Positions 1-64,000 of a DNA stretch of 64,000 bases are shown here, one piece after another. The stretch is from Capitulum mitella (lineage: Eukaryota; Arthropoda; Thecostraca; Pollicipedomorpha; Pollicipedidae): positions 11,444,095-11,508,094 of the forward strand of contig CP099842.1 of NCBI GenBank assembly GCA_030062745.1. Reading direction: 5' to 3'. The number at the start of each line of letters is the position of its first letter. Position 1 is the stretch's first letter. Made by a program: the position numbers and the translations under genes. The notes below the pieces were generated by a model, which saw only the letters and a list, made by a program, of their open reading frames with translations, made no database searches and was not told the origin of the DNA.

Positions 1-840
1 TTAACCCGGCACCGCTTGTGAGGGTGTCAAATAGGGCATCCCCCCTCGGTTTTTCGTGAATAACTTCTTAATCGTTAAACTTGGCTCAACCAAACTTTCA
101 GTACTTTCTTTATCTTATCAATTTTCTTTTAAACTTTCTTTATCAATCAATTTTACATATTTTGACATAAGCATTATTTTCATGCTAGGTCAGGTCATTG
201 AAATATGACATCATAAGTGAACCCTTGCATGCATGCTTTCGTCTCTTTGATCGGTGGTGCTAACATGCTTCGTTTTTTATAATATTCGCGAATAGAATGC
301 AGAAATTATTTAGATTTACAGAGGACACGGTCCCAAAATGATATACAACTGCGGAAAGTCAACATTAGATGTCATGCTAAGTCACATCCACGATGACAAT
401 CGGACTGATTTGCATTGTGGGTGACAGAAGTGGTTGCCGCTGCCCTTCCACACCGTTCAAAGCAGAGGAACAAATTTATATGCGTCTCTTGGCAAGGTTC
501 ACCAAGGGTAACTTGAGGCGATGTCAGATCACGTCATAGATTGATGTCAAAACGAAATGAAATACAGCATTTTCTGAGGAAGATCGTTCAGCAGCAGCAG
601 AGAGCAATTATTGTTCTTCGTCAGAAAATAAGAAAATGACTGTCCTGATCTAGCTTGGCCTCGACCTGATAAGGAGCAGACTGAGCAGGTTTAAATATCA
701 CCAGAAGTCATTTCACTTCTGTGCTTGACGCAGGTAAGATTCCAGCGAGTAACTATTGTTCTTTGTCAGGAAGAGTAATGCAACCTTATCTCTCCTGGCC
801 TAAAATGGTCTTGGCTGGATGCGATGGACTGGATGAGGTG
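1..840 (+). mobile_element. Family B repeat, copy 1 (non-autonomous element)
   Basis: The first bases are TTAACCCGGCACCGC, and the sequence runs on through a GGGTGTC...CCTCGG block, a TGCTAGGTCAGGTCA motif and an AATATTCGCGAATA palindrome near 285. The same order of motifs is found near 48857-49570 on this strand and near 17480-18120 on the other strand, with many substitutions and small indels. No transposase frame is visible, so this is a non-autonomous copy. The left end may continue before base 1, and the right end is only where I stop seeing similarity with the other copies. The TTAACCC start matches the ends of families A and C, which suggests the same TTAA-specific transposition machinery; that link is inferred. 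Confidence 0.7.
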
Positions 841-1413
841 TATTATCCCAAGAACCTACTGAATCAGTTCGATCAAATAGAAGGTACATTGACTGCCTGG
901 AATTTGGCAGTCTCCAAAAACTATCACTCAAGCTCCAAATGGCCGTTAGAACCCTGAGATCTCGATAACTAAATGTTTCACCAAAAAACATAAAACACCG
1001 TTGAAAGTCCCTTGGTGAAATAAAAGAAAAGCACTTAGATTTTCCCCAGCGAAGTCAATAATACGTCATGTTAGTTCAAACTGCGCTCTCGACATTTTTG
1101 GTAGAAAACTTTGATAACCAAGGCTTGCAATCGTCTCCAGAGAAATTAGCAGTAGACAGAAGGTCTGATTTGCCTATGTGGGAAGAAAAAGGGCACATGA
1201 AGCTAACGTTGTCCATTTCAAACAAAGCTGGAAATGGAGAAAAAAAATTGTCTCCGATAAGGGCAGGAGTCGCGTTTTTCTCAATGTACAACTTTTGCTG
1301 GAATACGCTACGAATGTATCTGGCACCACATAAAACCTGCAACAATCATATTAAGGTCAAACAATGACAAGGTATTGTTCTAGGTAAGACACCGTACCTA
1401 GGTATGGACGACG

Positions 1414-1443
1414 GACACCAGAAACGTCGGCGTTTCTGGTGTC
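1414..1443. repeat. Perfect 13-bp hairpin with 4-base loop
   Basis: GACACCAGAAACG (1414-1426) is followed by TCGG and then by its exact reverse complement (1431-1443). CTAGGTA/TACCTAG motifs lie on the left and a related CCTAGACACGGTACT lies to the right, so the hairpin may be the centre of an old palindromic MITE spanning roughly 1375-1495. No second copy was seen. Confidence 0.75.
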
Positions 1444-2477
1444 TGTCGCATCATGTGTCGCATTACCACTGCCTAGACACGGTACTGCATACAACGCTAT
1501 AGCATCAGTGTAACTGATACCCGTTCTACATCGTGAAACCCGTGCCCCGCAGCATGTTTTACATAAATCACACAGATAGCGGGCGCGGGACACAGCCACA
1601 ATATGAAAGTCTAATATTTGGTGACAAGTTAGTTTCCTCTATGAAAAGGATTTTAGTTCGACTATCAAAAATATGAGACCTGGGCCGGTAAAAGCTATTG
1701 AGAAAGAAGGCGTGGATGTAGCTCTTACCACATTTCATCATAAAAAGTGCATTTGCATTGAAAGCAAGTAAATATTTAACAAAGTCGAATAAGGTCAACC
1801 TGGAACAAATGGGATGAAGTCACCCTTAGAAAGCAAGTCCTTAACATACACTAGTGCTTTCGATGCGCATATGATTACCGGTAAACATTTCCAGAAAGCA
1901 AAACGATGAATTGTGTTTGGTGACGGCTGTACAAATTCGGTATCATACGTGAGCTAAACCCAGGTCACAATTCAAGAAGTAAGATCACTTTTCCAAGGGA
2001 CGACTAGAACGTATATTTCAACTCAGATGTTTTTTTCAGTGCGCTGTACATCTATTATGAGATGTTTCTCTCGAGTTACGTTCTCCAGCTTTCCGGATGC
2101 TATGCAAAACTGTTTTTGTCCGTAGTCCGATAACCAACATTTCCAGAACAAATTATCACTTGATGTAAACTGTACAGTATCATAATCTTCCTTTATCGCC
2201 AAAAAATTGTTCTGTAGAAACGCTGGTCACAGAAAGCCAAATGGAGCAGAAAAGGATTCAGAGGCGCTAACAAGCATTCGTCACAACCATAAGCTCTGCA
2301 TGTCAAATGACAAACTTTGCGGGGCGACATGTGTGCATAGGAAACACGACGCCAGAATGCCTAACATGTCTGCTGGCAATACTCCTGGCACGTACGTGAT
2401 CGGGTCCTACGATGTAAACTCCCAAACAAGCGTTTTCTTAGTACGATACGATGCCATATTACAATATTGTACACAAG

Positions 2478-2507
2478 TGGCGTCACCGTGCGTCGGCGGT
2501 GACGCCA
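2478..2507. repeat. Perfect 11-bp hairpin
   Basis: TGGCGTCACCG (2478-2488) and CGGTGACGCCA (2497-2507) are exact reverse complements around an 8-base loop. The stem holds TGACG/CGTCA half CRE-like motifs on both arms. Function is unknown; it could be a chance palindrome or the core of a small element. Confidence 0.7.
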
Positions 2508-4109
2508 TATTTTCTGTTGCTGGCCAACGTCACAAACAAATTACACGGACAAACGTTAAACTTCCTAGGTCTCAGGTTGCATTAAATTGCTTTACCACAT
2601 GCTGTATTGATACCAACCCCCCGACAAGTTCATCACTATGGCACTCTTAGGACATGGGTCGCAGCGATTACCAAAGACATGACTATTCAATTTTGAATTA
2701 TCTATCTGAGTAATTATAACGGTTGCTGCAAACAGGATTGCCTGCAATGCTGGCACGCACCCAATGACTCCTGTTCGACCGCGCGGCCATTAGTCCATCC
2801 GACCCGCAGCACTACCAGAACGTTCGGAGTCACCTACTCAGCTGTTCATTCATGTCGAGTAATCGAATTCATTCTCACTATAGTGAAGGCACTTACCCCG
2901 CAGTCGTTAGCTAATATGACGTAATGATTTTTTTCGCGCCCTACATGTCGCCTCTTTGTTCGCTCGCAACCGCCGTCGCCAAGGCGCTAGGAATAGTACG
3001 AATCGAAGGCCGCTAATTGTGCACCTTGGCCAAATTGGCCGTCATAGCGACGTACCACTAGTCTGCAATGTCTGGACCTGGTACTAAAGCCGATACCGGA
3101 CCCGGCAACTGTGTAACTGTGTATGTGTGTGTGTGTTCGGCGTATGTGTGCACGTCAGAAGCCCCTGGCGACTATTAAATCGGTCTTCTAGGTGATCTAT
3201 AATGACAAAGCATGCTGCCACCAGTTTTAGAACGATGTGTTCATTAAAGCTGTTATTCTTTTGTCTTGACTGGCATATGAAAGACAGCATGTGCGCGGGG
3301 GCAAAAGGGTCTTCCGGTGCCTAAAAATATGATGTCACGATGTATGTATGCACCGAACGTGTATTTTGTCAACTACCACAAAGCTTTATCACAAGCGTGG
3401 TACAAACAGATGTCTGCTTTGTCAATTCCTCTCGCCCGTGTTTTTCAAATGGTGTGTTTTGTTGTGTGTAAATGTGATTAAATTGTTTTTTTATTGCATG
3501 CGCACTGCACCCTCACACTAAAAAACCATCAACCGACCTTTCCCCACCAACATGTGAGGCTCATATGTAGCCTTTTATAGATAGCCACCGTCGCCGTCAC
3601 TTCCTCGCTACCTGACTGCTCGACCATGTAATTCTCACCATTCATGTAATATATTTCATCCTATAATGCTGCCCAAAACTAATAATAATAACCAAACACC
3701 GACCAAATCACGACCTGAGGGAAGGACGGCTAATTCGCCCCAGCGCAACGGTCACGAGCGCTGACCGACAGTGGAGCGGCGGATAAGCCGGGAACAAGAG
3801 GTGCGAGCTCCGGCCGAAAGATGTCGCTCAGAGCGGCCTGAGGCCGAAGAAAGGTGTGCATTTACTTCTAATGTCGCGGAGAACGCGGCTACATCGAAGC
3901 GGTTACTGGGCAGCTGGATTAAGAGCAGACTTTCCTAAATTTCGGACTTCAGACTTTAGACTTCAGATTTCAGAGACGTCATCATCATGAAGTCATCCGC
4001 AATAGGCTCGCGGCCATTACGGCCTCTCGTCAAAAGAAACAAAAATAAGAGATCAGTGGCTATCATTACGTGCAAACACTGTCAGACATACACTGCGAGC
4101 AGTCACTGT

Positions 4110-5010
4110 CATCTGAACGACCTAAAAAAAAGCACGCAAAACGCCACAAAACAACATATTGATGGACGGCGCATCTGATCTCTGCTTGGGTGGCGTCTCA
4201 GATGGTGACCAAACTGGGAGATGGGGAGCCGCGGCAGATCGGGTGGCAACGAGTTGAGCTGCCACGCCGCACGGCTGCAGAAACGTCTCCGACCCATCTC
4301 CGTGTGAGGTCATGGTACATATAGGCTGCCATCCTGCCTGGTGTGTCGGTCGCGATGCTCTGCAACACATGAAAACTCGGTGGCCAGTGTTTCAGGCCCA
4401 CCCATGCTGCGCACCTTGTGCGCCAGGCACGGTTTCTTCGCACTGAGCTAGCCCAGTCTCCTTAACAGATCCGCTATATGATCAAATTTCCTTCGGCCGA
4501 AAATAACTCGTAACCTTCACCGAAACGGGGTGAAGATTAGGATCGCGAAATTTTGCGATGAAATTAGGAGTGCTGCGGAGTTTTATGCACTGCCCAACAG
4601 CATCAGATGAGTCTCGATGGCATTTACTTCTAGCTCGTTTGCTCGAAACCAAATACCGAGGGAAGCCAGGACTTGTTTCATCGCAGCAACGACGTTTTGG
4701 AATTCAGACTTTTTACCACTAACCAAAATCTGAGTGTCGTTGGCGTACTGCACGACTACTGCGCCCTAAGCGAACAGACTGAAGTCGTTTGCGAAGGCCC
4801 AGTCGGGGGCCGAGAGCGGAGCCCTGGAAAATTCCGGTGCTGTTGGGGAGCGGGGCGAATATTTTAGGGTTTTCCTAAGCGTCAGTGAGGCTAACACTCT
4901 GGGTGTGATTACGGAGGTACGCCGAAAACCAAGAAATGTCGATTCCGTGAAGTTGCAGTCTGGTCAAGAGTTAAACGTGGTCTAACGATGCTACGATATT
5001 GAACAGAAGA
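4110..5010 (-). pseudogene. Non-LTR retrotransposon reverse transcriptase remnant (CR1/L2-like)
   Basis: Read on the minus strand, successive frames give the typical order of a Jockey-superfamily reverse transcriptase. First, near 5005-4965, comes a segment equivalent to AFDTVDHxxLL, here NIVASLDHV. Then comes HGIDISWFSAYLRNHTQSVS, a QGSALGP motif, and VVQYANDTQILVSGKKSEF. WFRANELEVNAIETHLMLL and the C-terminal AHKVRSMGGPETLA and TRQDG blocks follow, ending near CSRAAWQLNSLPPDLPRL. Stops and frameshifts break it repeatedly. The catalytic YADD box reads YAND (codons at 4736-4744 plus-strand coordinates), so it could not work even if the frame were open. The endonuclease domain and 5' end are not seen. 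Assignment to the CR1/L2-like group is by motif resemblance only. Confidence 0.85.
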
Positions 5011-5349
5011 TGAATATAAAAAGGCACACAATTTTAACAGGAGGAGTAGGCGATAGCCTGATAATATGGTATGGTGATATGGTACATCGCGCTCATCGCC
5101 GAACGTTTTGGTTAGTCCATATGGCCACTACGCCACCCGACTATTTCCCCTACCTTGCTGATACCAGGCTCGGGCACGATTCACCACCGCCTTTCGACCA
5201 TCAAATATTCCACGTGTTCCCGCCGTCTTCCATTTCCGCTTTCGACCGACTTTTGTGCCATGCTCCAAGGGACGCGAAATGCCGGAAACGAATGGCAGTC
5301 GAGACCACTTATCACCGAATGTAGGGCATGCCAACCAGGTATGATAAAC

Positions 5350-8045
5350 GAATAGCGATGGAAACGCTGATGTCTTATTTACTGTCTTTCCCTCGCTACT
5401 GCAAAGTTTAGATTTACATTAGGCCCGCAGATCAAAGGAACATAACATTCTGTTTCATACAAAGGGGTTAAGCCAGAATTAATTAAAAGCGTCAGTGCTA
5501 AGTTTCTGTACTTGCTTTCCTCAAGAGATATTCACCTTTCAGTGTGGTGCTCTGAGACAAGATCTTTATTTTCGGCACACGCCTCGCCCGTCACCCATTT
5601 TTGGCTGTAGCACGAGCCCGTTTTCCGGGTGCGATGTAAGCCGGTAAGGTCCGTCTTCAGTCTAAGGCGGAAAAGCCCCGAATTCGTTTAAACTTTTAGG
5701 CACTCAAAAACCTGCACAGACACACATGTTATATAGCATATGAAACACCACAGGCCGAAGTGCAATATCTTACTAAAGAAGGAATACCTACCTGCTAAAC
5801 ACACTTGATTATGACTGTTTTAACGTCAGGTTCAACAGGCTTTGAGCCTGTTGCCAAGGACAAAATGCCCGTTGAACAACCCAGTGCAGCTAAAGCCGAC
5901 CCCGGCGACCGGTCACGTGTCCGTTTGTAGGCAAAAGCTGGCCATGCACGAACTGTTTAGAAATAAAGGATGGATCAGCTTACGACGAAGCCGAAGATGG
6001 AGGCATCATGAAACCCATGTGTGATTCAGGGGAGGCCTAAGTCGAAGAGGTCTTACTTCAGCCAGCCGAAACAAATCCCATGTTGAGTGGCTGGCGCGAC
6101 CGTAACATTTTTAGAGGCTAAACTAAATCAGGTTTCCACGAGCAGATAGCCCATTTCCTAAAGAAATGCGCCTATATTTTACATTAGTGTTTCTTTGGCT
6201 CGCTTTATAAACTAACTATCAAGGACATTATTTTTCTATACTACGACGATCAGATTCATCAATTTTGTTCGGCTTAACAAAATCGCGTACTAATATCTTG
6301 GTCTCCATTGTCGTGCATTTCACGAACGACGCCTTACTGGCTGGTGTTCTTCAAGCGCTGTGTTTGGTATTTAAATCACGGGTGCCGTTCGACAGACGTA
6401 AGATTCACCATACCGTGTGTTTTCACTTAACTGCGCGTGTCTTGAAGATGGCAAATGGCGACATCAGCTTAAGGTACGGTAGGGAGACAGCAGTCCGTAC
6501 TGTAATTGTCGTTTTGTATTTCCCATTGCAATTTTTACAAGCGTCCTTTGTCGCTCGTAACGAAAACAAGAGGGTCAGTCATGTTCTTTTCGCCTGGAGC
6601 AATGGGACTGCCTCTTTGTGGTTTATTTAATTCAACCTTATGTACGTACCCCGAGTTTTTGGATTATGAAATTGTCCTGCTCACCATTCTCCATTGTGTT
6701 CTCGGTTGCGGGTCACGAGGTACTTATGTTTCATGGCCTACAAAAAACATGTTGTCATTGACCTATTTCGTGACTTTGCCTACCTTTTCAAATTTTAACT
6801 TTGCCAAAAAGGCGTAAAAATAGTGTCAAACAGGAACGTAGTGCTGGCAATTTCACTTTTCTATGTTTCCAAAGTCCTTCAGCTTTGCTGAAGAAACTCG
6901 GGAACCACAGAGAACGGCATCCTCTTAAGTACATGAGAAAATGTAAACATTCAAAAACATTAACTCAACATGCAGGTAAAACAAAGTACAAGCTTCGGCA
7001 ATTTTAAACTTACCATTTAAAAGCTTTTTACGAATTACGATGCCAAGATTCACATTCAAATGTCTTTGTGTCCAATTTTGGGTACCTGACATTTCCGCAC
7101 GCAATGGCTATATGATTAAAGGTGGGAAACAGAAGGTGTGAAGGCATAAACGGCAACGACAATGGCCATATTCTAGCCGCATGCAATCTGTCTGATAAAC
7201 AGGGCAGTCGTGCAAGCGTGTCTGATGAAAATGTTACCTGATACGCTGTCGTACTGATTATGCAGTGACGTACAGAAACGGATCTTAAATGATCGCACTT
7301 TGCCTAGCTTTATTACACCATTGCTGGGTGCATTAAGACATGCTGCGAGCCTTATCTATCAGCATCACGCTGATGCGATTTCCAGATAGACGACGTAGGA
7401 TAAAAAGCTCGCAGAACACTAGCACGTCACGTGTGCAGTGATTTTGGCACCTGCGATGACGCTTAGATGAAAGCACGAGAGCTTAAAATGCAGGGAACGT
7501 TGGAAAAGTCGCCGGAGAAAAAGACATTTAAATTGCGGAAAGACGAACGTCCTTCTTAAGTGGCAAAGGTGAAAGATTCAGATTACCTGCATTTTTCTGT
7601 AACCCTCTTGACGAAACATTTGCTTACAAACGGCTTGAATGCACAAATGCCCAGTGACAAGGCGGAATGCGATTTCATAAGATAAAGGGTGATTAGCAAC
7701 GTTGTCCCGACGTAGGTGAGCGCGTTTGCTGATCCTCAGCCTTCGCAAAATAAAAGTGGTCGACTTTTTATGGTTGCCATTCTCCAGTGAACGGCATTGA
7801 GATACTTTGGTACATGGCGCTAAGCCAGCTTTGGATTTCCGTTCAATGTCCCGGCACGTCGTGACCTGCGGAAACCAACCACTGCACGACTTACAACGGT
7901 GTCTCACCGGCGGCGGCCTGCGCAACCGTCGCCGCTGGGCTCAGGGCCCACCATCAGTGGTCATGTCGGTCCTGCTGGCCCACATGAGCGCTGCGATTCA
8001 GACCACAGGTCTGGCCTCGCGCTTTTGGACAAGTGGTAGGTGGTA
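5350..8045. other. Unassigned DNA
   Basis: I see no gene. The longest frames (121 codons at 6265-6630 and 115 codons at 7578-7925 minus) have no recognisable motifs. A nested fold-back at 7343-7414 combines CTGCGAGC/GCTCGCAG, TCTATC/GATAGA and GCATCA-CGC-TGATGC. A GC-richer patch occupies about 7890-8040 immediately before the long inverted repeat. Confidence 0.5.
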
Positions 8046-8282
8046 GGACGCGGCTTTTATTTATTTGAGAGGTATCAAAGAGATGCACCAAGGTCAAATG
8101 CCCCGCCCCCGTCAGTAGCTGGTTCAGCTACGGCCCTCCCAACGAGTGAATCTGAGCTTTTGGACAAATGGTAGGATTCACTCGTTGGGAGGGCCGTAGC
8201 TGAACCAGCCACTGACGGGGGGTGGGGCATTTGACCTTGGTGCGTCTCTTTGATACCTCTCAAATAAATAAAAGCCGCGTCC
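8046..8282. repeat. Long near-perfect inverted repeat (about 107-bp arms, 22-bp loop)
   Basis: The left arm (8046-8152) starts GGACGCGGCTTTTATTTATT and the right arm (8175-8282) is its reverse complement with only about three differences. The loop (8153-8174) carries GCTTTTGGACAAATGGTAGG. Nearly the same 20-mer, with one change, stands directly before the left arm at 8021-8041. The right arm runs without a break into the end of the family C element that follows, so the arms are the terminal part of that element duplicated in inverted orientation. The high arm identity, against the divergence of neighbouring repeats, points to a recent event. A fold-back during replication or template switching is the simplest inferred origin. 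Confidence 0.9.
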
Positions 8283-9376
8283 TGAAATGTTCACTGCCTT
8301 TTCTTACCTAAATTGTGCGCCTACGGACGGAAATGTCGAAACAAGGTCATGTTAGCCCATGTCTTGACAACGTTATAGCGATAACCATGTTTTGCGATTT
8401 GATGTCCTATTTTACTTTGCCTCTATACTGTCAGTTTTTTTTTACAAAGAATGGTAACTGTGACCTACACTGCATATCAGCATTACCTGAGAGTTTCTTA
8501 TGGAGCATCCCTGACCCCATGCTGGTCATTCTAGGTCGAATAAGGATATTCCATTTTCCTGGTTCAACGAGAATACGTTTAAGATAAGTTTCCGAATAAA
8601 CAAATTTTAGATACAACCAGGTCGATTTACGAATTTCCCTGCAACATATGCAGCAGTTTTTTGTAGCTTGACCATAGGCGGTTTTATTGGTTTTATACAG
8701 ATTTCAGCCAAGCAAGTCAACTGGTCACTTCCGTTTGGCGCTCTGGATGACCGGTATGAAAATCTCTGCTTTGGTAACGTTGTGCAACATTCTGTTTGAC
8801 TTGTAGGGCTATCCAGAGATGCCAGACGTCGGTCACCAGCGTGATCGTGACACTGCGAGTTTGAAAGTACAAAATGTTATATCACTGCACGGCCACGGTA
8901 ATTTGGTTCATTTCAGGTTCTTTTTCTTGTGCCTCAAGGTGGCACTGACACTGTGCCCCCAGCTGACTAACTTTCCGTGTCAAATGGGCCAGAAGACATG
9001 TATTGCATGATCCTAGCCCAGCCTTTGACCTTGACCTTGGATGGCCTTGGCTCATTTGCCGCTCAGAAGATGAGATCAAACTTCCAGACATAATGTCATG
9101 CAAACTTTGGTTTCGGTCTGCTATTCTATGCGATTAGGCAACTTTGGGAAAGGGCCACTTTTGGGTGTCTGACCTCACATATGACATCATCATTGACCCA
9201 AAAGTAGAAAAAATGCATATGTCACAGGATCGCACGGTTCGGTGCTGTTTAATACCGTTTGAATCAGCTGAATCGGGCCATTGGTTCTCGAAACAGACGG
9301 GGAGGGGGGGGGGGGCGTTAAATGCCCCAGTCAATGGAAGGTGACAAAATACCCCAGTCAATACCGGGTTATAAAC
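8283..9376 (-). mobile_element. Family C element, minus orientation
   Basis: Reverse-complemented, this segment follows the same order as the copies at 19746 and 40463. It begins TATAACCCGGTATTGACTGG, then a GC-rich block with a run of G, CGAGAACCAATGG, GATGATGTCATATGTGAGG, CATGACATTATG, CAAGGTCAAGGTCAAAGG, ACCGGTCATCCAGAG and the TTCAGGACGCGG end. It is non-autonomous, with no transposase frame. The TTAA at the 5' end has mutated to TATAA. The 3' end leads straight into the inverted repeat 8046-8282. Confidence 0.8.
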
Positions 9377-9844
9377 CTGAACGCAGTCAGTAAGCAGTGA
9401 ACACGACGATGTATGCATGCAGCAACGGTCGCACAGCATGCGTGCTTGCGGTGCTGCTGGATGTCTAAATCCATTGGGGACGTAAATGGGGATATCATGT
9501 ATGCCATGTGCCAAAAAACTGAATAACAACTGAAAAAAGCAGTCATCACCGTAAGACGGTTGCAGGATCCAGTCGTCGCAAACTTGCAGCAGCCAGCACA
9601 GAGACAAAGATCAGGCGCTGAGCTCGCCGACCATATTGATATGCTGCCGCAGCTTATGTGGGTACAGATGGCTAAAATGACATGGTATTTCTTTCGTCAA
9701 AATTACTGGAAAGGTAGGATCAGTGGGTTAACCTGCTACAATGTTACCAATAATAGCATAACTCCATATAACTGAAGCAGATATTTTCCGAAAGATGCCT
9801 TCAGAAAACACAGATGTCTAAATATTTACTTACTGAGATGATTC

Positions 9845-10560
9845 ATCCTGCAATGACTGGGGTACTTCGCCAACCACCGGTTACTGGGAAGGGACATCGG
9901 ACTATTCCAGCTATTTAAATTTCAAACTATTTAAACTGCAATCGAAAGCCCTTCGCCCTGGGACCCCATATGTCTTTATCTGTCGACCTCAAGGTCAGTG
10001 ATGACGTCACAGGTCGGGTCAATTCCCTAACAGTGACGGTTGTTTGCTGACAGCCTCAGAAGCGTGTAACATGACAGGAATGATGAGAACTGGCTAAATG
10101 TAGCATCAAATGAACTAATTTTTCGCGCCGAACATTATTTATTACATATGTTTCCCAAGTCTACGTATATTACGAGGCTAAATTAAGTTATGACCTGATT
10201 TTTGACTTTTTGCACATTTATGATGAAACATTTCACGAGAAGCTCAAATACGGGACATCTCTCTGCACCAGTTTGGTCACTACAGCTCGATTCGTCTCGG
10301 AGAAGGAGCTACATCCACTCTGTGCAAAATATGACATTGACCGATGACCGACTCTGTCCTCACTTGAAGTCATTAATCACTGGCGTGATCTAATACTTGA
10401 CCTTAGTGTCATTCCTGATGAGCTTTCTGTGAGCCATATCAAAAAGAAGACAGATGCTTGAGTCCTAACGTGATTCAGCTGGTGACGTCATATGGCCTGG
10501 CCTATGGTGACCAGGTCAACTATCTTTTTTTGCCAAAAGGTAGCCGATTTGTTCAGACAG
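9845..10560 (+). mobile_element. Family K element, plus orientation
   Basis: It begins CCTGCAATGACTGGGGTACT, a 5' end shared with family C, but the interior differs. The interior contains GATGACGTCACAGGTC and TTTCACGAGAAGCTCAAATA. The reverse complement of 24840-25381 shows the same order (TTTTACGAGAAGCTCAAAAG at the matching place), which defines a second family using family C-like ends. No coding capacity is seen. The right boundary is approximate. Confidence 0.6.
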
Positions 10561-10569
10561 AGCTCTGGA

Positions 10570-10990
10570 AAATTTAGGGTCGCTGGCGTTCGTTAACAGA
10601 GGAACAAAAACGCTACCAGTAACTCCTTGGCTAAATACAAATCGTTTTCAAAAGCTAAGACTGCATAAGGTGTGTTTCGTTGCATAACCGTCATTGCAAA
10701 AAAAACACGGGAAAAACGTCCACCGGGTTTGCTTTCCTTTCACTGAGTTTCCCGACTCTTCTTGGTAAGTGTAGATACATCCGGAACCGTAACTGAAAGC
10801 GGCTCGACAGAAGAGCACTCAAATTGTTTGTTCCAGATACAATCAAACATTGAAATGAAACAATGCTTTCTGTTTTTTGCATTTTGCGGATTGCTGCTTG
10901 AACAGGAAAGGGTGCAAACATCCATCTAGAGTCGCATGTCTTAGGTCCATCAGGTTTGACAGGTATCAACGAGTTGTTTTCACCTACTTT
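10570..10990. other. Unassigned DNA
   Basis: About 420 bases between the family K copy and the TTAA that opens module J. Short open frames only, no repeat partner recognised. Confidence 0.5.
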
Positions 10991-11356
10991 TTAATCCGCG
11001 CACGACCGTCGGTCGGCGACGATCACGCCCGACTGAGAACGGGGCAGTTGGCCGCCCCCCTCTAACTCATGAACAGCTGGTTGCACGATAAAAATAAGCA
11101 CACCGGTGACAAGCTTGTGACGAGTAGAGCTCGAAACTGGTCTCATTTTTTAGGTTTAGATAATATGTAAGTAATTTACATCCTATATATGTTTTCTCAT
11201 AGCCGACTGCATGAGACCGAGAAACGGCCTGAATCTCATGGGCTGTGATTAATAACGCATAGGGAAAGGCACCAGCGCACAAGTAAAGGTCCGCAGATGC
11301 CGATACACATCTAATTTCTCGGATTTGTTCGATATATACGCCGAAACTTTGAGTTA
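10991..11356 (+). mobile_element. Module J of a TTAA-jointed composite element
   Basis: Starts at TTAA (10991-10994) followed by TCCGCGCACGACCGTCGGTC and ends ACTTTGAGTTAA. An inverted copy (J') lies at 15429-15796 with roughly 80 percent similarity by eye. Together they act as about 365-bp terminal inverted repeats around module I. Read on the minus strand, the module has an open frame (part of 11067-11549) whose translation stays similar to the frame in J', with shared blocks such as LLTYYL and EKTYIG. That likeness may only reflect nucleotide similarity. Confidence 0.8.
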
Positions 11357-12370
11357 ACCCGCCCCGACTGGCGGGGGCAATTGACCGCGCCCCCTGAGGT
11401 TTTTCTGGGATTGCGAGAGAACGAACAAACACAGAGCACAACACTTTGTGTACGTTTTGCTTGATTATTTTTACACTTTGTGTAGAAGTTTTGACCTCAG
11501 GCCAGGTCAGGTGCCTGACGTAGGTCAGGTCAGACGTACCAATGTCCAAAAAAGTTTAGCGCTCTGTAACTTTTTCGCAAAACAAGATATCACAATAATA
11601 CTTTCAGGGATTAGTGACCTTCATAGATGCAACAAATCTGCTATCTCAGATTTTTCGGAATTTTTCGGGTCATTGGCCTAAGGTCAAGCCCATTTTTGAG
11701 ATTTGTCGTCGTTTTTTTCGGAAATTGACGAAATATTTCATAACATTTTTAGTGTGGAATGAAGCAGACGTTAACTACCGTCATTCGACAAAGTATCAAT
11801 TACTTCCAGCCATTGACCTGAGGTCAGGTCACGAATAACTGTTGTGAGCCAAAATGTACCAACGCCAAAATCAACGATGAATTGCTCAGAATGGTAAAGA
11901 AATGGCAGAACTGGCTTGCACAGACGTAGGGATGCACCGGATCGGGATTTTTGTAATCCGGCCGGATACCGGATATGCCGGATCGGGTGCTGGATATCCG
12001 GCCGGATATCCGGCCGGATACCGGATATTATGGATAACTATTTTTATTTGATATTTGTTGCTGGAAAATGAGACGAAAAATGACAGCGCTGGAAAAGAAA
12101 GGTCTGAAAAACTGGAAAATAACCTCGCAATAACTCTGTATCCTTCAGAGTTATTGCGAGGTTTCCGCATGTTTCATTCTAAAAAGAGAACAACTAAAGA
12201 ACACAGCGATCATAGCGTACATCACCGATCACCATCTCTGTCTGAAGGCAAAGGGCAAAGGCTCCAAAATGCGCAGAATGCCATTACAGCGCCTTGGTAG
12301 ACCTCAGATATCTGGCTTGATAAGCATTATGTACAAATACTAAGGTGCGTCCACTGAAGTACATTGTCCT

Positions 12371-13593
12371 TTAACCCTATTCCCGGAGGGCTAGACGGTA
12401 TGGCCGATTCCCGGCAGGGGGGGGCGGATTCGGCCCCCCCCCTGAGATCTCGAGAACTACTTATCCGATTTCATCGCAACAAACGGCAATCGATTTGCCG
12501 TGACGTGAACTACATTTTGATAAAAAGAAATTTTCAAAATTTTGAAATTTGTGGATACAGGGGGGCAAAAATGTCAAAATGGGGGGTACTTTTTGACTTC
12601 TTATAACTCCGTTGTTTATGGACCGATTTCGATGAAACTGGCATCAATCGAGAGATTATGGATAGGGCTTTTACCATGGGTATGCAAATTTGAAATTTTG
12701 AGAAAATTCATGGGCGTTCACAGGGTTTCAAAAATAGGGGGATTAGTTTTCCAATAACGGAATGAACAAAAGAGGCCAAAACACTTTTTTAGCTTCTGCT
12801 AGTCATGTTATGCTAAAGAAGTACAAATCGCATTACAATGTTTGTATAATGTTAGCATAGGCGGTGCCAGGGACATAAAAAAGGGGGAACTGTCATGGTC
12901 ACACGTTTCTCAGATCAACTTGTGACCTTTGACCTTAAATGACCTCCAGTGACCTTGGGGTCACCTGGAATGATGTCGTGTGCATTCAATATTATCTGTA
13001 AACGTTTTTAATCGATTAAATTCACTCTATTCCAAAAAATTCATTTTTTGGCTTTTGCGATATAGGGTACGCGCACTGACATTTTAGGTCATAGCTCCGT
13101 GACCTGACCTGATATCAAGCTGAAACTTGGTACACAAGTAGAGGGGATCTTTCTACGTCATATATATTCCGGGTTTGGCATTTGAAAAAACGGCGCCGAA
13201 ATTATTGTGAAAAAACAAATTTTGACTTTTGACCTTGACCTGACCTGGTAAAGTGACCTCAGATAAACAAAATTACATATGCACATTGCCCAACTATTTA
13301 GCTATATATTCATATAAAGTTTTAAGTTCTATCTTAAAAACTCTGTTTTTGGCAGACATTTTCCTTTTACCCTCAAGATGGCCAAAAATGACCTGAGGTG
13401 CCTCCCAAAAACGTTGCCTGGCTCCGCCCCTGAGCAAAATAGAATTTCGAAATTTTGTCACGGCGCGTAGAAGGAATAGCTAGGAAAAGTCACCAAGTTT
13501 CGTGAAGCTGCGTCAGAAAGCCTGGAATTGGCAAGCAAAAAACCCGAGGGGGGGGGCGGATTCCGCCCCCCCCCCTGCCGGGAATAGGGTTAA
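12371..13593 (+). mobile_element. Family A element, full-length copy A1
   Basis: TTAACCCTATTCCCGG at 12371 is matched by its exact reverse complement CCGGGAATAGGGTTAA ending at 13593, giving 16-bp ends that include the TTAA. Inside each end a GC-rich palindromic stretch carries a run of G or C. The 1.22-kb interior contains CAACAAACGGCAATCGATTT, a GTTAGCATAGGCGGTGCCAG block, TTTGACCTTGACCTGACCTG and CTGGCTCCGCCCCTGAG. TTAA duplication with CCC ends is typical of piggyBac-type transposition; no transposase frame is present. Four more copies lie in this window (18190-18480, 44327-44979, 49844-51048, 57080-58224). Confidence 0.9.
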
Positions 13594-13595
13594 CC

Positions 13596-13757
13596 AGGGG
13601 CGCAATCAGGGATTTTTTGAGGAGGGGGCCGGAGCCCAGTGTGAGCTGAAATCATACGAAGACCGCCTGCTGGGAAGACGATGTGTAATGCTTTCACAAA
13701 AAATGTGGGTCTAAGGAGAAAGTCCGGGCCCCCGGGCCCGTCTTTGGCTGCGCCAAT
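13596..13757. mobile_element. Small MITE-like piece next to A1
   Basis: CAGGGGCGCAATCAGGGATT at 13596 and CTTTGGCTGCGCC near 13757 form weak inverted ends around about 130 bases. The CAGGGGCG start resembles the ends of small hAT-like or Chapaev-like MITEs in animals. Only one copy is seen, and the ends match poorly, so the call is tentative. Confidence 0.3.
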
Positions 13758-13761
13758 ACCC

Positions 13762-14665
13762 TTAACACTTGCCGGTATGGGACCTTCTGCATAAGGCGGA
13801 CGTAGAGGGGAGAGGGAGGTTGGTACGGTCCCCCCAGCCATTTCAACACCTTGCGTCCTAGAGTGTCGCGGAAAAAACAGTGTGTTCCACGTGACGAGAT
13901 CTCACGACTGGCATCCCTTCTTAAGGTCTTAGGTTAACGGATGATTTTCCACATCGGGTCAAATGTCAAAAATTGGCAGAAAGTGGTACTTTCTGAGTTA
14001 AGTGCAAATGAACGCCAAAGAATAAATGATGATGAAACGGAACGGATACCATAATGTCCGTCAATCAATTATGAGTCTCTCTGTACACCACATGATTGTA
14101 TTTAACCCCTGGAGTCCGATCCAGGCCACGCTAGGCCAATCCTTGTCAAGCGGGATCGTCAGCTTCAATGCGTTCTCGGAACTGTAGAAGCATTTTTTGT
14201 ACACAGTTAAAGATGCTCAAGTCAAATGTAGTATCTCAATGAACAAACACTATTGTCAAATAACATATAAGGGTCACCTTAGGTTACCCAAGGTCATCTG
14301 AATCCAGTGACCTACGGTGACCTCGATTTAGCTGAAAATCGTAACATAGATACCTTAAAAGCGTTTTTCGAGTTGAGATCCAAAACAAAGTCGAATTTTA
14401 GGCATGTCCTCATATTGTGGACCCATCATTCCGTGGCCGACGCCGCTCTGCCCGTCGTAGCAAAAGTCAGGCGTCCGTTGCATTGCGCCCTCTTTAGATG
14501 AAATAAAGGATAAACTGCACCAAATTTATACCATTCGATTCCTTTCAACTTCAGGAATCCGAATATATAGGTTGTTTTGCAATACCTATTTCCTATCGCA
14601 TTCCCAAAGATAAAAATAACGTGTTTCTCGTCGTACCTTATGACCACACGACATGAGCTCATGAC
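13762..14665 (+). mobile_element. Family G repeat, copy G1
   Basis: Begins TTAACACTTGCCGGTATGGG and shares a long colinear stretch with 22238-23072. Shared marks include CCTTCTGCAT, GTCGCGGAAAAA, GTGACGAGATCT, AATGAACGCCAAAGAA, GATGAAACGGAACGGATA, GAATATATAGGTTG and the CCTATCGCATTCC end. No coding frame is conserved between the two copies. G1 lies inside the hAT element and G2 does not, so G moved or was captured independently. A run of C with CACCACCAAACC follows at 14699-14725. Confidence 0.75.
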
Positions 14666-15428
14666 CCTCGGAAAACCTCAGCGGGGTTGCACCATTCCGC
14701 CCCCCCCCCCCCCTCACCACCAAACCCCTAAGAGGATTCATGAATTTGTACAAGAGTATCTCAGACAAATAAAAATGTTTGGAAAATAGGAGGATGCGCG
14801 ACGAAATGGTCGGCTGAGCATATGCTGGCTGTTATTACACGTTGAGCATGAGTCCAATCCTTGCAAATAATGCCTCAAGCGTTTTGAACTAAGATGAAAA
14901 AGTAGTGCTTCAGTCAGACCCTGGAACTGTCAGACACATCGACAGTGTAATATAGCAAGGCATGTTGCTCCTGAAACGGTTTTATAGACAGACGTAAGAA
15001 CGTCTCGATTGTACACCGCAAGGCCAAATATCCGGCAATATCCGGCCGGATCATGGAAATATCCGGCCGGATACCGGATACCGGATAATCTCAAATATCC
15101 GGCCGGATATCCGGCCGGACCGGATATCCGGTGCATCCCTACACAGACGTAAGTAATACCAGGAACCTCAAAAAGTTTGCAAAAATTGCATATTTTGGAA
15201 AAAACAGGTTCTCGCGAATAAAGCTCCGCCAGTTGTGTAGATTGCTAGCTAATGAATTTTTACACAATTTAAGCATGAAAAACCATCAAAAGAACCACTA
15301 AGATCAATAAAATTTACATGGATAGTCTTTTTTCGCCAAAACAAACGACCACTAAAATTAGTTCCCGTCAATTTCTTACTGCGTACGGGTACGGCACACG
15401 CCGACAGCCGACGCAGATTTGCGTGTCT

Positions 15429-15796
15429 TTAACTCAACGTTTCGGCGTATATATTAAACAAGTCCAAGAAATTAGATGTGTATCGGAATTTGCGCACCTT
15501 TACATGTGCGCCAGTGCCTTTACCTATGCGTTATTAGGCACAGCCCTTGAGTTCCAGGCCATTTCTTGGTCTCATGCAATCGGCAGTGAGAAAACATATA
15601 TAGGACGTAAATTGCTTACATACTATCTGAAACTAAACATGAAACCGGTTTCGAGCTCTACTCGTCACAAGCTTTACCACAGCGTGCTTATTTTTGTCGC
15701 GCGACCAACCTTTCGTGAGTTAGAGTAGGGGCGGTCAACTCCCCCTCCCCCCAGTCGAGCGTGGTCGTGGCCGACCGACGGTCGTGCGCGGGTTAA
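15429..15796 (-). mobile_element. Module J', inverted partner of J
   Basis: Starts TTAACTCAACGTTTCGG and ends GACCGACGGTCGTGCGCGGGTTAA, the reverse complement of module J at 10991-11356. A 136-codon open frame on the plus strand spans most of it (15318-15728). Its translation matches the minus-strand frame of J in blocks such as EIRCVS, YAL and KTYIG. There is no known domain. It shares the TTAA at 15793-15796 with module I'. Confidence 0.8.
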
Positions 15797-16628
15797 AGAC
15801 ACGGCAATTTTCGCGCCGGCTGTCGGCGTGCGCCGCAGCCGTACGCAGTAAGAAATTAACGGGAAATAATTTTAGCGTTCCTTTATTTTCGTGACATAAG
15901 CCTATCCATGTAAATTTTATTGATCCTAGTGTTTCTTGTGATGGTTTTTCATGCTTTAATTTGGGAAATATTCATTAGTTAGCAATCTACACAACTGGCG
16001 GAGCTTTATTCGCGAGAGTCTGTTTATTTCCGAAATATGCATTTTTTCAAACTTTTTGAAGTTCTTGGTATTACTTACGCCTGTGCAAGCCAGTTCTGCC
16101 ACTTTCTACCCATTCTGAGTAATTCATCGCTGACGGTGATACATTTTGGCTTACAACAGTTATTCGTGACCTGCCTCAAGTCAATGGCTGGAAGTCATTG
16201 ATACTTTACCCAATGACGGTAACTAGATGTCTGCTTCACTCCACACTAAAAATGTTATGAAATATTTCGTCGGTTTCCGAAAAAACGACGACACGTATTC
16301 AAAATGGGGTTGACAGTACGTCGATGACTCAGAAAATTCCGAAAAATCTGAGATAGTAGATTTGTTGTATCTATCAGGATCACTAATCCCTGAAAGTATT
16401 ATTGTGATATCTTTTTTGCGAAGAAGTTACAGGGCGCTAAACTTTTTTGGACATGGGCCCATTTGACCTGACCTAGGTCAGGCACCTGACCTGACCTGTG
16501 GTCAAAACTTTGACACAAGGTGTAAAAATGATTAAGCAAAAGGTACACAAAGTTTCGTGCCTCTGTTTGTTTGTTCTCTCGCAATCAGGGGGGCGGTCAA
16601 CGGCACCCCCAGTCGGGGGCGGGATAAA
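15793..16628 (-). mobile_element. Module I', inverted second copy of I
   Basis: From TTAAAGACACGGCAATTTTC to the GTCGGGGGCGGGATAAA end, this is the reverse complement of module I with about 80 percent similarity by eye and no hAT insertion. It therefore shows what the empty site looks like around CTGTGCAAGCCAGTTCTGCC (16081 onwards). The terminal TTAA has drifted to ATAAA. At 16466-16499 there is a palindromic run of TGACCT and AGGTCA half-sites. Confidence 0.8.
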
Positions 16629-17479
16629 CATAACTTTAGGCCGCTTACATGTTGTTTTACGATATGCACTCCAAAGATTTTTGTTACTTTTCCCCTTCCA
16701 TGACACAGACAAACGGAAAACGCGCCATTACTAAGTATCATCAACTTTCATACAAATGAGACTTCAATGTGAAAATTGCTGCAAACATGCAAAGAATCGC
16801 AAAAATAGCCATGGCTCTGATCCCTCGTCAGCACGACAGTCGCTCACAGTTGTAGCATTTGTACGTCCGTGACATCAGCCATTCATCGTTGGCCTGTTAT
16901 GGCACATTTCTAGATTTCAGTCTCTGTAAGGGAGCGGTTCGTTTGGCAAACTGAGATCTCGGAAACAGTGTGCCTGATTTGCTGTAAGACAGTCCAGACG
17001 AATCTTGGGAACTTAATGTATCATTCTGAATTCTTTGATCCGGCAACGCTTGACGTGTTTTGTGCCCGCGACCTCCTGGGGGTGTCAAACCTCCCCTCGT
17101 TACCTTTGGATCCACCCGTCGGATATGAACTAATCTAACACCAATCGATAGCCCTGAGGCTTGCAATTCAGAAAACTAAGTAAGCCGTGGTCAAGTGACT
17201 GATGACGTCACAGGTCGCGTAAAATGCGTAATAAGACGTCGGAAAAACTGACATCATTTGTACACCATGTTATCGGTAATGCTGATTTTGGCGCCTTCAA
17301 CTGGGTGTGAAAGGAAAGGTCACGGTCTCCTGCATCAGAAGCACGCCAAAATTGTGAAACATGTCAGGTCACAGTCAGCCTGTGAAATATTGGTCTTACT
17401 TTACATGCCAAAGATCGATACATACTCGCAGCCGTTTTGATCTACGTGACAAAAAGGACGGAAGTAAAACCTTCTGATG
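16629..17479. other. Repeat-derived DNA, not resolved
   Basis: No gene is supported. A short stretch at 17040-17110 (CCGGCAACGC...CTCCTGGGGGTGTC) looks like a family B 5' end. A GATGACGTCACAGGTC motif at 17200-17215 is shared with family K. Boundaries between these pieces cannot be set by eye. Confidence 0.45.
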
Positions 17480-18120
17480 ACCAGTTTTGCATGACCTAGT
17501 TTTCCTCTAGTCCAGGACAGTCTAGATTAGATCAGATAAGGTTACCTTACTGTTTCTGACAAAAAGCAATCTGACACTTGCTGGGATTCTGAACTGCGTG
17601 AAATATAGGACTGAAATGATATCTCATAATAATAAAATTTATACTGGCTGCTCTTTTTTGGGTCAAAGTGAAGCCAGGTCAGAAGAGACAGTCATTTTTC
17701 TTTTTCCTACTGAGAACAATAATTGCTCTCTGTTGCTACTTAACGACCTTCCATAAACAACGTTGCATTTAATTTTGTTTTGACATCTACGTATAGCGTG
17801 ACCTGACATGACCTCACGTCGCATTTGGCGAACCCTGCTAAGAGGAGTATATATTTGCTTGTCTGGCTTGAACGATGGGGAAGGTCAGCGGCAACCATAT
17901 TCTATTACCTATGTACAGTACAAATCAGTCCAGCTGTCATTATGCATGTGACCTAGCATGACCCCTAGTGATGACGTGTCACGGTTGTGTATCTTTTTTT
18001 GGGAACCTTTTTCTTTCTTTCTTTGTGTCTTTTGTAAAACCGTAAAACCTTTCGTCATTCATGCATTACATTCGCGAATATTAAAAAAAAACAAGGATAT
18101 TCGAGCCACCGATCGAAAAG
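17480..18120 (-). mobile_element. Family B repeat, copy 2, minus orientation
   Basis: The reverse complement follows copy 1. It shows AATATTCGCGAATGTAATGC, TGCTAGGTCACATG, GGAAGG..TTAAGTAGCAACAG with AGAGAGCAATTATTGTTCTC, AGAAAAATGACTGTC and a tail that matches the 650-830 part of copy 1 (AGAATCCCAGC, CAGAAACAGTAA). The 5' TTAACCC end is missing, so this copy is truncated at its 5' side. Confidence 0.65.
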
Positions 18121-18189
18121 GCAATACGTGCACAAGGATTTACTTGTGACGCCATATCTCGATGATCTGGCCCAGCATGGAAACATGAA

Positions 18190-18480
18190 ATCCAGTGTCA
18201 TCGAAATCGATGAAACTGGGTTTCCAAAAACAATGGACTTATAAGAAGTCCAAAAATACCCCTAATTTTGATATTTTTGCCCCCCTGAATCCACGCCTTC
18301 TAAAATTTTGAAGATTTATTTTTGTAAAAATGTAGTTCACGTCATGGCCAATCGATTGCCGTTTCTTGCAATGAAATCGAATGCAATGAATCGAGATCTC
18401 AGGGGGGAGGCCGAATCCGCCGCCCCCCCCCCCCTGCCGGGAATGGACCATACCGTCTAGCCCTCCGGGAATAGGGTTGA
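18190..18480 (-). mobile_element. Family A element, truncated copy A2
   Basis: Only about 290 bases of one end remain. They comprise the stretch equivalent to CTTATAACTCCGTTGTTTATGG, the AAACGGCAATCGATTGGCC motif, the G/C-rich palindromic block with a run of C near 18423-18434, and the terminal CCATACCGTCTAGCCCTCCGGGAATAGGGTTGA (TTAA drifted to TTGA). The interior and the other end are gone. Confidence 0.8.
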
Positions 18481-18629
18481 CGTAACTGGATTAACGTGAT
18501 GTAACTGGTAAACGCATAAAGGTATTAACGTAACTCAGTCACATGAGCATGGAGTGGTTCCCCTGCCAACCCATTAAAGGGTAGGAAAGCTAAAAAAAAG
18601 AAAAACATGCTTTCCTATTTTCTCAATTA

Positions 18630-19450
18630 TACGAGAGGTACCCAGAAACTGTAAAATAGATACGCTACACCCTGCATTTCTCAACCTTTTCGATGGCTGT
18701 CTACAAGAACTCCTCATCTTGGCCTTCCAGCCAGGCATTCACAGTCGCTATAACGTCATCGCCGCCCATGAATCGCTGCCATCGCAAGTGTTCTTTCAAT
18801 TTCGGAAACTTCGAAGCCCGGCTCGCTCTGGGCAGCCACCTCAACGGCGGACTTGTAGCCGGAGGCGTTGTCCTGGAGCTGCAGCACGCCTTGTCCCAGC
18901 TTCCCTCGCCATTTCTGCCTGATGGCGTCACGCAGCCTTCTCACTAAGTTAGCATTTGCCTGTGATGGTGCCCCCTTTCTCGAGATAGTCAATAAGCAAA
19001 ACGCCTCTTGTCCATGAACACCGAGGCCAAGGCCTTGCCGGCTGAAACTGCAACATGTAACTTCTTCGGCGTCGGTGAGGATGTCTGCTTCCGGATTATG
19101 CTTTGCTGCTTCGATCTAGATCGAGGCAGTGAATCCATGCCTCATCTAAAGTGATGAGTTTGGAGGTAAAGCGGTCTAGGTCCTACTGGAGGAGCTCTAC
19201 ACAGCTCTTTGAAATCTTAAACCGACCTCTCTTCTGTGCGTCAGTTAACATTCGAGGCACTCATCTTGCAGAGACCTTATTAAGGTTTAGTTTGTTTGTA
19301 AGTATCAAATTGGAGTTGTCATATGAAGTGCTGACTTCCTGACCTATATGAGCGACAATGAGACCACGATCGTTCATCACCAGACCGCCAGACTTTGTCC
19401 TGATTTTCTTCGTTTACGGATGTTGAAGGTCGCCGTATTGACGAAGTAGG
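18630..19450 (-). pseudogene. Mariner-family transposase pseudogene
   Basis: On the minus strand, frames joined by shifts give the mariner protein order. First is PSTSVNEENQDKV (linker before the second HTH), then DRGLIVAHIGQEVSTS. KVSARWVPRMLTDAQKRGRF follows, then ITLDEAWIH with the first catalytic D. LLIDYLEKGGTITGK and LQLQDNASGYKSAV with the second catalytic D come next, then FPKLKEHLRWQRF and NAWLEGQDEEFL. The block normally reading YSPDLAPSDF, with the third catalytic D, is missing; QSEPGF runs directly into the FPKLKEHL segment in a shifted frame at about 18808-18814. Stops also fall in the middle and C-terminal parts. The terminal inverted repeats were not identified. It cannot encode active transposase. 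Confidence 0.9.
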
Positions 19451-19745
19451 CGTCCCGCTCTAGACTCCCTTATCGGGCAGGCGCCAGACCCGGGCTCGCC
19501 ATACATGGCCTGCACCGGGAGACACTATTTGAACAGTGTGTCTGCCTTCCCTTCTGCCAGTCTTTCCGTACGGAAATCTTCGCTCCCATCCTGCGCCCAA
19601 ACGGTTTAGCGGGTCGGTACGTGCCGCGCACCGTTCGAAGGGTCTTGCGCTCTGCCAGAGTGTGGGTTCCTTTTGTCGCGTTGCGGCCAGACAATGGCGC
19701 GTGATGCACGCTTCAAGGGCAATTTTTAGCCCGAGGGATAACACG

Positions 19746-20946
19746 TTAACCCAGCAATGACTGGGGTATTTCGCCACCCTCCCCAGCCACTGGACTGTGG
19801 CAAAATACTCTCCTCCCGTCTGTCTCGACAACCAATAGTTTGATTCGGCTGCTTCAAATCGATAGCGTCAAACCCTGCGGCCCCATGACTTACACATTTC
19901 TTTATTTTGGGATCACTGGTGACGTAACAGGTCAGAACAAACACCAAAAAGGTGATCATTTTTTCCAGAGTCGCCTAATAACAATGATGAGCAGACCGGG
20001 ACTGAAGTTGGCGTTGCGATATGTTCCTGACAGCTTAATCTCATATTCTAAATGACACCTATGCGAGTTATAAAAGGTCAAGGTCACAGGTTGGAGCAAA
20101 TTTGACTTGTGATAACATGTCATGCAATACATGTTCGCTGGCCCATCTGACACCGAGATTCTAAAGACACTTTCAAAGAGCACTGGGCGCAAAAAAAACT
20201 TGGAATGGTCTTAACTGTCCTGCAAATGCAGCATTGCAACATTTTGTAGTTCCAAATTCGGAATACCAAGAACACGCTAGTGAACTTCATCTGACATCTC
20301 TGGATGGCCCTACAAGTCATTAGTCCCATCTTGCACATTTCCATGGAATGTTGCACAACATTGCAAACGTCAGTATCTCTACACCGGTCATCCGGAACGT
20401 CATACGAATGCCGCCAGCTTATTTGCTAAGCTGCAATCCCCACATATCCACCAAGGATCAAACTACGAGGAAATATTGACATGTGGTAAGAAACTGCTGT
20501 GTAAGCTGCACGTTTAGCTTCTTGCGAGAAAATTTGATAATTCATCTAGACGTACCCAAAAATAAGTTCATTCAGTTCCTAAAATGTGTTTTCACTGAAC
20601 CAGGGGAATAAAAAATACGCATTTGACCTAGGATGACCTAGCATGGGGTCAGATTAGTTCCACATTGAACTCTGAGGTCATGTTGATAAGCAGTGCAACC
20701 CGCAGTCACCATACATTGTAAAAGCATCGATAATACGGCAGTGAAGTAAAACTGAACGTCGAATTGCAAAATATGGCCGTCTTTATGACGTCCCTAAAAC
20801 GTGACTCAAGATGACCTCGTTTCCAAATTTGCGTCAGTATGTGCGCAATTGATGTTACAAAGGCACTGAACGTTCCAGGACGCTGCGTTTAATGTTTTGG
20901 GGGATATCTAAAAAAATGCACCAGAGGGGAGGGACGTTGAACGTTT
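19746..20946 (+). mobile_element. Family C element, near full-length copy
   Basis: Opens TTAACCCAGCAATGACTGGG, with GGTATTTCGCCACC next. It then carries AAATCGATAGC, GGTGACGTAACAGGTC, GTCAAGGTCACAGGTTGG, CATGTCATGCAATAC, ACACCGGTCATCCGGAA, CTGCAATCCCCAC, GCATTTGACCTAGGATGACC and TTTATGACGTCC, and ends near GGGACGTTGAACG. The order matches the copies at 8283-9376 and 40463-41790. There is no conserved coding frame. The 3' end has decayed and a hairpin follows at once. Confidence 0.85.
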
Positions 20947-20988
20947 CCCCATGAGTAGCATGAGTAGCACTACCTGCTACTCATGGGG
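20947..20988. repeat. Perfect 14-bp hairpin
   Basis: CCCCATGAGTAGCA (20947-20960) and TGCTACTCATGGGG (20975-20988) are exact reverse complements around a 14-base loop, which itself repeats TGAGTAGCA. A third partial unit, TACTCATGGGGG, follows at 20991-21002. It sits exactly at the 3' end of the family C element. Confidence 0.75.
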
Positions 20989-20989
20989 A

Positions 20990-22237
20990 ATACTCATGGG
21001 GGTAGACGTGAATCGCCAACAGCGTCAAACGTCGTCTGGGTTTCAGCGATGTTTCTGGGTATCCACGGGTCGGATCGACTCGAAACGCGCCAGCTCAGCG
21101 CAAGAATTGCACGGGAAATTGTGTGGTGCACACCACGTTTCAGTGCTCGAGGCACGTGTCACGCGCAAGCGGTGGCAATGTAAAAAAGTCGTTTTTGAAC
21201 GTTGTTATGAATTGAGTGTGGTGTTGGCCATCCAGATGTCGCAGCGACACGAAAAAACGCTACAGTGTAACTTCGTGGTGCTTGGTACCAAAAGCCCGAC
21301 GGTTCCGGCGCATGATTCGGGCGCAAAGCCACCTGAGAGGAGACGATGCACTCATTCTCGAACCCCTAATCGATACCACTTTAATATCGCATACAGGCTC
21401 TCGACTTTTTGCAATGAAAATCACATCGACGGGTAACCCATTTTATGCTCCATATCAACCCCCAAAATTGTCGTATTTTGTTGTAATTTGTTTGCAATAG
21501 GTCCTTTGGTAAAGTCCTGCATGTCCCAATGCAGATTTGTCCCGAACAAAAATAACATCCCGGCTGCAGTCGCTGGCCCAATTGACACTCAAATAAAATG
21601 AATAGCGCAGGTGTTGTTCAAAACGTAGGACACGTAGCCGAAACTCAGCACATTTCGTTATCAAAGCAGTCCTGGTCTCAGAACGCTGACTTGGCCCCCC
21701 AGGGATGGTGACTCGAAACAGATATTTTCTGAAAAGAAATGCACAGCACATCGCAAAGCGCCCTGTGTGTGCTTAAGAAGAATGTCGGTGTGTCGTTCAT
21801 GGGCAACGAACAAAGTGACTATTTCCCATGTTTTTCGCCTTCTACGTTGGACGTTGAAACATTCACCGAGATCAGATCATCAAAGAGAATGCAAAGTAAA
21901 ATAAAGTGCTCTTAGAAACGAGGTCTGCCATGCACAGGGGGAGTCCAGCAAGGAGCACGTAACCCTTGTTTATGACAATTCGCACCCCAAGGCCCAAAAG
22001 CAGTCAGAGATCCAAACGGTCACATTGCTTCCAGACCGATTCTATTGGAAGCCAGGCAGTCCAGTGATCGTAAACATTTGGACGGAATAAGCGGCAAGCA
22101 CTAGTTTTAATCCATCTCCACAGATTTACAAAACCTACATTATGCCAATGCCCATAGAACAAAATTACCAGGGTCACCTGTTGGATGTAGATGCAGACGT
22201 ACGCGCACATTGGTAGAGAACCCAAGCTGATGTAGTG
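20990..22237. other. Unassigned DNA
   Basis: No gene is supported. A 161-codon frame (20951-21436 plus) starts inside the hairpin repeat and has no recognisable domain. No repeat partner was recognised in this window for 21100-22200. Confidence 0.45.
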
Positions 22238-23072
22238 TTGACCCTCGCCCGTATGGGGCCTTCTGCATGACGCGGACGTGTTGGGAGGGAGGGGGGTTGG
22301 CACGACTCACCCGGGCTTCTACCTGCCCTCTACACACTCGACACACCTGCGCTCTAGAGCGTCGCGGAAAAACAGCGTGTTGCGCGTGACGAGATCTTGC
22401 GGCCTGCATCTCTTTTTAGGGTCTCCGGTCAACAGATGACCTTCCAAGACGGGTCAAAGGTCAAACGGTGGCAGCAAATGTCATTTTTTACAGTTAAAGC
22501 GCAAATGAACGCCAAAGAACAAATGTTGATGAAACGGAACGGATATCATAGTGTTCGCCAATCAATTGTGAGTCTATCTGTACCCCACATAATTGTACTT
22601 TGCCCATGAAGTCCGATCCAGTCATGCTAGATCAGTCCTTGTCAAACCTTGTCCTTGTGGTCGTCGGCTTAGATGCGTTCTCGGATCTTTAGAAGCATTT
22701 TTGTAGATAATAATGGATGCTGAAGTCAAATGTAGCATCTCAGTTAACAGGAAGTATTTTCAAATAACATACAAAGGTTTTCTTATGATGATTCTTATTA
22801 TGGATGTCTTGAAGGCGCTTTTCTAGATAATATCCAACACGAAATCTAATTTTAGGCATGCCGTGGTGTGTAGATTCATCACTCGCGGCGGCTACCTTTT
22901 TGGTGAAACAAGACACAGATTCCACCAAATTTGTATCACTGGGTTCCTTACACCTAAAGCAATCCGAATATATAGGTTGTCTTGCGATATCTATTTCCTA
23001 TCGCATTCCAAAAGGTAAAAAAGAACGTGTTTCCCGCCGTAGTTAATGACTTCAGTTCGCGCCCTCGATAAT
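22238..23072 (+). mobile_element. Family G repeat, copy G2
   Basis: Colinear with G1 (13762-14665). It begins TTGACCCTCGCCCGTATGGG, close to the TTAACCC ends of the other families. It shows CCTTCTGCATGACGCGGACG, TAGAGCGTCGCGGAAAAA, GCGTGACGAGATCTTG, AATGAACGCCAAAGAACAAA, GATGAAACGGAACGGATATC, GAATATATAGGTTGTCTTGC and TCCTATCGCATTCC. It lacks any hAT flanks. No terminal inverted repeat can be defined at the 3' side. Confidence 0.75.
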
Positions 23073-24839
23073 CCAGGCACTAAGAATAAGCCTAATAAAC
23101 CTATAGTCTTATAGAACATTTAATTTGGGTTCGGTCGATATATATACTTTACTGTATTTGTGCACTCCAACCGTCTTACGATGACACGGAGCTGAGACCG
23201 TTGTAAACCGGCCGCGTCGGCGCGCGAAAATGGCTGACATGGCTCCCGTTGACATTATAGCTCGTTACCATGGCAACGTAGGAGAAATTTTTTCGGCATT
23301 ATATGTGGAATGGATGTCCCAGAGACTGCACCAAGTCTCAGATGGATTAAACAGACCGTTTGTAAGTTATACTCGCAAAATCTCGGTTGGATCAAACTCC
23401 CTATACGGGCGAGGGCTAATATGGTTGTTTTTTTCGCAATGTCTCCAGGGCAGACCCAGAACTTTTAAGTAACCTCTCGGAAGCATGCCATTTTTGTTTT
23501 GTCAGGTTTTGTTGATAGATTAAAAGCAATAATAAGCCCAACAGAAGAAATGGCATGACCACACACATATATAGGAAACTCTAAGCCATTGGTGGTTTCA
23601 CAAATCGCTGGGGTCTACAAGGAGTTCAATACATTTGTGTTTCTTGGCTCAGAAATGTCAATTACCAATAGCGGTATCAATGTATGGACGGGCGCGATAA
23701 AAATAAATGACTGAGATGTCTTTGTCAGCCATTGTTTATTATATCAGCCGTAACATTGTTTCTAATGTGAACGATGCGTGTCAACCTTAGTTATGAGCAC
23801 AAACTAAGGTTCTCCTAGATCTGTCTCAATGTGCATCTTTGTTTTGCGACAAAGTTTCACCACACGTAAAAATCAGAAAGTGGTACGCATCGTTCAATGC
23901 CATTCTTAATCATGAGAGTTGGTCAATAGTGAGATCGACTGAGAGTTCATCTTTGGTTTTCTGGACCAGCCCCTACTTTCCTAATGATACTTTTGCCTGT
24001 CAGCATAAATACGGCCAGATCCTAAAGCGCATGAGTTGTGGTTGTTTCATTCGTCCGCCGATAGGGGTCTTATCACTATTTTTTAAAAGTAACGCTTTGG
24101 GTGTTGCCTTCTGTTTTCCCGGATCTCCAGCCGCAGTCACCAAATGTAACGTTATCAAATGTAACAGCATGGATGGTTACAATGCAGCAAATGGTTATGA
24201 TTCTGGTAAATCGAAGACACATCGTAGAGGCCGCAGCCTCGTTGATAAGCGAGTATGCGATTTTCAGTTCACATGGAAGGGTAGCGACCTTTCTTTCTCG
24301 GCAGGGCAATCCTGCTTTGCGTCATCCATACGTATCTGGACTGACGCCGCCCCAAGCGTAGACACAGCACCCTGTTTGAAATCACACCACTCAGTGTACA
24401 CGTTCAGGGTCCATGCAGCAAGCTCTGCACGAGCTCTGCTCCCAAGAAGTCAGCGGAGCCAAACCCTAGTATCAAATTTAAAAAAGCATGCATGTATGCA
24501 GATGTAAATTTGCGACCAATAGCTCAATACTCGGTTAAGACAATTTCTTCGCATGTTTTTTCATTGTGTTACAGCTTTTCACTTGTGCCTGGATGAAAGT
24601 CTGTTGACCCGCAGTTTAACCAAGCGTATTTGTTTTGCCTTGGTTTTCTGGCATAACTTTTGAATGGCGTAATCCAGGACACTTTCCTGAACTGCACCTC
24701 CAGTATCTGTCTTTTCCTTCTGGCATGGCTTGCAAGAATCGCATCAGGGATGGCACAAAAACCACTTCTCACGTCGCACAAGTCGTAAGTAACCACAGGT
24801 GAGGTCAACGATGGCTAGTGCTTAGCTTTGTACAGTGTC
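23073..24839. other. Unassigned DNA with the longest open frame between stops apart from a minisatellite
   Basis: The frame 23839-24507 (plus, 222 codons between stops) starts at TTG, and its first ATG lies well inside, at the MSCGCF segment. The product is cysteine-rich (for example CNVIKCN) but has no signal peptide, repeat or domain that I recognise, and no splice pattern supports it. It may be chance. The rest holds short AT-rich stretches without repeat partners. Confidence 0.4.
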
Positions 24840-25381
24840 GATTTAGCCTATTTTCTGAGAAAATCTAGCAAATTTAACCACCAAAGTATCGCGTACACAA
24901 AACAAAATTGCGGACCGCTTTTGAGCTTCTCGTAAAATTCTGCACAAAAAGATTCAAATAGCTAAAGGTAAGGCCATAACCTTATTTTACCCCGGGACCT
25001 AGATTGACCTCGGGTCACTTCCCGAACTTTTTTTATTTTTCCAGCTTACATTTTGAAAAACTGTTTGCATTGTTCGTCTAGCAAAATGAATTCACTTGAT
25101 ACTACATCAAGCATGTTATGGCCATTCTTGCTCTGTTAATATGTTGCCGCGATGGCCGACAAATAATCGCCAAATGTAGGGCTATGACCAGGCTCGTGAC
25201 GTCATTCCGAACTTTAAGGTCACCAAATGAGAAATGCCTGAGGCTCTGGATACCAGGCCATTGATTATCGTTCGAATCGTGGAAATCGGACCCTTGGTAC
25301 GCCAGATAGATAAGGGCTAAAACAGTTCATTCACCCCAGCAACTGGAAGGTGGCGAAATGCCCCATTCATAGCAGGGTTAA
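24840..25381 (-). mobile_element. Family K element, minus orientation
   Basis: The reverse complement starts GTTAACCCTGCTATGAATGG with GGCATTTCGCCACCTTCC (TTAA at 25378-25381). It contains GGAATGACGTCACGAG, AATGGCCATAACATG and TTTTACGAGAAGCTCAAAAG, in the same order as 9845-10560. No coding frame. The 3' limit is approximate. Confidence 0.6.
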
Positions 25382-25649
25382 CTGATGTTCATGTGAGTTT
25401 GTAAATACAAGTACATATCAGCATCATTTACCTAGATGTTCCAGCACGGATGTCCTGAGGTGAATTCTGGTCCAAGATTTCCGTAAACCCCACTGCAGTC
25501 AGTCACGCTCCTAAATGTTCTGCATCACGCGACACGCGATTCGGGTATAACTCACGAGGCTTCTCACTATCCTTTTTTCTACGCGATGCATCCTGTCGCA
25601 CCCATTCCGCTATTCATAGAATAATTAACTGCAACGGCTGTAGCCACAA

Positions 25650-27230
25650 TTACCCCACAAATTTCGCGTGGTGATTGCCGCGAGTTTTACCGTTGCCCGG
25701 CAGCCGGTGGGCCAACAGGCTGGACAGCGCTGCACTCGGAGGCCGGGCCGGCTGGAGCGGTGAGAAAGTCCACGTCCGGCGGTCGGACGCGTGCAGAGCA
25801 GAGCCCGGAGCCCGGTCTCGCTCCCAGACGGCCGGCCGGGCCGGGTAATTTCGACGCCCGCTGGGGGTCCCGCTGCCAGTGGGGGGCTCCGACGCCGTCC
25901 AGGAAAACACCGTGATTAGAGCCGATTAAACATTAGGGGCGCCAATAACGAGCGACTGACTATTTTTGTCGATGATGGACTGGCCCGGTCCCGGTGGACA
26001 ACGCCTCTGCGCTCCATTGTCTCGCGGTGTTTGTTGGTTTCCGGGAAGGAGGCGGCGGAGGCTTTTTTGCGCCGGCGGCCGGCTGCCCGCCGGCTACGGC
26101 GGCCGTGGCTCCGGGTCGGGCCGGCAGCCGGCGCCGTCCGCCGCGCCCGCGGCCGCGCCGCCGGCCGCCGCAGCCCGTGATTAAGTCATTGCCGGCGAGG
26201 TGTGTGCGCGCCGCCTGACCGCGCCGGCAGGAGTCGCCGGCGCCGTGAGCCGTCACCATTGTCATGCAGAGTAATGGGCCGGCGCACGTGCTCGTAACGC
26301 TGCCGACGGCCGGCCGCTGATTGACTGGTGCCGGGCTGCGGTCGTTTTTGCGCGGCAGAGGTGGCCGCCGCGCTCGCGGGCGCGCCGGGCCCGTCTCAGC
26401 GCGGCCGGCCAGGCGGCGCCGCGCGGCCGCGGCGACACCCGGTGTCGTCGCCGCTCGTGATGTCACGCTCCGCTGGCCGCTTTGGGCCCGCTGGAGTCGA
26501 GGCGCTTTTTACGGCGGTTTTTGCCGGCGCTCACGGCCGATTGGCGCCGTTTGAATATTGCCCGTAACCACAGGCAAGCGCCACAATGGCGGCACCCCGA
26601 CAAAGCCGCGCCGCCCCGCCTGAAATATGACGACACTGTTATCGGGATATCTCTGCGCACTGCACCGTTTACCTCTGATTGTGGTGACCTCCCGACCCCG
26701 GCCGACCCGGGGCCGCATCGGGCCATCGGCGCGCAGTTAGTCACGGCGCCGACAATCGCGACGCGCCGCTCTCGCCGCGCCGCGCCGCGACCGCCGCGTC
26801 CTCCGCCGCCCGCTTTGATTAATTCTCGGCCGGCCACGATTACGTGCTAAGTGCGGCCTAATAACGGGTGTGCTATGACTCTATCGTGATGGCGTATTGT
26901 TCCATATTTACCCGAGTAATTTGGGCGGGCGGTGCGTGACAGCGGTCGTTTAGCGATGAGCGATCGGTTCGCGATACGCCGAGCGGTCCACGCTTGGCCC
27001 GGATCTCGGCACCGCCCCGGGATCGCGGTGGATCGGCTGTTTTGCAACGTTCGCAGTCGTGGCGCCGTTAACGTGGGGTCCACGCACGCCGAGCTGCAGG
27101 CGCAGCCCAGGGCCTGGGCTCGGATGCGGCACCTCCTCATGGCGCAGGGCTGCAGATGGCGGTGCAACGGGAGACTACTGCATGGAGAGGTGGACAAATT
27201 ACCTAGATGTAGGATATACGGTCTTGACAG
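25650..27230. other. Large GC- and CpG-rich island
   Basis: About 1.6 kb very rich in CpG and in GCCGGC/GGCCGG, contrasting sharply with the AT-rich DNA on both sides. Open frames occur on both strands and in several frames, as expected where stop codons are rare, and none shows a domain. Islands of this kind often mark promoters or regulatory DNA near developmental genes, but nothing here proves transcription. Short AT words such as GTGATTAAGTCATT (26176-26189) and TTTGATTAATTC (26814-26825) interrupt the GC-rich sequence. Confidence 0.7.
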
Positions 27231-27879
27231 CATGGCCCACTGAACGATCCACGGAGCATTGGGAACTGCAGAAATGCTGAAGCATCACTAACAAGTCATC
27301 AGTAATACTGGCCTTTTCTGCATCTTTGTTTGCGCTTATCGTGTTACTCAGTATTTCCGTACGCAATGCCTTTCAATCTAAGTGTTAATAATAACAAAAA
27401 CGTGCTTGAAACCCTCGAAAAGCGCGGATTAAACAATAATTGCGATAGGTCTCCCAACCATGTTTTGGTATGCTGTGAATTATTCTACGCTCTATTTTGG
27501 GCCCTTTTATAATTCTCTGTTTCTGCCAAACCTCATTATCCATTATCATTGCATGGCGACGAATTCATAATACTTCGCATTATTAACATATTTGTGTCAT
27601 GTACCGACAACACCAGCAGGGAATATAGATACCTTGCTAAGTAATAACCAGTGAGTAAATGACTGACAGTGTAATGAACCGAGCAGGCATCCGCGTTTTG
27701 TTCAACGTTATGTCCGGAAACTTCCTGTCAGCGTAACAGATTGTTTCAGCCTTCGTGATCTCGCTCTTGACACCGCCTGCGTTCTTCGCGCCACAGTAAA
27801 ACTACGGCAGACATATAATAGAAACGTTGATCCAGCCCCAAATACCAATTACAGCCTGTGGTAATTGTTTAATTTTTCC
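27231..27879. other. Unassigned AT-leaning DNA
   Basis: Separates two GC islands. No gene, repeat partner or structure recognised. Confidence 0.5.
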
Positions 27880-28260
27880 CGGCTGAGAATGCTTCCCCGG
27901 CCGGAATGCGCCGGTTTTTGCGCGCCGCTCGTCGGTGGCGGTCCGTTTTTGTCGCCCGGGCGGGACAGGCTAATGACTGAGGCCGGCCGGCGGTGGGTGT
28001 TTCTGCACTGCCTCAGCCGACCCGCCTCTGTCCGAGCGTGTTATGCGCGCCGGCGACCTGGCCCGGGTCGGGTCACCAGGGTCAGACCCGCCGGCAGGGA
28101 CTGGTGTAACCGCCGCCCGATACAGGGCAGGTGCGTCCGTACACAGCACAGGGCGAACGAAACTCCCGCCGATGCCGAGCGAGTCCGTCCCCACCTGTTC
28201 CGGTGCAGAGCGAGGTCATCCCAGCCCGATGAGGATGAAACGCCCCTATGCAGAATAAAA
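27880..28260. other. GC-rich island
   Basis: About 380 bases of GCCGGC-rich sequence. The second half repeats a loose CAGCCCGATGA / CAGCCCGATAA / CAGCCCAATAC motif (28222-28302), perhaps a degenerate tandem array. A 180-codon open frame here is a by-product of high GC and has no recognisable domain. Confidence 0.55.
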
Positions 28261-28580
28261 TCATATCAGCCCGATAAAGGACGAGATTACCTCAGCCCAA
28301 TACACAGCGAAATCGTTCTGCTGTTCCACATATCCGTCTTCCTAGGATACAGCACAATCATTTTTAAACTTGTGTCATTGGGAGTACACTATGGCGGCAC
28401 TGCATGAGACAACCTCTGATCCACGGCGGACAAAATGCGATAGGATGAAACATCGTGAATGACCTCTTCGCGAAAATTTTCTGGCATTCAAGAAATTGGA
28501 AAGTATCAATAACAATTCTTTCAAAATCGTTACCACTGACCAACGACAACAGTCTTCACACCAGCCGTGTGACTACCAAG

Positions 28581-28752
28581 CAAGATTGTGCCTGATTCAC
28601 CTGAACTGGATCGATTCACTTCCGGAAACCCATAGCGGGGAATCGATACTGGTTGAAATTTAGTGCATTTTTTTTAAAAGCAAATCAATTCAATTCGGTT
28701 CCCGAGCCATGACTAAATCGACTCAATTTTGATCCAGTTCAGAGCATATAGA

Positions 28753-28822
<70 letters not shown>

Positions 28823-29093
28823 GTTTTATTGAATAGTAAAACAAAAATAATACAAACATATAAAAAATTAAAAGTGCAAAAAGTTACACGGTGAATTTGT
28901 CACTGAACTCTGTGATCTTTTTGATGGTTCGATTTGCGGATGATTCTTCGGATTAGTATGCGATTCAATCCTGATTCTGATTCACTGAAGGCTTTAACTG
29001 AATCGAGTCGGACTCTGATTCATGACAGAAGTGATAAATTCCTGAATCGATTCCGGGTGGATTCGATTCGATTTAGAATCAAGCACAAGCCTG
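28581..29093. mobile_element. hAT-like MITE containing an AT microsatellite
   Basis: The ends CAAGATTGTGCCTGATTC (28581) and GAATCAAGCACAAGCCTG (to 29093) are inverted with three differences. They are flanked by CTACCAAG and CTGCCAAA, a decayed 8-bp target duplication. The interior is built of GATTC/GAATC and ATCGATTC motifs in both orientations. A run of TA dinucleotides occupies the middle. About 510 bp with no coding capacity, consistent with a non-autonomous hAT derivative. Confidence 0.7.
28755..28820. repeat. (TA)n microsatellite
   Basis: About 64 bases of uninterrupted TA dinucleotides in the centre of the hAT-like MITE. Confidence 0.95.
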
Positions 29094-29189
29094 CTGCCAA
29101 AGACAATGTGAGCAAAGAACAAATAGTCTTCTGTTTGCGTCCCAGTACGTACCTATCTCAGGACGCACCTCCGGGCCGGATTCCCAGTC

Positions 29190-29560
29190 CAGAAAGGTAG
29201 GAAGGGGGGGGGGGACGTGGCGCGTCTTCCGTCGCCGGTCGGCGCCTCTTCCCCGTCCCCGCCACCCCCACCCCCGCTACGGCCGGGTGTCGTGAGCCGG
29301 CTCCATTTCCCGCACAGTGGGCCGATAATGCGGCCAGCGACGGGCCGGCCACGCCGACCGCGTGATGTACGCGCGCAGCCGTAACGACTATCAAGTTCCA
29401 ATTACGCGTCGATGCCTGCGTCGGAGCGCCGTTGACTTATGTTATTGGCCGGTCCGCCCGGCCGGCCCGGCCCGGCCCGGCCCGGCGCGGGGTTTCTCTC
29501 CCCAGGAGCCCGCCAGACCGGTGGTCCCGCTGCGGCACGCTAGATGTCAGGCCAGGCGGC
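29190..29560. other. GC-rich island
   Basis: Starts with a run of G (29206-29214), continues through CCCGCCAC/CCCCCGCT-rich sequence and ends with five CGGCC-type repeats at 29456-29487. No supported gene. A CpG-rich regulatory stretch is possible but not shown. Confidence 0.55.
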
Positions 29561-30408
29561 AGCACGGGGACTAAATGGGCATGCGAGACGACCACGAGCA
29601 CCAACCCGGCGACCATGAACACTTGCAGCACCCGAGTCCATTGCACATCGTAAAACCTTCGGCTATTTCCGCTCTGCGACTGCCGATCGATCTCAACAGA
29701 GTTTCGATCCCGTGACCTACTTTTCTTGGACCAATGATCCAATGATCGCTTCATTCGCAGCACACGGACAAACTGGCGAGACCTCTCAATGCAGCTAAAT
29801 CCTGCACACACAAGGGCGCCATTCGCCACGATCTTTGTGAACAATTAGCAAATGTCTGCTAACGACGGTCTCTGCAGCGAGGGGATAGTTTATGTTGCCA
29901 GACTCCCTGATTAGCACCGGTTTCCACTATGAGACCGTTCCCACCCGTGCACCGGACGGTGGGAATGTCAAGTAAAATGTGTTATTGCCGCAGTGCACTA
30001 TTTCCGGAGCAAGGCGGGCAAGGCAATGCATGACTTCCATAGCCCTGGGACGATGACATCATCACAGCTTTTATCCTGGTTGGTCTGCTTATCGTGCTAA
30101 GGGCTTAGTTGCCATTCCGCTTGTTCGCTTTTCGCTCACACCTGTTGTCGAGTACGGCGTGAGCACATGTTCACACCCCTTCAAGGCATTACATTACGTG
30201 TCCTGATAACGGTCAGTAACGTCAGACATTTTCCTACTGTGCAACATTGTCCGCAAGTCGATGACTCCTGGGAACGCTCGGGACGATTCAATGCGGCATC
30301 AAAAGCTTGGCAACATTCTCTGAATGATGCCACTTATATGTCTTTAAAGTGGCGCGTAAAGCGCGCTTTAAGTATGGACCTCGCCTTAGGAAGCTGGGGT
30401 GAGAGGAC
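29561..30408. other. Unassigned DNA
   Basis: No gene or repeat recognised. A short palindromic stretch AAAGTGGCGCGTAAAGCGCGCTTT lies at 30347-30370. Confidence 0.45.
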
Positions 30409-30590
30409 CAGGGGCGTAGGAACTGGAGGCAGGCAAGGGGCGCTGCCCTCCCCAAGCTTTAGACAACACTTAACATTAACACTACGACGGTACATGGAAA
30501 GAAACGAGGTAAAAATCACGTTTGTCCCCCCCCCTCCCCATCTCCACAGAGGTTCTGACACTACTGAGAGAGGACTCCGCCCCGCTATCC
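30409..30590. repeat. Possible small MITE (CAGGGGCGTAG start)
   Basis: CCAGGGGCGTAGGAACTGG at 30409 resembles common animal MITE termini, and a CTCCGCCCCG string lies near 30576. Only one copy is seen in this window and the ends are not well inverted, so this is a weak call. Confidence 0.25.
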
Positions 30591-30799
30591 TTTGTTAGGT
30601 ATGGAAAGTAGGTAGGGTGGGCATTACACAAAGAAAGGTTTGGAGTTCATTGTTCCACAAAGAAAATCCATGACGGAGTCCTTGAGTTCGTTGTCTTAAT
30701 AAATATCCTTCCTCGCAAAAACTTCAGGTTTTTCCCGGCCAAAATACTCTCACGGTGTCACCGCCAGTCCATTTTTCTCTCGTCAGGACTTATGTGGCA
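30591..30799. other. Short unassigned stretch
   Basis: Nothing recognised between the possible MITE and the next GC island. Confidence 0.4.
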
Positions 30800-31310
30800 A
30801 ACCAAACATTGCCTTATCAGCAGCCCTGGCGGAGCGGCCGAGCCGCAGAGCCAACCGCCAGCAAACTAGGCAGGACCAGGCCGGCATCACCAGTTTCTGC
30901 GGCTGCCACTGGAGAGGGAGGGTGTGGCACCACGTGAAGAGTCCCGGCCCCTGTGACGCCAGCTGACGGCTGAGAGCGCTGGGCGACGGGAGAGCTCTGC
31001 GCCGCCGCCGCTGCGCCTCTGCAGCCGGTCTGCAGCGTGCAGAGCCCGCAGAGCCGCCTGCCGAGTCGGGCAATATAGCACCGGCCGACGCCGGCCTGAC
31101 ATGATGCGAGCCGGTTGAGTGGCGGGCCGGCCGGCTCACCGATCGGGCGGGCAGCGGGCTCGGGCGCGATCCTCTGGGCGGGCGGCGGGCTCGGGCGCGA
31201 TCCCCTGGGCGGGCGGCGGGCTCGGGCGCGATCCTCCGCGCGGGCGGCGGGCTCGGGCGCAATCCTCCGGGCCCAAACCGCCGGTCGAGCTCAGTGCCAG
31301 TTCATCGACC
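30800..31310. other. GC-rich island with minisatellite
   Basis: CpG-rich, with many GCCGGC words. Its right part consists of a 31-bp tandem repeat (separate entry). All frames are mostly open for compositional reasons. Confidence 0.6.
31145..31268. repeat. 31-bp minisatellite, 4 units
   Basis: Four direct units start at 31145, 31176, 31207 and 31238. Each reads GGGCGGGCGGCGGGCTCGGG followed by CGCGATCCTCT, with one to four differences per unit. The units stay very similar, so the array is young or homogenised. Confidence 0.95.
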
Positions 31311-32179
31311 ACAGGTAACTCAGCGAACTGACACACTGTCGAATGCTGTTGAAGAAACACGATGCTGTCGTTGAAATAAGGAGTTTGGATCCGCTGTTTC
31401 AAACAAGCCCTAGAAGAGACCGCTTTGGGTGAGTCGCAGTGAAATGCGGTGTGTTGCACCCATTAATCTTGTTTCATGTTTGTGTTTTGACCTCCATTGG
31501 TCAGCACGACAGCACTAAATCTACCTGACAGCTTAGCGTATGGCACGGTGTGCAGCGAAGAACTGGTAGCTGAATAGAGAAGGAAACTTCTTCATGTCTG
31601 TTCACATTTGTCGACGGTGAGCACGTAAACATCACAATTTTCGGAATGATTTTTTGTCGACAAACAGAAGCACTCAGAAACAACACTAGTCACCAAAGTC
31701 TTATTTATCGCCACATCCGCTGATGCTAGAAAGATTCAACATGTTACAAAGTCCACGAGAACGTGGACGCACAACTCAGAACAAAAACGTCGCACCCAGT
31801 CTCTTACATCTTTCTCATGATCGGATATTTCGCCGGGCACTTGTGAGATTTGTGGGGAGAGCAACATTACGTTGGCATCACTCGCGCTGTAGTTCCCACA
31901 GTTTGCAGAATAGCACAGCCACCTTTCGGACATGTTTTGAGAAATCCCTAGCCAGCAGAACCTCGGGCAGGCTGGGACGGAGACGACCGCAATTCTTCCC
32001 GTCTGATCCAATCTCTCGTCCATACAGTTGATATTTATCGTTAACCGCTCGGAAGTCGACTGTTTAAGACCGAATTCGACACGACCCGATCCCACGACGA
32101 CCTTCATTAACTGAATGCGGAAGGCACGCACGCATTTTTACCGTCTGCAGACAGCGGACATCAACGTCCAAAGATATCG
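31311..32179. other. Unassigned DNA
   Basis: Between two GC islands; no domain-bearing frame or repeat partner seen. The 131-codon minus frame at 31736-32131 is not recognisable. Confidence 0.45.
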
Positions 32180-33420
32180 CGCACGAGGATGGCCGTGCAA
32201 ACGACAACGGCAAGCTCTCACAGACGGCAGGTGGGAGTTGCTGCGGGGGGCAGGTGTCGCCTGCGCAGGCGGCCGTTTTTCCCCAGGCTGATGGTCTCGC
32301 TCGCAGGCGGCAGAGGGCGCCGCTGCCCACACGAGCCGGAGGCGCCGGGCGACACACCGTGGAGCGCCGCATCTCACGGTAGCACGGGCGCTAGACCGGA
32401 ACGAGCAGCCCCCGCCAGCCCGCGCTGCACGGACAGCAGACCTCCTGGCCTGACGGGACGCCATCCCTCGGGGGATGACACGGCTCAGCAGATCCACCGA
32501 GCAGACGACAACAGACGAAAACGGCGGATCCCCGAGAACACAAGACACCGCCTGAGGGAATGACCCGGCGCACGAGCCGCCGCGTCGCGCCGCAGGCTCA
32601 CCAGATCCACGGAGCAGAGGACAGCAGACGAGAACGGCGGATCCCCCGAGAACACAAGACACCGCCTGAGGGGATGACCCGGCGCACGAGCCGCCGACGT
32701 CTACGCGGGAGTGCGGAGCGCTCGGCTAACCGCTCCGCCGATCAGAAGAACGGCCGGCAGTGGTTTTAGATATGACATGGGGCGCCAGTACCGCCTCAGC
32801 GCAAGAGAAAAACCGCCCCCACAGCGCCAAATTATCTCCACCAGGAGCCGCGGCTCTGCTTTGTATGCTAACTGGAGCCCTGGTCAGCGTTGGCGGTGCG
32901 TTTTTGCCGGGCTGCGGCCGTCCACCACCATGACAGGGGTCACTGCTGCGGTCACACTAATTGCTACTAATCCGTTGCCACTTACAGGTCGAGGTGCAAA
33001 AATGTATCGAGATATTTAATGCAGCTGCCGTCCGGCATCCCAGCGCTGGTGTCGGGCAGTAAAAACTGTGGCGCCGACGGCACCGCTGAAAAGTGCCGGG
33101 CAGATGTGTGGCCGCCCAAAATGGGAGACCCTTCCTTTTGTCAGCGGCCATTTTTGCCCCCGGCGCAAAAGTGCGATTCCAGACGCCGCGAAAATTACGG
33201 ATCGCGGAATCTGCGATCGTCTCCGCGATTGAGAGCGACGGACAGCTGAGACGGCTCACGACCGCACCGTCTCAGCACGTTATCAGGGCTGGTCGGACGG
33301 TGGGAACTCTCTGCAGACAGACCTCGGGGGAGCCAGGGCTGGCCGCACGGCCGGTTCCTCATGCCACCGCGAACCGCCCTGTTAATAAACCTGAACAGGG
33401 GCGGGGTTAGCGCCCGCCGC
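32180..33420. other. Large GC-rich island
   Basis: About 1.2 kb of CpG-rich DNA with a tandem duplication (32489-32714). The 32780-33420 part has lower CpG density and includes GGATCGCGGAATCTGCGATC at 33199-33218. Frames are open on both strands without domains. A regulatory or promoter role is possible but not shown. Confidence 0.55.
32489..32714. repeat. Tandem duplication, 113-bp unit
   Basis: Two units start at CAGATCCAC (32489 and 32602) with about 90 percent identity over most of their length, including CGGCGGATCCCC and GAGAACACAAGACACCGCCT. A partial unit, GGGGGATGACACGGCTCAG, precedes the first, so the array once had more than two units. Confidence 0.9.
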
Positions 33421-34959
33421 CGTCCTACCGTGCATGCGAGGCCATGTGCTTCCACCAAGACACATAAAATCCAACAGTGAGATAGACTCTGGCATACTGC
33501 TGTCCGAATCAAATCACATTTTTAGGGCGTGAAAGTGCATTGGTCTTCCGTGGCTACCATTAACGCAAAGAAAAACGTCATGTCAGGAGGTACGTCAAAA
33601 ACGTATGTCAGGAGCACGCAGGTGCCGCGCTGAGGCTGCTTATTCACGACACAAACTTCATTAAAAATTTTATGGGTGCACTGATATCTGTTGCAGTACG
33701 GCCTAAATCCATCTTGTTTCAACTTTTCAGAGCAATGAGCAACTCTTCATTTTCTTGTATTATTAACAATTTTATTAATGATATGGGCATATTTTCGATG
33801 TTGAAAAGTGATCATTTCGCCAGGCCAGCCGTTCATTTTCAACAATAGCAGACAAACCTAACGTAAATAAGGAGGTATGATATCAAACTGTTACCTTGAA
33901 CCTCTTAATCAAACTGTCACCTTAAACCTCACTGAGCTTAAGGATTTTCAGCTACGAGCTCATCGAGAAGAGAGGCCACCTCCTATCCATTCCGCCCTTA
34001 AATGAGAGAGGTCAACGGATTAATGTGTGTGTAGCTCGTGCCTTTCCGAATTCTAAAAATATCTGATTTGACCCGTTCAGGCCACCTAGTGGGCTCTCAG
34101 GTCAATGCAAAAGAGCTTATTACGCCGTTTGCCATGTCAGCCGTCATCGCACTAGTTTTGCAACAGAAGGGCCTGCAAGACATGCTTTTGTAGCGGCTGG
34201 TTTTAAAATTGGTCAGGCTTTGTGTTTAGCATTTTTCCGCGTCAAGGTCGGCAATCCAGAGGCAAAAAATCATTATCAACTCTTGCGATGCTGTTAGTGC
34301 CAAACACTTTCTGTTTTGTTACAATAGAACAGAGCTGCGATTATCCAGAGGGGTAAGCATAGTTTCCATTATAGAAATCAGCACCGACAATTACCGTACA
34401 GCCATTTCAGAATTATTTTGGGGCTTTATAACACCAGTAACCTCGCTTGAACTTGGAAAGGTCACAACAGTTCAAAGCCCGATATGTTTTCAAACTTGGA
34501 AGATCACAACAGTTCAAAGCCCGAAAGTCCTGCACCAAAAACTGACCCCATATCTTGTCAAACCCATGCGAAAAAAGGCAGAGTGTAATTCAGATACAAA
34601 ACAGCGGTGCAATGTCCAAAGTATGAGGTCACAATTCGATGATCTGCGTGACCTAAATTAAAAAAAAAAAAACGTGCAGAAAAGATGTAAGGTTCACTAC
34701 CGCAAACTTAAGGTTAACGATGCCGGGACAACGACGCAGGCAAAGCAGTCGCTTCGTGACGAGTCTTTCAAACAACGTTTGATGCATCTACTACGAGACA
34801 AACTTCGGGTCACGGTTCACCCTCGAAGAGCCTCTGAGCATGCCTACTGCCAACACTCCTGCACGTTTAACGGCATCCAAAAATAGAGCTTGCCTGGCGT
34901 TGCCAATAGAACAGCTGAGATGTGTTGTAAATACTGGGCTGTCACGACCGAGGGCCAAG
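33421..34959. other. Unassigned DNA
   Basis: No gene is supported. A local duplication of about 35 bases (CAACAGTTCAAAGCCCGA near 34465-34482 and 34508-34525) and an A run near 34661-34673 are visible. Some AGGTCA-type motifs (34098-34103, 34457-34462) hint at buried repeat fragments. Confidence 0.45.
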
Positions 34960-35441
34960 GCATCCGGCGTCCGTGTGACCATGGTCAGCACGGAGCGGGG
35001 CGGGGGCAGTTGGGCGCCTGCAGCCGCACGGTTCCGTTACGGGCTTTCAGCAGGACTGGAGGACGGACGGAGATACTGTGCCGGAGGCGAGCGGTGGGTA
35101 TCGCACCGATCGGCAAACGCTGCGCACGCCGCGCCGCTGCCGCCGTGGAGCGTGCTGGCCCGGAGGGGGCGGGCTGTGCTGCTGGGCTAACCGGACCTGC
35201 TCCGTGGCACCCACGCCCCCCCCCCCCCATGCTGCATGGACGGCCGCGGCGACCCTGGCGCGCTCTTGACATTGGCCAGGCGGATCTGCGGCCGAGTGAA
35301 GGCTGCCCGGTATCCTGGTGCTGCCGGGACGTGGGCCGGTCCAGCCAGTCTCGGGCCGACCAGCTCCCACCGCGACAGCCTGCATGGTGGGGGGAGGGGG
35401 GCGGGGCGCAGGCAGTCTTGGTTTGGCCAACTCCCACCCCG
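34960..35441. other. GC-rich island
   Basis: CpG-rich DNA with runs of C (35216-35228) and G (35390-35400). It leads directly into the 99-bp tandem array. Long open frames on both strands are compositional. Confidence 0.55.
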
Positions 35442-35740
35442 ACGGCCTACACTGAAGGGAGGTGAGAGGGAGCAGGCAGTCTCGGCCCCCAGCTGTGAGG
35501 GCGGGATACCAGGACGGGAACAGGTCACCAGTAGCGCCAGACGGCCTACACTGAAGGGAGGTGGGAGGGAGCAGGCAGTCTCGGTCCCCAGCTGTGAGGG
35601 CGCGGTACCAGGACGGGAACAGGTCAACAGTAGCGCCAGACGGCCTACACTGAGGGGGAGGTGGGAGGGAGCAGGCAGTCTCGGTGCCCAGCTGTGAGGG
35701 CGCGGCACCAGGACGGGAACAGGTCACCAGTACCGTCAGA
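35442..35740. repeat. 99-bp minisatellite, 3 units
   Basis: Units begin ACGGCCTACACTGA at 35442, 35541 and 35640, each containing GGGAGCAGGCAGTCTCGG, CCCAGCTGTGAGGGCG and CCAGGACGGGAACAGGTCA. The 99-base period is a multiple of three, so several frames stay open through the array. This explains the long frames of 257 (minus) and 153 (plus) codons over it, whose products are three imperfect 33-residue repeats. Confidence 0.95.
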
Positions 35741-38700
35741 CGGCAACGCATCGGCACAAGACTGTACTGAATTGCATTATCACCTCTGAGCCGCTTACAG
35801 TGTGCATTGCATTTCACCACTGAGGGTCATTCAGTCCGGAATGTTGTTACAGCCCTGAGCCACATTGTTCGTAATGAAGATGACTGCATGCACACCAGAT
35901 TCAGCAATTCCTTACTGTTCGTCACACTGGAGCACCTAATGATCACCATAAACAATCCAAAAGGTGTCTGATAACTGTGAGGTGGAAGCGTCATGGGCGG
36001 GTGATGTATGATGAAGTTGGTTGTAGATCACGGCTGCTCCAGGGAGAATCGCCTTTTTCCCAACTCATGAATAAATGCAATACTTGTAAACTTGTATGCT
36101 GTCTTGTGGATCGTACACGGACGAGCTGCTTCTTCGCTTTTGTTTTTCCAAGGTGGGTTGACAAGGACTCGTATTCTTTCACTCTTTTTATTCTTATGCG
36201 CGAGGTACAGTGTGCTGTTAGTGGCCAACTGCCCACTTCGCACCACGCTTTCACCCAAGATCATATGCGTGATTGCTTCGTCTGAAAGCAACTTTGACGG
36301 CAAATTTAATTTCTGTCTTTGTCTTTGGACCTTGACAGTTCTTTTTTGACCCGCTACCGAGAACTGACAAGACATTTTATCTGAGAGAGAACTAGGTAAG
36401 CTGTTGAGGTTCCAGGTGGCATAATGTTTTGTAATGTCGCTGGTGCGAAAGGCTGGCCAGTACTCCCATGTTTCTTTTGGTGATCAGGGCGATATCATTG
36501 TACCGGTAGACGTTCTATAAAATGTTCATAATTGTAAGATTGTTTTCCATTTTTTCAAGGACTGAGTACAGATTTCCGAAGGCGATGTTTAAAAATAACG
36601 CAGATTTCGTCGACTTTTAGAACGATGAGCAGGGTCTTGCTGCCGTTCATTTTAAGTAAGGGTAATGGTAATACATCAGTTTCCAATGAATCTGCTTCAG
36701 CTTAGACAAAGGATGAAGACTAGTTTTCTCTCCAGTAACTAGAACATCGCTGTCTTCGTCCTGCTGATAAAATTCCGGTATCCGCGAAATACAAATCAGG
36801 GCCCCTTGCAAACTCTACGAACTGCAATGAGCTCAAAACCGAAAATTATAAAAAAGTCAGCAGTTTTAATGTTTTTTCTTCTGACACGCTGTACAAAGCC
36901 AGTTTCATTCTACGTGCTCTTAAACCATCTGTTATCCGCTATATGACACGGCAGATCATTTTATACCAGAATATGGCACCTGAGAAACCGACAGACACTG
37001 CCACTAAAAGTTTCCTTGGTGAATAAAAAATCATGGTGTAAATGTGTCCGTGCTAGCAACATCTGTAATTTGATCTGATCTGATCTGCAGTGTCGAATTC
37101 GCTGAAGGAAGTTGGCAATTTCCTCATAAAAATGCATGGCATAAACTCTTATAATATAACAAAAATAATCGTTAGCATGAATTCTGAAGACATCTGGTTC
37201 CGTTTTAGACTGTTGGGGTGATTCGGGGAGAGTGAAGAGACCTAGAAAGTTGAATTTCATGTCCTCAGCAAAAACCACCTAACTGGTATGCTTAAATATC
37301 CACACAACTGAAACCAGTATAAAGAGGAAGACAGTGTGTCAAATTAAAAGAGCAGAAGTTTAGTTCGTTTACTACAAAACACTTCAAGATGAGCAACAAA
37401 AAATAATATTTTTCATGTTGCCTTGTCATTTTGCAAAGTACGAAACAAACCATAGGTATGATGGTAGGTGAATATTCAACTTCGGATCATTGCCGGATTA
37501 AAAAAACATTTGTGTATTGCTAATACGTTGTCAGTAGTTTGGTCATTATTTTGTCCATTTTCGTCAGTAATAAATCGTGATATTAATTACAATTAACAGA
37601 TATGGCTTTCAAACAATATCTTTGGAATGCTATGACTACTCAGGGTATCAGGGTAACACAGATATTTCAGTTCCTATTGATACTTTATCGGCATCAACGC
37701 ATTTCTTTGCGAGCGATCTTTATCAAATGTAAGACTGTTGTCAGGAAACAAATGAATCAAATGCAGCCATCATTTCATTACTTGAAATATTTGATAATTC
37801 AAATACTTGAACAACCAATTGATGCGTGCACCTAAGCTCAACGACTTTAACTTAATGCAGACTGAAGTTTGCGGACAAAACGGCGAATTTTGTTGTAGTT
37901 TCTGTATGGAGTGTTCCTCCACGCATTTTCCGCGGATCATGGAGCATTGCTCTGATCTGTTCTTCGCCCGGAAATGCGATATGGGTCATTCCATGTCAGA
38001 CTGCACAAAAACTGACCCGGCCCCCTTCAGTTGTAATGAAATTTGGTACGCTTATAGCACCCACAAAAGCGCCAATCATAAATTTTTCGCCCTGAGTGGC
38101 CTCTGAGGTCAAAGTTACAGGTCATGAAAGGTCACCGATTTTTACAAATATTGCATGGTTTGAATGGTTACAATTCAGTGACAGACTGCCACAGAGATTA
38201 TCGCCATTCGAAACAGGAATGTTCCAGATTTCATAAATAAGTTCGATTTTCGGTAACTCTGGGATGGCCTTCGACCTATCTAAGTCACATGGAACGTTTG
38301 CGATAATAATCATGTTTGCCCACCGTGGTCTCTACGAAAATATATCTCATTGTGTCTCGAAATACCTACAATAAGCGTGGAAAAAGCACTACTGCACAAA
38401 CAGAAACCTTGTTAGCTATCTCAAATTTCGTGTTGCCAAGTGGCGTTTGAGAAATGCGCCCATGAGGCTATCTGACCAACATCGATTGATTTCCTGCTTT
38501 TCGTTTGTCGGATTGCTCTACAATTTAACATGCACGATGTCTTGAGAGCCTGCTGCACGACGGCTGTCTTTTAAATTGCTTCATACGAAAGACCAAAGTT
38601 CATGACATGGCACCCCAACATCAATCAAACCCTACCAACCACATTCGACATACCCGTTCTTCACATTTTGACAGAAGCGTGTCTACCGGATGTTCTTAGG

Positions 38701-38849
38701 CTTTTAAGCAAACTGAGACAATCTTAGTCGAGCATCGGGGCCTTGTGAAGGTCAACTATTTCTTATGCAGTTCGACGCGGAATAGCCCATATCACGCTTG
38801 GCTTTAGGAAGAATTAGGAGTCTCTCTTGGTTCACCCGAAGAATCTCAC
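35741..38849. other. Unassigned DNA
   Basis: About 3.1 kb without a supported gene. A short run of GATCT repeats lies at 37071-37088. AGGTCA-bearing sequence at 38100-38140 (TCTGAGGTCAAAG, ACAGGTCATGAAAGGTCACC) looks repeat-derived. Frames up to 115 codons show no domain. Confidence 0.45.
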
Positions 38850-40462
38850 CCAGTGCTTGACTGGAGACACAGAGATGCGTGCACACAGAAACTGATCATC
38901 GGAATAAGCATTGTGCTTTCCACCATCTGAAGAGATGACTTCGACCAGAACGTATCGACCAACAGCAAGATCAGCATCTGTAAAAGACGCAAGGGCGTGC
39001 GCAGGTACATTTCTGTTATCGTGATGCTGATCTTTGTCATTTTCACTATCACACTAAGGAACAGTCTCTATATCTGTTCTTCTTCCTCCTGTCTCTTGTT
39101 CGCGAAAGACGTTGTGGTTAACATCGATTCTTTTTCGTCTGTGGACGCCAAATGACCCTGCAGTCGGTGCGCCCCTAAGCCCCAATAACCAACCAATCGT
39201 CTGTAGTCTTGCTTCCTCCCATTTTCTTGCCGTCAGACTGCGTCAATCTCGAGAGTGGACGCGGCTAGAAACGACCAGCCTCTTCCGCTTTCTAGCCGGA
39301 GCATTGCAAAGACCACGCAGGCCCGCGGGCCTGGAAAGCAGCTAGTCGAGGGCCCTGATGGGTCATCACGGCCGCTGGTGAATGGCCCCAGCTTATCAGC
39401 AGGACTGGTGGCGTCTGACGTGGCGCTCGGCCCTTTCAGCGAATGGCACAGGTGTCTGCTCCTGGGACCTGTCCGATGAAGCATCAGACAATATCGGATC
39501 AGAGAGATCTGTAACGGAAGACAGTATGATCGCTTCTTCGTCGAAGATGTGGCGAAGACGCGGCCAGATTCCAGACGCTTGGAACTCAGCCGTGATGCTG
39601 GAGGGTGTTGCAGCTTTCGTCCATGCAACACCAATCAGCTCTGACATCTCGCAGATGGTGATTCACCGTCCAGGGCGAATCATCAGCCAATTGTTGGTTG
39701 CCACATTGAGCAATATGGACATTGGACCGTACACTGAGATGCCCAGAGGCTGCGTGTGGTAAGACGTATATGGTGGTAAGGTCATAATGTTTACCCCCTC
39801 CTTCGCCAGCTTCACCAATGAAACTCAAATGGCTGTCATGGTTCGAAATCGATGTGTCCAGCAATAGTGCGTTCGGATTCTGAGCTGAGTGTTTGATCAC
39901 GTGCTGCAACATCTTGAGGAAATGTCATGTTGACACGCAGCCACTCGTACAACTTTGCCTCAAAAACCCTTCTGGTGCACCCGATTGTGATACTGGGCCA
40001 TTGGAAAAACGAACACTGGTGGCACCACGATGCCCGCTGTGAAAACCATTCTCCACACCATAACAAGCTTTCCACCTGGCCAACCCTCTTTTCTCCCCTT
40101 CGTCGTCACCACTTTTGGGGCCTTTTCAGCGGCGTGGAAACTTACCTAAATTCAAGATATAACTTCCTTCATTGCCAAATAACTGTATCGACGTCTCCAG
40201 GTTGTCAAAGAAACATCCCACCGTATGATTGTTGAATGTCGACGCCCGCGATAATGATGTAGTATCGAGGCTCCTGAACGACGGGGTTTGATGGCGTTTC
40301 AAGAATCCTGCGAACCAGTCAGGACTGCTATTTTCTCCTCCTCCCAGTCCGATGGCATCTTCATTCTTCAATCTCCTTTCTTCTTCGAGCTAGCCTTGGA
40401 AACATCACAGGCCAGAGTTCTTGCATCTGCAACTGTCGGGCCATGAAACATTTTAGTGCTCG
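38850..40462 (-). pseudogene. Pogo/Tigger-like transposase pseudogene
   Basis: On the minus strand the protein order of a pogo-type (CENP-B-like) transposase is visible across frameshifts. VADARTLACDVSKASSKK comes first, then the second HTH region PDWFAGFLKRH with TTSLSRASTFNNHTV and FFDNLETS. The DDE region follows, with PPVFVFPMAQY, LLLDTSISNHDSH, IYVLPH, then QPLGISVYGPMSILLNVATN. ELIGVAWTKAATPSSIT and FQASGIWPRLRHIFDEE close the conserved part. The usual LQPLD, with the third catalytic D, reads QPLG (codon at 39741-39743), and a stop follows PGR. The stretch down to about 38850 includes DLAVGRYVLVEV and may be the C-terminal tail. The N-terminal HTH is missing, cut off where the family C element begins. 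Confidence 0.9.
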
Positions 40463-41790
40463 TGAACCCGGCATTGCCTGGGGTATTTCGCCACATTTCA
40501 TTGGCTGGGGAGACATTCAGCGCCTTCCCCCTTTCGTCTTTCTCGAGAACTAATCGTTTGCTTTGACTGATTCAAACGGCAATCGATGGCCCCGAGCCGT
40601 GAGGTCTTGTGTCATAAGCATTCAACGCCCATGTCACAAGAGGGGGTAACAGCGGAGGGGCAGGGGCGTTCAACGCCCGCGTCTATCTCGAGATTCAATC
40701 GTTCGATTTGGCTGATTCAAACGGCAATCAATAGCGCCGAACCATGCGGTATTGTGACATATACCCTGTTTTTTTTTTTTACGATGGAGTCAATGATGAC
40801 GCCACAGGTAAGGTCAAATACTCAGAAGTGACCCTTTTCTCCAGAGTTGCCTCATCGCACTGAAAAGCAGACCGAGACTGACGTTTGCATGGCAACATGT
40901 CTCCGGTAGCCTGGTTTCATATTCTGAGAGTCATCTGACCCAAGGTCATCAAAAATCAAGGTCACAGGTCTAAGTCAAATTTGACGTCAGTGATAACTAG
41001 CCATAGCAGTGAATGTCTTCTTGGTCCATTTGACACGGAGATTCTCAAAAAGACATTTTCAAAGAGAAATGACACCAATTACGGTGCACATGCAACTTTC
41101 CAACATTTTGCTCTTCCAAACTCGGAGTATCACGAACTGGCCAGTGGACTCCATCTGTCGTTTCCCCATGACCCCTACCAGCTAATTTTGCTCATGTTGC
41201 GCATTTTCATGAAACGCTACACCAAGTTGTAAAGACCGATAAATCCCCACCGGTCATCCAGCGCGTCAAACGGACGTCACCAGTTTACTCGCGAAGCTGC
41301 AATCTGCATGAAACCGTCAAAGATCATTCTACAAAAAGGTTGCATTGCTGCAAGAAACTGCTGCGTAAGTTGTGTGTGCAATATCGCACAAAAGAAATCC
41401 ATAATCTCCCCAACTGTATCCAAAAATCATTTTATTTAGTTTCGTGGCGAAACATATCCTCACTGCACCAGAAAGTGGAAAACGCATACTTGATCTAGAA
41501 TGACCTAACATGAGGTCAGTAGAGTCCTATGTTGAGCTCTTAGGTCATGCTGATACGCAAGGCCAGCCACAATCATCATGCACTGTAAAAGCGCCGACAA
41601 TGCAGCAGCGAAATAAAATCGAACGTCAAATCGCAAAACATGGTAGTCTTTATGACGTCATTAAGACGTGACCTAGCATCACCTCGTTTCCAATTGCTTT
41701 GTCAGTATGTGTACATTTGAAGTAAGAAAGACGCAGAAAATTAAGGGGACGTTAAATCCCCCTCCCCCACCAGTCAATGGCGGTTTGAAA
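40463..41790 (+). mobile_element. Family C element with internal 5' duplication
   Basis: Starts TGAACCCGGCATTGCCTGGG (TTAA drifted to TGAA) and follows the order of the 19746 copy to GGGGACGTTAAATCCCCC and ACCAGTCAATGG near 41784. The 5' segment is present twice. ACGGCAATCGATGGCCCCGA (40578) and ACGGCAATCAATAGCGCCGA (40722) are each preceded by GATTCAA and followed by GTGAGGT/TGCGGTATTGTG-type sequence, with GTTCAACGCCC between. A T run at 40771-40780 is unique to this copy. It directly adjoins the pogo pseudogene. Confidence 0.85.
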
Positions 41791-44326
41791 GAAACCGCTC
41801 TATTGCAGTCTCTCCTTCGTTATGGTAAAATTGGGTTCTTTTGCTAGTTGCCTTGCAGAGGGGCATCTTGGAAGATCGTTAGGTAAGATATGCGTTTGTG
41901 CTTATAAAATATCTCTAGAAATTGAAATATCTGTGTTACCTGGAGTTGCATAAAGTCGCAAAGATATTGCTTGAAACGCATACTTATCAAGTCTGACTAA
42001 TATCACGATTAATTACTGACGAAAATTGGGAAATGAGTGACAAAACCAGTAACAGCCTATTACGAATACGCAAATATTGTTTTTAGCCTGAAAAATAATC
42101 CAGAGTTCACTGTTCCTTTACCACCATACCTTAAATGGCGTATTGCTTATCCCCCTTAAACATGTTTCATGTGTCTCTGAATTTTTTTGTATCCCACCGA
42201 ACGACGAAGTAACATGGAACAACGCTATTTTTGTTCTCGTATTAAGGTGTTTTGTACTAAAAAAGTAAAAGTAAAAACTAAACTTCTCTTTTAACTTGGC
42301 ACACTAGTCTCCCTATTGATACTCGTTTGGATTATGTACCTATTAAAGGTAACTGTTAACACATGCCTTTTACGTGGTATTTGCGAGGGACATAGAATTT
42401 AGTTTTCCAAGTCCTCCCAGGTCTCCCGTGCCATTTGCGGCCCTAGCATTATCGCCTTTCTTCGATGACGGAAACATGGCACGCAGAACGACAATATTTC
42501 TTCAGTTCACTTCACGACGCTATTTTCTACAGTAGCTTATTTTGTGAGTAAATGTCATTTAAAGTGCCGTTGACGACAAAATCGGTCAACAACGTCCTGG
42601 TCCGACCTGTTATTGGAATCTCCTGAAAACAGCTAAGTCGCTGAAGTGGCGTTTACAGTGCGCGGGTTCCCTATGTGGTGTTTGAGGCGGGAGCGAACGG
42701 CCTGTCTCGCACGTTTTGCATTTTCTGCAGGACGGGTTAGCAGCATGTTTGGAGATGTCCCAAAGTTCTTGAGAGGTATGTATGGGATTTCACACCGCTC
42801 CTTTCCAGGGCTTGCCATTAACCTTATGTCAAAATCCCTGAATATTGGGGATCTACACTTCCCATCCCCCCACGATGTTCTCAAGCCATGACTAGCAAGT
42901 TTTTTGGATATGGCTGTTAATGACATTCAGATAAACACTAAACAGCCTGATGAATCTGGGACGCTGTGTGGATCTACTAGTACCAACGCCGGCATGCGCA
43001 AGGCTTACTAGAAATATTACGCTGCGGAAACAAAGTCCTAAACTACCTAACAGCTGTTATGAATTCGTTTCTCATCATCTTGAACATTTCCTTTTAGTCG
43101 CAGTCCTGGACAAAAATGCCTTTGGATACAATTAGGCAGTACAATCTCTACCATCGCTAAAACAGATTTATGTTCAGTTAGATGAACCGAAAGCCGTCTA
43201 GTGCAATCCACGTTTCATTACAAATGGCGCACTGAATTTAGGCTATTCTAGACTATTATTCACTAGACTGCTACACTATCATGAAAATTTCGTTGCTAGA
43301 GCAGAGCCAGTTCTATACCTAATCACGCACTACAGCATCTGACTTCGCCGTTTTTCAAATATCTCAAGGAAACCAAGACAGGGACATAACATTTCACGAA
43401 AAGTGAACCGCGCTGTGTATTTCGAGCCGTGAACGTTTTTAATTCATTGCAGATGGCAAGCCAAATTTTTCGCTCGGCTAGACGTTTTTATGCGCAATGT
43501 ACAGAGAAATATTTGGGCTATCCCTTAGTTGCGTCAGATGTTTGCTGTCTGCCATTTGTTTCGAGCTGGCGATGCGAAACGCCGAGAATGGGACAGAAAA
43601 CCATGACCGAGCTTCCGTCGGACAGCCGCGGCCGGCGATTCCAGTCCTGCAAATGATACACCCCGACTGAGGAAGAAAATTAGGAGCCCCATCGACTGCA
43701 GGTGGGAACAACTTCGTGGGAAACGTTAATTCATTTAGACTAAACAAATGTATGTTATGCATGACATGCGGGAAATTCCCCGATTCCAGTTTCTTTATAG
43801 CCATGTACTGTGGGATCATAAACGATTTGCTAACAAGGCCTGCTTTCCCGCTTTCCCGGAACGATGGGTGTTACGTAAACCAACCTGTCAGTACTACAAT
43901 ATGAACACTTGTTAAAAACCCTTGCGTCAATGAAATACTGTCATTATTCAACAACAACCTTTGCTTCGTGCCGCTGATGCAACAAAAGTTTTGCGTTGCT
44001 GATACCAGCTGCAGCTTTTTTTTTCACACGTGAGACCGACACTTGAAGCAAGACATTACCATATTTGGATAGGAGCAGGGCAGGACAGTCTTTCCAAGCC
44101 CTACCTTTCCGGAACGGTGGGCTTTACATAAGCCAACTTGTCAATACTACAATGCGAACACGTCTCAAAAATCCTTGCGTCAATGAAACATAACTGAACG
44201 ATCACGCAATGGCCTAGCGCACGGTTGGCTCAGCAGCCGAATGCAGGTCAGACTTTGTGGTACGGAGACGTTATGTCATTAGGTATCATGCCCTTCTTTT
44301 GCCGCATGCTACGACCCATGTGGTAA
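41791..44326. other. Unassigned DNA
   Basis: No gene is supported. The 97-codon minus frame at 42633-42926 and the overlapping plus frame 42646-42891 look less random than most, but I recognise no family. A segment near 43838-43950 (CCCGGAACGATGGGTGTTAC) recurs at 44108-44170 (CCGGAACGGTGGGCTTTACA) with the same following text (CCTTGCGTCAATGAAA), a diverged local duplication. Confidence 0.45.
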
Positions 44327-44979
44327 TTAACCCTATTCCCGGCAAGGGGAGGGGTTGAATCCGCCCCCTCGGATTTTTTGCTTGCCAATTCCAAAGTTTT
44401 TGATGCAGCTTCACGAAACTTGCTGACTATTTCTAACCATTCTTTCCACGAACTGCAGTAAAATTTCGTAACTCCATTTTCCTCAGGGGTGGAACCAAGA
44501 AACGTTTTTGGGAGGCACCTCAGGCCATTTTCGGCCCTGTTGAGGGTAAAATGAACATGACTGCCAAAAAAAAGCGTTTTAAGATAGAACCTTAAACTTC
44601 AGATGTAATCCCCTTATTTTTCGAAACCTTTCAAAACCCTGCGAACGCTCATGATTTTTTTTTTTTAATTTCGAATGCAAGGACCAATGGTAAAAGTCCC
44701 ATTCATATTTCCTCGATTTATGCTAATTTTATTAAAATCGGTCCATAAACGATGGAGTTATAACAAGCCCAAAAGTATCTCTCATTTACACTTTTTTACC
44801 CCTATATCCAACCTTTCGAAATTTTGGAAACTTCCTTTTATAAAAATGCAGTTTACGTCATGGCAAACTGATCGCCGTCTGTTGCGATGACATCGGATGT
44901 GTAGTTCTCGGGGACCGAATCACCCCCTCCCCCGCCGGGAATCGGCCATACCGTCTAGCCTTCTGGGAATAAGGTTCAA
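44327..44979 (-). mobile_element. Family A element, internally deleted copy A3
   Basis: TTAACCCTATTCCCGG at 44327 and TCTGGGAATAAGGTTCAA ending at 44979 are the two ends. Both GC-rich subterminal blocks remain. About 550 bases are missing from the middle compared with A1: the CCTTTTACCCTCA part (as GAGGGTAAAATGAAC) is followed closely by the CGAAACCTTTCAAAACCCTG part. Orientation is minus relative to A1. Confidence 0.85.
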
Positions 44980-45231
44980 CAGCTGAGGCAAGAGAAAACC
45001 AAAGGGAGAGAGGTGCCAGGGCAGACCAGTTTCACGGTTCGTCGTAACTGGATACGACTTCGGAAGCATAGACGTTAGACCTGGTGTGGGTCTTGATTGT
45101 TCCTCACCATCAGAAGAAGCGATGAAGACGCAGTACACGGAAATCCCACCCTCTGCCAGTCATCCTGTCCGCCATGGATGGCCGTGCTGTCGGCGTCCGT
45201 GGGGCCGGACTCAGGTGTTACATCAGCTTGG

Positions 45232-45486
45232 CTCCCGCGGCAGACCGGCTGGGGCCCCGCCACAGACGGTTCGACTCCCGCTGCAGATCAACAGGACTCC
45301 CGTGACAGATTGGCACGGCTTCCGTGACAGATTAAGAGGGCTCCCGTGACGAATCAGCAGGCTCCCGAGTGAAATCGTGAGGGCCCCTCCACAGATCGGC
45401 CGGGCTCCCGCCACAGGCCAGCAGGCTGTGGCAAATCGTGTGGGCTCCCGTCACAGGTTAGCCGGGCTCCCGCAGAAGATCGGGTT
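45232..45486. repeat. Degenerate minisatellite, about 22-bp period
   Basis: About eleven imperfect units of the type GGCTCCCG(C/T)(C/G)ACAGATC with a variable tail follow each other from 45232. Because the unit is degenerate, the array is older than the 31-bp and 99-bp ones. Confidence 0.8.
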
Positions 45487-45528
45487 CTGCTCGGAACCAC
45501 CTGCTCAGCGGGGCAGCGGAGATCCATT

Positions 45529-45717
45529 TTACATGAGCTTGTCGCCCTGCGCGCAGACGACAAAGACATTCATCTTTGTCCTCATGATGGAGCCCGGGTC
45601 CTGTATGCAGATCAGGCCCGGCTGCGAGGCCTTGCTTCGCTTGCCGTCCAGGCGAAACACTGTATGTCCCGCACCGAGTCGACTCAAAACTCGGAAGCGT
45701 CTCCTCTGAGACTTCAC
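45529..45717 (-). pseudogene. Possible LTR-retrotransposon integrase C-terminal fragment
   Basis: The minus-strand frame reads RFRVLSRLGAGHTVFRLDGK followed by RSKASQPGL. This resembles the GPY/F-type tail of Gypsy integrases (a PYRVL...V/D-GK...S-RLKP pattern). No integrase core, protease or LTR was recognised upstream or downstream, so it is a weak motif match and may be chance. Confidence 0.25.
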
Positions 45718-47299
45718 GACCTGAAGGCCTCAGCTCGTCCCTTGCACCAATTTCGACTGATGTGTCTCATTTATCACGTTCGAGATGTACATGAGGTGGT
45801 ACGTCTTCTACACGCATTCCCGCTTTCTTCCTTGGCCTTTGTGGTAGAGCGTCGAGACTGCCTGTCTCAGCGTCTGGAACCAGTGCAGCTACGGTCGTGT
45901 TGACCCGCTTTTGCTGCATGGCGCCACAACAGAACCCAGCGGAGGAGAGCGTTCAGAGCGGGGGGTTAGTCGCTTCTGTGCATGCCACACGAAAGCGTCA
46001 AGCATTAGTTTCCCCAAACGAGGTGGGTAGCTGATGCCGCGGCCCACCCTTGTTTCGCTGGAGCCATCAGCCGATGGAAGCGCATCGGGTGGAAAGCGCC
46101 GACTGCTGCTGGTCAGAATAACTTGCCAGAAACTAACGGTGTGGCTCTGATTGGGCGTTAATGGAACTCGCCAAACAGTTTCGCCTAAAAGACGATTGGC
46201 AAGCTCTGAAGCATTATCAATATTCAGTTGCACAGAGTGTCGGTAAACGGTTTAAAATCGACCTTGCAGACCAGTATTACAAGCAGAACTTCAAGGAATG
46301 CCTCGGGCAGATGGGTGCAAGTGCGAGGCTGTTTTAAAACAGGACCCAGCGCTGCGATGCCTCGCATCTGCATTCAGAGTACACGTGTAGAACAATGTAA
46401 TTTCCCTATCATCGACCAACAAAGCGCTCCACATCCTGGTGTAGTACCCAGGCTTGCATACCTGGCCTTGCTCCGTCCGCGCCGCGCAAGCCGGACGACG
46501 GCGCTCGACGGCCGTATGGTAATTCGTGTCCTGCTTACTGGCAAGGAGCACGGCCAGTTCGACTTCCAGACTGTTTCACGGAACAGCCGCTGACCGTTCT
46601 CCACGGCCAGCCCGACTGCCAGACCGCCGAAGGGAGCGTGACCATTTCGATCCCAGGCTGAGATACATATGCACGTAAACCATACGCAGGGAACTTCATC
46701 TCGCACTATTCGATGGCTAGGTAAGCTATTCAAGGTTTTCCGTTTGTTTTTTACTTTTATAGATGCCTGGGATTCTAGTCATTCCCAATTCCCAGGCAAA
46801 GCGCAAAGAAATGCGCAATTACGCCCACAAATGTATTGGGTTTATCGTATTTCTGGGTATTGGCGTCACCAAATAGAGATCGTGAATGCAAAGCGAACAT
46901 GTTTTTCTGAGGAGCTACATTTGAGACCGCTTCTAGAACTTACATGATGGAAACATAGCTAATCCGGTTCCGCTGCCAGTACAGTCGCAACGGGGCACCA
47001 CTGCGTTTCATGGCCCGTGGATCGGCTCCATCCTAAGAGCACTGACTTATCACACGTCCCACGATAGTGTTCGCCTCTGAAACACCACGGCCAGGTGAGC
47101 ATTATGCGGGGCCGTTGGTCCGTTCCTGAAAAGAGAACTTCAAGACAGACGACGAACCAGCCGTGAATTACAGCGTTACGAACGCGACACGCTGTCCTAC
47201 TCGGGCGTTTGCTTCACTTTTGCATATAGATCCATCCGTGTTGGGACAGGCGTCACGTACAGCTTTCCACGCACGAGCATCTTCAATGGCAGGTGAAAA
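45718..47299. other. Unassigned DNA
   Basis: Frames up to 121 codons on both strands between 45889 and 46733, none with a domain that I can name. If the integrase-tail reading at 45529-45717 is right, this is where the rest of that element would lie, but I could not confirm it. Confidence 0.4.
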
Positions 47300-48130
47300 C
47301 CGCAACGCCTAATTAAGACCTTACAGCGGGTTACTGACATTTGCGCAGGGAACGTCATAAATTTCTGTTAGTTGCAAAAGTAAAAAGCCGTACAACGCAC
47401 ACCTCAACAGAAAAATGTAATGTTCGATATGCATTACACGTATCGCACATCCTATGTCGCCTTCCGTGACACAGCCCTCGCACCCTACAGTGATGTAAAA
47501 AATCTGGGCATCATTGTTGACCAAACCCTGTCGTATGGTGTTCCCGTGTCCCACGTCAGCCGCTGCTGCGCAGGCAGCTTGGCCGGCCTCTTCTACGCCT
47601 GCCACCTGATAACGGACGGCGTCAGCACTACGATGGTCATGGTCCTTCTCTTCTGCACGTCAGATACTGCATTTCGGTCTGTGCCAATGACACTAAAAAG
47701 AACATGGACAGAATTCAAAGTCTCGGACTTTGGCGCTCGGGTTATCTTTGGACCACGTATCCGACCTGCGAGAGAGGCTGGGCTGGATGACCGCACAATA
47801 ACTAGCTGTCACCAGCATACTAAGCCTGGCGCACAAGGTTACGGTCTGCGGTGTGCCGGGCTCGACCATCATCCGAGCGGATACCTCTATACGAGCGCTG
47901 AGCACGAGACAAGACCATCTGCTCTCCGTGCCCCGCTCGAGGACCGAGGCCGGTAAGCAGCGCTTCTCCGCCAGAGTGCCTGTTACATGCAAGGAGCTCC
48001 CGCCCGACTCACGGGACTAAGACCGTGGACATTCGCACGCGCCGCAAGGCGGTATTCTCTAGATCGGCCGCCGAACTAGGTCGCTGCCGGAAATGCGCGC
48101 GTGCGGGTGTGTCGGCCAGTCTGTTCTTGT
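47300..48130 (+). pseudogene. Non-LTR retrotransposon reverse transcriptase C-terminal remnant
   Basis: The plus strand carries the region downstream of the catalytic core of a CR1/L2-like polymerase. VTDICAGNVINF is the thumb-side helix, followed after stops by DVKNLGIIVDQTLSYGVPVS and HVSRCCAGSLAGLFYACHLI. FGARVIFGPR comes next, then in another frame RLGWMTAQ-stop-LAVTSILSLAHKV, TRQDHLLSVPRSRTEAGKQR and FSARVPVTCKELPPDSRD ending at a TAA (48018-48020). At least two frameshifts and three stops are present. The YADD-bearing part was not found, so the copy is 5'-truncated, as is usual for such elements. Confidence 0.88.
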
Positions 48131-48856
48131 CGGTATGCGCATGAGCGTTGTGTGTATTTGTAAACGACTCCATGATTTGTTCCTTCACCTGTGACTCGGA
48201 GATGAATAGCCAATGAAATTAAGGATAACCCCACGACGTCAGTAAATACATACATGCATACATATATGTGCACAAAGCAGAAAACTGAACACTCCTTTCA
48301 CCATAGTTCAAAACACCCTTACCAACGAGAGATCTTGGACTAAGAATCGGCATCGCAGCGTAACACCCAGGAAAGGTGCTACGCTGAAAATTGTCCCAAT
48401 GGCCAATTTTCCTGATTAGATGACCATTTCCAGTGAAATGCAACGAGCAACATTTCGCAAAGTGGTTGTTCTCACGTGTCGTTTTGTGAGGTGCCTGTCG
48501 GGCTGCCATATGAACAGGTCTGGCCGGTTTCGCCGGAACGGCTTAATTTCCGGCCAATTTGCCTTGAAATGTCACTGCATTGCTACAAATTAGTGATTAA
48601 AGCTGTTAAGATATCTGAAAGCATTCCCATGCATTCTTTTCACATTTCTGATTTTCACACGCACATTAATGCTACAGGAGGCAAACATGGCACTTCTTAT
48701 CTGGAAGCGTAATGGTTAATTTTTCCATAAAAGACCTCAAACTCAAGAGAAACTACAAGGCATCACTGGCTGTATGGTTGTGAAATATGTCACTGTGGCA
48801 ATACCGTGTGAGAAAACTCAAAAGGAAACTGAAACTGAAACTCAAAGTTTCATACG
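48131..48856. other. Unassigned DNA
   Basis: Includes an alternating ACATACATGCATACATATATG stretch near 48246-48268, possibly the microsatellite tail of the retrotransposon. Nothing else recognised. Confidence 0.45.
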
Positions 48857-49570
48857 ACTGACCCGGCAACGCCCAGGAGGGTGTTAAAAAGGGCACCTCC
48901 TCGGTTTTTCCTGAATAACGTCTGAACCGTTAGAGTCGGTCCAACCAAATTTCGAAGACCTGCTCGTCAATCAAATTTACATGCTTTGACATCAACATCA
49001 TTTCCGTGATTGGTCAGGTCATGGAAATATGACGTCATAAGTGAGCCCTGACATGCATGTTTTCACCTCTTGCGGCGGTGGTGCGAACATGCTTCGGTTT
49101 TTATAATGTTCGAGAATATAATACATGAATTATTTGGATTTACATGGGATATCACCTCCAAAAGGATATACAACGCTGACACGTAAACATAAGAGGTCAT
49201 GCTAGGTCACATGCACGATGGCAATTGGACTGATGTGCCCCATCGTTCAAGCCAGGCAAGCATATGCGCCTTCCATATATGCGTCTCTCAACAAGGTTCA
49301 CCAAAGACAACGTGAGGTCATGTCAGGTCACGTCATAGGTAGACGTCGAAAAAAAATGAAATGCAACATTGTGGAAAATCGTTCAGTAACAGCAGACAGC
49401 AATTATTATTTCCAGTCAGAAAAAGGAAAATGACTTTCTGACTTTCTGTACTTTCTGTACTTTGGCGGAGCTCGATTAACCTGACCCAAGTCACTCGTAC
49501 TTGGAGGTAAGTGCATTTATTCTGTAGATTAACTTGGGTAATTGTTTTTAGACCAGATGAACAGAACTGG
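48857..49570 (+). mobile_element. Family B repeat, copy 3
   Basis: Begins CTGACCCGGCAACGCCCAGG (TTAA decayed) and matches copy 1 in order. It carries AAAAGGGCACCTCCTCGG, TTTGACATCAACATCATTT, GGTCAGGTCATGGAAATATG, AACATGCTTCGGTTTTTATA, CATGCTAGGTCACATGCACG, TATGCGTCTCTCAACAAGG and GACAGCAATTATTATTTCC. A short CTTTCTGACTTTCTGTACTT repeat occurs near 49433-49462. No coding capacity. Confidence 0.75.
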
Positions 49571-49843
49571 ACGTAAAAAAACAATGGCTTCTGTTCAGCA
49601 TTTAATACTGTTTGACTTCAGTTAACCTGATCCATGTTTCCTGTACGTTCGGAGTGTCAGTTTGTCGCACAGACTAACTTCCCACAATGTTTTGTACTGT
49701 CTGTCCGGCAGCGTCTGTTCCACACGCCTCATGCCAGTTCTGCGGCCCGACGAGCGTGTGGTCGTCCGTCGCCGACGATGCATCGGCAGTGAAGCCGGCC
49801 TATCGGCTTCGCCGGGTCGTAGTGCAAAAGCTTTAGGACTCGT
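49571..49843. other. Unassigned DNA
   Basis: Short stretch before copy A4 of family A; nothing recognised. Confidence 0.4.
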
Positions 49844-51048
49844 TTAACCCTATTCCCGGAGGGCTAGACGGTATGGTCGATTCCCGGCGGGGGGGATTCG
49901 GCCCCCCTCCCGAGATCTCGAGAACTACACATCCGATTTCATCGCAACAAACGGCAATCTATTTGCCATGACGTACATTTTTATGCAAACAAATCTTCAG
50001 AATTCTGAAAGGGGTGGCTACAGGGGGTCAAAAACGTAAAATTAGGGGTATATTTGAGCTTCTTATAACTCCGTTGTTTATGGACCGATTTTGATGAAAC
50101 TGCCATAAATCAAGAGATTATGGATATGGCTTCTGCCATTGGTACACACATCTAAAATTCTGAGGACATTCATGGGCGTTCACAGGGTTTCAAAAATAGG
50201 AGGATTAGTTTTTCAGCAACTGAATGAACACAAAAGGCAAATACACTTTTTTGGCTTCTGCTAGTCATGTTATGCTAAAGAAGTACAAATCGCATTACAA
50301 TGTTTGTATAATGTTAGCATAGGCGGTGCCAGGGACATGAAAAAAGGGAAATGTCATGGTCAGACGTTCTTCAGATCAGCCTGTGACTTTTGACCTTAAA
50401 TGACCTCCGGTGACCTTGGAGCCACTTGGAATGATCTCGTATGCATTTGATATTATCTGTAAACGTTTTCAGTCATTTGAATTCACTCTATTTCAAAAAC
50501 TGCATTTTATGGCTATTGCGATATAGGGTATGCGCACTGACATTCTAGGTCATAGCTCCGTGACCCGACCGGATATCAAGCTGAAACTTGATACACAAGT
50601 AGAGGGCACGATTCTATGTCATACATATTCCGGGTTTGGCATCTGAAAAACACAGCACCGAAATTATTGCTATAAAACAAAATTTTGACTTTTGACCTTC
50701 ATCTAACCTTGTAAAGTGACCTCACATGAACAAAATTGTATCTGCATGTTGTCCAACTATTTTGCTATACATCCATATAAAGTTTTAAGTTCTATGTTAA
50801 AAACGATATTTTTGGCAGAAATTTTCCTTTCACCCTCAACATGGCCAAAAATGGCCTGAGGTGCCTCCCAAAAACGTTGCCTGACTCTGCCCCTGTGCAA
50901 GTTAGGATTCTGAATTTTTCACGGCACGTAGGAGGAATAGCTAGGAAAAGTTACCAAGTTTCGTGAAGCTGAGTCAAAAAGCCTGGAATTGGCAAGCAAA
51001 AAACACGAGGGGGCGGATTTATCTCTCCCCTGCCGGGAACAGGGTTAA
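49844..51048 (+). mobile_element. Family A element, full-length copy A4
   Basis: TTAACCCTATTCCCGG at 49844 and CCGGGAACAGGGTTAA ending at 51048 are the inverted ends, with one mismatch. It is colinear with A1 over 1.2 kb and the most similar copy to it by eye, including identical GTTAGCATAGGCGGTGCCAG and ACTCCGTTGTTTATGG. No open frame is shared with A1. Confidence 0.92.
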
Positions 51049-54000
51049 AATTGAAAAGTTCAGTCAGAAAAGATACAACTGGAGCACAGCAGGCGGTATC
51101 AAAACTTGCATTGATCTAGCATTGTTTTAGCAAAAGTTTGACAAATCATGAGAGGTGACACTTTTTTACCCCCATCCCCATCCGCACTGCACCCATCCCT
51201 GCTAGTGGGCATGTTAAGAAAAGGTCTATTTTCATTTGGGCTGCAGCAGACGGCGAAACAAATCTAACGAATGGTATGCAGCGTTCCTGTTCCTGTTTCT
51301 GTCTTCTTTGAGATAGCTATCATCTCTGACACATGCGAGTGTGTCACATGCGAAGTACAGAAACGTTATTTTTGGTTCGCGTACGATGGATAACAGATGG
51401 ATGGATAATAATGGATGGATAACAGAGACAGACCTTCGAGGACGAATCTTCTAACGATGAACCATTGTTATTGACAACGCCATAATCGCTGCTGCACCTT
51501 TACTTGAGGGACAAACTCCGTCAACCTTCCGTGCTTTCTTCCGAAATTAGCTCGGTGTTTTCCGGTGATAACCAAGATGAGGCAGTTTCCCTCTGACACC
51601 ATAGACGGACCTTTTTGCCAAACGAAACGCCACCGAAATAGGTCTTAACAATCGCTGTGAGAGGGACAGATACGCGTCAGAGACCAGAGGTCATGCTTCC
51701 AGCGGCAGGCGCGGCCCACGTATTCTCACAACCAAGTAGCACAGGACACCAGCCGGCGGGCGAGCACAGCTGGCTGAATTAGCAATCGGTGCCGAGAGCG
51801 CAAGCGTTTTTTTTTTGTCGCTAATAAGAGGCCGGAAAGCTAACGGAATTCCCGTAGTGGGTCCACTGCGGTCGTTCATTTTCCCACCGAGCATAAAGAT
51901 ACCGCATGCACCGGTGAACGTAACATGTGATCCCAGAGCCGCAGTAACACGGCAGCATGCATGTGGTTCAGCCCAAGCATGCCGACGTCTGCGGTACGAC
52001 AGTAGTCACGTGCACAATGTTGAGGCGGCGCTTCCAGGCTGCGGATGCGTAGTTCGTCCAGTTCACGACATGGCACGCGGCACGACTCAGCGTCTTTGCT
52101 GCGTTGTTCTGTTTAACTCATTCAGTGGTCTGCATGCACCGCGTGACAGCGGCAAGTTGAGGATGGCTATTCTGTCGATGAAACATGCACGGAAGTTTAA
52201 TCCACTGACAATTTATTAACTATTTACTTTACCCCTTGCGCTTTCACTCGATGTGCCAGAGAAAGATTTCCATCTTGAATAGGCCATGAATATTCAGACA
52301 CATTTGCAAAACACCGATCTGCGACTGCCCGCAGTGACGTCATCCTCTTTTGAGGCTAATGTTCTGACAAATTGGTTGTCAAAGGCAGAGAGGAGACTCC
52401 AGTGAGCAGCAGTTATCAAGAGCTCATTTCACTCTCTCGCCCCCGGAGCACACTTGTCTGCGGGCATTCCTGGAGACGCTCGTCCTTTATAGGAAAATGC
52501 TCGAATCGCCCGAGGGCACCGGGCTGGGGGACGGTGCCCTCATTAGCTCCGCCTGAATCCTCGGGTGGCCCTGTTCGCTGGCCGCGCACTATCCAAAGGC
52601 GCCGTGTAAGAGTGAGCCTTGCGGACATTATTCAAAACTCGGGCTGCACTCCGCATGCTCCAGCTGTCGGAACAGTCCAGCTATTCCCGTCGCGCCTCGC
52701 TTGCTCAATACACCGCCAGACATCCTACCGTGGGTAAATTGCGCCAGTAACTTAGGGCGTAATGACCTCACTAGACTGGGTGCTGGGCGGGTTTTCCAGT
52801 ACTTGGGCAAGGGGTGGACCGACAATGGCGGGAAACGACACGGCCAGGTCGCCCCAGCGGACGATTCGGGTGAAGGAAAAACACACGCCATGGGAACAGA
52901 CATCAAAATATTCAGTACAGCTTTGGAAATATTTGGCGCCATGGTCTGTATTACGAAACTGATTACCTATTTGGCACGTACTAGTTCGTTTTTTTAGACC
53001 CAGCGATGTCCTACATGTTGCTTGTTTGCTATTGGGGATTGCTTTTCCTTTTCACGAAATGTTCTTCCCACTCGTGGCGGAAGAACACCAACATTTCCTT
53101 TCCTTTGGATTTATGAATCACCTGATCTCGCTCGAAGTTAAAGACCTTTGTATCATGTCAACAAATTGATGTGCCGTAAATACTGGGGACCAAATATGGC
53201 ATAATACAATAATTCTGTTGCCGTCAAACAATAGGCGTGAACGGAGAAATGCAACCTTGTTAAGCTAATGTATTCCTGGATACGCTGAAAGAAATTACAA
53301 ATACAGAGCTAGCAGTAAACCGTGAACATTTGGGACTTCGCAAATATTTGTTATACATAAAGTCGTTGTTATGTATTACATGAATGATAATTTATCAGAA
53401 CTACACCAATCTCTGGGAGGATCGTGCCTGCGGATGACAACTGTTTTCGTTTAGCATCGGTGGCTTTTTTATGGGTTCTAATTGCCTTTGGCGAGTCATA
53501 ACAACAACGTTTAGATCATTTCTTTTTTACTTTCCTTTTTAATACAACGCTCCTATTCCATACGTGAGGAGTAGCTAAGGAAATCAGCTACGAACATCAA
53601 GAGCAATGATGCAGTACATTAGGGATTTTCATGAGATGTTTCTTTTACAAAAGAACGCGTAACACGTTCCATGGAAATGACTGACAAATCGTTTTCATCC
53701 AGCCCTCTAGTATGGTACAACTTGCGCATACTTCTACAAGATGGCAACAAATGCTAAGACTCACAAACGACGAAAGAAAGTGTAACGGATCCTCATTTCG
53801 ATAAACTCAGTATCCCGATCGGCTATCGCCTTTTCATCGTAAATTTTTTATAGGTCTGTTGGTCTCAGCTCGTAAATCTATGCTAATGGAATCATAAAGG
53901 GTTTGACCACAGCTATCCTACCATCATTCAAGACGGAAAACTGGAGCGCGCTCGTATACACCAGACAATGAGCCTGACCTCTGAACCGCTCTGGCCTCCG

Positions 54001-54059
54001 ACCTCTGACCGCGCTGATGTCCCAACAGAATGCCTGAAACGCCTACCACAGGCTTTCTC
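51049..54059. other. Unassigned DNA with a moderate GC patch
   Basis: No gene is supported. TGGATAACAGATGGATGGAT-type repeats lie at 51388-51425. From about 52430 to 52900 GC content rises, and a self-complementary GAGGGCACCG...CGGTGCCCTC motif lies at 52513-52540. The rest is AT-rich without recognisable structure. Confidence 0.45.
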
Positions 54060-54069
54060 ACATATCATC

Positions 54070-54250
54070 ACTCACTGCGAGCCGGCCGCTTTAGAGGCGT
54101 GTTAACGGCGGCACAGAGAATAACTGTCGCGACGTCGGCGCGGACCACCCGGTCCACTCTCCGGCCCGCCGGCTCCGCACGCTGAACGCTCTGTACGGCC
54201 AGGCCGGCACTCGTAAAAACCGACCAACAGCCCTGCTCCGACAAGCGATT
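54070..54250. other. Small GC-rich island
   Basis: About 180 bases rich in CpG and GCCGGC in AT-rich surroundings, similar in composition to the larger islands at 25-35 kb. Confidence 0.5.
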
Positions 54251-55138
54251 ACTTAACCCTGACATCCTCTGGATGTTACGTTATTGTGTTCGGTTCAAGA
54301 ACTTCACCCTGGGGATAATGTAATACTGATGTCTAAACTTCTAGGTTTTCTGCTTTAAAGTTTAACTTAGTCACGCATGTTCTGCTTTGCAATGCAACTG
54401 AATCCACATTTAGTCTATCCTACAATTTGGAGTTAATTTCAGAACGAAGCATTAAACGTATGACCTTGCGATTTTTCAAACTACATACCCCTTCAGACTA
54501 GCATGTTACCTTGCTCAGCGAAAAAGCATTGTTCACCAGGACATTATAGATACCCATACGGCATTAAGTCACATTTTTACCGACAAGGCTTGCATGTACT
54601 TTCGCGTTGTCCCCTTTTCGACATACTTCGCGAGTCACAGATAAGTTCATACAGGTCGCAGTTGGCACGCAAGTTCCATAGCAGCCTTTTTTCTGATCTG
54701 CCTGTTTTTATAGCAGGAATGAGTCTCTAGCACAAATAAAACATTGCATAAACCGAAAGCCAAAGTCATGCTGGAGCTTTCCGCAGCCTTTTACTTGACA
54801 ACATTTTAAAACCCAGAGATCACATCATACCCTAAGTTAACGTCGTGACCCATATTTGCTGAGCCATTTTCTGCGAGGAATGTTGGCAGCAGCGTGGCGC
54901 AGTCTAATATCCGATTTTGACAAATTCGAATCTTGTTAGTCTTTCACAGCGATTCTAAAGCAGACGACTCAGGGCAGCCAATGTCTGTAAATGACGGGGG
55001 CCGAGCCGAGGTCCCGACAACCTAACCCCTCCTCCAAATATGGATTTCTCAACGGATTTGGCCCATTGTTTTTTGACCAACGGAAATTTATCAGTTTTTT
55101 GTTAATGTTCATCAAATGACTAAATTACATTTATCCCG

Positions 55139-55171
<33 letters not shown>

Positions 55172-57079
55172 GTATATATATATACTCCACATTCATATAT
55201 ATGTACACATTAATATATGTATATATATATATATTCATATATATACATACATACATATGTACATATAGAAGATAGAAAAGTAGATAGATACATCGCTTTA
55301 GACTTCATTCTTTACTTTCTGCCTTTGTCTTTTCTCATGCAGCCGTTCGTTTCATTATTATTACTCATTTCCCTTTAAAACCGGCAGAAAACATTGGAAG
55401 GGGGGGGGCACAAACCAACAATGGGTCAGCCACAGACCTCTAAAAAGAATACAGATTGACACCCTGGACCAACTAACGCCAGACGAGATACAAGACTCTG
55501 GACGCCTGAGCCCAAGAGGCTGTGCGTCCTAGCTCGCAGCAAACAAACAAAGAGATTCTAAATCATTCACGTTCGCATGAAAACCGTTCCTTATTATAAA
55601 TGTCGTAGTTAACAAATGGGTAAATGGGTAAATACAAATAAACAAATGGGTAGATAATCGTTCTGTAGTTATTAATTTTGGGTTCGGATTTTGCCTCGGA
55701 GGGGTGGGGAGGGGGCAAACTCGCCTCTCCCTGAGGTATTTCGCGGAAAGCTGAGAAACAAAGCAACACCAAGAGACTTTGTGTTATATACCGTTAAATG
55801 GGCGTCTCGCACATTACTTAGAAATGTCTAAATTAGCCAAATTTTGTCATTTTCAAATCAGCGTTGGTTTAGTTTGCGGCGTTCCGTGGGTGACAAAACG
55901 CTACATTTATTTGACTACAAAAATTCTTTTTTTAAACATGGAGTACTGGAACTTGCCATGCATGTTTACATGGAGGTTCGAAATAAAATTTTAAGTTTAA
56001 CGCCACCTCATGTCGGCCAAGGTCATGCCACGTCGTAATACGTGGAAAGGTCCGGGTGACTGCTGGACGGAGCTGAACTCGTTGCTGTGCATACTAACCT
56101 TATTAACCCCTTATAACCCTTAACAACCTCATTCGGTTTTCTTAAAAGTTTTCATGATTAACAGTTTGGCAAATTTTAATCATTGTTTAACAAAATGGTG
56201 AACACAGGGAGTTCTTTTCCCCTCTCCCCCTTCCACGAAATTTGCAAATGACGATTTCCCTAAATTCAAGACTTATTTTCTTCTGGTTCCTTTTTTAACG
56301 CACAGGTTTGTCGGCGCATTGCTGATACCTAGCTGTTTTGCTAGACTGGCTAAAATCACCATTTGTTCATGAGATCTTCCATATGATACAAAATACACCA
56401 TGTCTTTTCGAGAAGGCTGTCTGTCCACGAGCATTTCGTGGCGTGATGTGCGTATCATGTACACGATTTTGTTCTGCTGACGTTCTTACTAAAGCAGGCA
56501 CTAGACTGGCAATTAAAACTAAAGCAAAAGCATTCATTCACAACACGTAAAGTCGAATATCTTCAGCATACGGTCGTGGGATTTGTGCTATAAAGAAACA
56601 CCTTCTTTCGACGTTAAACAGAATGCCATCATTGTCATCTTTAGCCTTGAATCGATGTTGGTACGCAAATCGACTTAGATAAAAAACCATGCGTTCTGTT
56701 GTGCTCTTTTCAAAAGGTAAAACGGATAAAAGCGTGACATCGCTGTTACTCACGGGCCCAGTGATGTGTGATTAGGAGCCACCAGGGTCATGGACAGACC
56801 CTTCTGCCTACCACAGGATATTTATAGCTCACACAATTCTCAGCAGCGCCTCCAAAGGCCGGACCACAACCCATTCATTCGGAAACTGACGGAAAAATTA
56901 ACATACATTACGAGGAAAGAACATCGTGTGGACCAAAAACTACTGATACCCCAATCTGACCAATTAGATGCACGCGCCAGTAAGAGAAAAAGCGTTGTAG
57001 TACCATTCCGGCATCAGTGGCATTTCTTAAGACCTGCTCCTCAGGCACAAGGCCGCCGCCGCTAAGGCTTGCATAATAT
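54251..57079. other. Unassigned DNA with AT microsatellite
   Basis: No gene is supported. An interrupted TATATA/TGTATA microsatellite runs from about 55139 to 55266. At 54889-54945, CAGCGTGGCGCAGTC followed by ATTCGAATC resembles the A and B boxes of a tRNA-derived element, but no cloverleaf forms. A G run lies at 55401-55408. Confidence 0.45.
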
Positions 57080-58224
57080 TTAACCCTATTCCCGGCAGGG
57101 GGGGGGGGCTGAATTGGCCTCCCCCGGACTTTTTGTTTGCGAATTCCGAGGGCTTTTGACGCAGCCTCACGAAACTTGGTCACTTTTCCTGGCTATCCTT
57201 TTCTACGTGCTGTAACACAATTTTAATTCTATTTTTCTCAGGGGCGGAGCCAGGCAACGATTTTGGGAGGCACCTGAGGCCATTTTTGGCCCTGCTGAGG
57301 GTACAAGGAAAATGTCTGCCAAAAACAGCGTTTTTGGGAAAAATCTTAAAACTTTATATCGATGTATAGGAAAATAGTTGGGCAATATACAAATACAATT
57401 TTGCTTACCAATGCCAAACCCAAAATATGTATGACGCAGAAGGGTGCCTTCAACTTCTGTACCAAATTTCAGCTTGATATCAGGTCGGGTCACGGAACTA
57501 TGACCTAAAATGTCAGTGCGCGGACCCTATGTCACAACAACCGTAAGGCTGAATTTTAGGAATACAGTGAATTCAAATCATTGAAAACATTTTCAATGAT
57601 CTTACGAAACCTACACAAAAATCATTCCAAGTAAATCTAAGGTCAATGGAGGTCATTTAAGGCCAAAGGTCGTTGGCTGATCTGAAGAGTATGTGACCAT
57701 GACAGTTCCTCCTTGTTCATGTCCCTGGCGCCGCCTATGCCAACATTATACAAATATTGTAATACGATTTGTACTTCTTCAGCATAGCATGACTAGTAAA
57801 AGCTAATAAAAAAGTATTTTTAAATTTCTTGTTAATTCAGTTTTCGAAAAACTAATCCTTCTATTTTTGAAACCCTAGGAATGCCTATGAATTCCCTCAA
57901 AATTTCGAGTGTGTGTACCTATGGTAAAAGTCCCGTTCATAATCTCTCGATTCATACCAATCTTAACAAAATCGGTCCAAAAACAACACAGATATAATTA
58001 GTCTAAAAATATCCCCCATTTTGGCTTTTTTGCCTCCCTATATCCACCGCTTTAAGAATTCTGGAAACCTCTTTTTTTTGTGAAAATGCAGTTCACAACG
58101 TGACAAATCGATTGCCGTTTGTTGCGACGAAATCGGTTGAGTAGTTCTTAAGATCTTAGGGGGCTGAATCCGCCCCCCTGCCGGGAACCGGCCATCCCGT
58201 CTGGCCCTCCGGGAATAGGGTTAA
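57080..58224 (-). mobile_element. Family A element, full-length copy A5, minus orientation
   Basis: TTAACCCTATTCCCGG at 57080 and CCGGGAATAGGGTTAA ending at 58224 are exact inverted ends. The interior is colinear with the reverse of A1 (CGCCTATGCCAACATTATAC, CTGGCGCCGCC, CAATCGATTGCCGTTTGTTG). It is 1145 bp, slightly shorter than A1 through small deletions. TTAA is present at both outer borders. Confidence 0.92.
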
Positions 58225-58441
58225 GCTGCCTCGTTATAAGAAATGTGCAGATGGTACATTTCATGACACTTAATTTGAAATTAACTGTAGTAATCAGCCT
58301 GTGTCAAAAGTTCTAGAATGCAAAACCAGGTCATTGTGCAATGAAGCGGTTGTCTGTACTGGTAGAAGTACCTTACATTCGCACTGAGCTCAAGGACATT
58401 TTTCATGCACATGAATAATAACGTGTAGATGAGAACAAATT

Positions 58442-58774
58442 GTGTTTACCCAGTTGCTCCTGATCGCGACAATGGTCTGGCGGTTTCATGTTATTTTCAT
58501 CATATCAGATGTTGCGTCGAAGTTGGAAATGGAATGTAGGACGTTCCAGACAGTACATGACCAAAAGTTTATGTTTTATAATCAACCGTGCAGCTACAAT
58601 GGGAATGTGTGCTTAGTGAAGTTGCATGACAACGACGACGCGGGTTACCTTGAGCTCTTTTGTTCCACACAGAGCGCAACGCCAGTTCAAACGAGCACGG
58701 ACAAACACAAGAAACTAGAATACAAGTCCGAAACTTTACACTGGACGCTGGCCTCCGTCACTGTGAACCGTTAA
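58442..58774 (+). CDS. Small open frame, possible 3' exon or chance
   Basis: An open frame runs from 58442 to a TAA at 58772-58774. The first ATG is at 58472; before it, TGTGTTTACCCAG ending near 58454 would make a good splice acceptor, so this could be a terminal exon. The predicted product is about 100 residues. It starts with a hydrophobic stretch (VIFIISDVASK), then MECRTFQ, QPCSYNGNVC and LELFCSTQS, giving four cysteines suited to two disulfides, and ends in a polar tail. It resembles a small secreted protein but matches no family that I know. No polyadenylation signal or upstream exon was found, and at this length chance is a serious alternative. Confidence 0.25.
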   Translation: MFTQLLLIATMVWRFHVIFIISDVASKLEMECRTFQTVHDQKFMFYNQPCSYNGNVCLVKLHDNDDAGYLELFCSTQSATPVQTSTDKHKKLEYKSETLHWTLASVTVNR

Positions 58775-60299
58775 TCAGAAGTGCATCAGGCATCAATAGC
58801 GTGCGCAGTCCAAATACATCATGCTCACACAACAGACAATGCATCCGTAAACTAATAATCGGCCAGGCTAAATGAACAGTCGGTCGGCTAAATGAAAAGC
58901 GCTGCCTTTCGGGCGGCGATCCGTCTTTGGTGTAAATGATCTCGTTAGTGGCCGAACGATAATGAAGTTACGATAGACGTTCCGAAGAGGTTTTCTCCGC
59001 GGGCGGTGTCCGCAGGTAGCCGATGTAAACGGAATGACGATGGACGTATACGAAATGCCGCACTGACACTAGTATGACCTGCTGCTGAATCTTGAACGCT
59101 GGTGTGCCAGCGGCATGTTGTTCGCAATCATTTACGTCTGGAGTAATGAATAACAAGTTGCACGATGGAGACGTAATAGCCGTATTAGCATGCTACGTTT
59201 ACCGCGACTGCCAGTCACCACTTGCGTTTAAACCTTAGCCAAAGGCGCAGCACGCAGGCTATTATGTTTGTCGCAGGGTGTCGGAAAACCACGTCCCTTA
59301 ATCTATGCCGTCAGTGGGAAAAAATGGACGGCAGCAATGATGACAGGGAATACAGGCATACGCATTTACAATCCGTGGCGGCAAACAACATTGCAACAAG
59401 GTGATGGGGTTTTCCATATGAAGCCAGCGGTGCATATTTGCTGAACTGGGCCACATCGGATACTTTTTGCGGATTAGTTTACTTGATCTGCTAGTTTTTT
59501 CCGCGGAAAATCAAGCATATTTTTTACACGTCCGGCGCCAAAAAAATTTAACACTAGGCGCAGCGTGCTCGAGGACAGGCTAAAACGTTCCATTCAGAAA
59601 TTCCATAGGTGACACGAGCACGTAAAACATGAAATATCGCTCCGTTAAACAATTTCTCCCACGCCGTTTGAAAAATGCCCGAAGATTAGAACATTCACTC
59701 ACTCCATTATTCAAGATCTTCATGCGTTCAGCCCAACAAAGGCGGCGGGGTGATTTTGGAGCGAAATCGGCCTACCTCAGCCGTTCTGGCGCGCTCACAG
59801 CTTGCACCACAACGTGACGTGGCGCGCGCCGCCGGCTGTTCTGCGGGGCGGGGGAACATCGCTTGCCGAACTGCACAGTATGGAGGCATACTGTTGGCAA
59901 CACAGTGTGACCGTGGCATTCACATCGCAATGTGACTACTCGACATCATGACTCCAGCAGCGGGCCCAGATGCAGCGCAAAGTCTGCAATATGCCGCCCA
60001 CCACAGACATGGAATGGATTTTCATTGACTTGTGCATTGCCCGTCATGCCTACAATGTCTGTATTAAGGTTGGCAGAGATTAGCTGTGTTCATACCACAA
60101 TTTATATTTCACAGTATGTTTGTACTAATGTGTTATGCTAATCAACATGACAAAACCAAGAGGCTCTAACATCCATGACAGGCACCTGAGCAAGTCTGTA
60201 AGACATATTTGTATGAATCACTTTCGGCTTTGCCCAGGATTCAGGGGCAGAAAGCTCTCAAGCAAGCCAAGCTTAATAAGCCCGACCGAATGGCCTAAT
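58775..60299. other. Unassigned DNA
   Basis: No gene is supported. A short GC-rich patch (59818-59855) occurs. Frames up to about 70 codons, none recognisable. Confidence 0.45.
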
Positions 60300-60570
60300 G
60301 AACATGTCTTTCCTGGCCAGCGGGCGCCGCCGCCCGCACCATCCTTTTTCCGCCCTCCCTCCCCAAACAGCGCCATAAACAACATTAAAGGTCCCGGCTC
60401 CAAAGGCGATCCGGGCCTATTTGTAAGGCGAGCTGGCGCCTGACCGGCAGGAATGCTCGCCGCCTGACCTCCCCGCCCGCCGGAGACTGCACAAAGCCAC
60501 AGAAAGCTAACCCCGGCGACTGCAGCGCAACAGCGGAGGGAGTCGACGACTGCCGGCCGGCCGGCCGACC
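60300..60570. other. GC-rich island
   Basis: About 270 bases of CpG-rich sequence ending in four GGCC units at 60553-60568, like the other islands. No supported gene. Confidence 0.5.
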
Positions 60571-61399
60571 ACTGAACTAACCTCTACTTGCATTTACATT
60601 GCGCCTTATGAATTTATCCCTTTGTGAAAACATGGCGCACATCGAAGCCTGGGTTTCTGCCATTATAATTACGTTGGCGGTATTGCTGATCGGTGCTACG
60701 CAAAGGGTGCACTAGATGGTAAAGTCGTGCGCTGTATTCTTCATTAAACATTACTGGTTTAGGTTTTAGTTTACCTTACATTTCACCTCTTCAGTATCTG
60801 AAAATTTAAACGCCGTAACTAGTATGGCCTTAAAGCGCCTTAAATAACGCCCAGTTTTCACAATAGAAATAAACACGGTATCTAATTTGACAAGATCTCT
60901 CATCAATAAAAACTTCGTTCACATTTCGATAATGAACATCCTCAGTCGGGCGTCGTTTCAATCCCTTCATTGCCGGCGGCGGCGGATATGTAGTGCCCTT
61001 TACCCGTCGTGCTGGTGTCAGCGGGCTCATTCTCGAAGTAATTACGCCAACAAAGAGCCAGCCTATGGAAAAATCAGCCCTCCAAAATTACTGCAATTAC
61101 CGCTCCGGGAAGTGCAGCAACAGCGAGTCTAGCTCTGGTTGTTTTTGCACGGCAAGTCACATCCTGTCAAGCCAACCTCTGCCCCTGTTAGACACTTTTT
61201 TATTCTTGGCGCACTTTGATCGCAGCCAACTTAGTGGTCGTAGTGGACTGCTGATGTCTCTCGGGCGAACAGACCATCGTTTTCGTCTCGGATTTCACGA
61301 GCATAAAACGTGTCTGAAGCGCACGGCACATGCCGGACACACCCTGCCGTCTTTCTGGGGGAATTTCCAACACGGACGCCGCTTTGGCACGCCACAGAG
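60571..61399. other. Unassigned DNA
   Basis: No gene is supported. A 183-codon plus frame from 60993 to 61544 enters the next GC island. Its product has no domain that I recognise. Confidence 0.4.
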
Positions 61400-61760
61400 A
61401 CCGTTCGTTCTGTTCGGCAGTCGCCCGGAAATTCTGCACCCCGCTCCAGCTACCAGCCGCCACCCCACTCGTGGGACGCGGCTCCACGCCTCCAGCGCCA
61501 GTGGGAGCCCGCCGGACCGGCGGCGGAGGTCGGGCCCTCACTGAGCGCGGCACGGCCGTTCTCACCCTCCGCCCACCGGGGGGCTGGCCGGGTCAATCTC
61601 GGCCCGGCCCGGTATGGACCGCCGGCCGGCCGGGCGGCTTATCTTCAGTGCAGCATCATTAAACGGAGCGGCCCGCGTCCGGCCGGAGAGGTTAATCCGT
61701 CCGCTCGGTTCTGCCCAATCACTCACGGCGCCTTTGATCCCGATACCGACGGCAACCGGG
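61400..61760. other. GC-rich island
   Basis: CpG-rich, with many GGCCGG words (for example 61614-61634). Four overlapping frames on both strands stay open for compositional reasons. Confidence 0.55.
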
Positions 61761-62739
61761 CTTATTGATAGCTCTACGTTGCAGGAGGCGGCCTGTAACA
61801 GGTCAGGAGGAATGCCGTAATAGGTCAACGCCGGACCTAAGTGAAGGCTTTGCTCGCGTTGAAGTACACATAACAGTGAATACAAAAATAAATTTCAGTC
61901 TCCGCTACCTCCACTTGTTATTAAATGCGACGATGATGATCATAATGACCTATATACTGCTTGCTCCCTTGTCGGTTATTTGCAGGTCGTGAGAATTATA
62001 TACCTCTGCTTCTCACTATCGTTTGTTTTGACTCATTTCACTGAATTAGTTAGTTCGATTTTCAAAAACGCTCGGAAACTTTTTACTGAAACATTCAGCT
62101 TCGTCCCAAAAGAGAAGAGGACATCAGAAGGCAGACGAACTCCAATTTCGCTAATGCATGGCGAATGCCAACACCGGGACATCCTCACATGCCACTCGGT
62201 ATCACGTGACGTTACCGAAGCCAGGAGCGGGTTCCATGACGGTGACGGGGCTCGGCTGAGGGCCGCCTCTTCTCCGCACTGTGCAGGAAAAGATCGCCGA
62301 TACGACGAGCGTAATAAGATCACGAGTCACGGACGTTTTACTGCCATACCGAATGAAAAACGGCCGGCGAGCTCGCAAGGAAAATCGGGGGATGGAGTCA
62401 CTTCTGCACCAAAATAGACTCTTGGGTGGCAACGGCACTGATAGAGTTTGATGCCAAAATAATGTGACAGAAATGCAAAAGACTGGTCCTGGATCCCATG
62501 GAGACGGCACGCAAAAAGTGTAAAAACATGCATCATTTAAACGGTACGCTTTCGCAAATTAGCACAATGGAACAGTTTGGCGTTGTGGCCTATTAGCCAA
62601 ACTCTGGCCCTTATGAAGAGCAATGAAAAGGTCGTTGTTAAATATTTCGAAAGTACTCACACGGTGTTGGGTGCTTCTCTGCTAACCTATCGTCCCTTTT
62701 CTCTCGAGCCCCACCGTATCCGAGTTTCCTTTCTCCTCC
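61761..62739. other. Unassigned DNA
   Basis: No gene is supported. A 145-codon plus frame at 61980-62417 has no recognisable domain. Confidence 0.4.
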
Positions 62740-63070
62740 TCCCATCCCCGGTTTTCGGGTTCGTTTCGCCGCTGCTGTCTGCCGTCCGCCAGTGTGCCGC
62801 GGTCGGTCGGCGCTCGGCCGCCGTCTCGCGGCCGGGCAGTGTTCCAGACCACCGGCCCGGCCGCCGGGCCGCGACGACGCTTGATTAGGCAAGGCCCGGG
62901 AGCAACCGAGCACGACCGGCGGCGGCGGCGCGGCGCGCGGCGAATTTGCCGCATCACCGCCGTCGAACGCCGGCGGACGCTCTGTCAGACGCCCGAGCTT
63001 GGAGGGCTTTGGGCTGCGGCCAGCGTCGACTGCAAGACGGCCGCCATCGAAATGCTTTTCATTGGATAGG
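62740..63070. other. GC-rich island
   Basis: About 330 bases of CpG-rich DNA with GGCCGG and CGGCGG runs (62835-62945). No supported gene. Confidence 0.55.
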
Positions 63071-63344
63071 TAAATTGGTCTGATTTGGACGGTATCAAAG
63101 TATAAAACTCAGACCAATTGCAACTATGAACTGAACGTAACGAAGTGGGCTAAAATGCTGCTACACATATCCTTATTTTTACGACTATTTTTCCAGGAAT
63201 GTTTTAGCGAAGGCTATTGCCATTTTGCAACCTAGTTTCCTCTACCTTCCTGTGCTGATTCAAATATTCCTTCGCAAAAACATACAGCAATGTGTTGTGT
63301 CGTGATGCAGCGATCCAGAAGAACCACAACAAAGCCCCAGTGCA

Positions 63345-63476
63345 AAGTTTACTCGAGTACCCCACCCAGAGTCATCAGCCTCTGAATTCTGATGCGCGCC
63401 TTTCGTCCTATCCAATTCAGTGTGAAGTCAGCACAGAGCGAGGTGCATCCCTGTTAAACCACTCCGCCACCTGAGC
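63345..63476 (-). repeat. Possible tRNA-derived SINE remnant
   Basis: On the minus strand, GCTCAGGTGGCGGAGTGG starts near 63474. It contains TGGCGGAGTGG, which fits the RNA polymerase III A box (TRGCNNAGYNGG), and is followed by TTTAACAGGGATGCACCTCG. Further on, GACTCTGGGTGGGGTACTCG resembles the body of widespread invertebrate tRNA SINEs. A clear B box is missing and only one copy is present, so the call is tentative. Confidence 0.35.
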
Positions 63477-63479
63477 AGG

Positions 63480-63770
63480 CTGCGGCAGTAATCAGAGCTA
63501 AATGGATCCGGTCCGGACACAATCAATATGCCGGCCGGCCAGATGGGCAGCATGACTCGACCGATCCAGATCTTGATTGGTGCTCTATCGCGCGCTGCCG
63601 GCCGGCGACGCCGCTGTCGGCGCCTCAAACGCTTCCGTCGTCCGCCGGCGCCGACGGCCGAGACCGGTCGAGCTGTTCACCTCACTGTCCGGCCGCCGAC
63701 AACTCAATCGGACCAGACAGCACCGGACACGCTGCCTGCAGTGGTCGATGGCTGCCTCGACTCGTGTTCA
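63480..63770. other. GC-rich island
   Basis: CpG- and GGCCGG-rich stretch, the last of the islands in the window. Open frames are compositional. Confidence 0.5.
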
Positions 63771-63827
63771 ACGCCTGAAGGGGGAGTGGGCCGAGGCTGG
63801 GCTTATGCTATCAGGGTGATGATGAAC

Positions 63828-63888
63828 TGCTTATTACCGGTAGGTTTATTATACACACTGTTTATTACCGATAGGCTTATTACCGTCA
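63828..63888. repeat. Short tandem repeat TTATTACCG(G/A)TAGG
   Basis: Three direct units of TTATTACCG, the first two followed by GTAGG or ATAGG, occur at 63831, 63861 and 63879. The first two are separated by ATACACACTG. Confidence 0.75.
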
Positions 63889-63923
63889 AATGCTCTACAT
63901 ATATCACCAACGCTGTGTTTCGA

Positions 63924-63924
63924 G

Positions 63925-63956
<32 letters not shown>

Positions 63957-63962
63957 CATACA

Positions 63963-64000
<38 letters not shown>
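63924..64000. repeat. (TC)n then (TA)n compound microsatellite
   Basis: A TC dinucleotide run of about 24 bases passes into TA runs with a CATACATC interruption and continues to the end of the window, so its full length is unknown. Confidence 0.95.

Follow-up and report, generated by a model that had tools for sequence, protein, structure and literature searches.

How do four alternating inverted modules come to follow each other with nothing but a single TTAA at each joint? The array that raises this question lies in the window, the 64,000-nucleotide stretch of the Capitulum mitella genome that we analysed, and an earlier note on this DNA had described it as modules J, I, J' and I', of which J' and I' were said to be inverted copies of J and I.

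Self-BLAST bore out these relationships, at 84-87% identity. J (10990-11357) matches J' (15429-15797) in inverted orientation with 84.6% identity (E 1.8e-111), and I matches I' in two inverted pieces, 11354-11928 with 16076-16627 (84.1%, E 2.3e-173) and 15142-15433 with 15792-16085 (87.5%, E 8e-97). Both pairs of matches are far above chance level. The order in the window is J (10991-11357), I (11354-11926 plus 15150-15432), J' (15429-15796) and I' (15793-16627). The single shared TTAA that had been placed near 11353, 15429 and 15793 is indeed found at all three junctions, exact in each case (11354-11357, 15429-15432 and 15793-15796). The outermost left boundary is a TTAA as well (10991-10994) and the outermost right one reads ATAA (16624-16627), one base off; TTAA is retained at four of the five boundaries of the array. 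The stretch that had been set aside for self-alignment, 11927-15149, corresponds to an element (11927-15141) that we take to be hAT-like from its 8-bp duplication and its end sequence, together with that duplication.

J and I' as one unit across the genome

We searched the genome (477 Mb, 16 contigs) with J as query, obtained 5315 first-look candidates and scored the 40 best. The sample used below consists of the 39 best-scoring J loci outside the window, and is thus a best-scoring and not a random one. In 39 of 39 loci J is directly followed by I', 37 times by the strict rule and twice (L038 and L040) with an 11-bp diverged joint, an orientation opposite to that of J and I in the window. An adjacent J-I unit occurs at none of these 39 loci, and the junction of the J end with TTAACC, looked for by pattern in the same loci and in the window, is present in the window only. 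The mobile unit, hereafter K, is J-TTAA-I', about 1.2 kb long and without a recognised protein (the ORFs overlapping the modules, of 149 and 162 codons, have no Pfam family match), and it stands by itself elsewhere in the genome, at all 39 loci. This contradicts the proposal that J and I are separate, independently mobile modules.

Inspection of the ends covered 22 K copies from the first 20 loci, the 19 later loci being left out. A TTAA stands at the left end of all 22 copies, at the right end of 20 and at the joint of 17, and the letters flanking it differ. The two copies in which the right-hand TTAA is missing resemble in this the outer K of the window (see below), which has ATAA there. The earlier note had named, as a refuting observation, genome copies in which J and I are always joined into a single unit that lacks the intervening TTAA: they are one unit, but the joint TTAA is absent from five of the 22 copies.

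One K inside another

Since the unit is J-I' in the other loci, we parse J-I-J'-I' as J-[I-J']-I', which is almost certainly an inverted K sitting inside the internal TTAA of a second K. The features of the locus, with the evidence for each, are:

10991..11357, forward strand: J, the left part of the outer K, which opens with the terminal TTAA (10991-10994) and closes with the internal one (11354-11357), now the insertion site (sequence, alignment with the inner copy, genome copies)
15793..16627, forward strand: I', the right part of the outer K, from the duplicated TTAA (15793-15796) to ATAA (16624-16627) (sequence, alignment with the inner copy, genome copies)
11354..15796, reverse strand: the inner K, inverted (I then J'), with the TTAA duplication 11354-11357/15793-15796, split by the hAT-like element (sequence, alignment, divergence, genome copies)
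15429..15432, no strand: internal TTAA of the inner K, at the position equivalent to the outer K site that holds the inner K (ungapped alignment, TTAA in 17 of 22 genome copies inspected)
11927..15141, no strand: hAT-like element inside the inner K, inserted later, with ends TAGGGATGCACCGGAT (17-bp perfect terminal match, 8-bp duplication CACAGACG at 11919-11926 and 15142-15149)
12371..13593, forward strand: K2a, a copy of the K2 element with TTAA on both sides and ends CCCTATTCCCGG, nested in the hAT-like element (self-BLAST, end analysis)

Only one way of cutting the array gives every piece a CCC end on both sides, and it puts I' after J, with J running from the CCC end and I' to the GGG end. 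When the outer flanks are joined (10991-11353 to 15793 onward), they align with the inner K over its whole length, the joint TTAA included without a gap, and the alignment stops at the terminal TTAA on either side. Both signs of a nested self-insertion are therefore present, a target duplication around the inner K and outer flanks that join into an uninterrupted copy; the internal TTAA lets K act as its own target. Between the outer and the inner K, 54 of 362 J sites and 106 of 827 I sites are different (K2P 0.169 for J and 0.141 for I; Fisher p 0.36), and the whole alignment contains 13 gap runs. This similar divergence of J and I is as expected for two copies of one unit. CpG decay, considered as a way to polarise the ages of the inner and outer K, gave no signal (10 vs 11).

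The inverted ends of 365 bp in JIJ' and of roughly 850 bp in IJ'I' are present as had been described, and yet they are not the termini of mobile units. If JIJ' were one element with 365-bp inverted ends adjoining an older I', one would account for its TTAA and (T/C)CCG at both start and finish, and for the pairing of J with J' as inverted ends at offset 0. However, I' would be left as a fragment without a CCC end at its left, J is accompanied by I' in 39 of 39 other loci and never by the rest of a JIJ', and the two ends would be of the same type, while piggyBac in cells needs two unlike ends, according to the portion of PMC7351741 used here. We give this reading next to no credence. An element IJ'I' with inverted ends of about 850 bp adjoining a J, consistent with the CCCG ends and the TTAA/ATAA flanks, is just as improbable, for it leaves a solo J, and I and I' surround a J' at none of the 39 loci. 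The same loci contradict both long-TIR elements.

The alternative between seamless insertion at TTAA and a dimer-like transposition product, both put forward by the earlier note, is settled in favour of the former. A dimer-like or self-directed product of one copy, by autointegration or local duplication, has a precedent in piggyBac, which autointegrates in cells at internal TTAA; the same source, in the part at hand, gives deletion or inversion circles as the products of one-copy autointegration, not two full copies (PMC3952818). We compared both copies with the column majority of the 22 inspected ones and found distances of 0.063 for the outer and 0.083 for the inner K, within the range of the others (0.053-0.220). 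The two have four non-majority sites in common, as against a mean of 5.5 in the other 231 pairs, 181 of which share at least four. With no excess of such sites they were not one copy shortly before; inner and outer K are no closer than other pairs, so there was no dimer, and a chance of about nil is all that we would grant it. Outer and inner K are ordinary family members and not recent products of one another.

We have very little doubt that the whole array arose when an abundant non-autonomous element of piggyBac-like type inserted into a copy of itself, and that it is no new element type. What had been taken for an undescribed kind of construction comes down to the ordinary nesting of a transposon of about 1.2 kb. 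The locus is a clean worked example of how a series of inverted modules that alternate and join seamlessly at TTAA can mimic a new composite element, although a TTAA-specific element needs to insert only once into a copy of its own family to produce it.

What we observe directly is the structure, the site in both its filled and its empty form, and K as a genomic unit; the history behind them would run as follows. In this account K is a piggyBac-like element of about 1.2 kb, non-autonomous and moving by cut and paste, which duplicates TTAA and by chance has a TTAA at its J/I' joint. A transposase presumably supplied in trans would carry a K from elsewhere, in inverted orientation, into the joint TTAA of a K already in place, and the TTAA would be duplicated on either side, giving J-TTAA-[I-TTAA-J']-TTAA-I'. 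The hAT-like element, which itself contains a K2 element, would later enter the inner K. The nesting thus suggests the order outer K, inner K, hAT-like element and K2a, the last steps being deduced from nesting alone.

Placement among TTAA-duplicating transposons

From its sequence, K looks like a piggyBac-like, non-autonomous element. It resembles piggyBac in its TTAA duplication, its CCC...GGG ends and a subterminal repeat offset by 27-28 bp (28 in Trichoplusia ni piggyBac), and differs from it in that its tips match over about 5 bp only (CCCGC), its internal repeat is not significantly palindromic and no transposase was recognised among the window ORFs. TTAA target-site duplication is seen at both ends of 20 of the 22 inspected copies and of the inner K, the outer K having TTAA and ATAA. 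The left tip TTAACCCGCGC is exact in 18 of the 22; L015 and L025b have TTAACCCGCGC with a later change, and L012b and L023 differ by a base or two. Right tips are mostly CGGG|TTAA.

A stretch common to both ends of K, CGACTGGGGG...GTTGACCGCCCC, lies deeper at the J end, by 27 bp in the outer and 28 bp in the inner copy. The score of this internal repeat was reached by none of 500 shuffles in either K copy, and by 0, 2 and 1 in the three complete K2 copies, K2a-c. Of 24 K copies, 14 have an offset of 27 and one an offset of 28, and the other nine have different values (0 in L025b). The window has 21 pairs of TTAA(C/T)CC ends, and in four of the seven that score best the offset is 28 in one direction or the other; random TTAA end pairs reached a score of at least 22 with an offset of 27-29 in 0 of 3962 cases. 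A palindromic-like form of the internal repeat (CRD site) was not significant at the K ends, where the value found was attained in 385, 204, 132 and 34 of 500 shuffles; at K2a the repeat is palindromic-like, with 2 and 0 of 500.

The published piggyBac ends offer a direct comparison. T. ni piggyBac is described, in the section of PMC2533014 used, as having 19-bp repeats whose distances inward from the terminal repeats, 3 bp and 31 bp, differ by 28, and bp 34-63 of its right end resemble bp 7-35 of its left end in the corresponding part of PMC7351741. The offset pattern of about 28 bp does not appear in piggyBat, as far as the portion consulted of PMC11707139 goes, and therefore is not general to the piggyBac superfamily.

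Among the 20 window ORFs no transposase was recognised, Pfam giving no match at E<=0.1 except a weak sub-threshold hit to Toxin_21. Neither Rfam families nor tRNA genes were found in the window, and exact K and K2 patterns had 0 matches in viral_contigs and genome_contigs, as expected for viral and prokaryotic sets.

Sola3 is another superfamily that duplicates TTAA. That K belongs to it or to Kolobok rather than to piggyBac strikes us as very unlikely. Kolobok also makes TTAA duplications, in the part of PMC9587614 on which we draw, and no transposase is linked to K here; however, the 27-28 bp end asymmetry of K matches piggyBac, and Kolobok ends are given there as 5'-RR...YY-3', against CCC...GGG in K. 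By this end type Kolobok itself was ruled out.

Two published systems come close to the array. Coral CMITE-IN, in the excerpt of PMC2872659 used, arose when a CMITE entered a TTAA in the interior of a second element flanked by TTAA; CMITEs are, like K, piggyBac-like MITEs with TTAA duplications, but measure about 100 bp where K has about 1.2 kb, and their target was a different element and not one of the same family. The composite-like KolobokP elements share with the array the TTAA duplications and a multi-module build with self-joined repeats, whereas the long direct repeats on either side of a coding interior and the RR...YY ends given for them in that part of PMC9587614 are both lacking in K. 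In the literature that we searched by title or abstract, no piggyBac-like MITE nested in itself came up.

Further K-in-K insertions and other repeats of the window

K has internal TTAAs at about positions 365 (the joint), 426, 525 and 875. The left junction that should result when a K enters the joint TTAA of a second K, J-end|TTAA|CCCGC, has 12 exact occurrences genome-wide, and the reversed-pattern control has none. Seven of the 12 continue as a J end (direct), four, window included, as an I end (inverted) and one as neither; at the 11 places outside the window the evidence concerns the left-hand side only. At one further locus, L037, a complete K in direct orientation lies within I' of a second K and is bordered by TTAA at either end. 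The TTAA used there differs from the site in the window, and the reference copy reads otherwise at that position. Two of the 40 loci (window included) thus contain a self-nested K, and they differ both in the TTAA used and in the orientation of the inserted copy. Under a rough model of random insertion, about 5 events would be expected at the joint TTAA if there are 5315 copies and about 18 if there are 10,000, against the 12 found by an exact-match count that misses diverged junctions. Since the expectation depends on the K copy number, we claim no insertion preference for the joint TTAA. It seems improbable to us that the TTAA in the K body is a site at which the family inserts again and again, building self-nested stacks that might move as larger composites.

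A second family flanked by TTAA, K2, is unrelated to K and has CCCTATTCCCGG ends; its 28-bp end offset is present in three of three complete copies (12371-13593, 49844-51048 and 57080-58224); partial copies lie at 44327-44976 and 18223-18478. At least two families of this genome, K and K2, keep an asymmetry of 27-28 bp like that of T. ni piggyBac, which could help to find the source of the transposase. Two TTAACCC ends separated by 5.6 kb (19746-25381) match each other in inverted orientation over 37 bp, without offset; they may belong to a third TTAA element, one whose ends are symmetric. A part of the hAT-like element, 13762-14644, recurs at 22238-23050 in two pieces with 76-83% identity, so that this element probably contains a further repeat or has one in common with other DNA.

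The ORF at 47384-47953 (190 codons) is the one with the sub-threshold Toxin_21 hit (E 0.0049) and has no PDB match; by eye it resembles a LINE-type reverse transcriptase. A repeat of about 1.05 kb is present in three diverged copies with 64-69% identity (8238-9301, 19817-20870 and 40680-41738), and tandem arrays rich in GC, with units of 99, 31 and 114 bp, lie at 35438-35744, 31144-31272 and 32482-32701, respectively, in the GC-rich part of the window.
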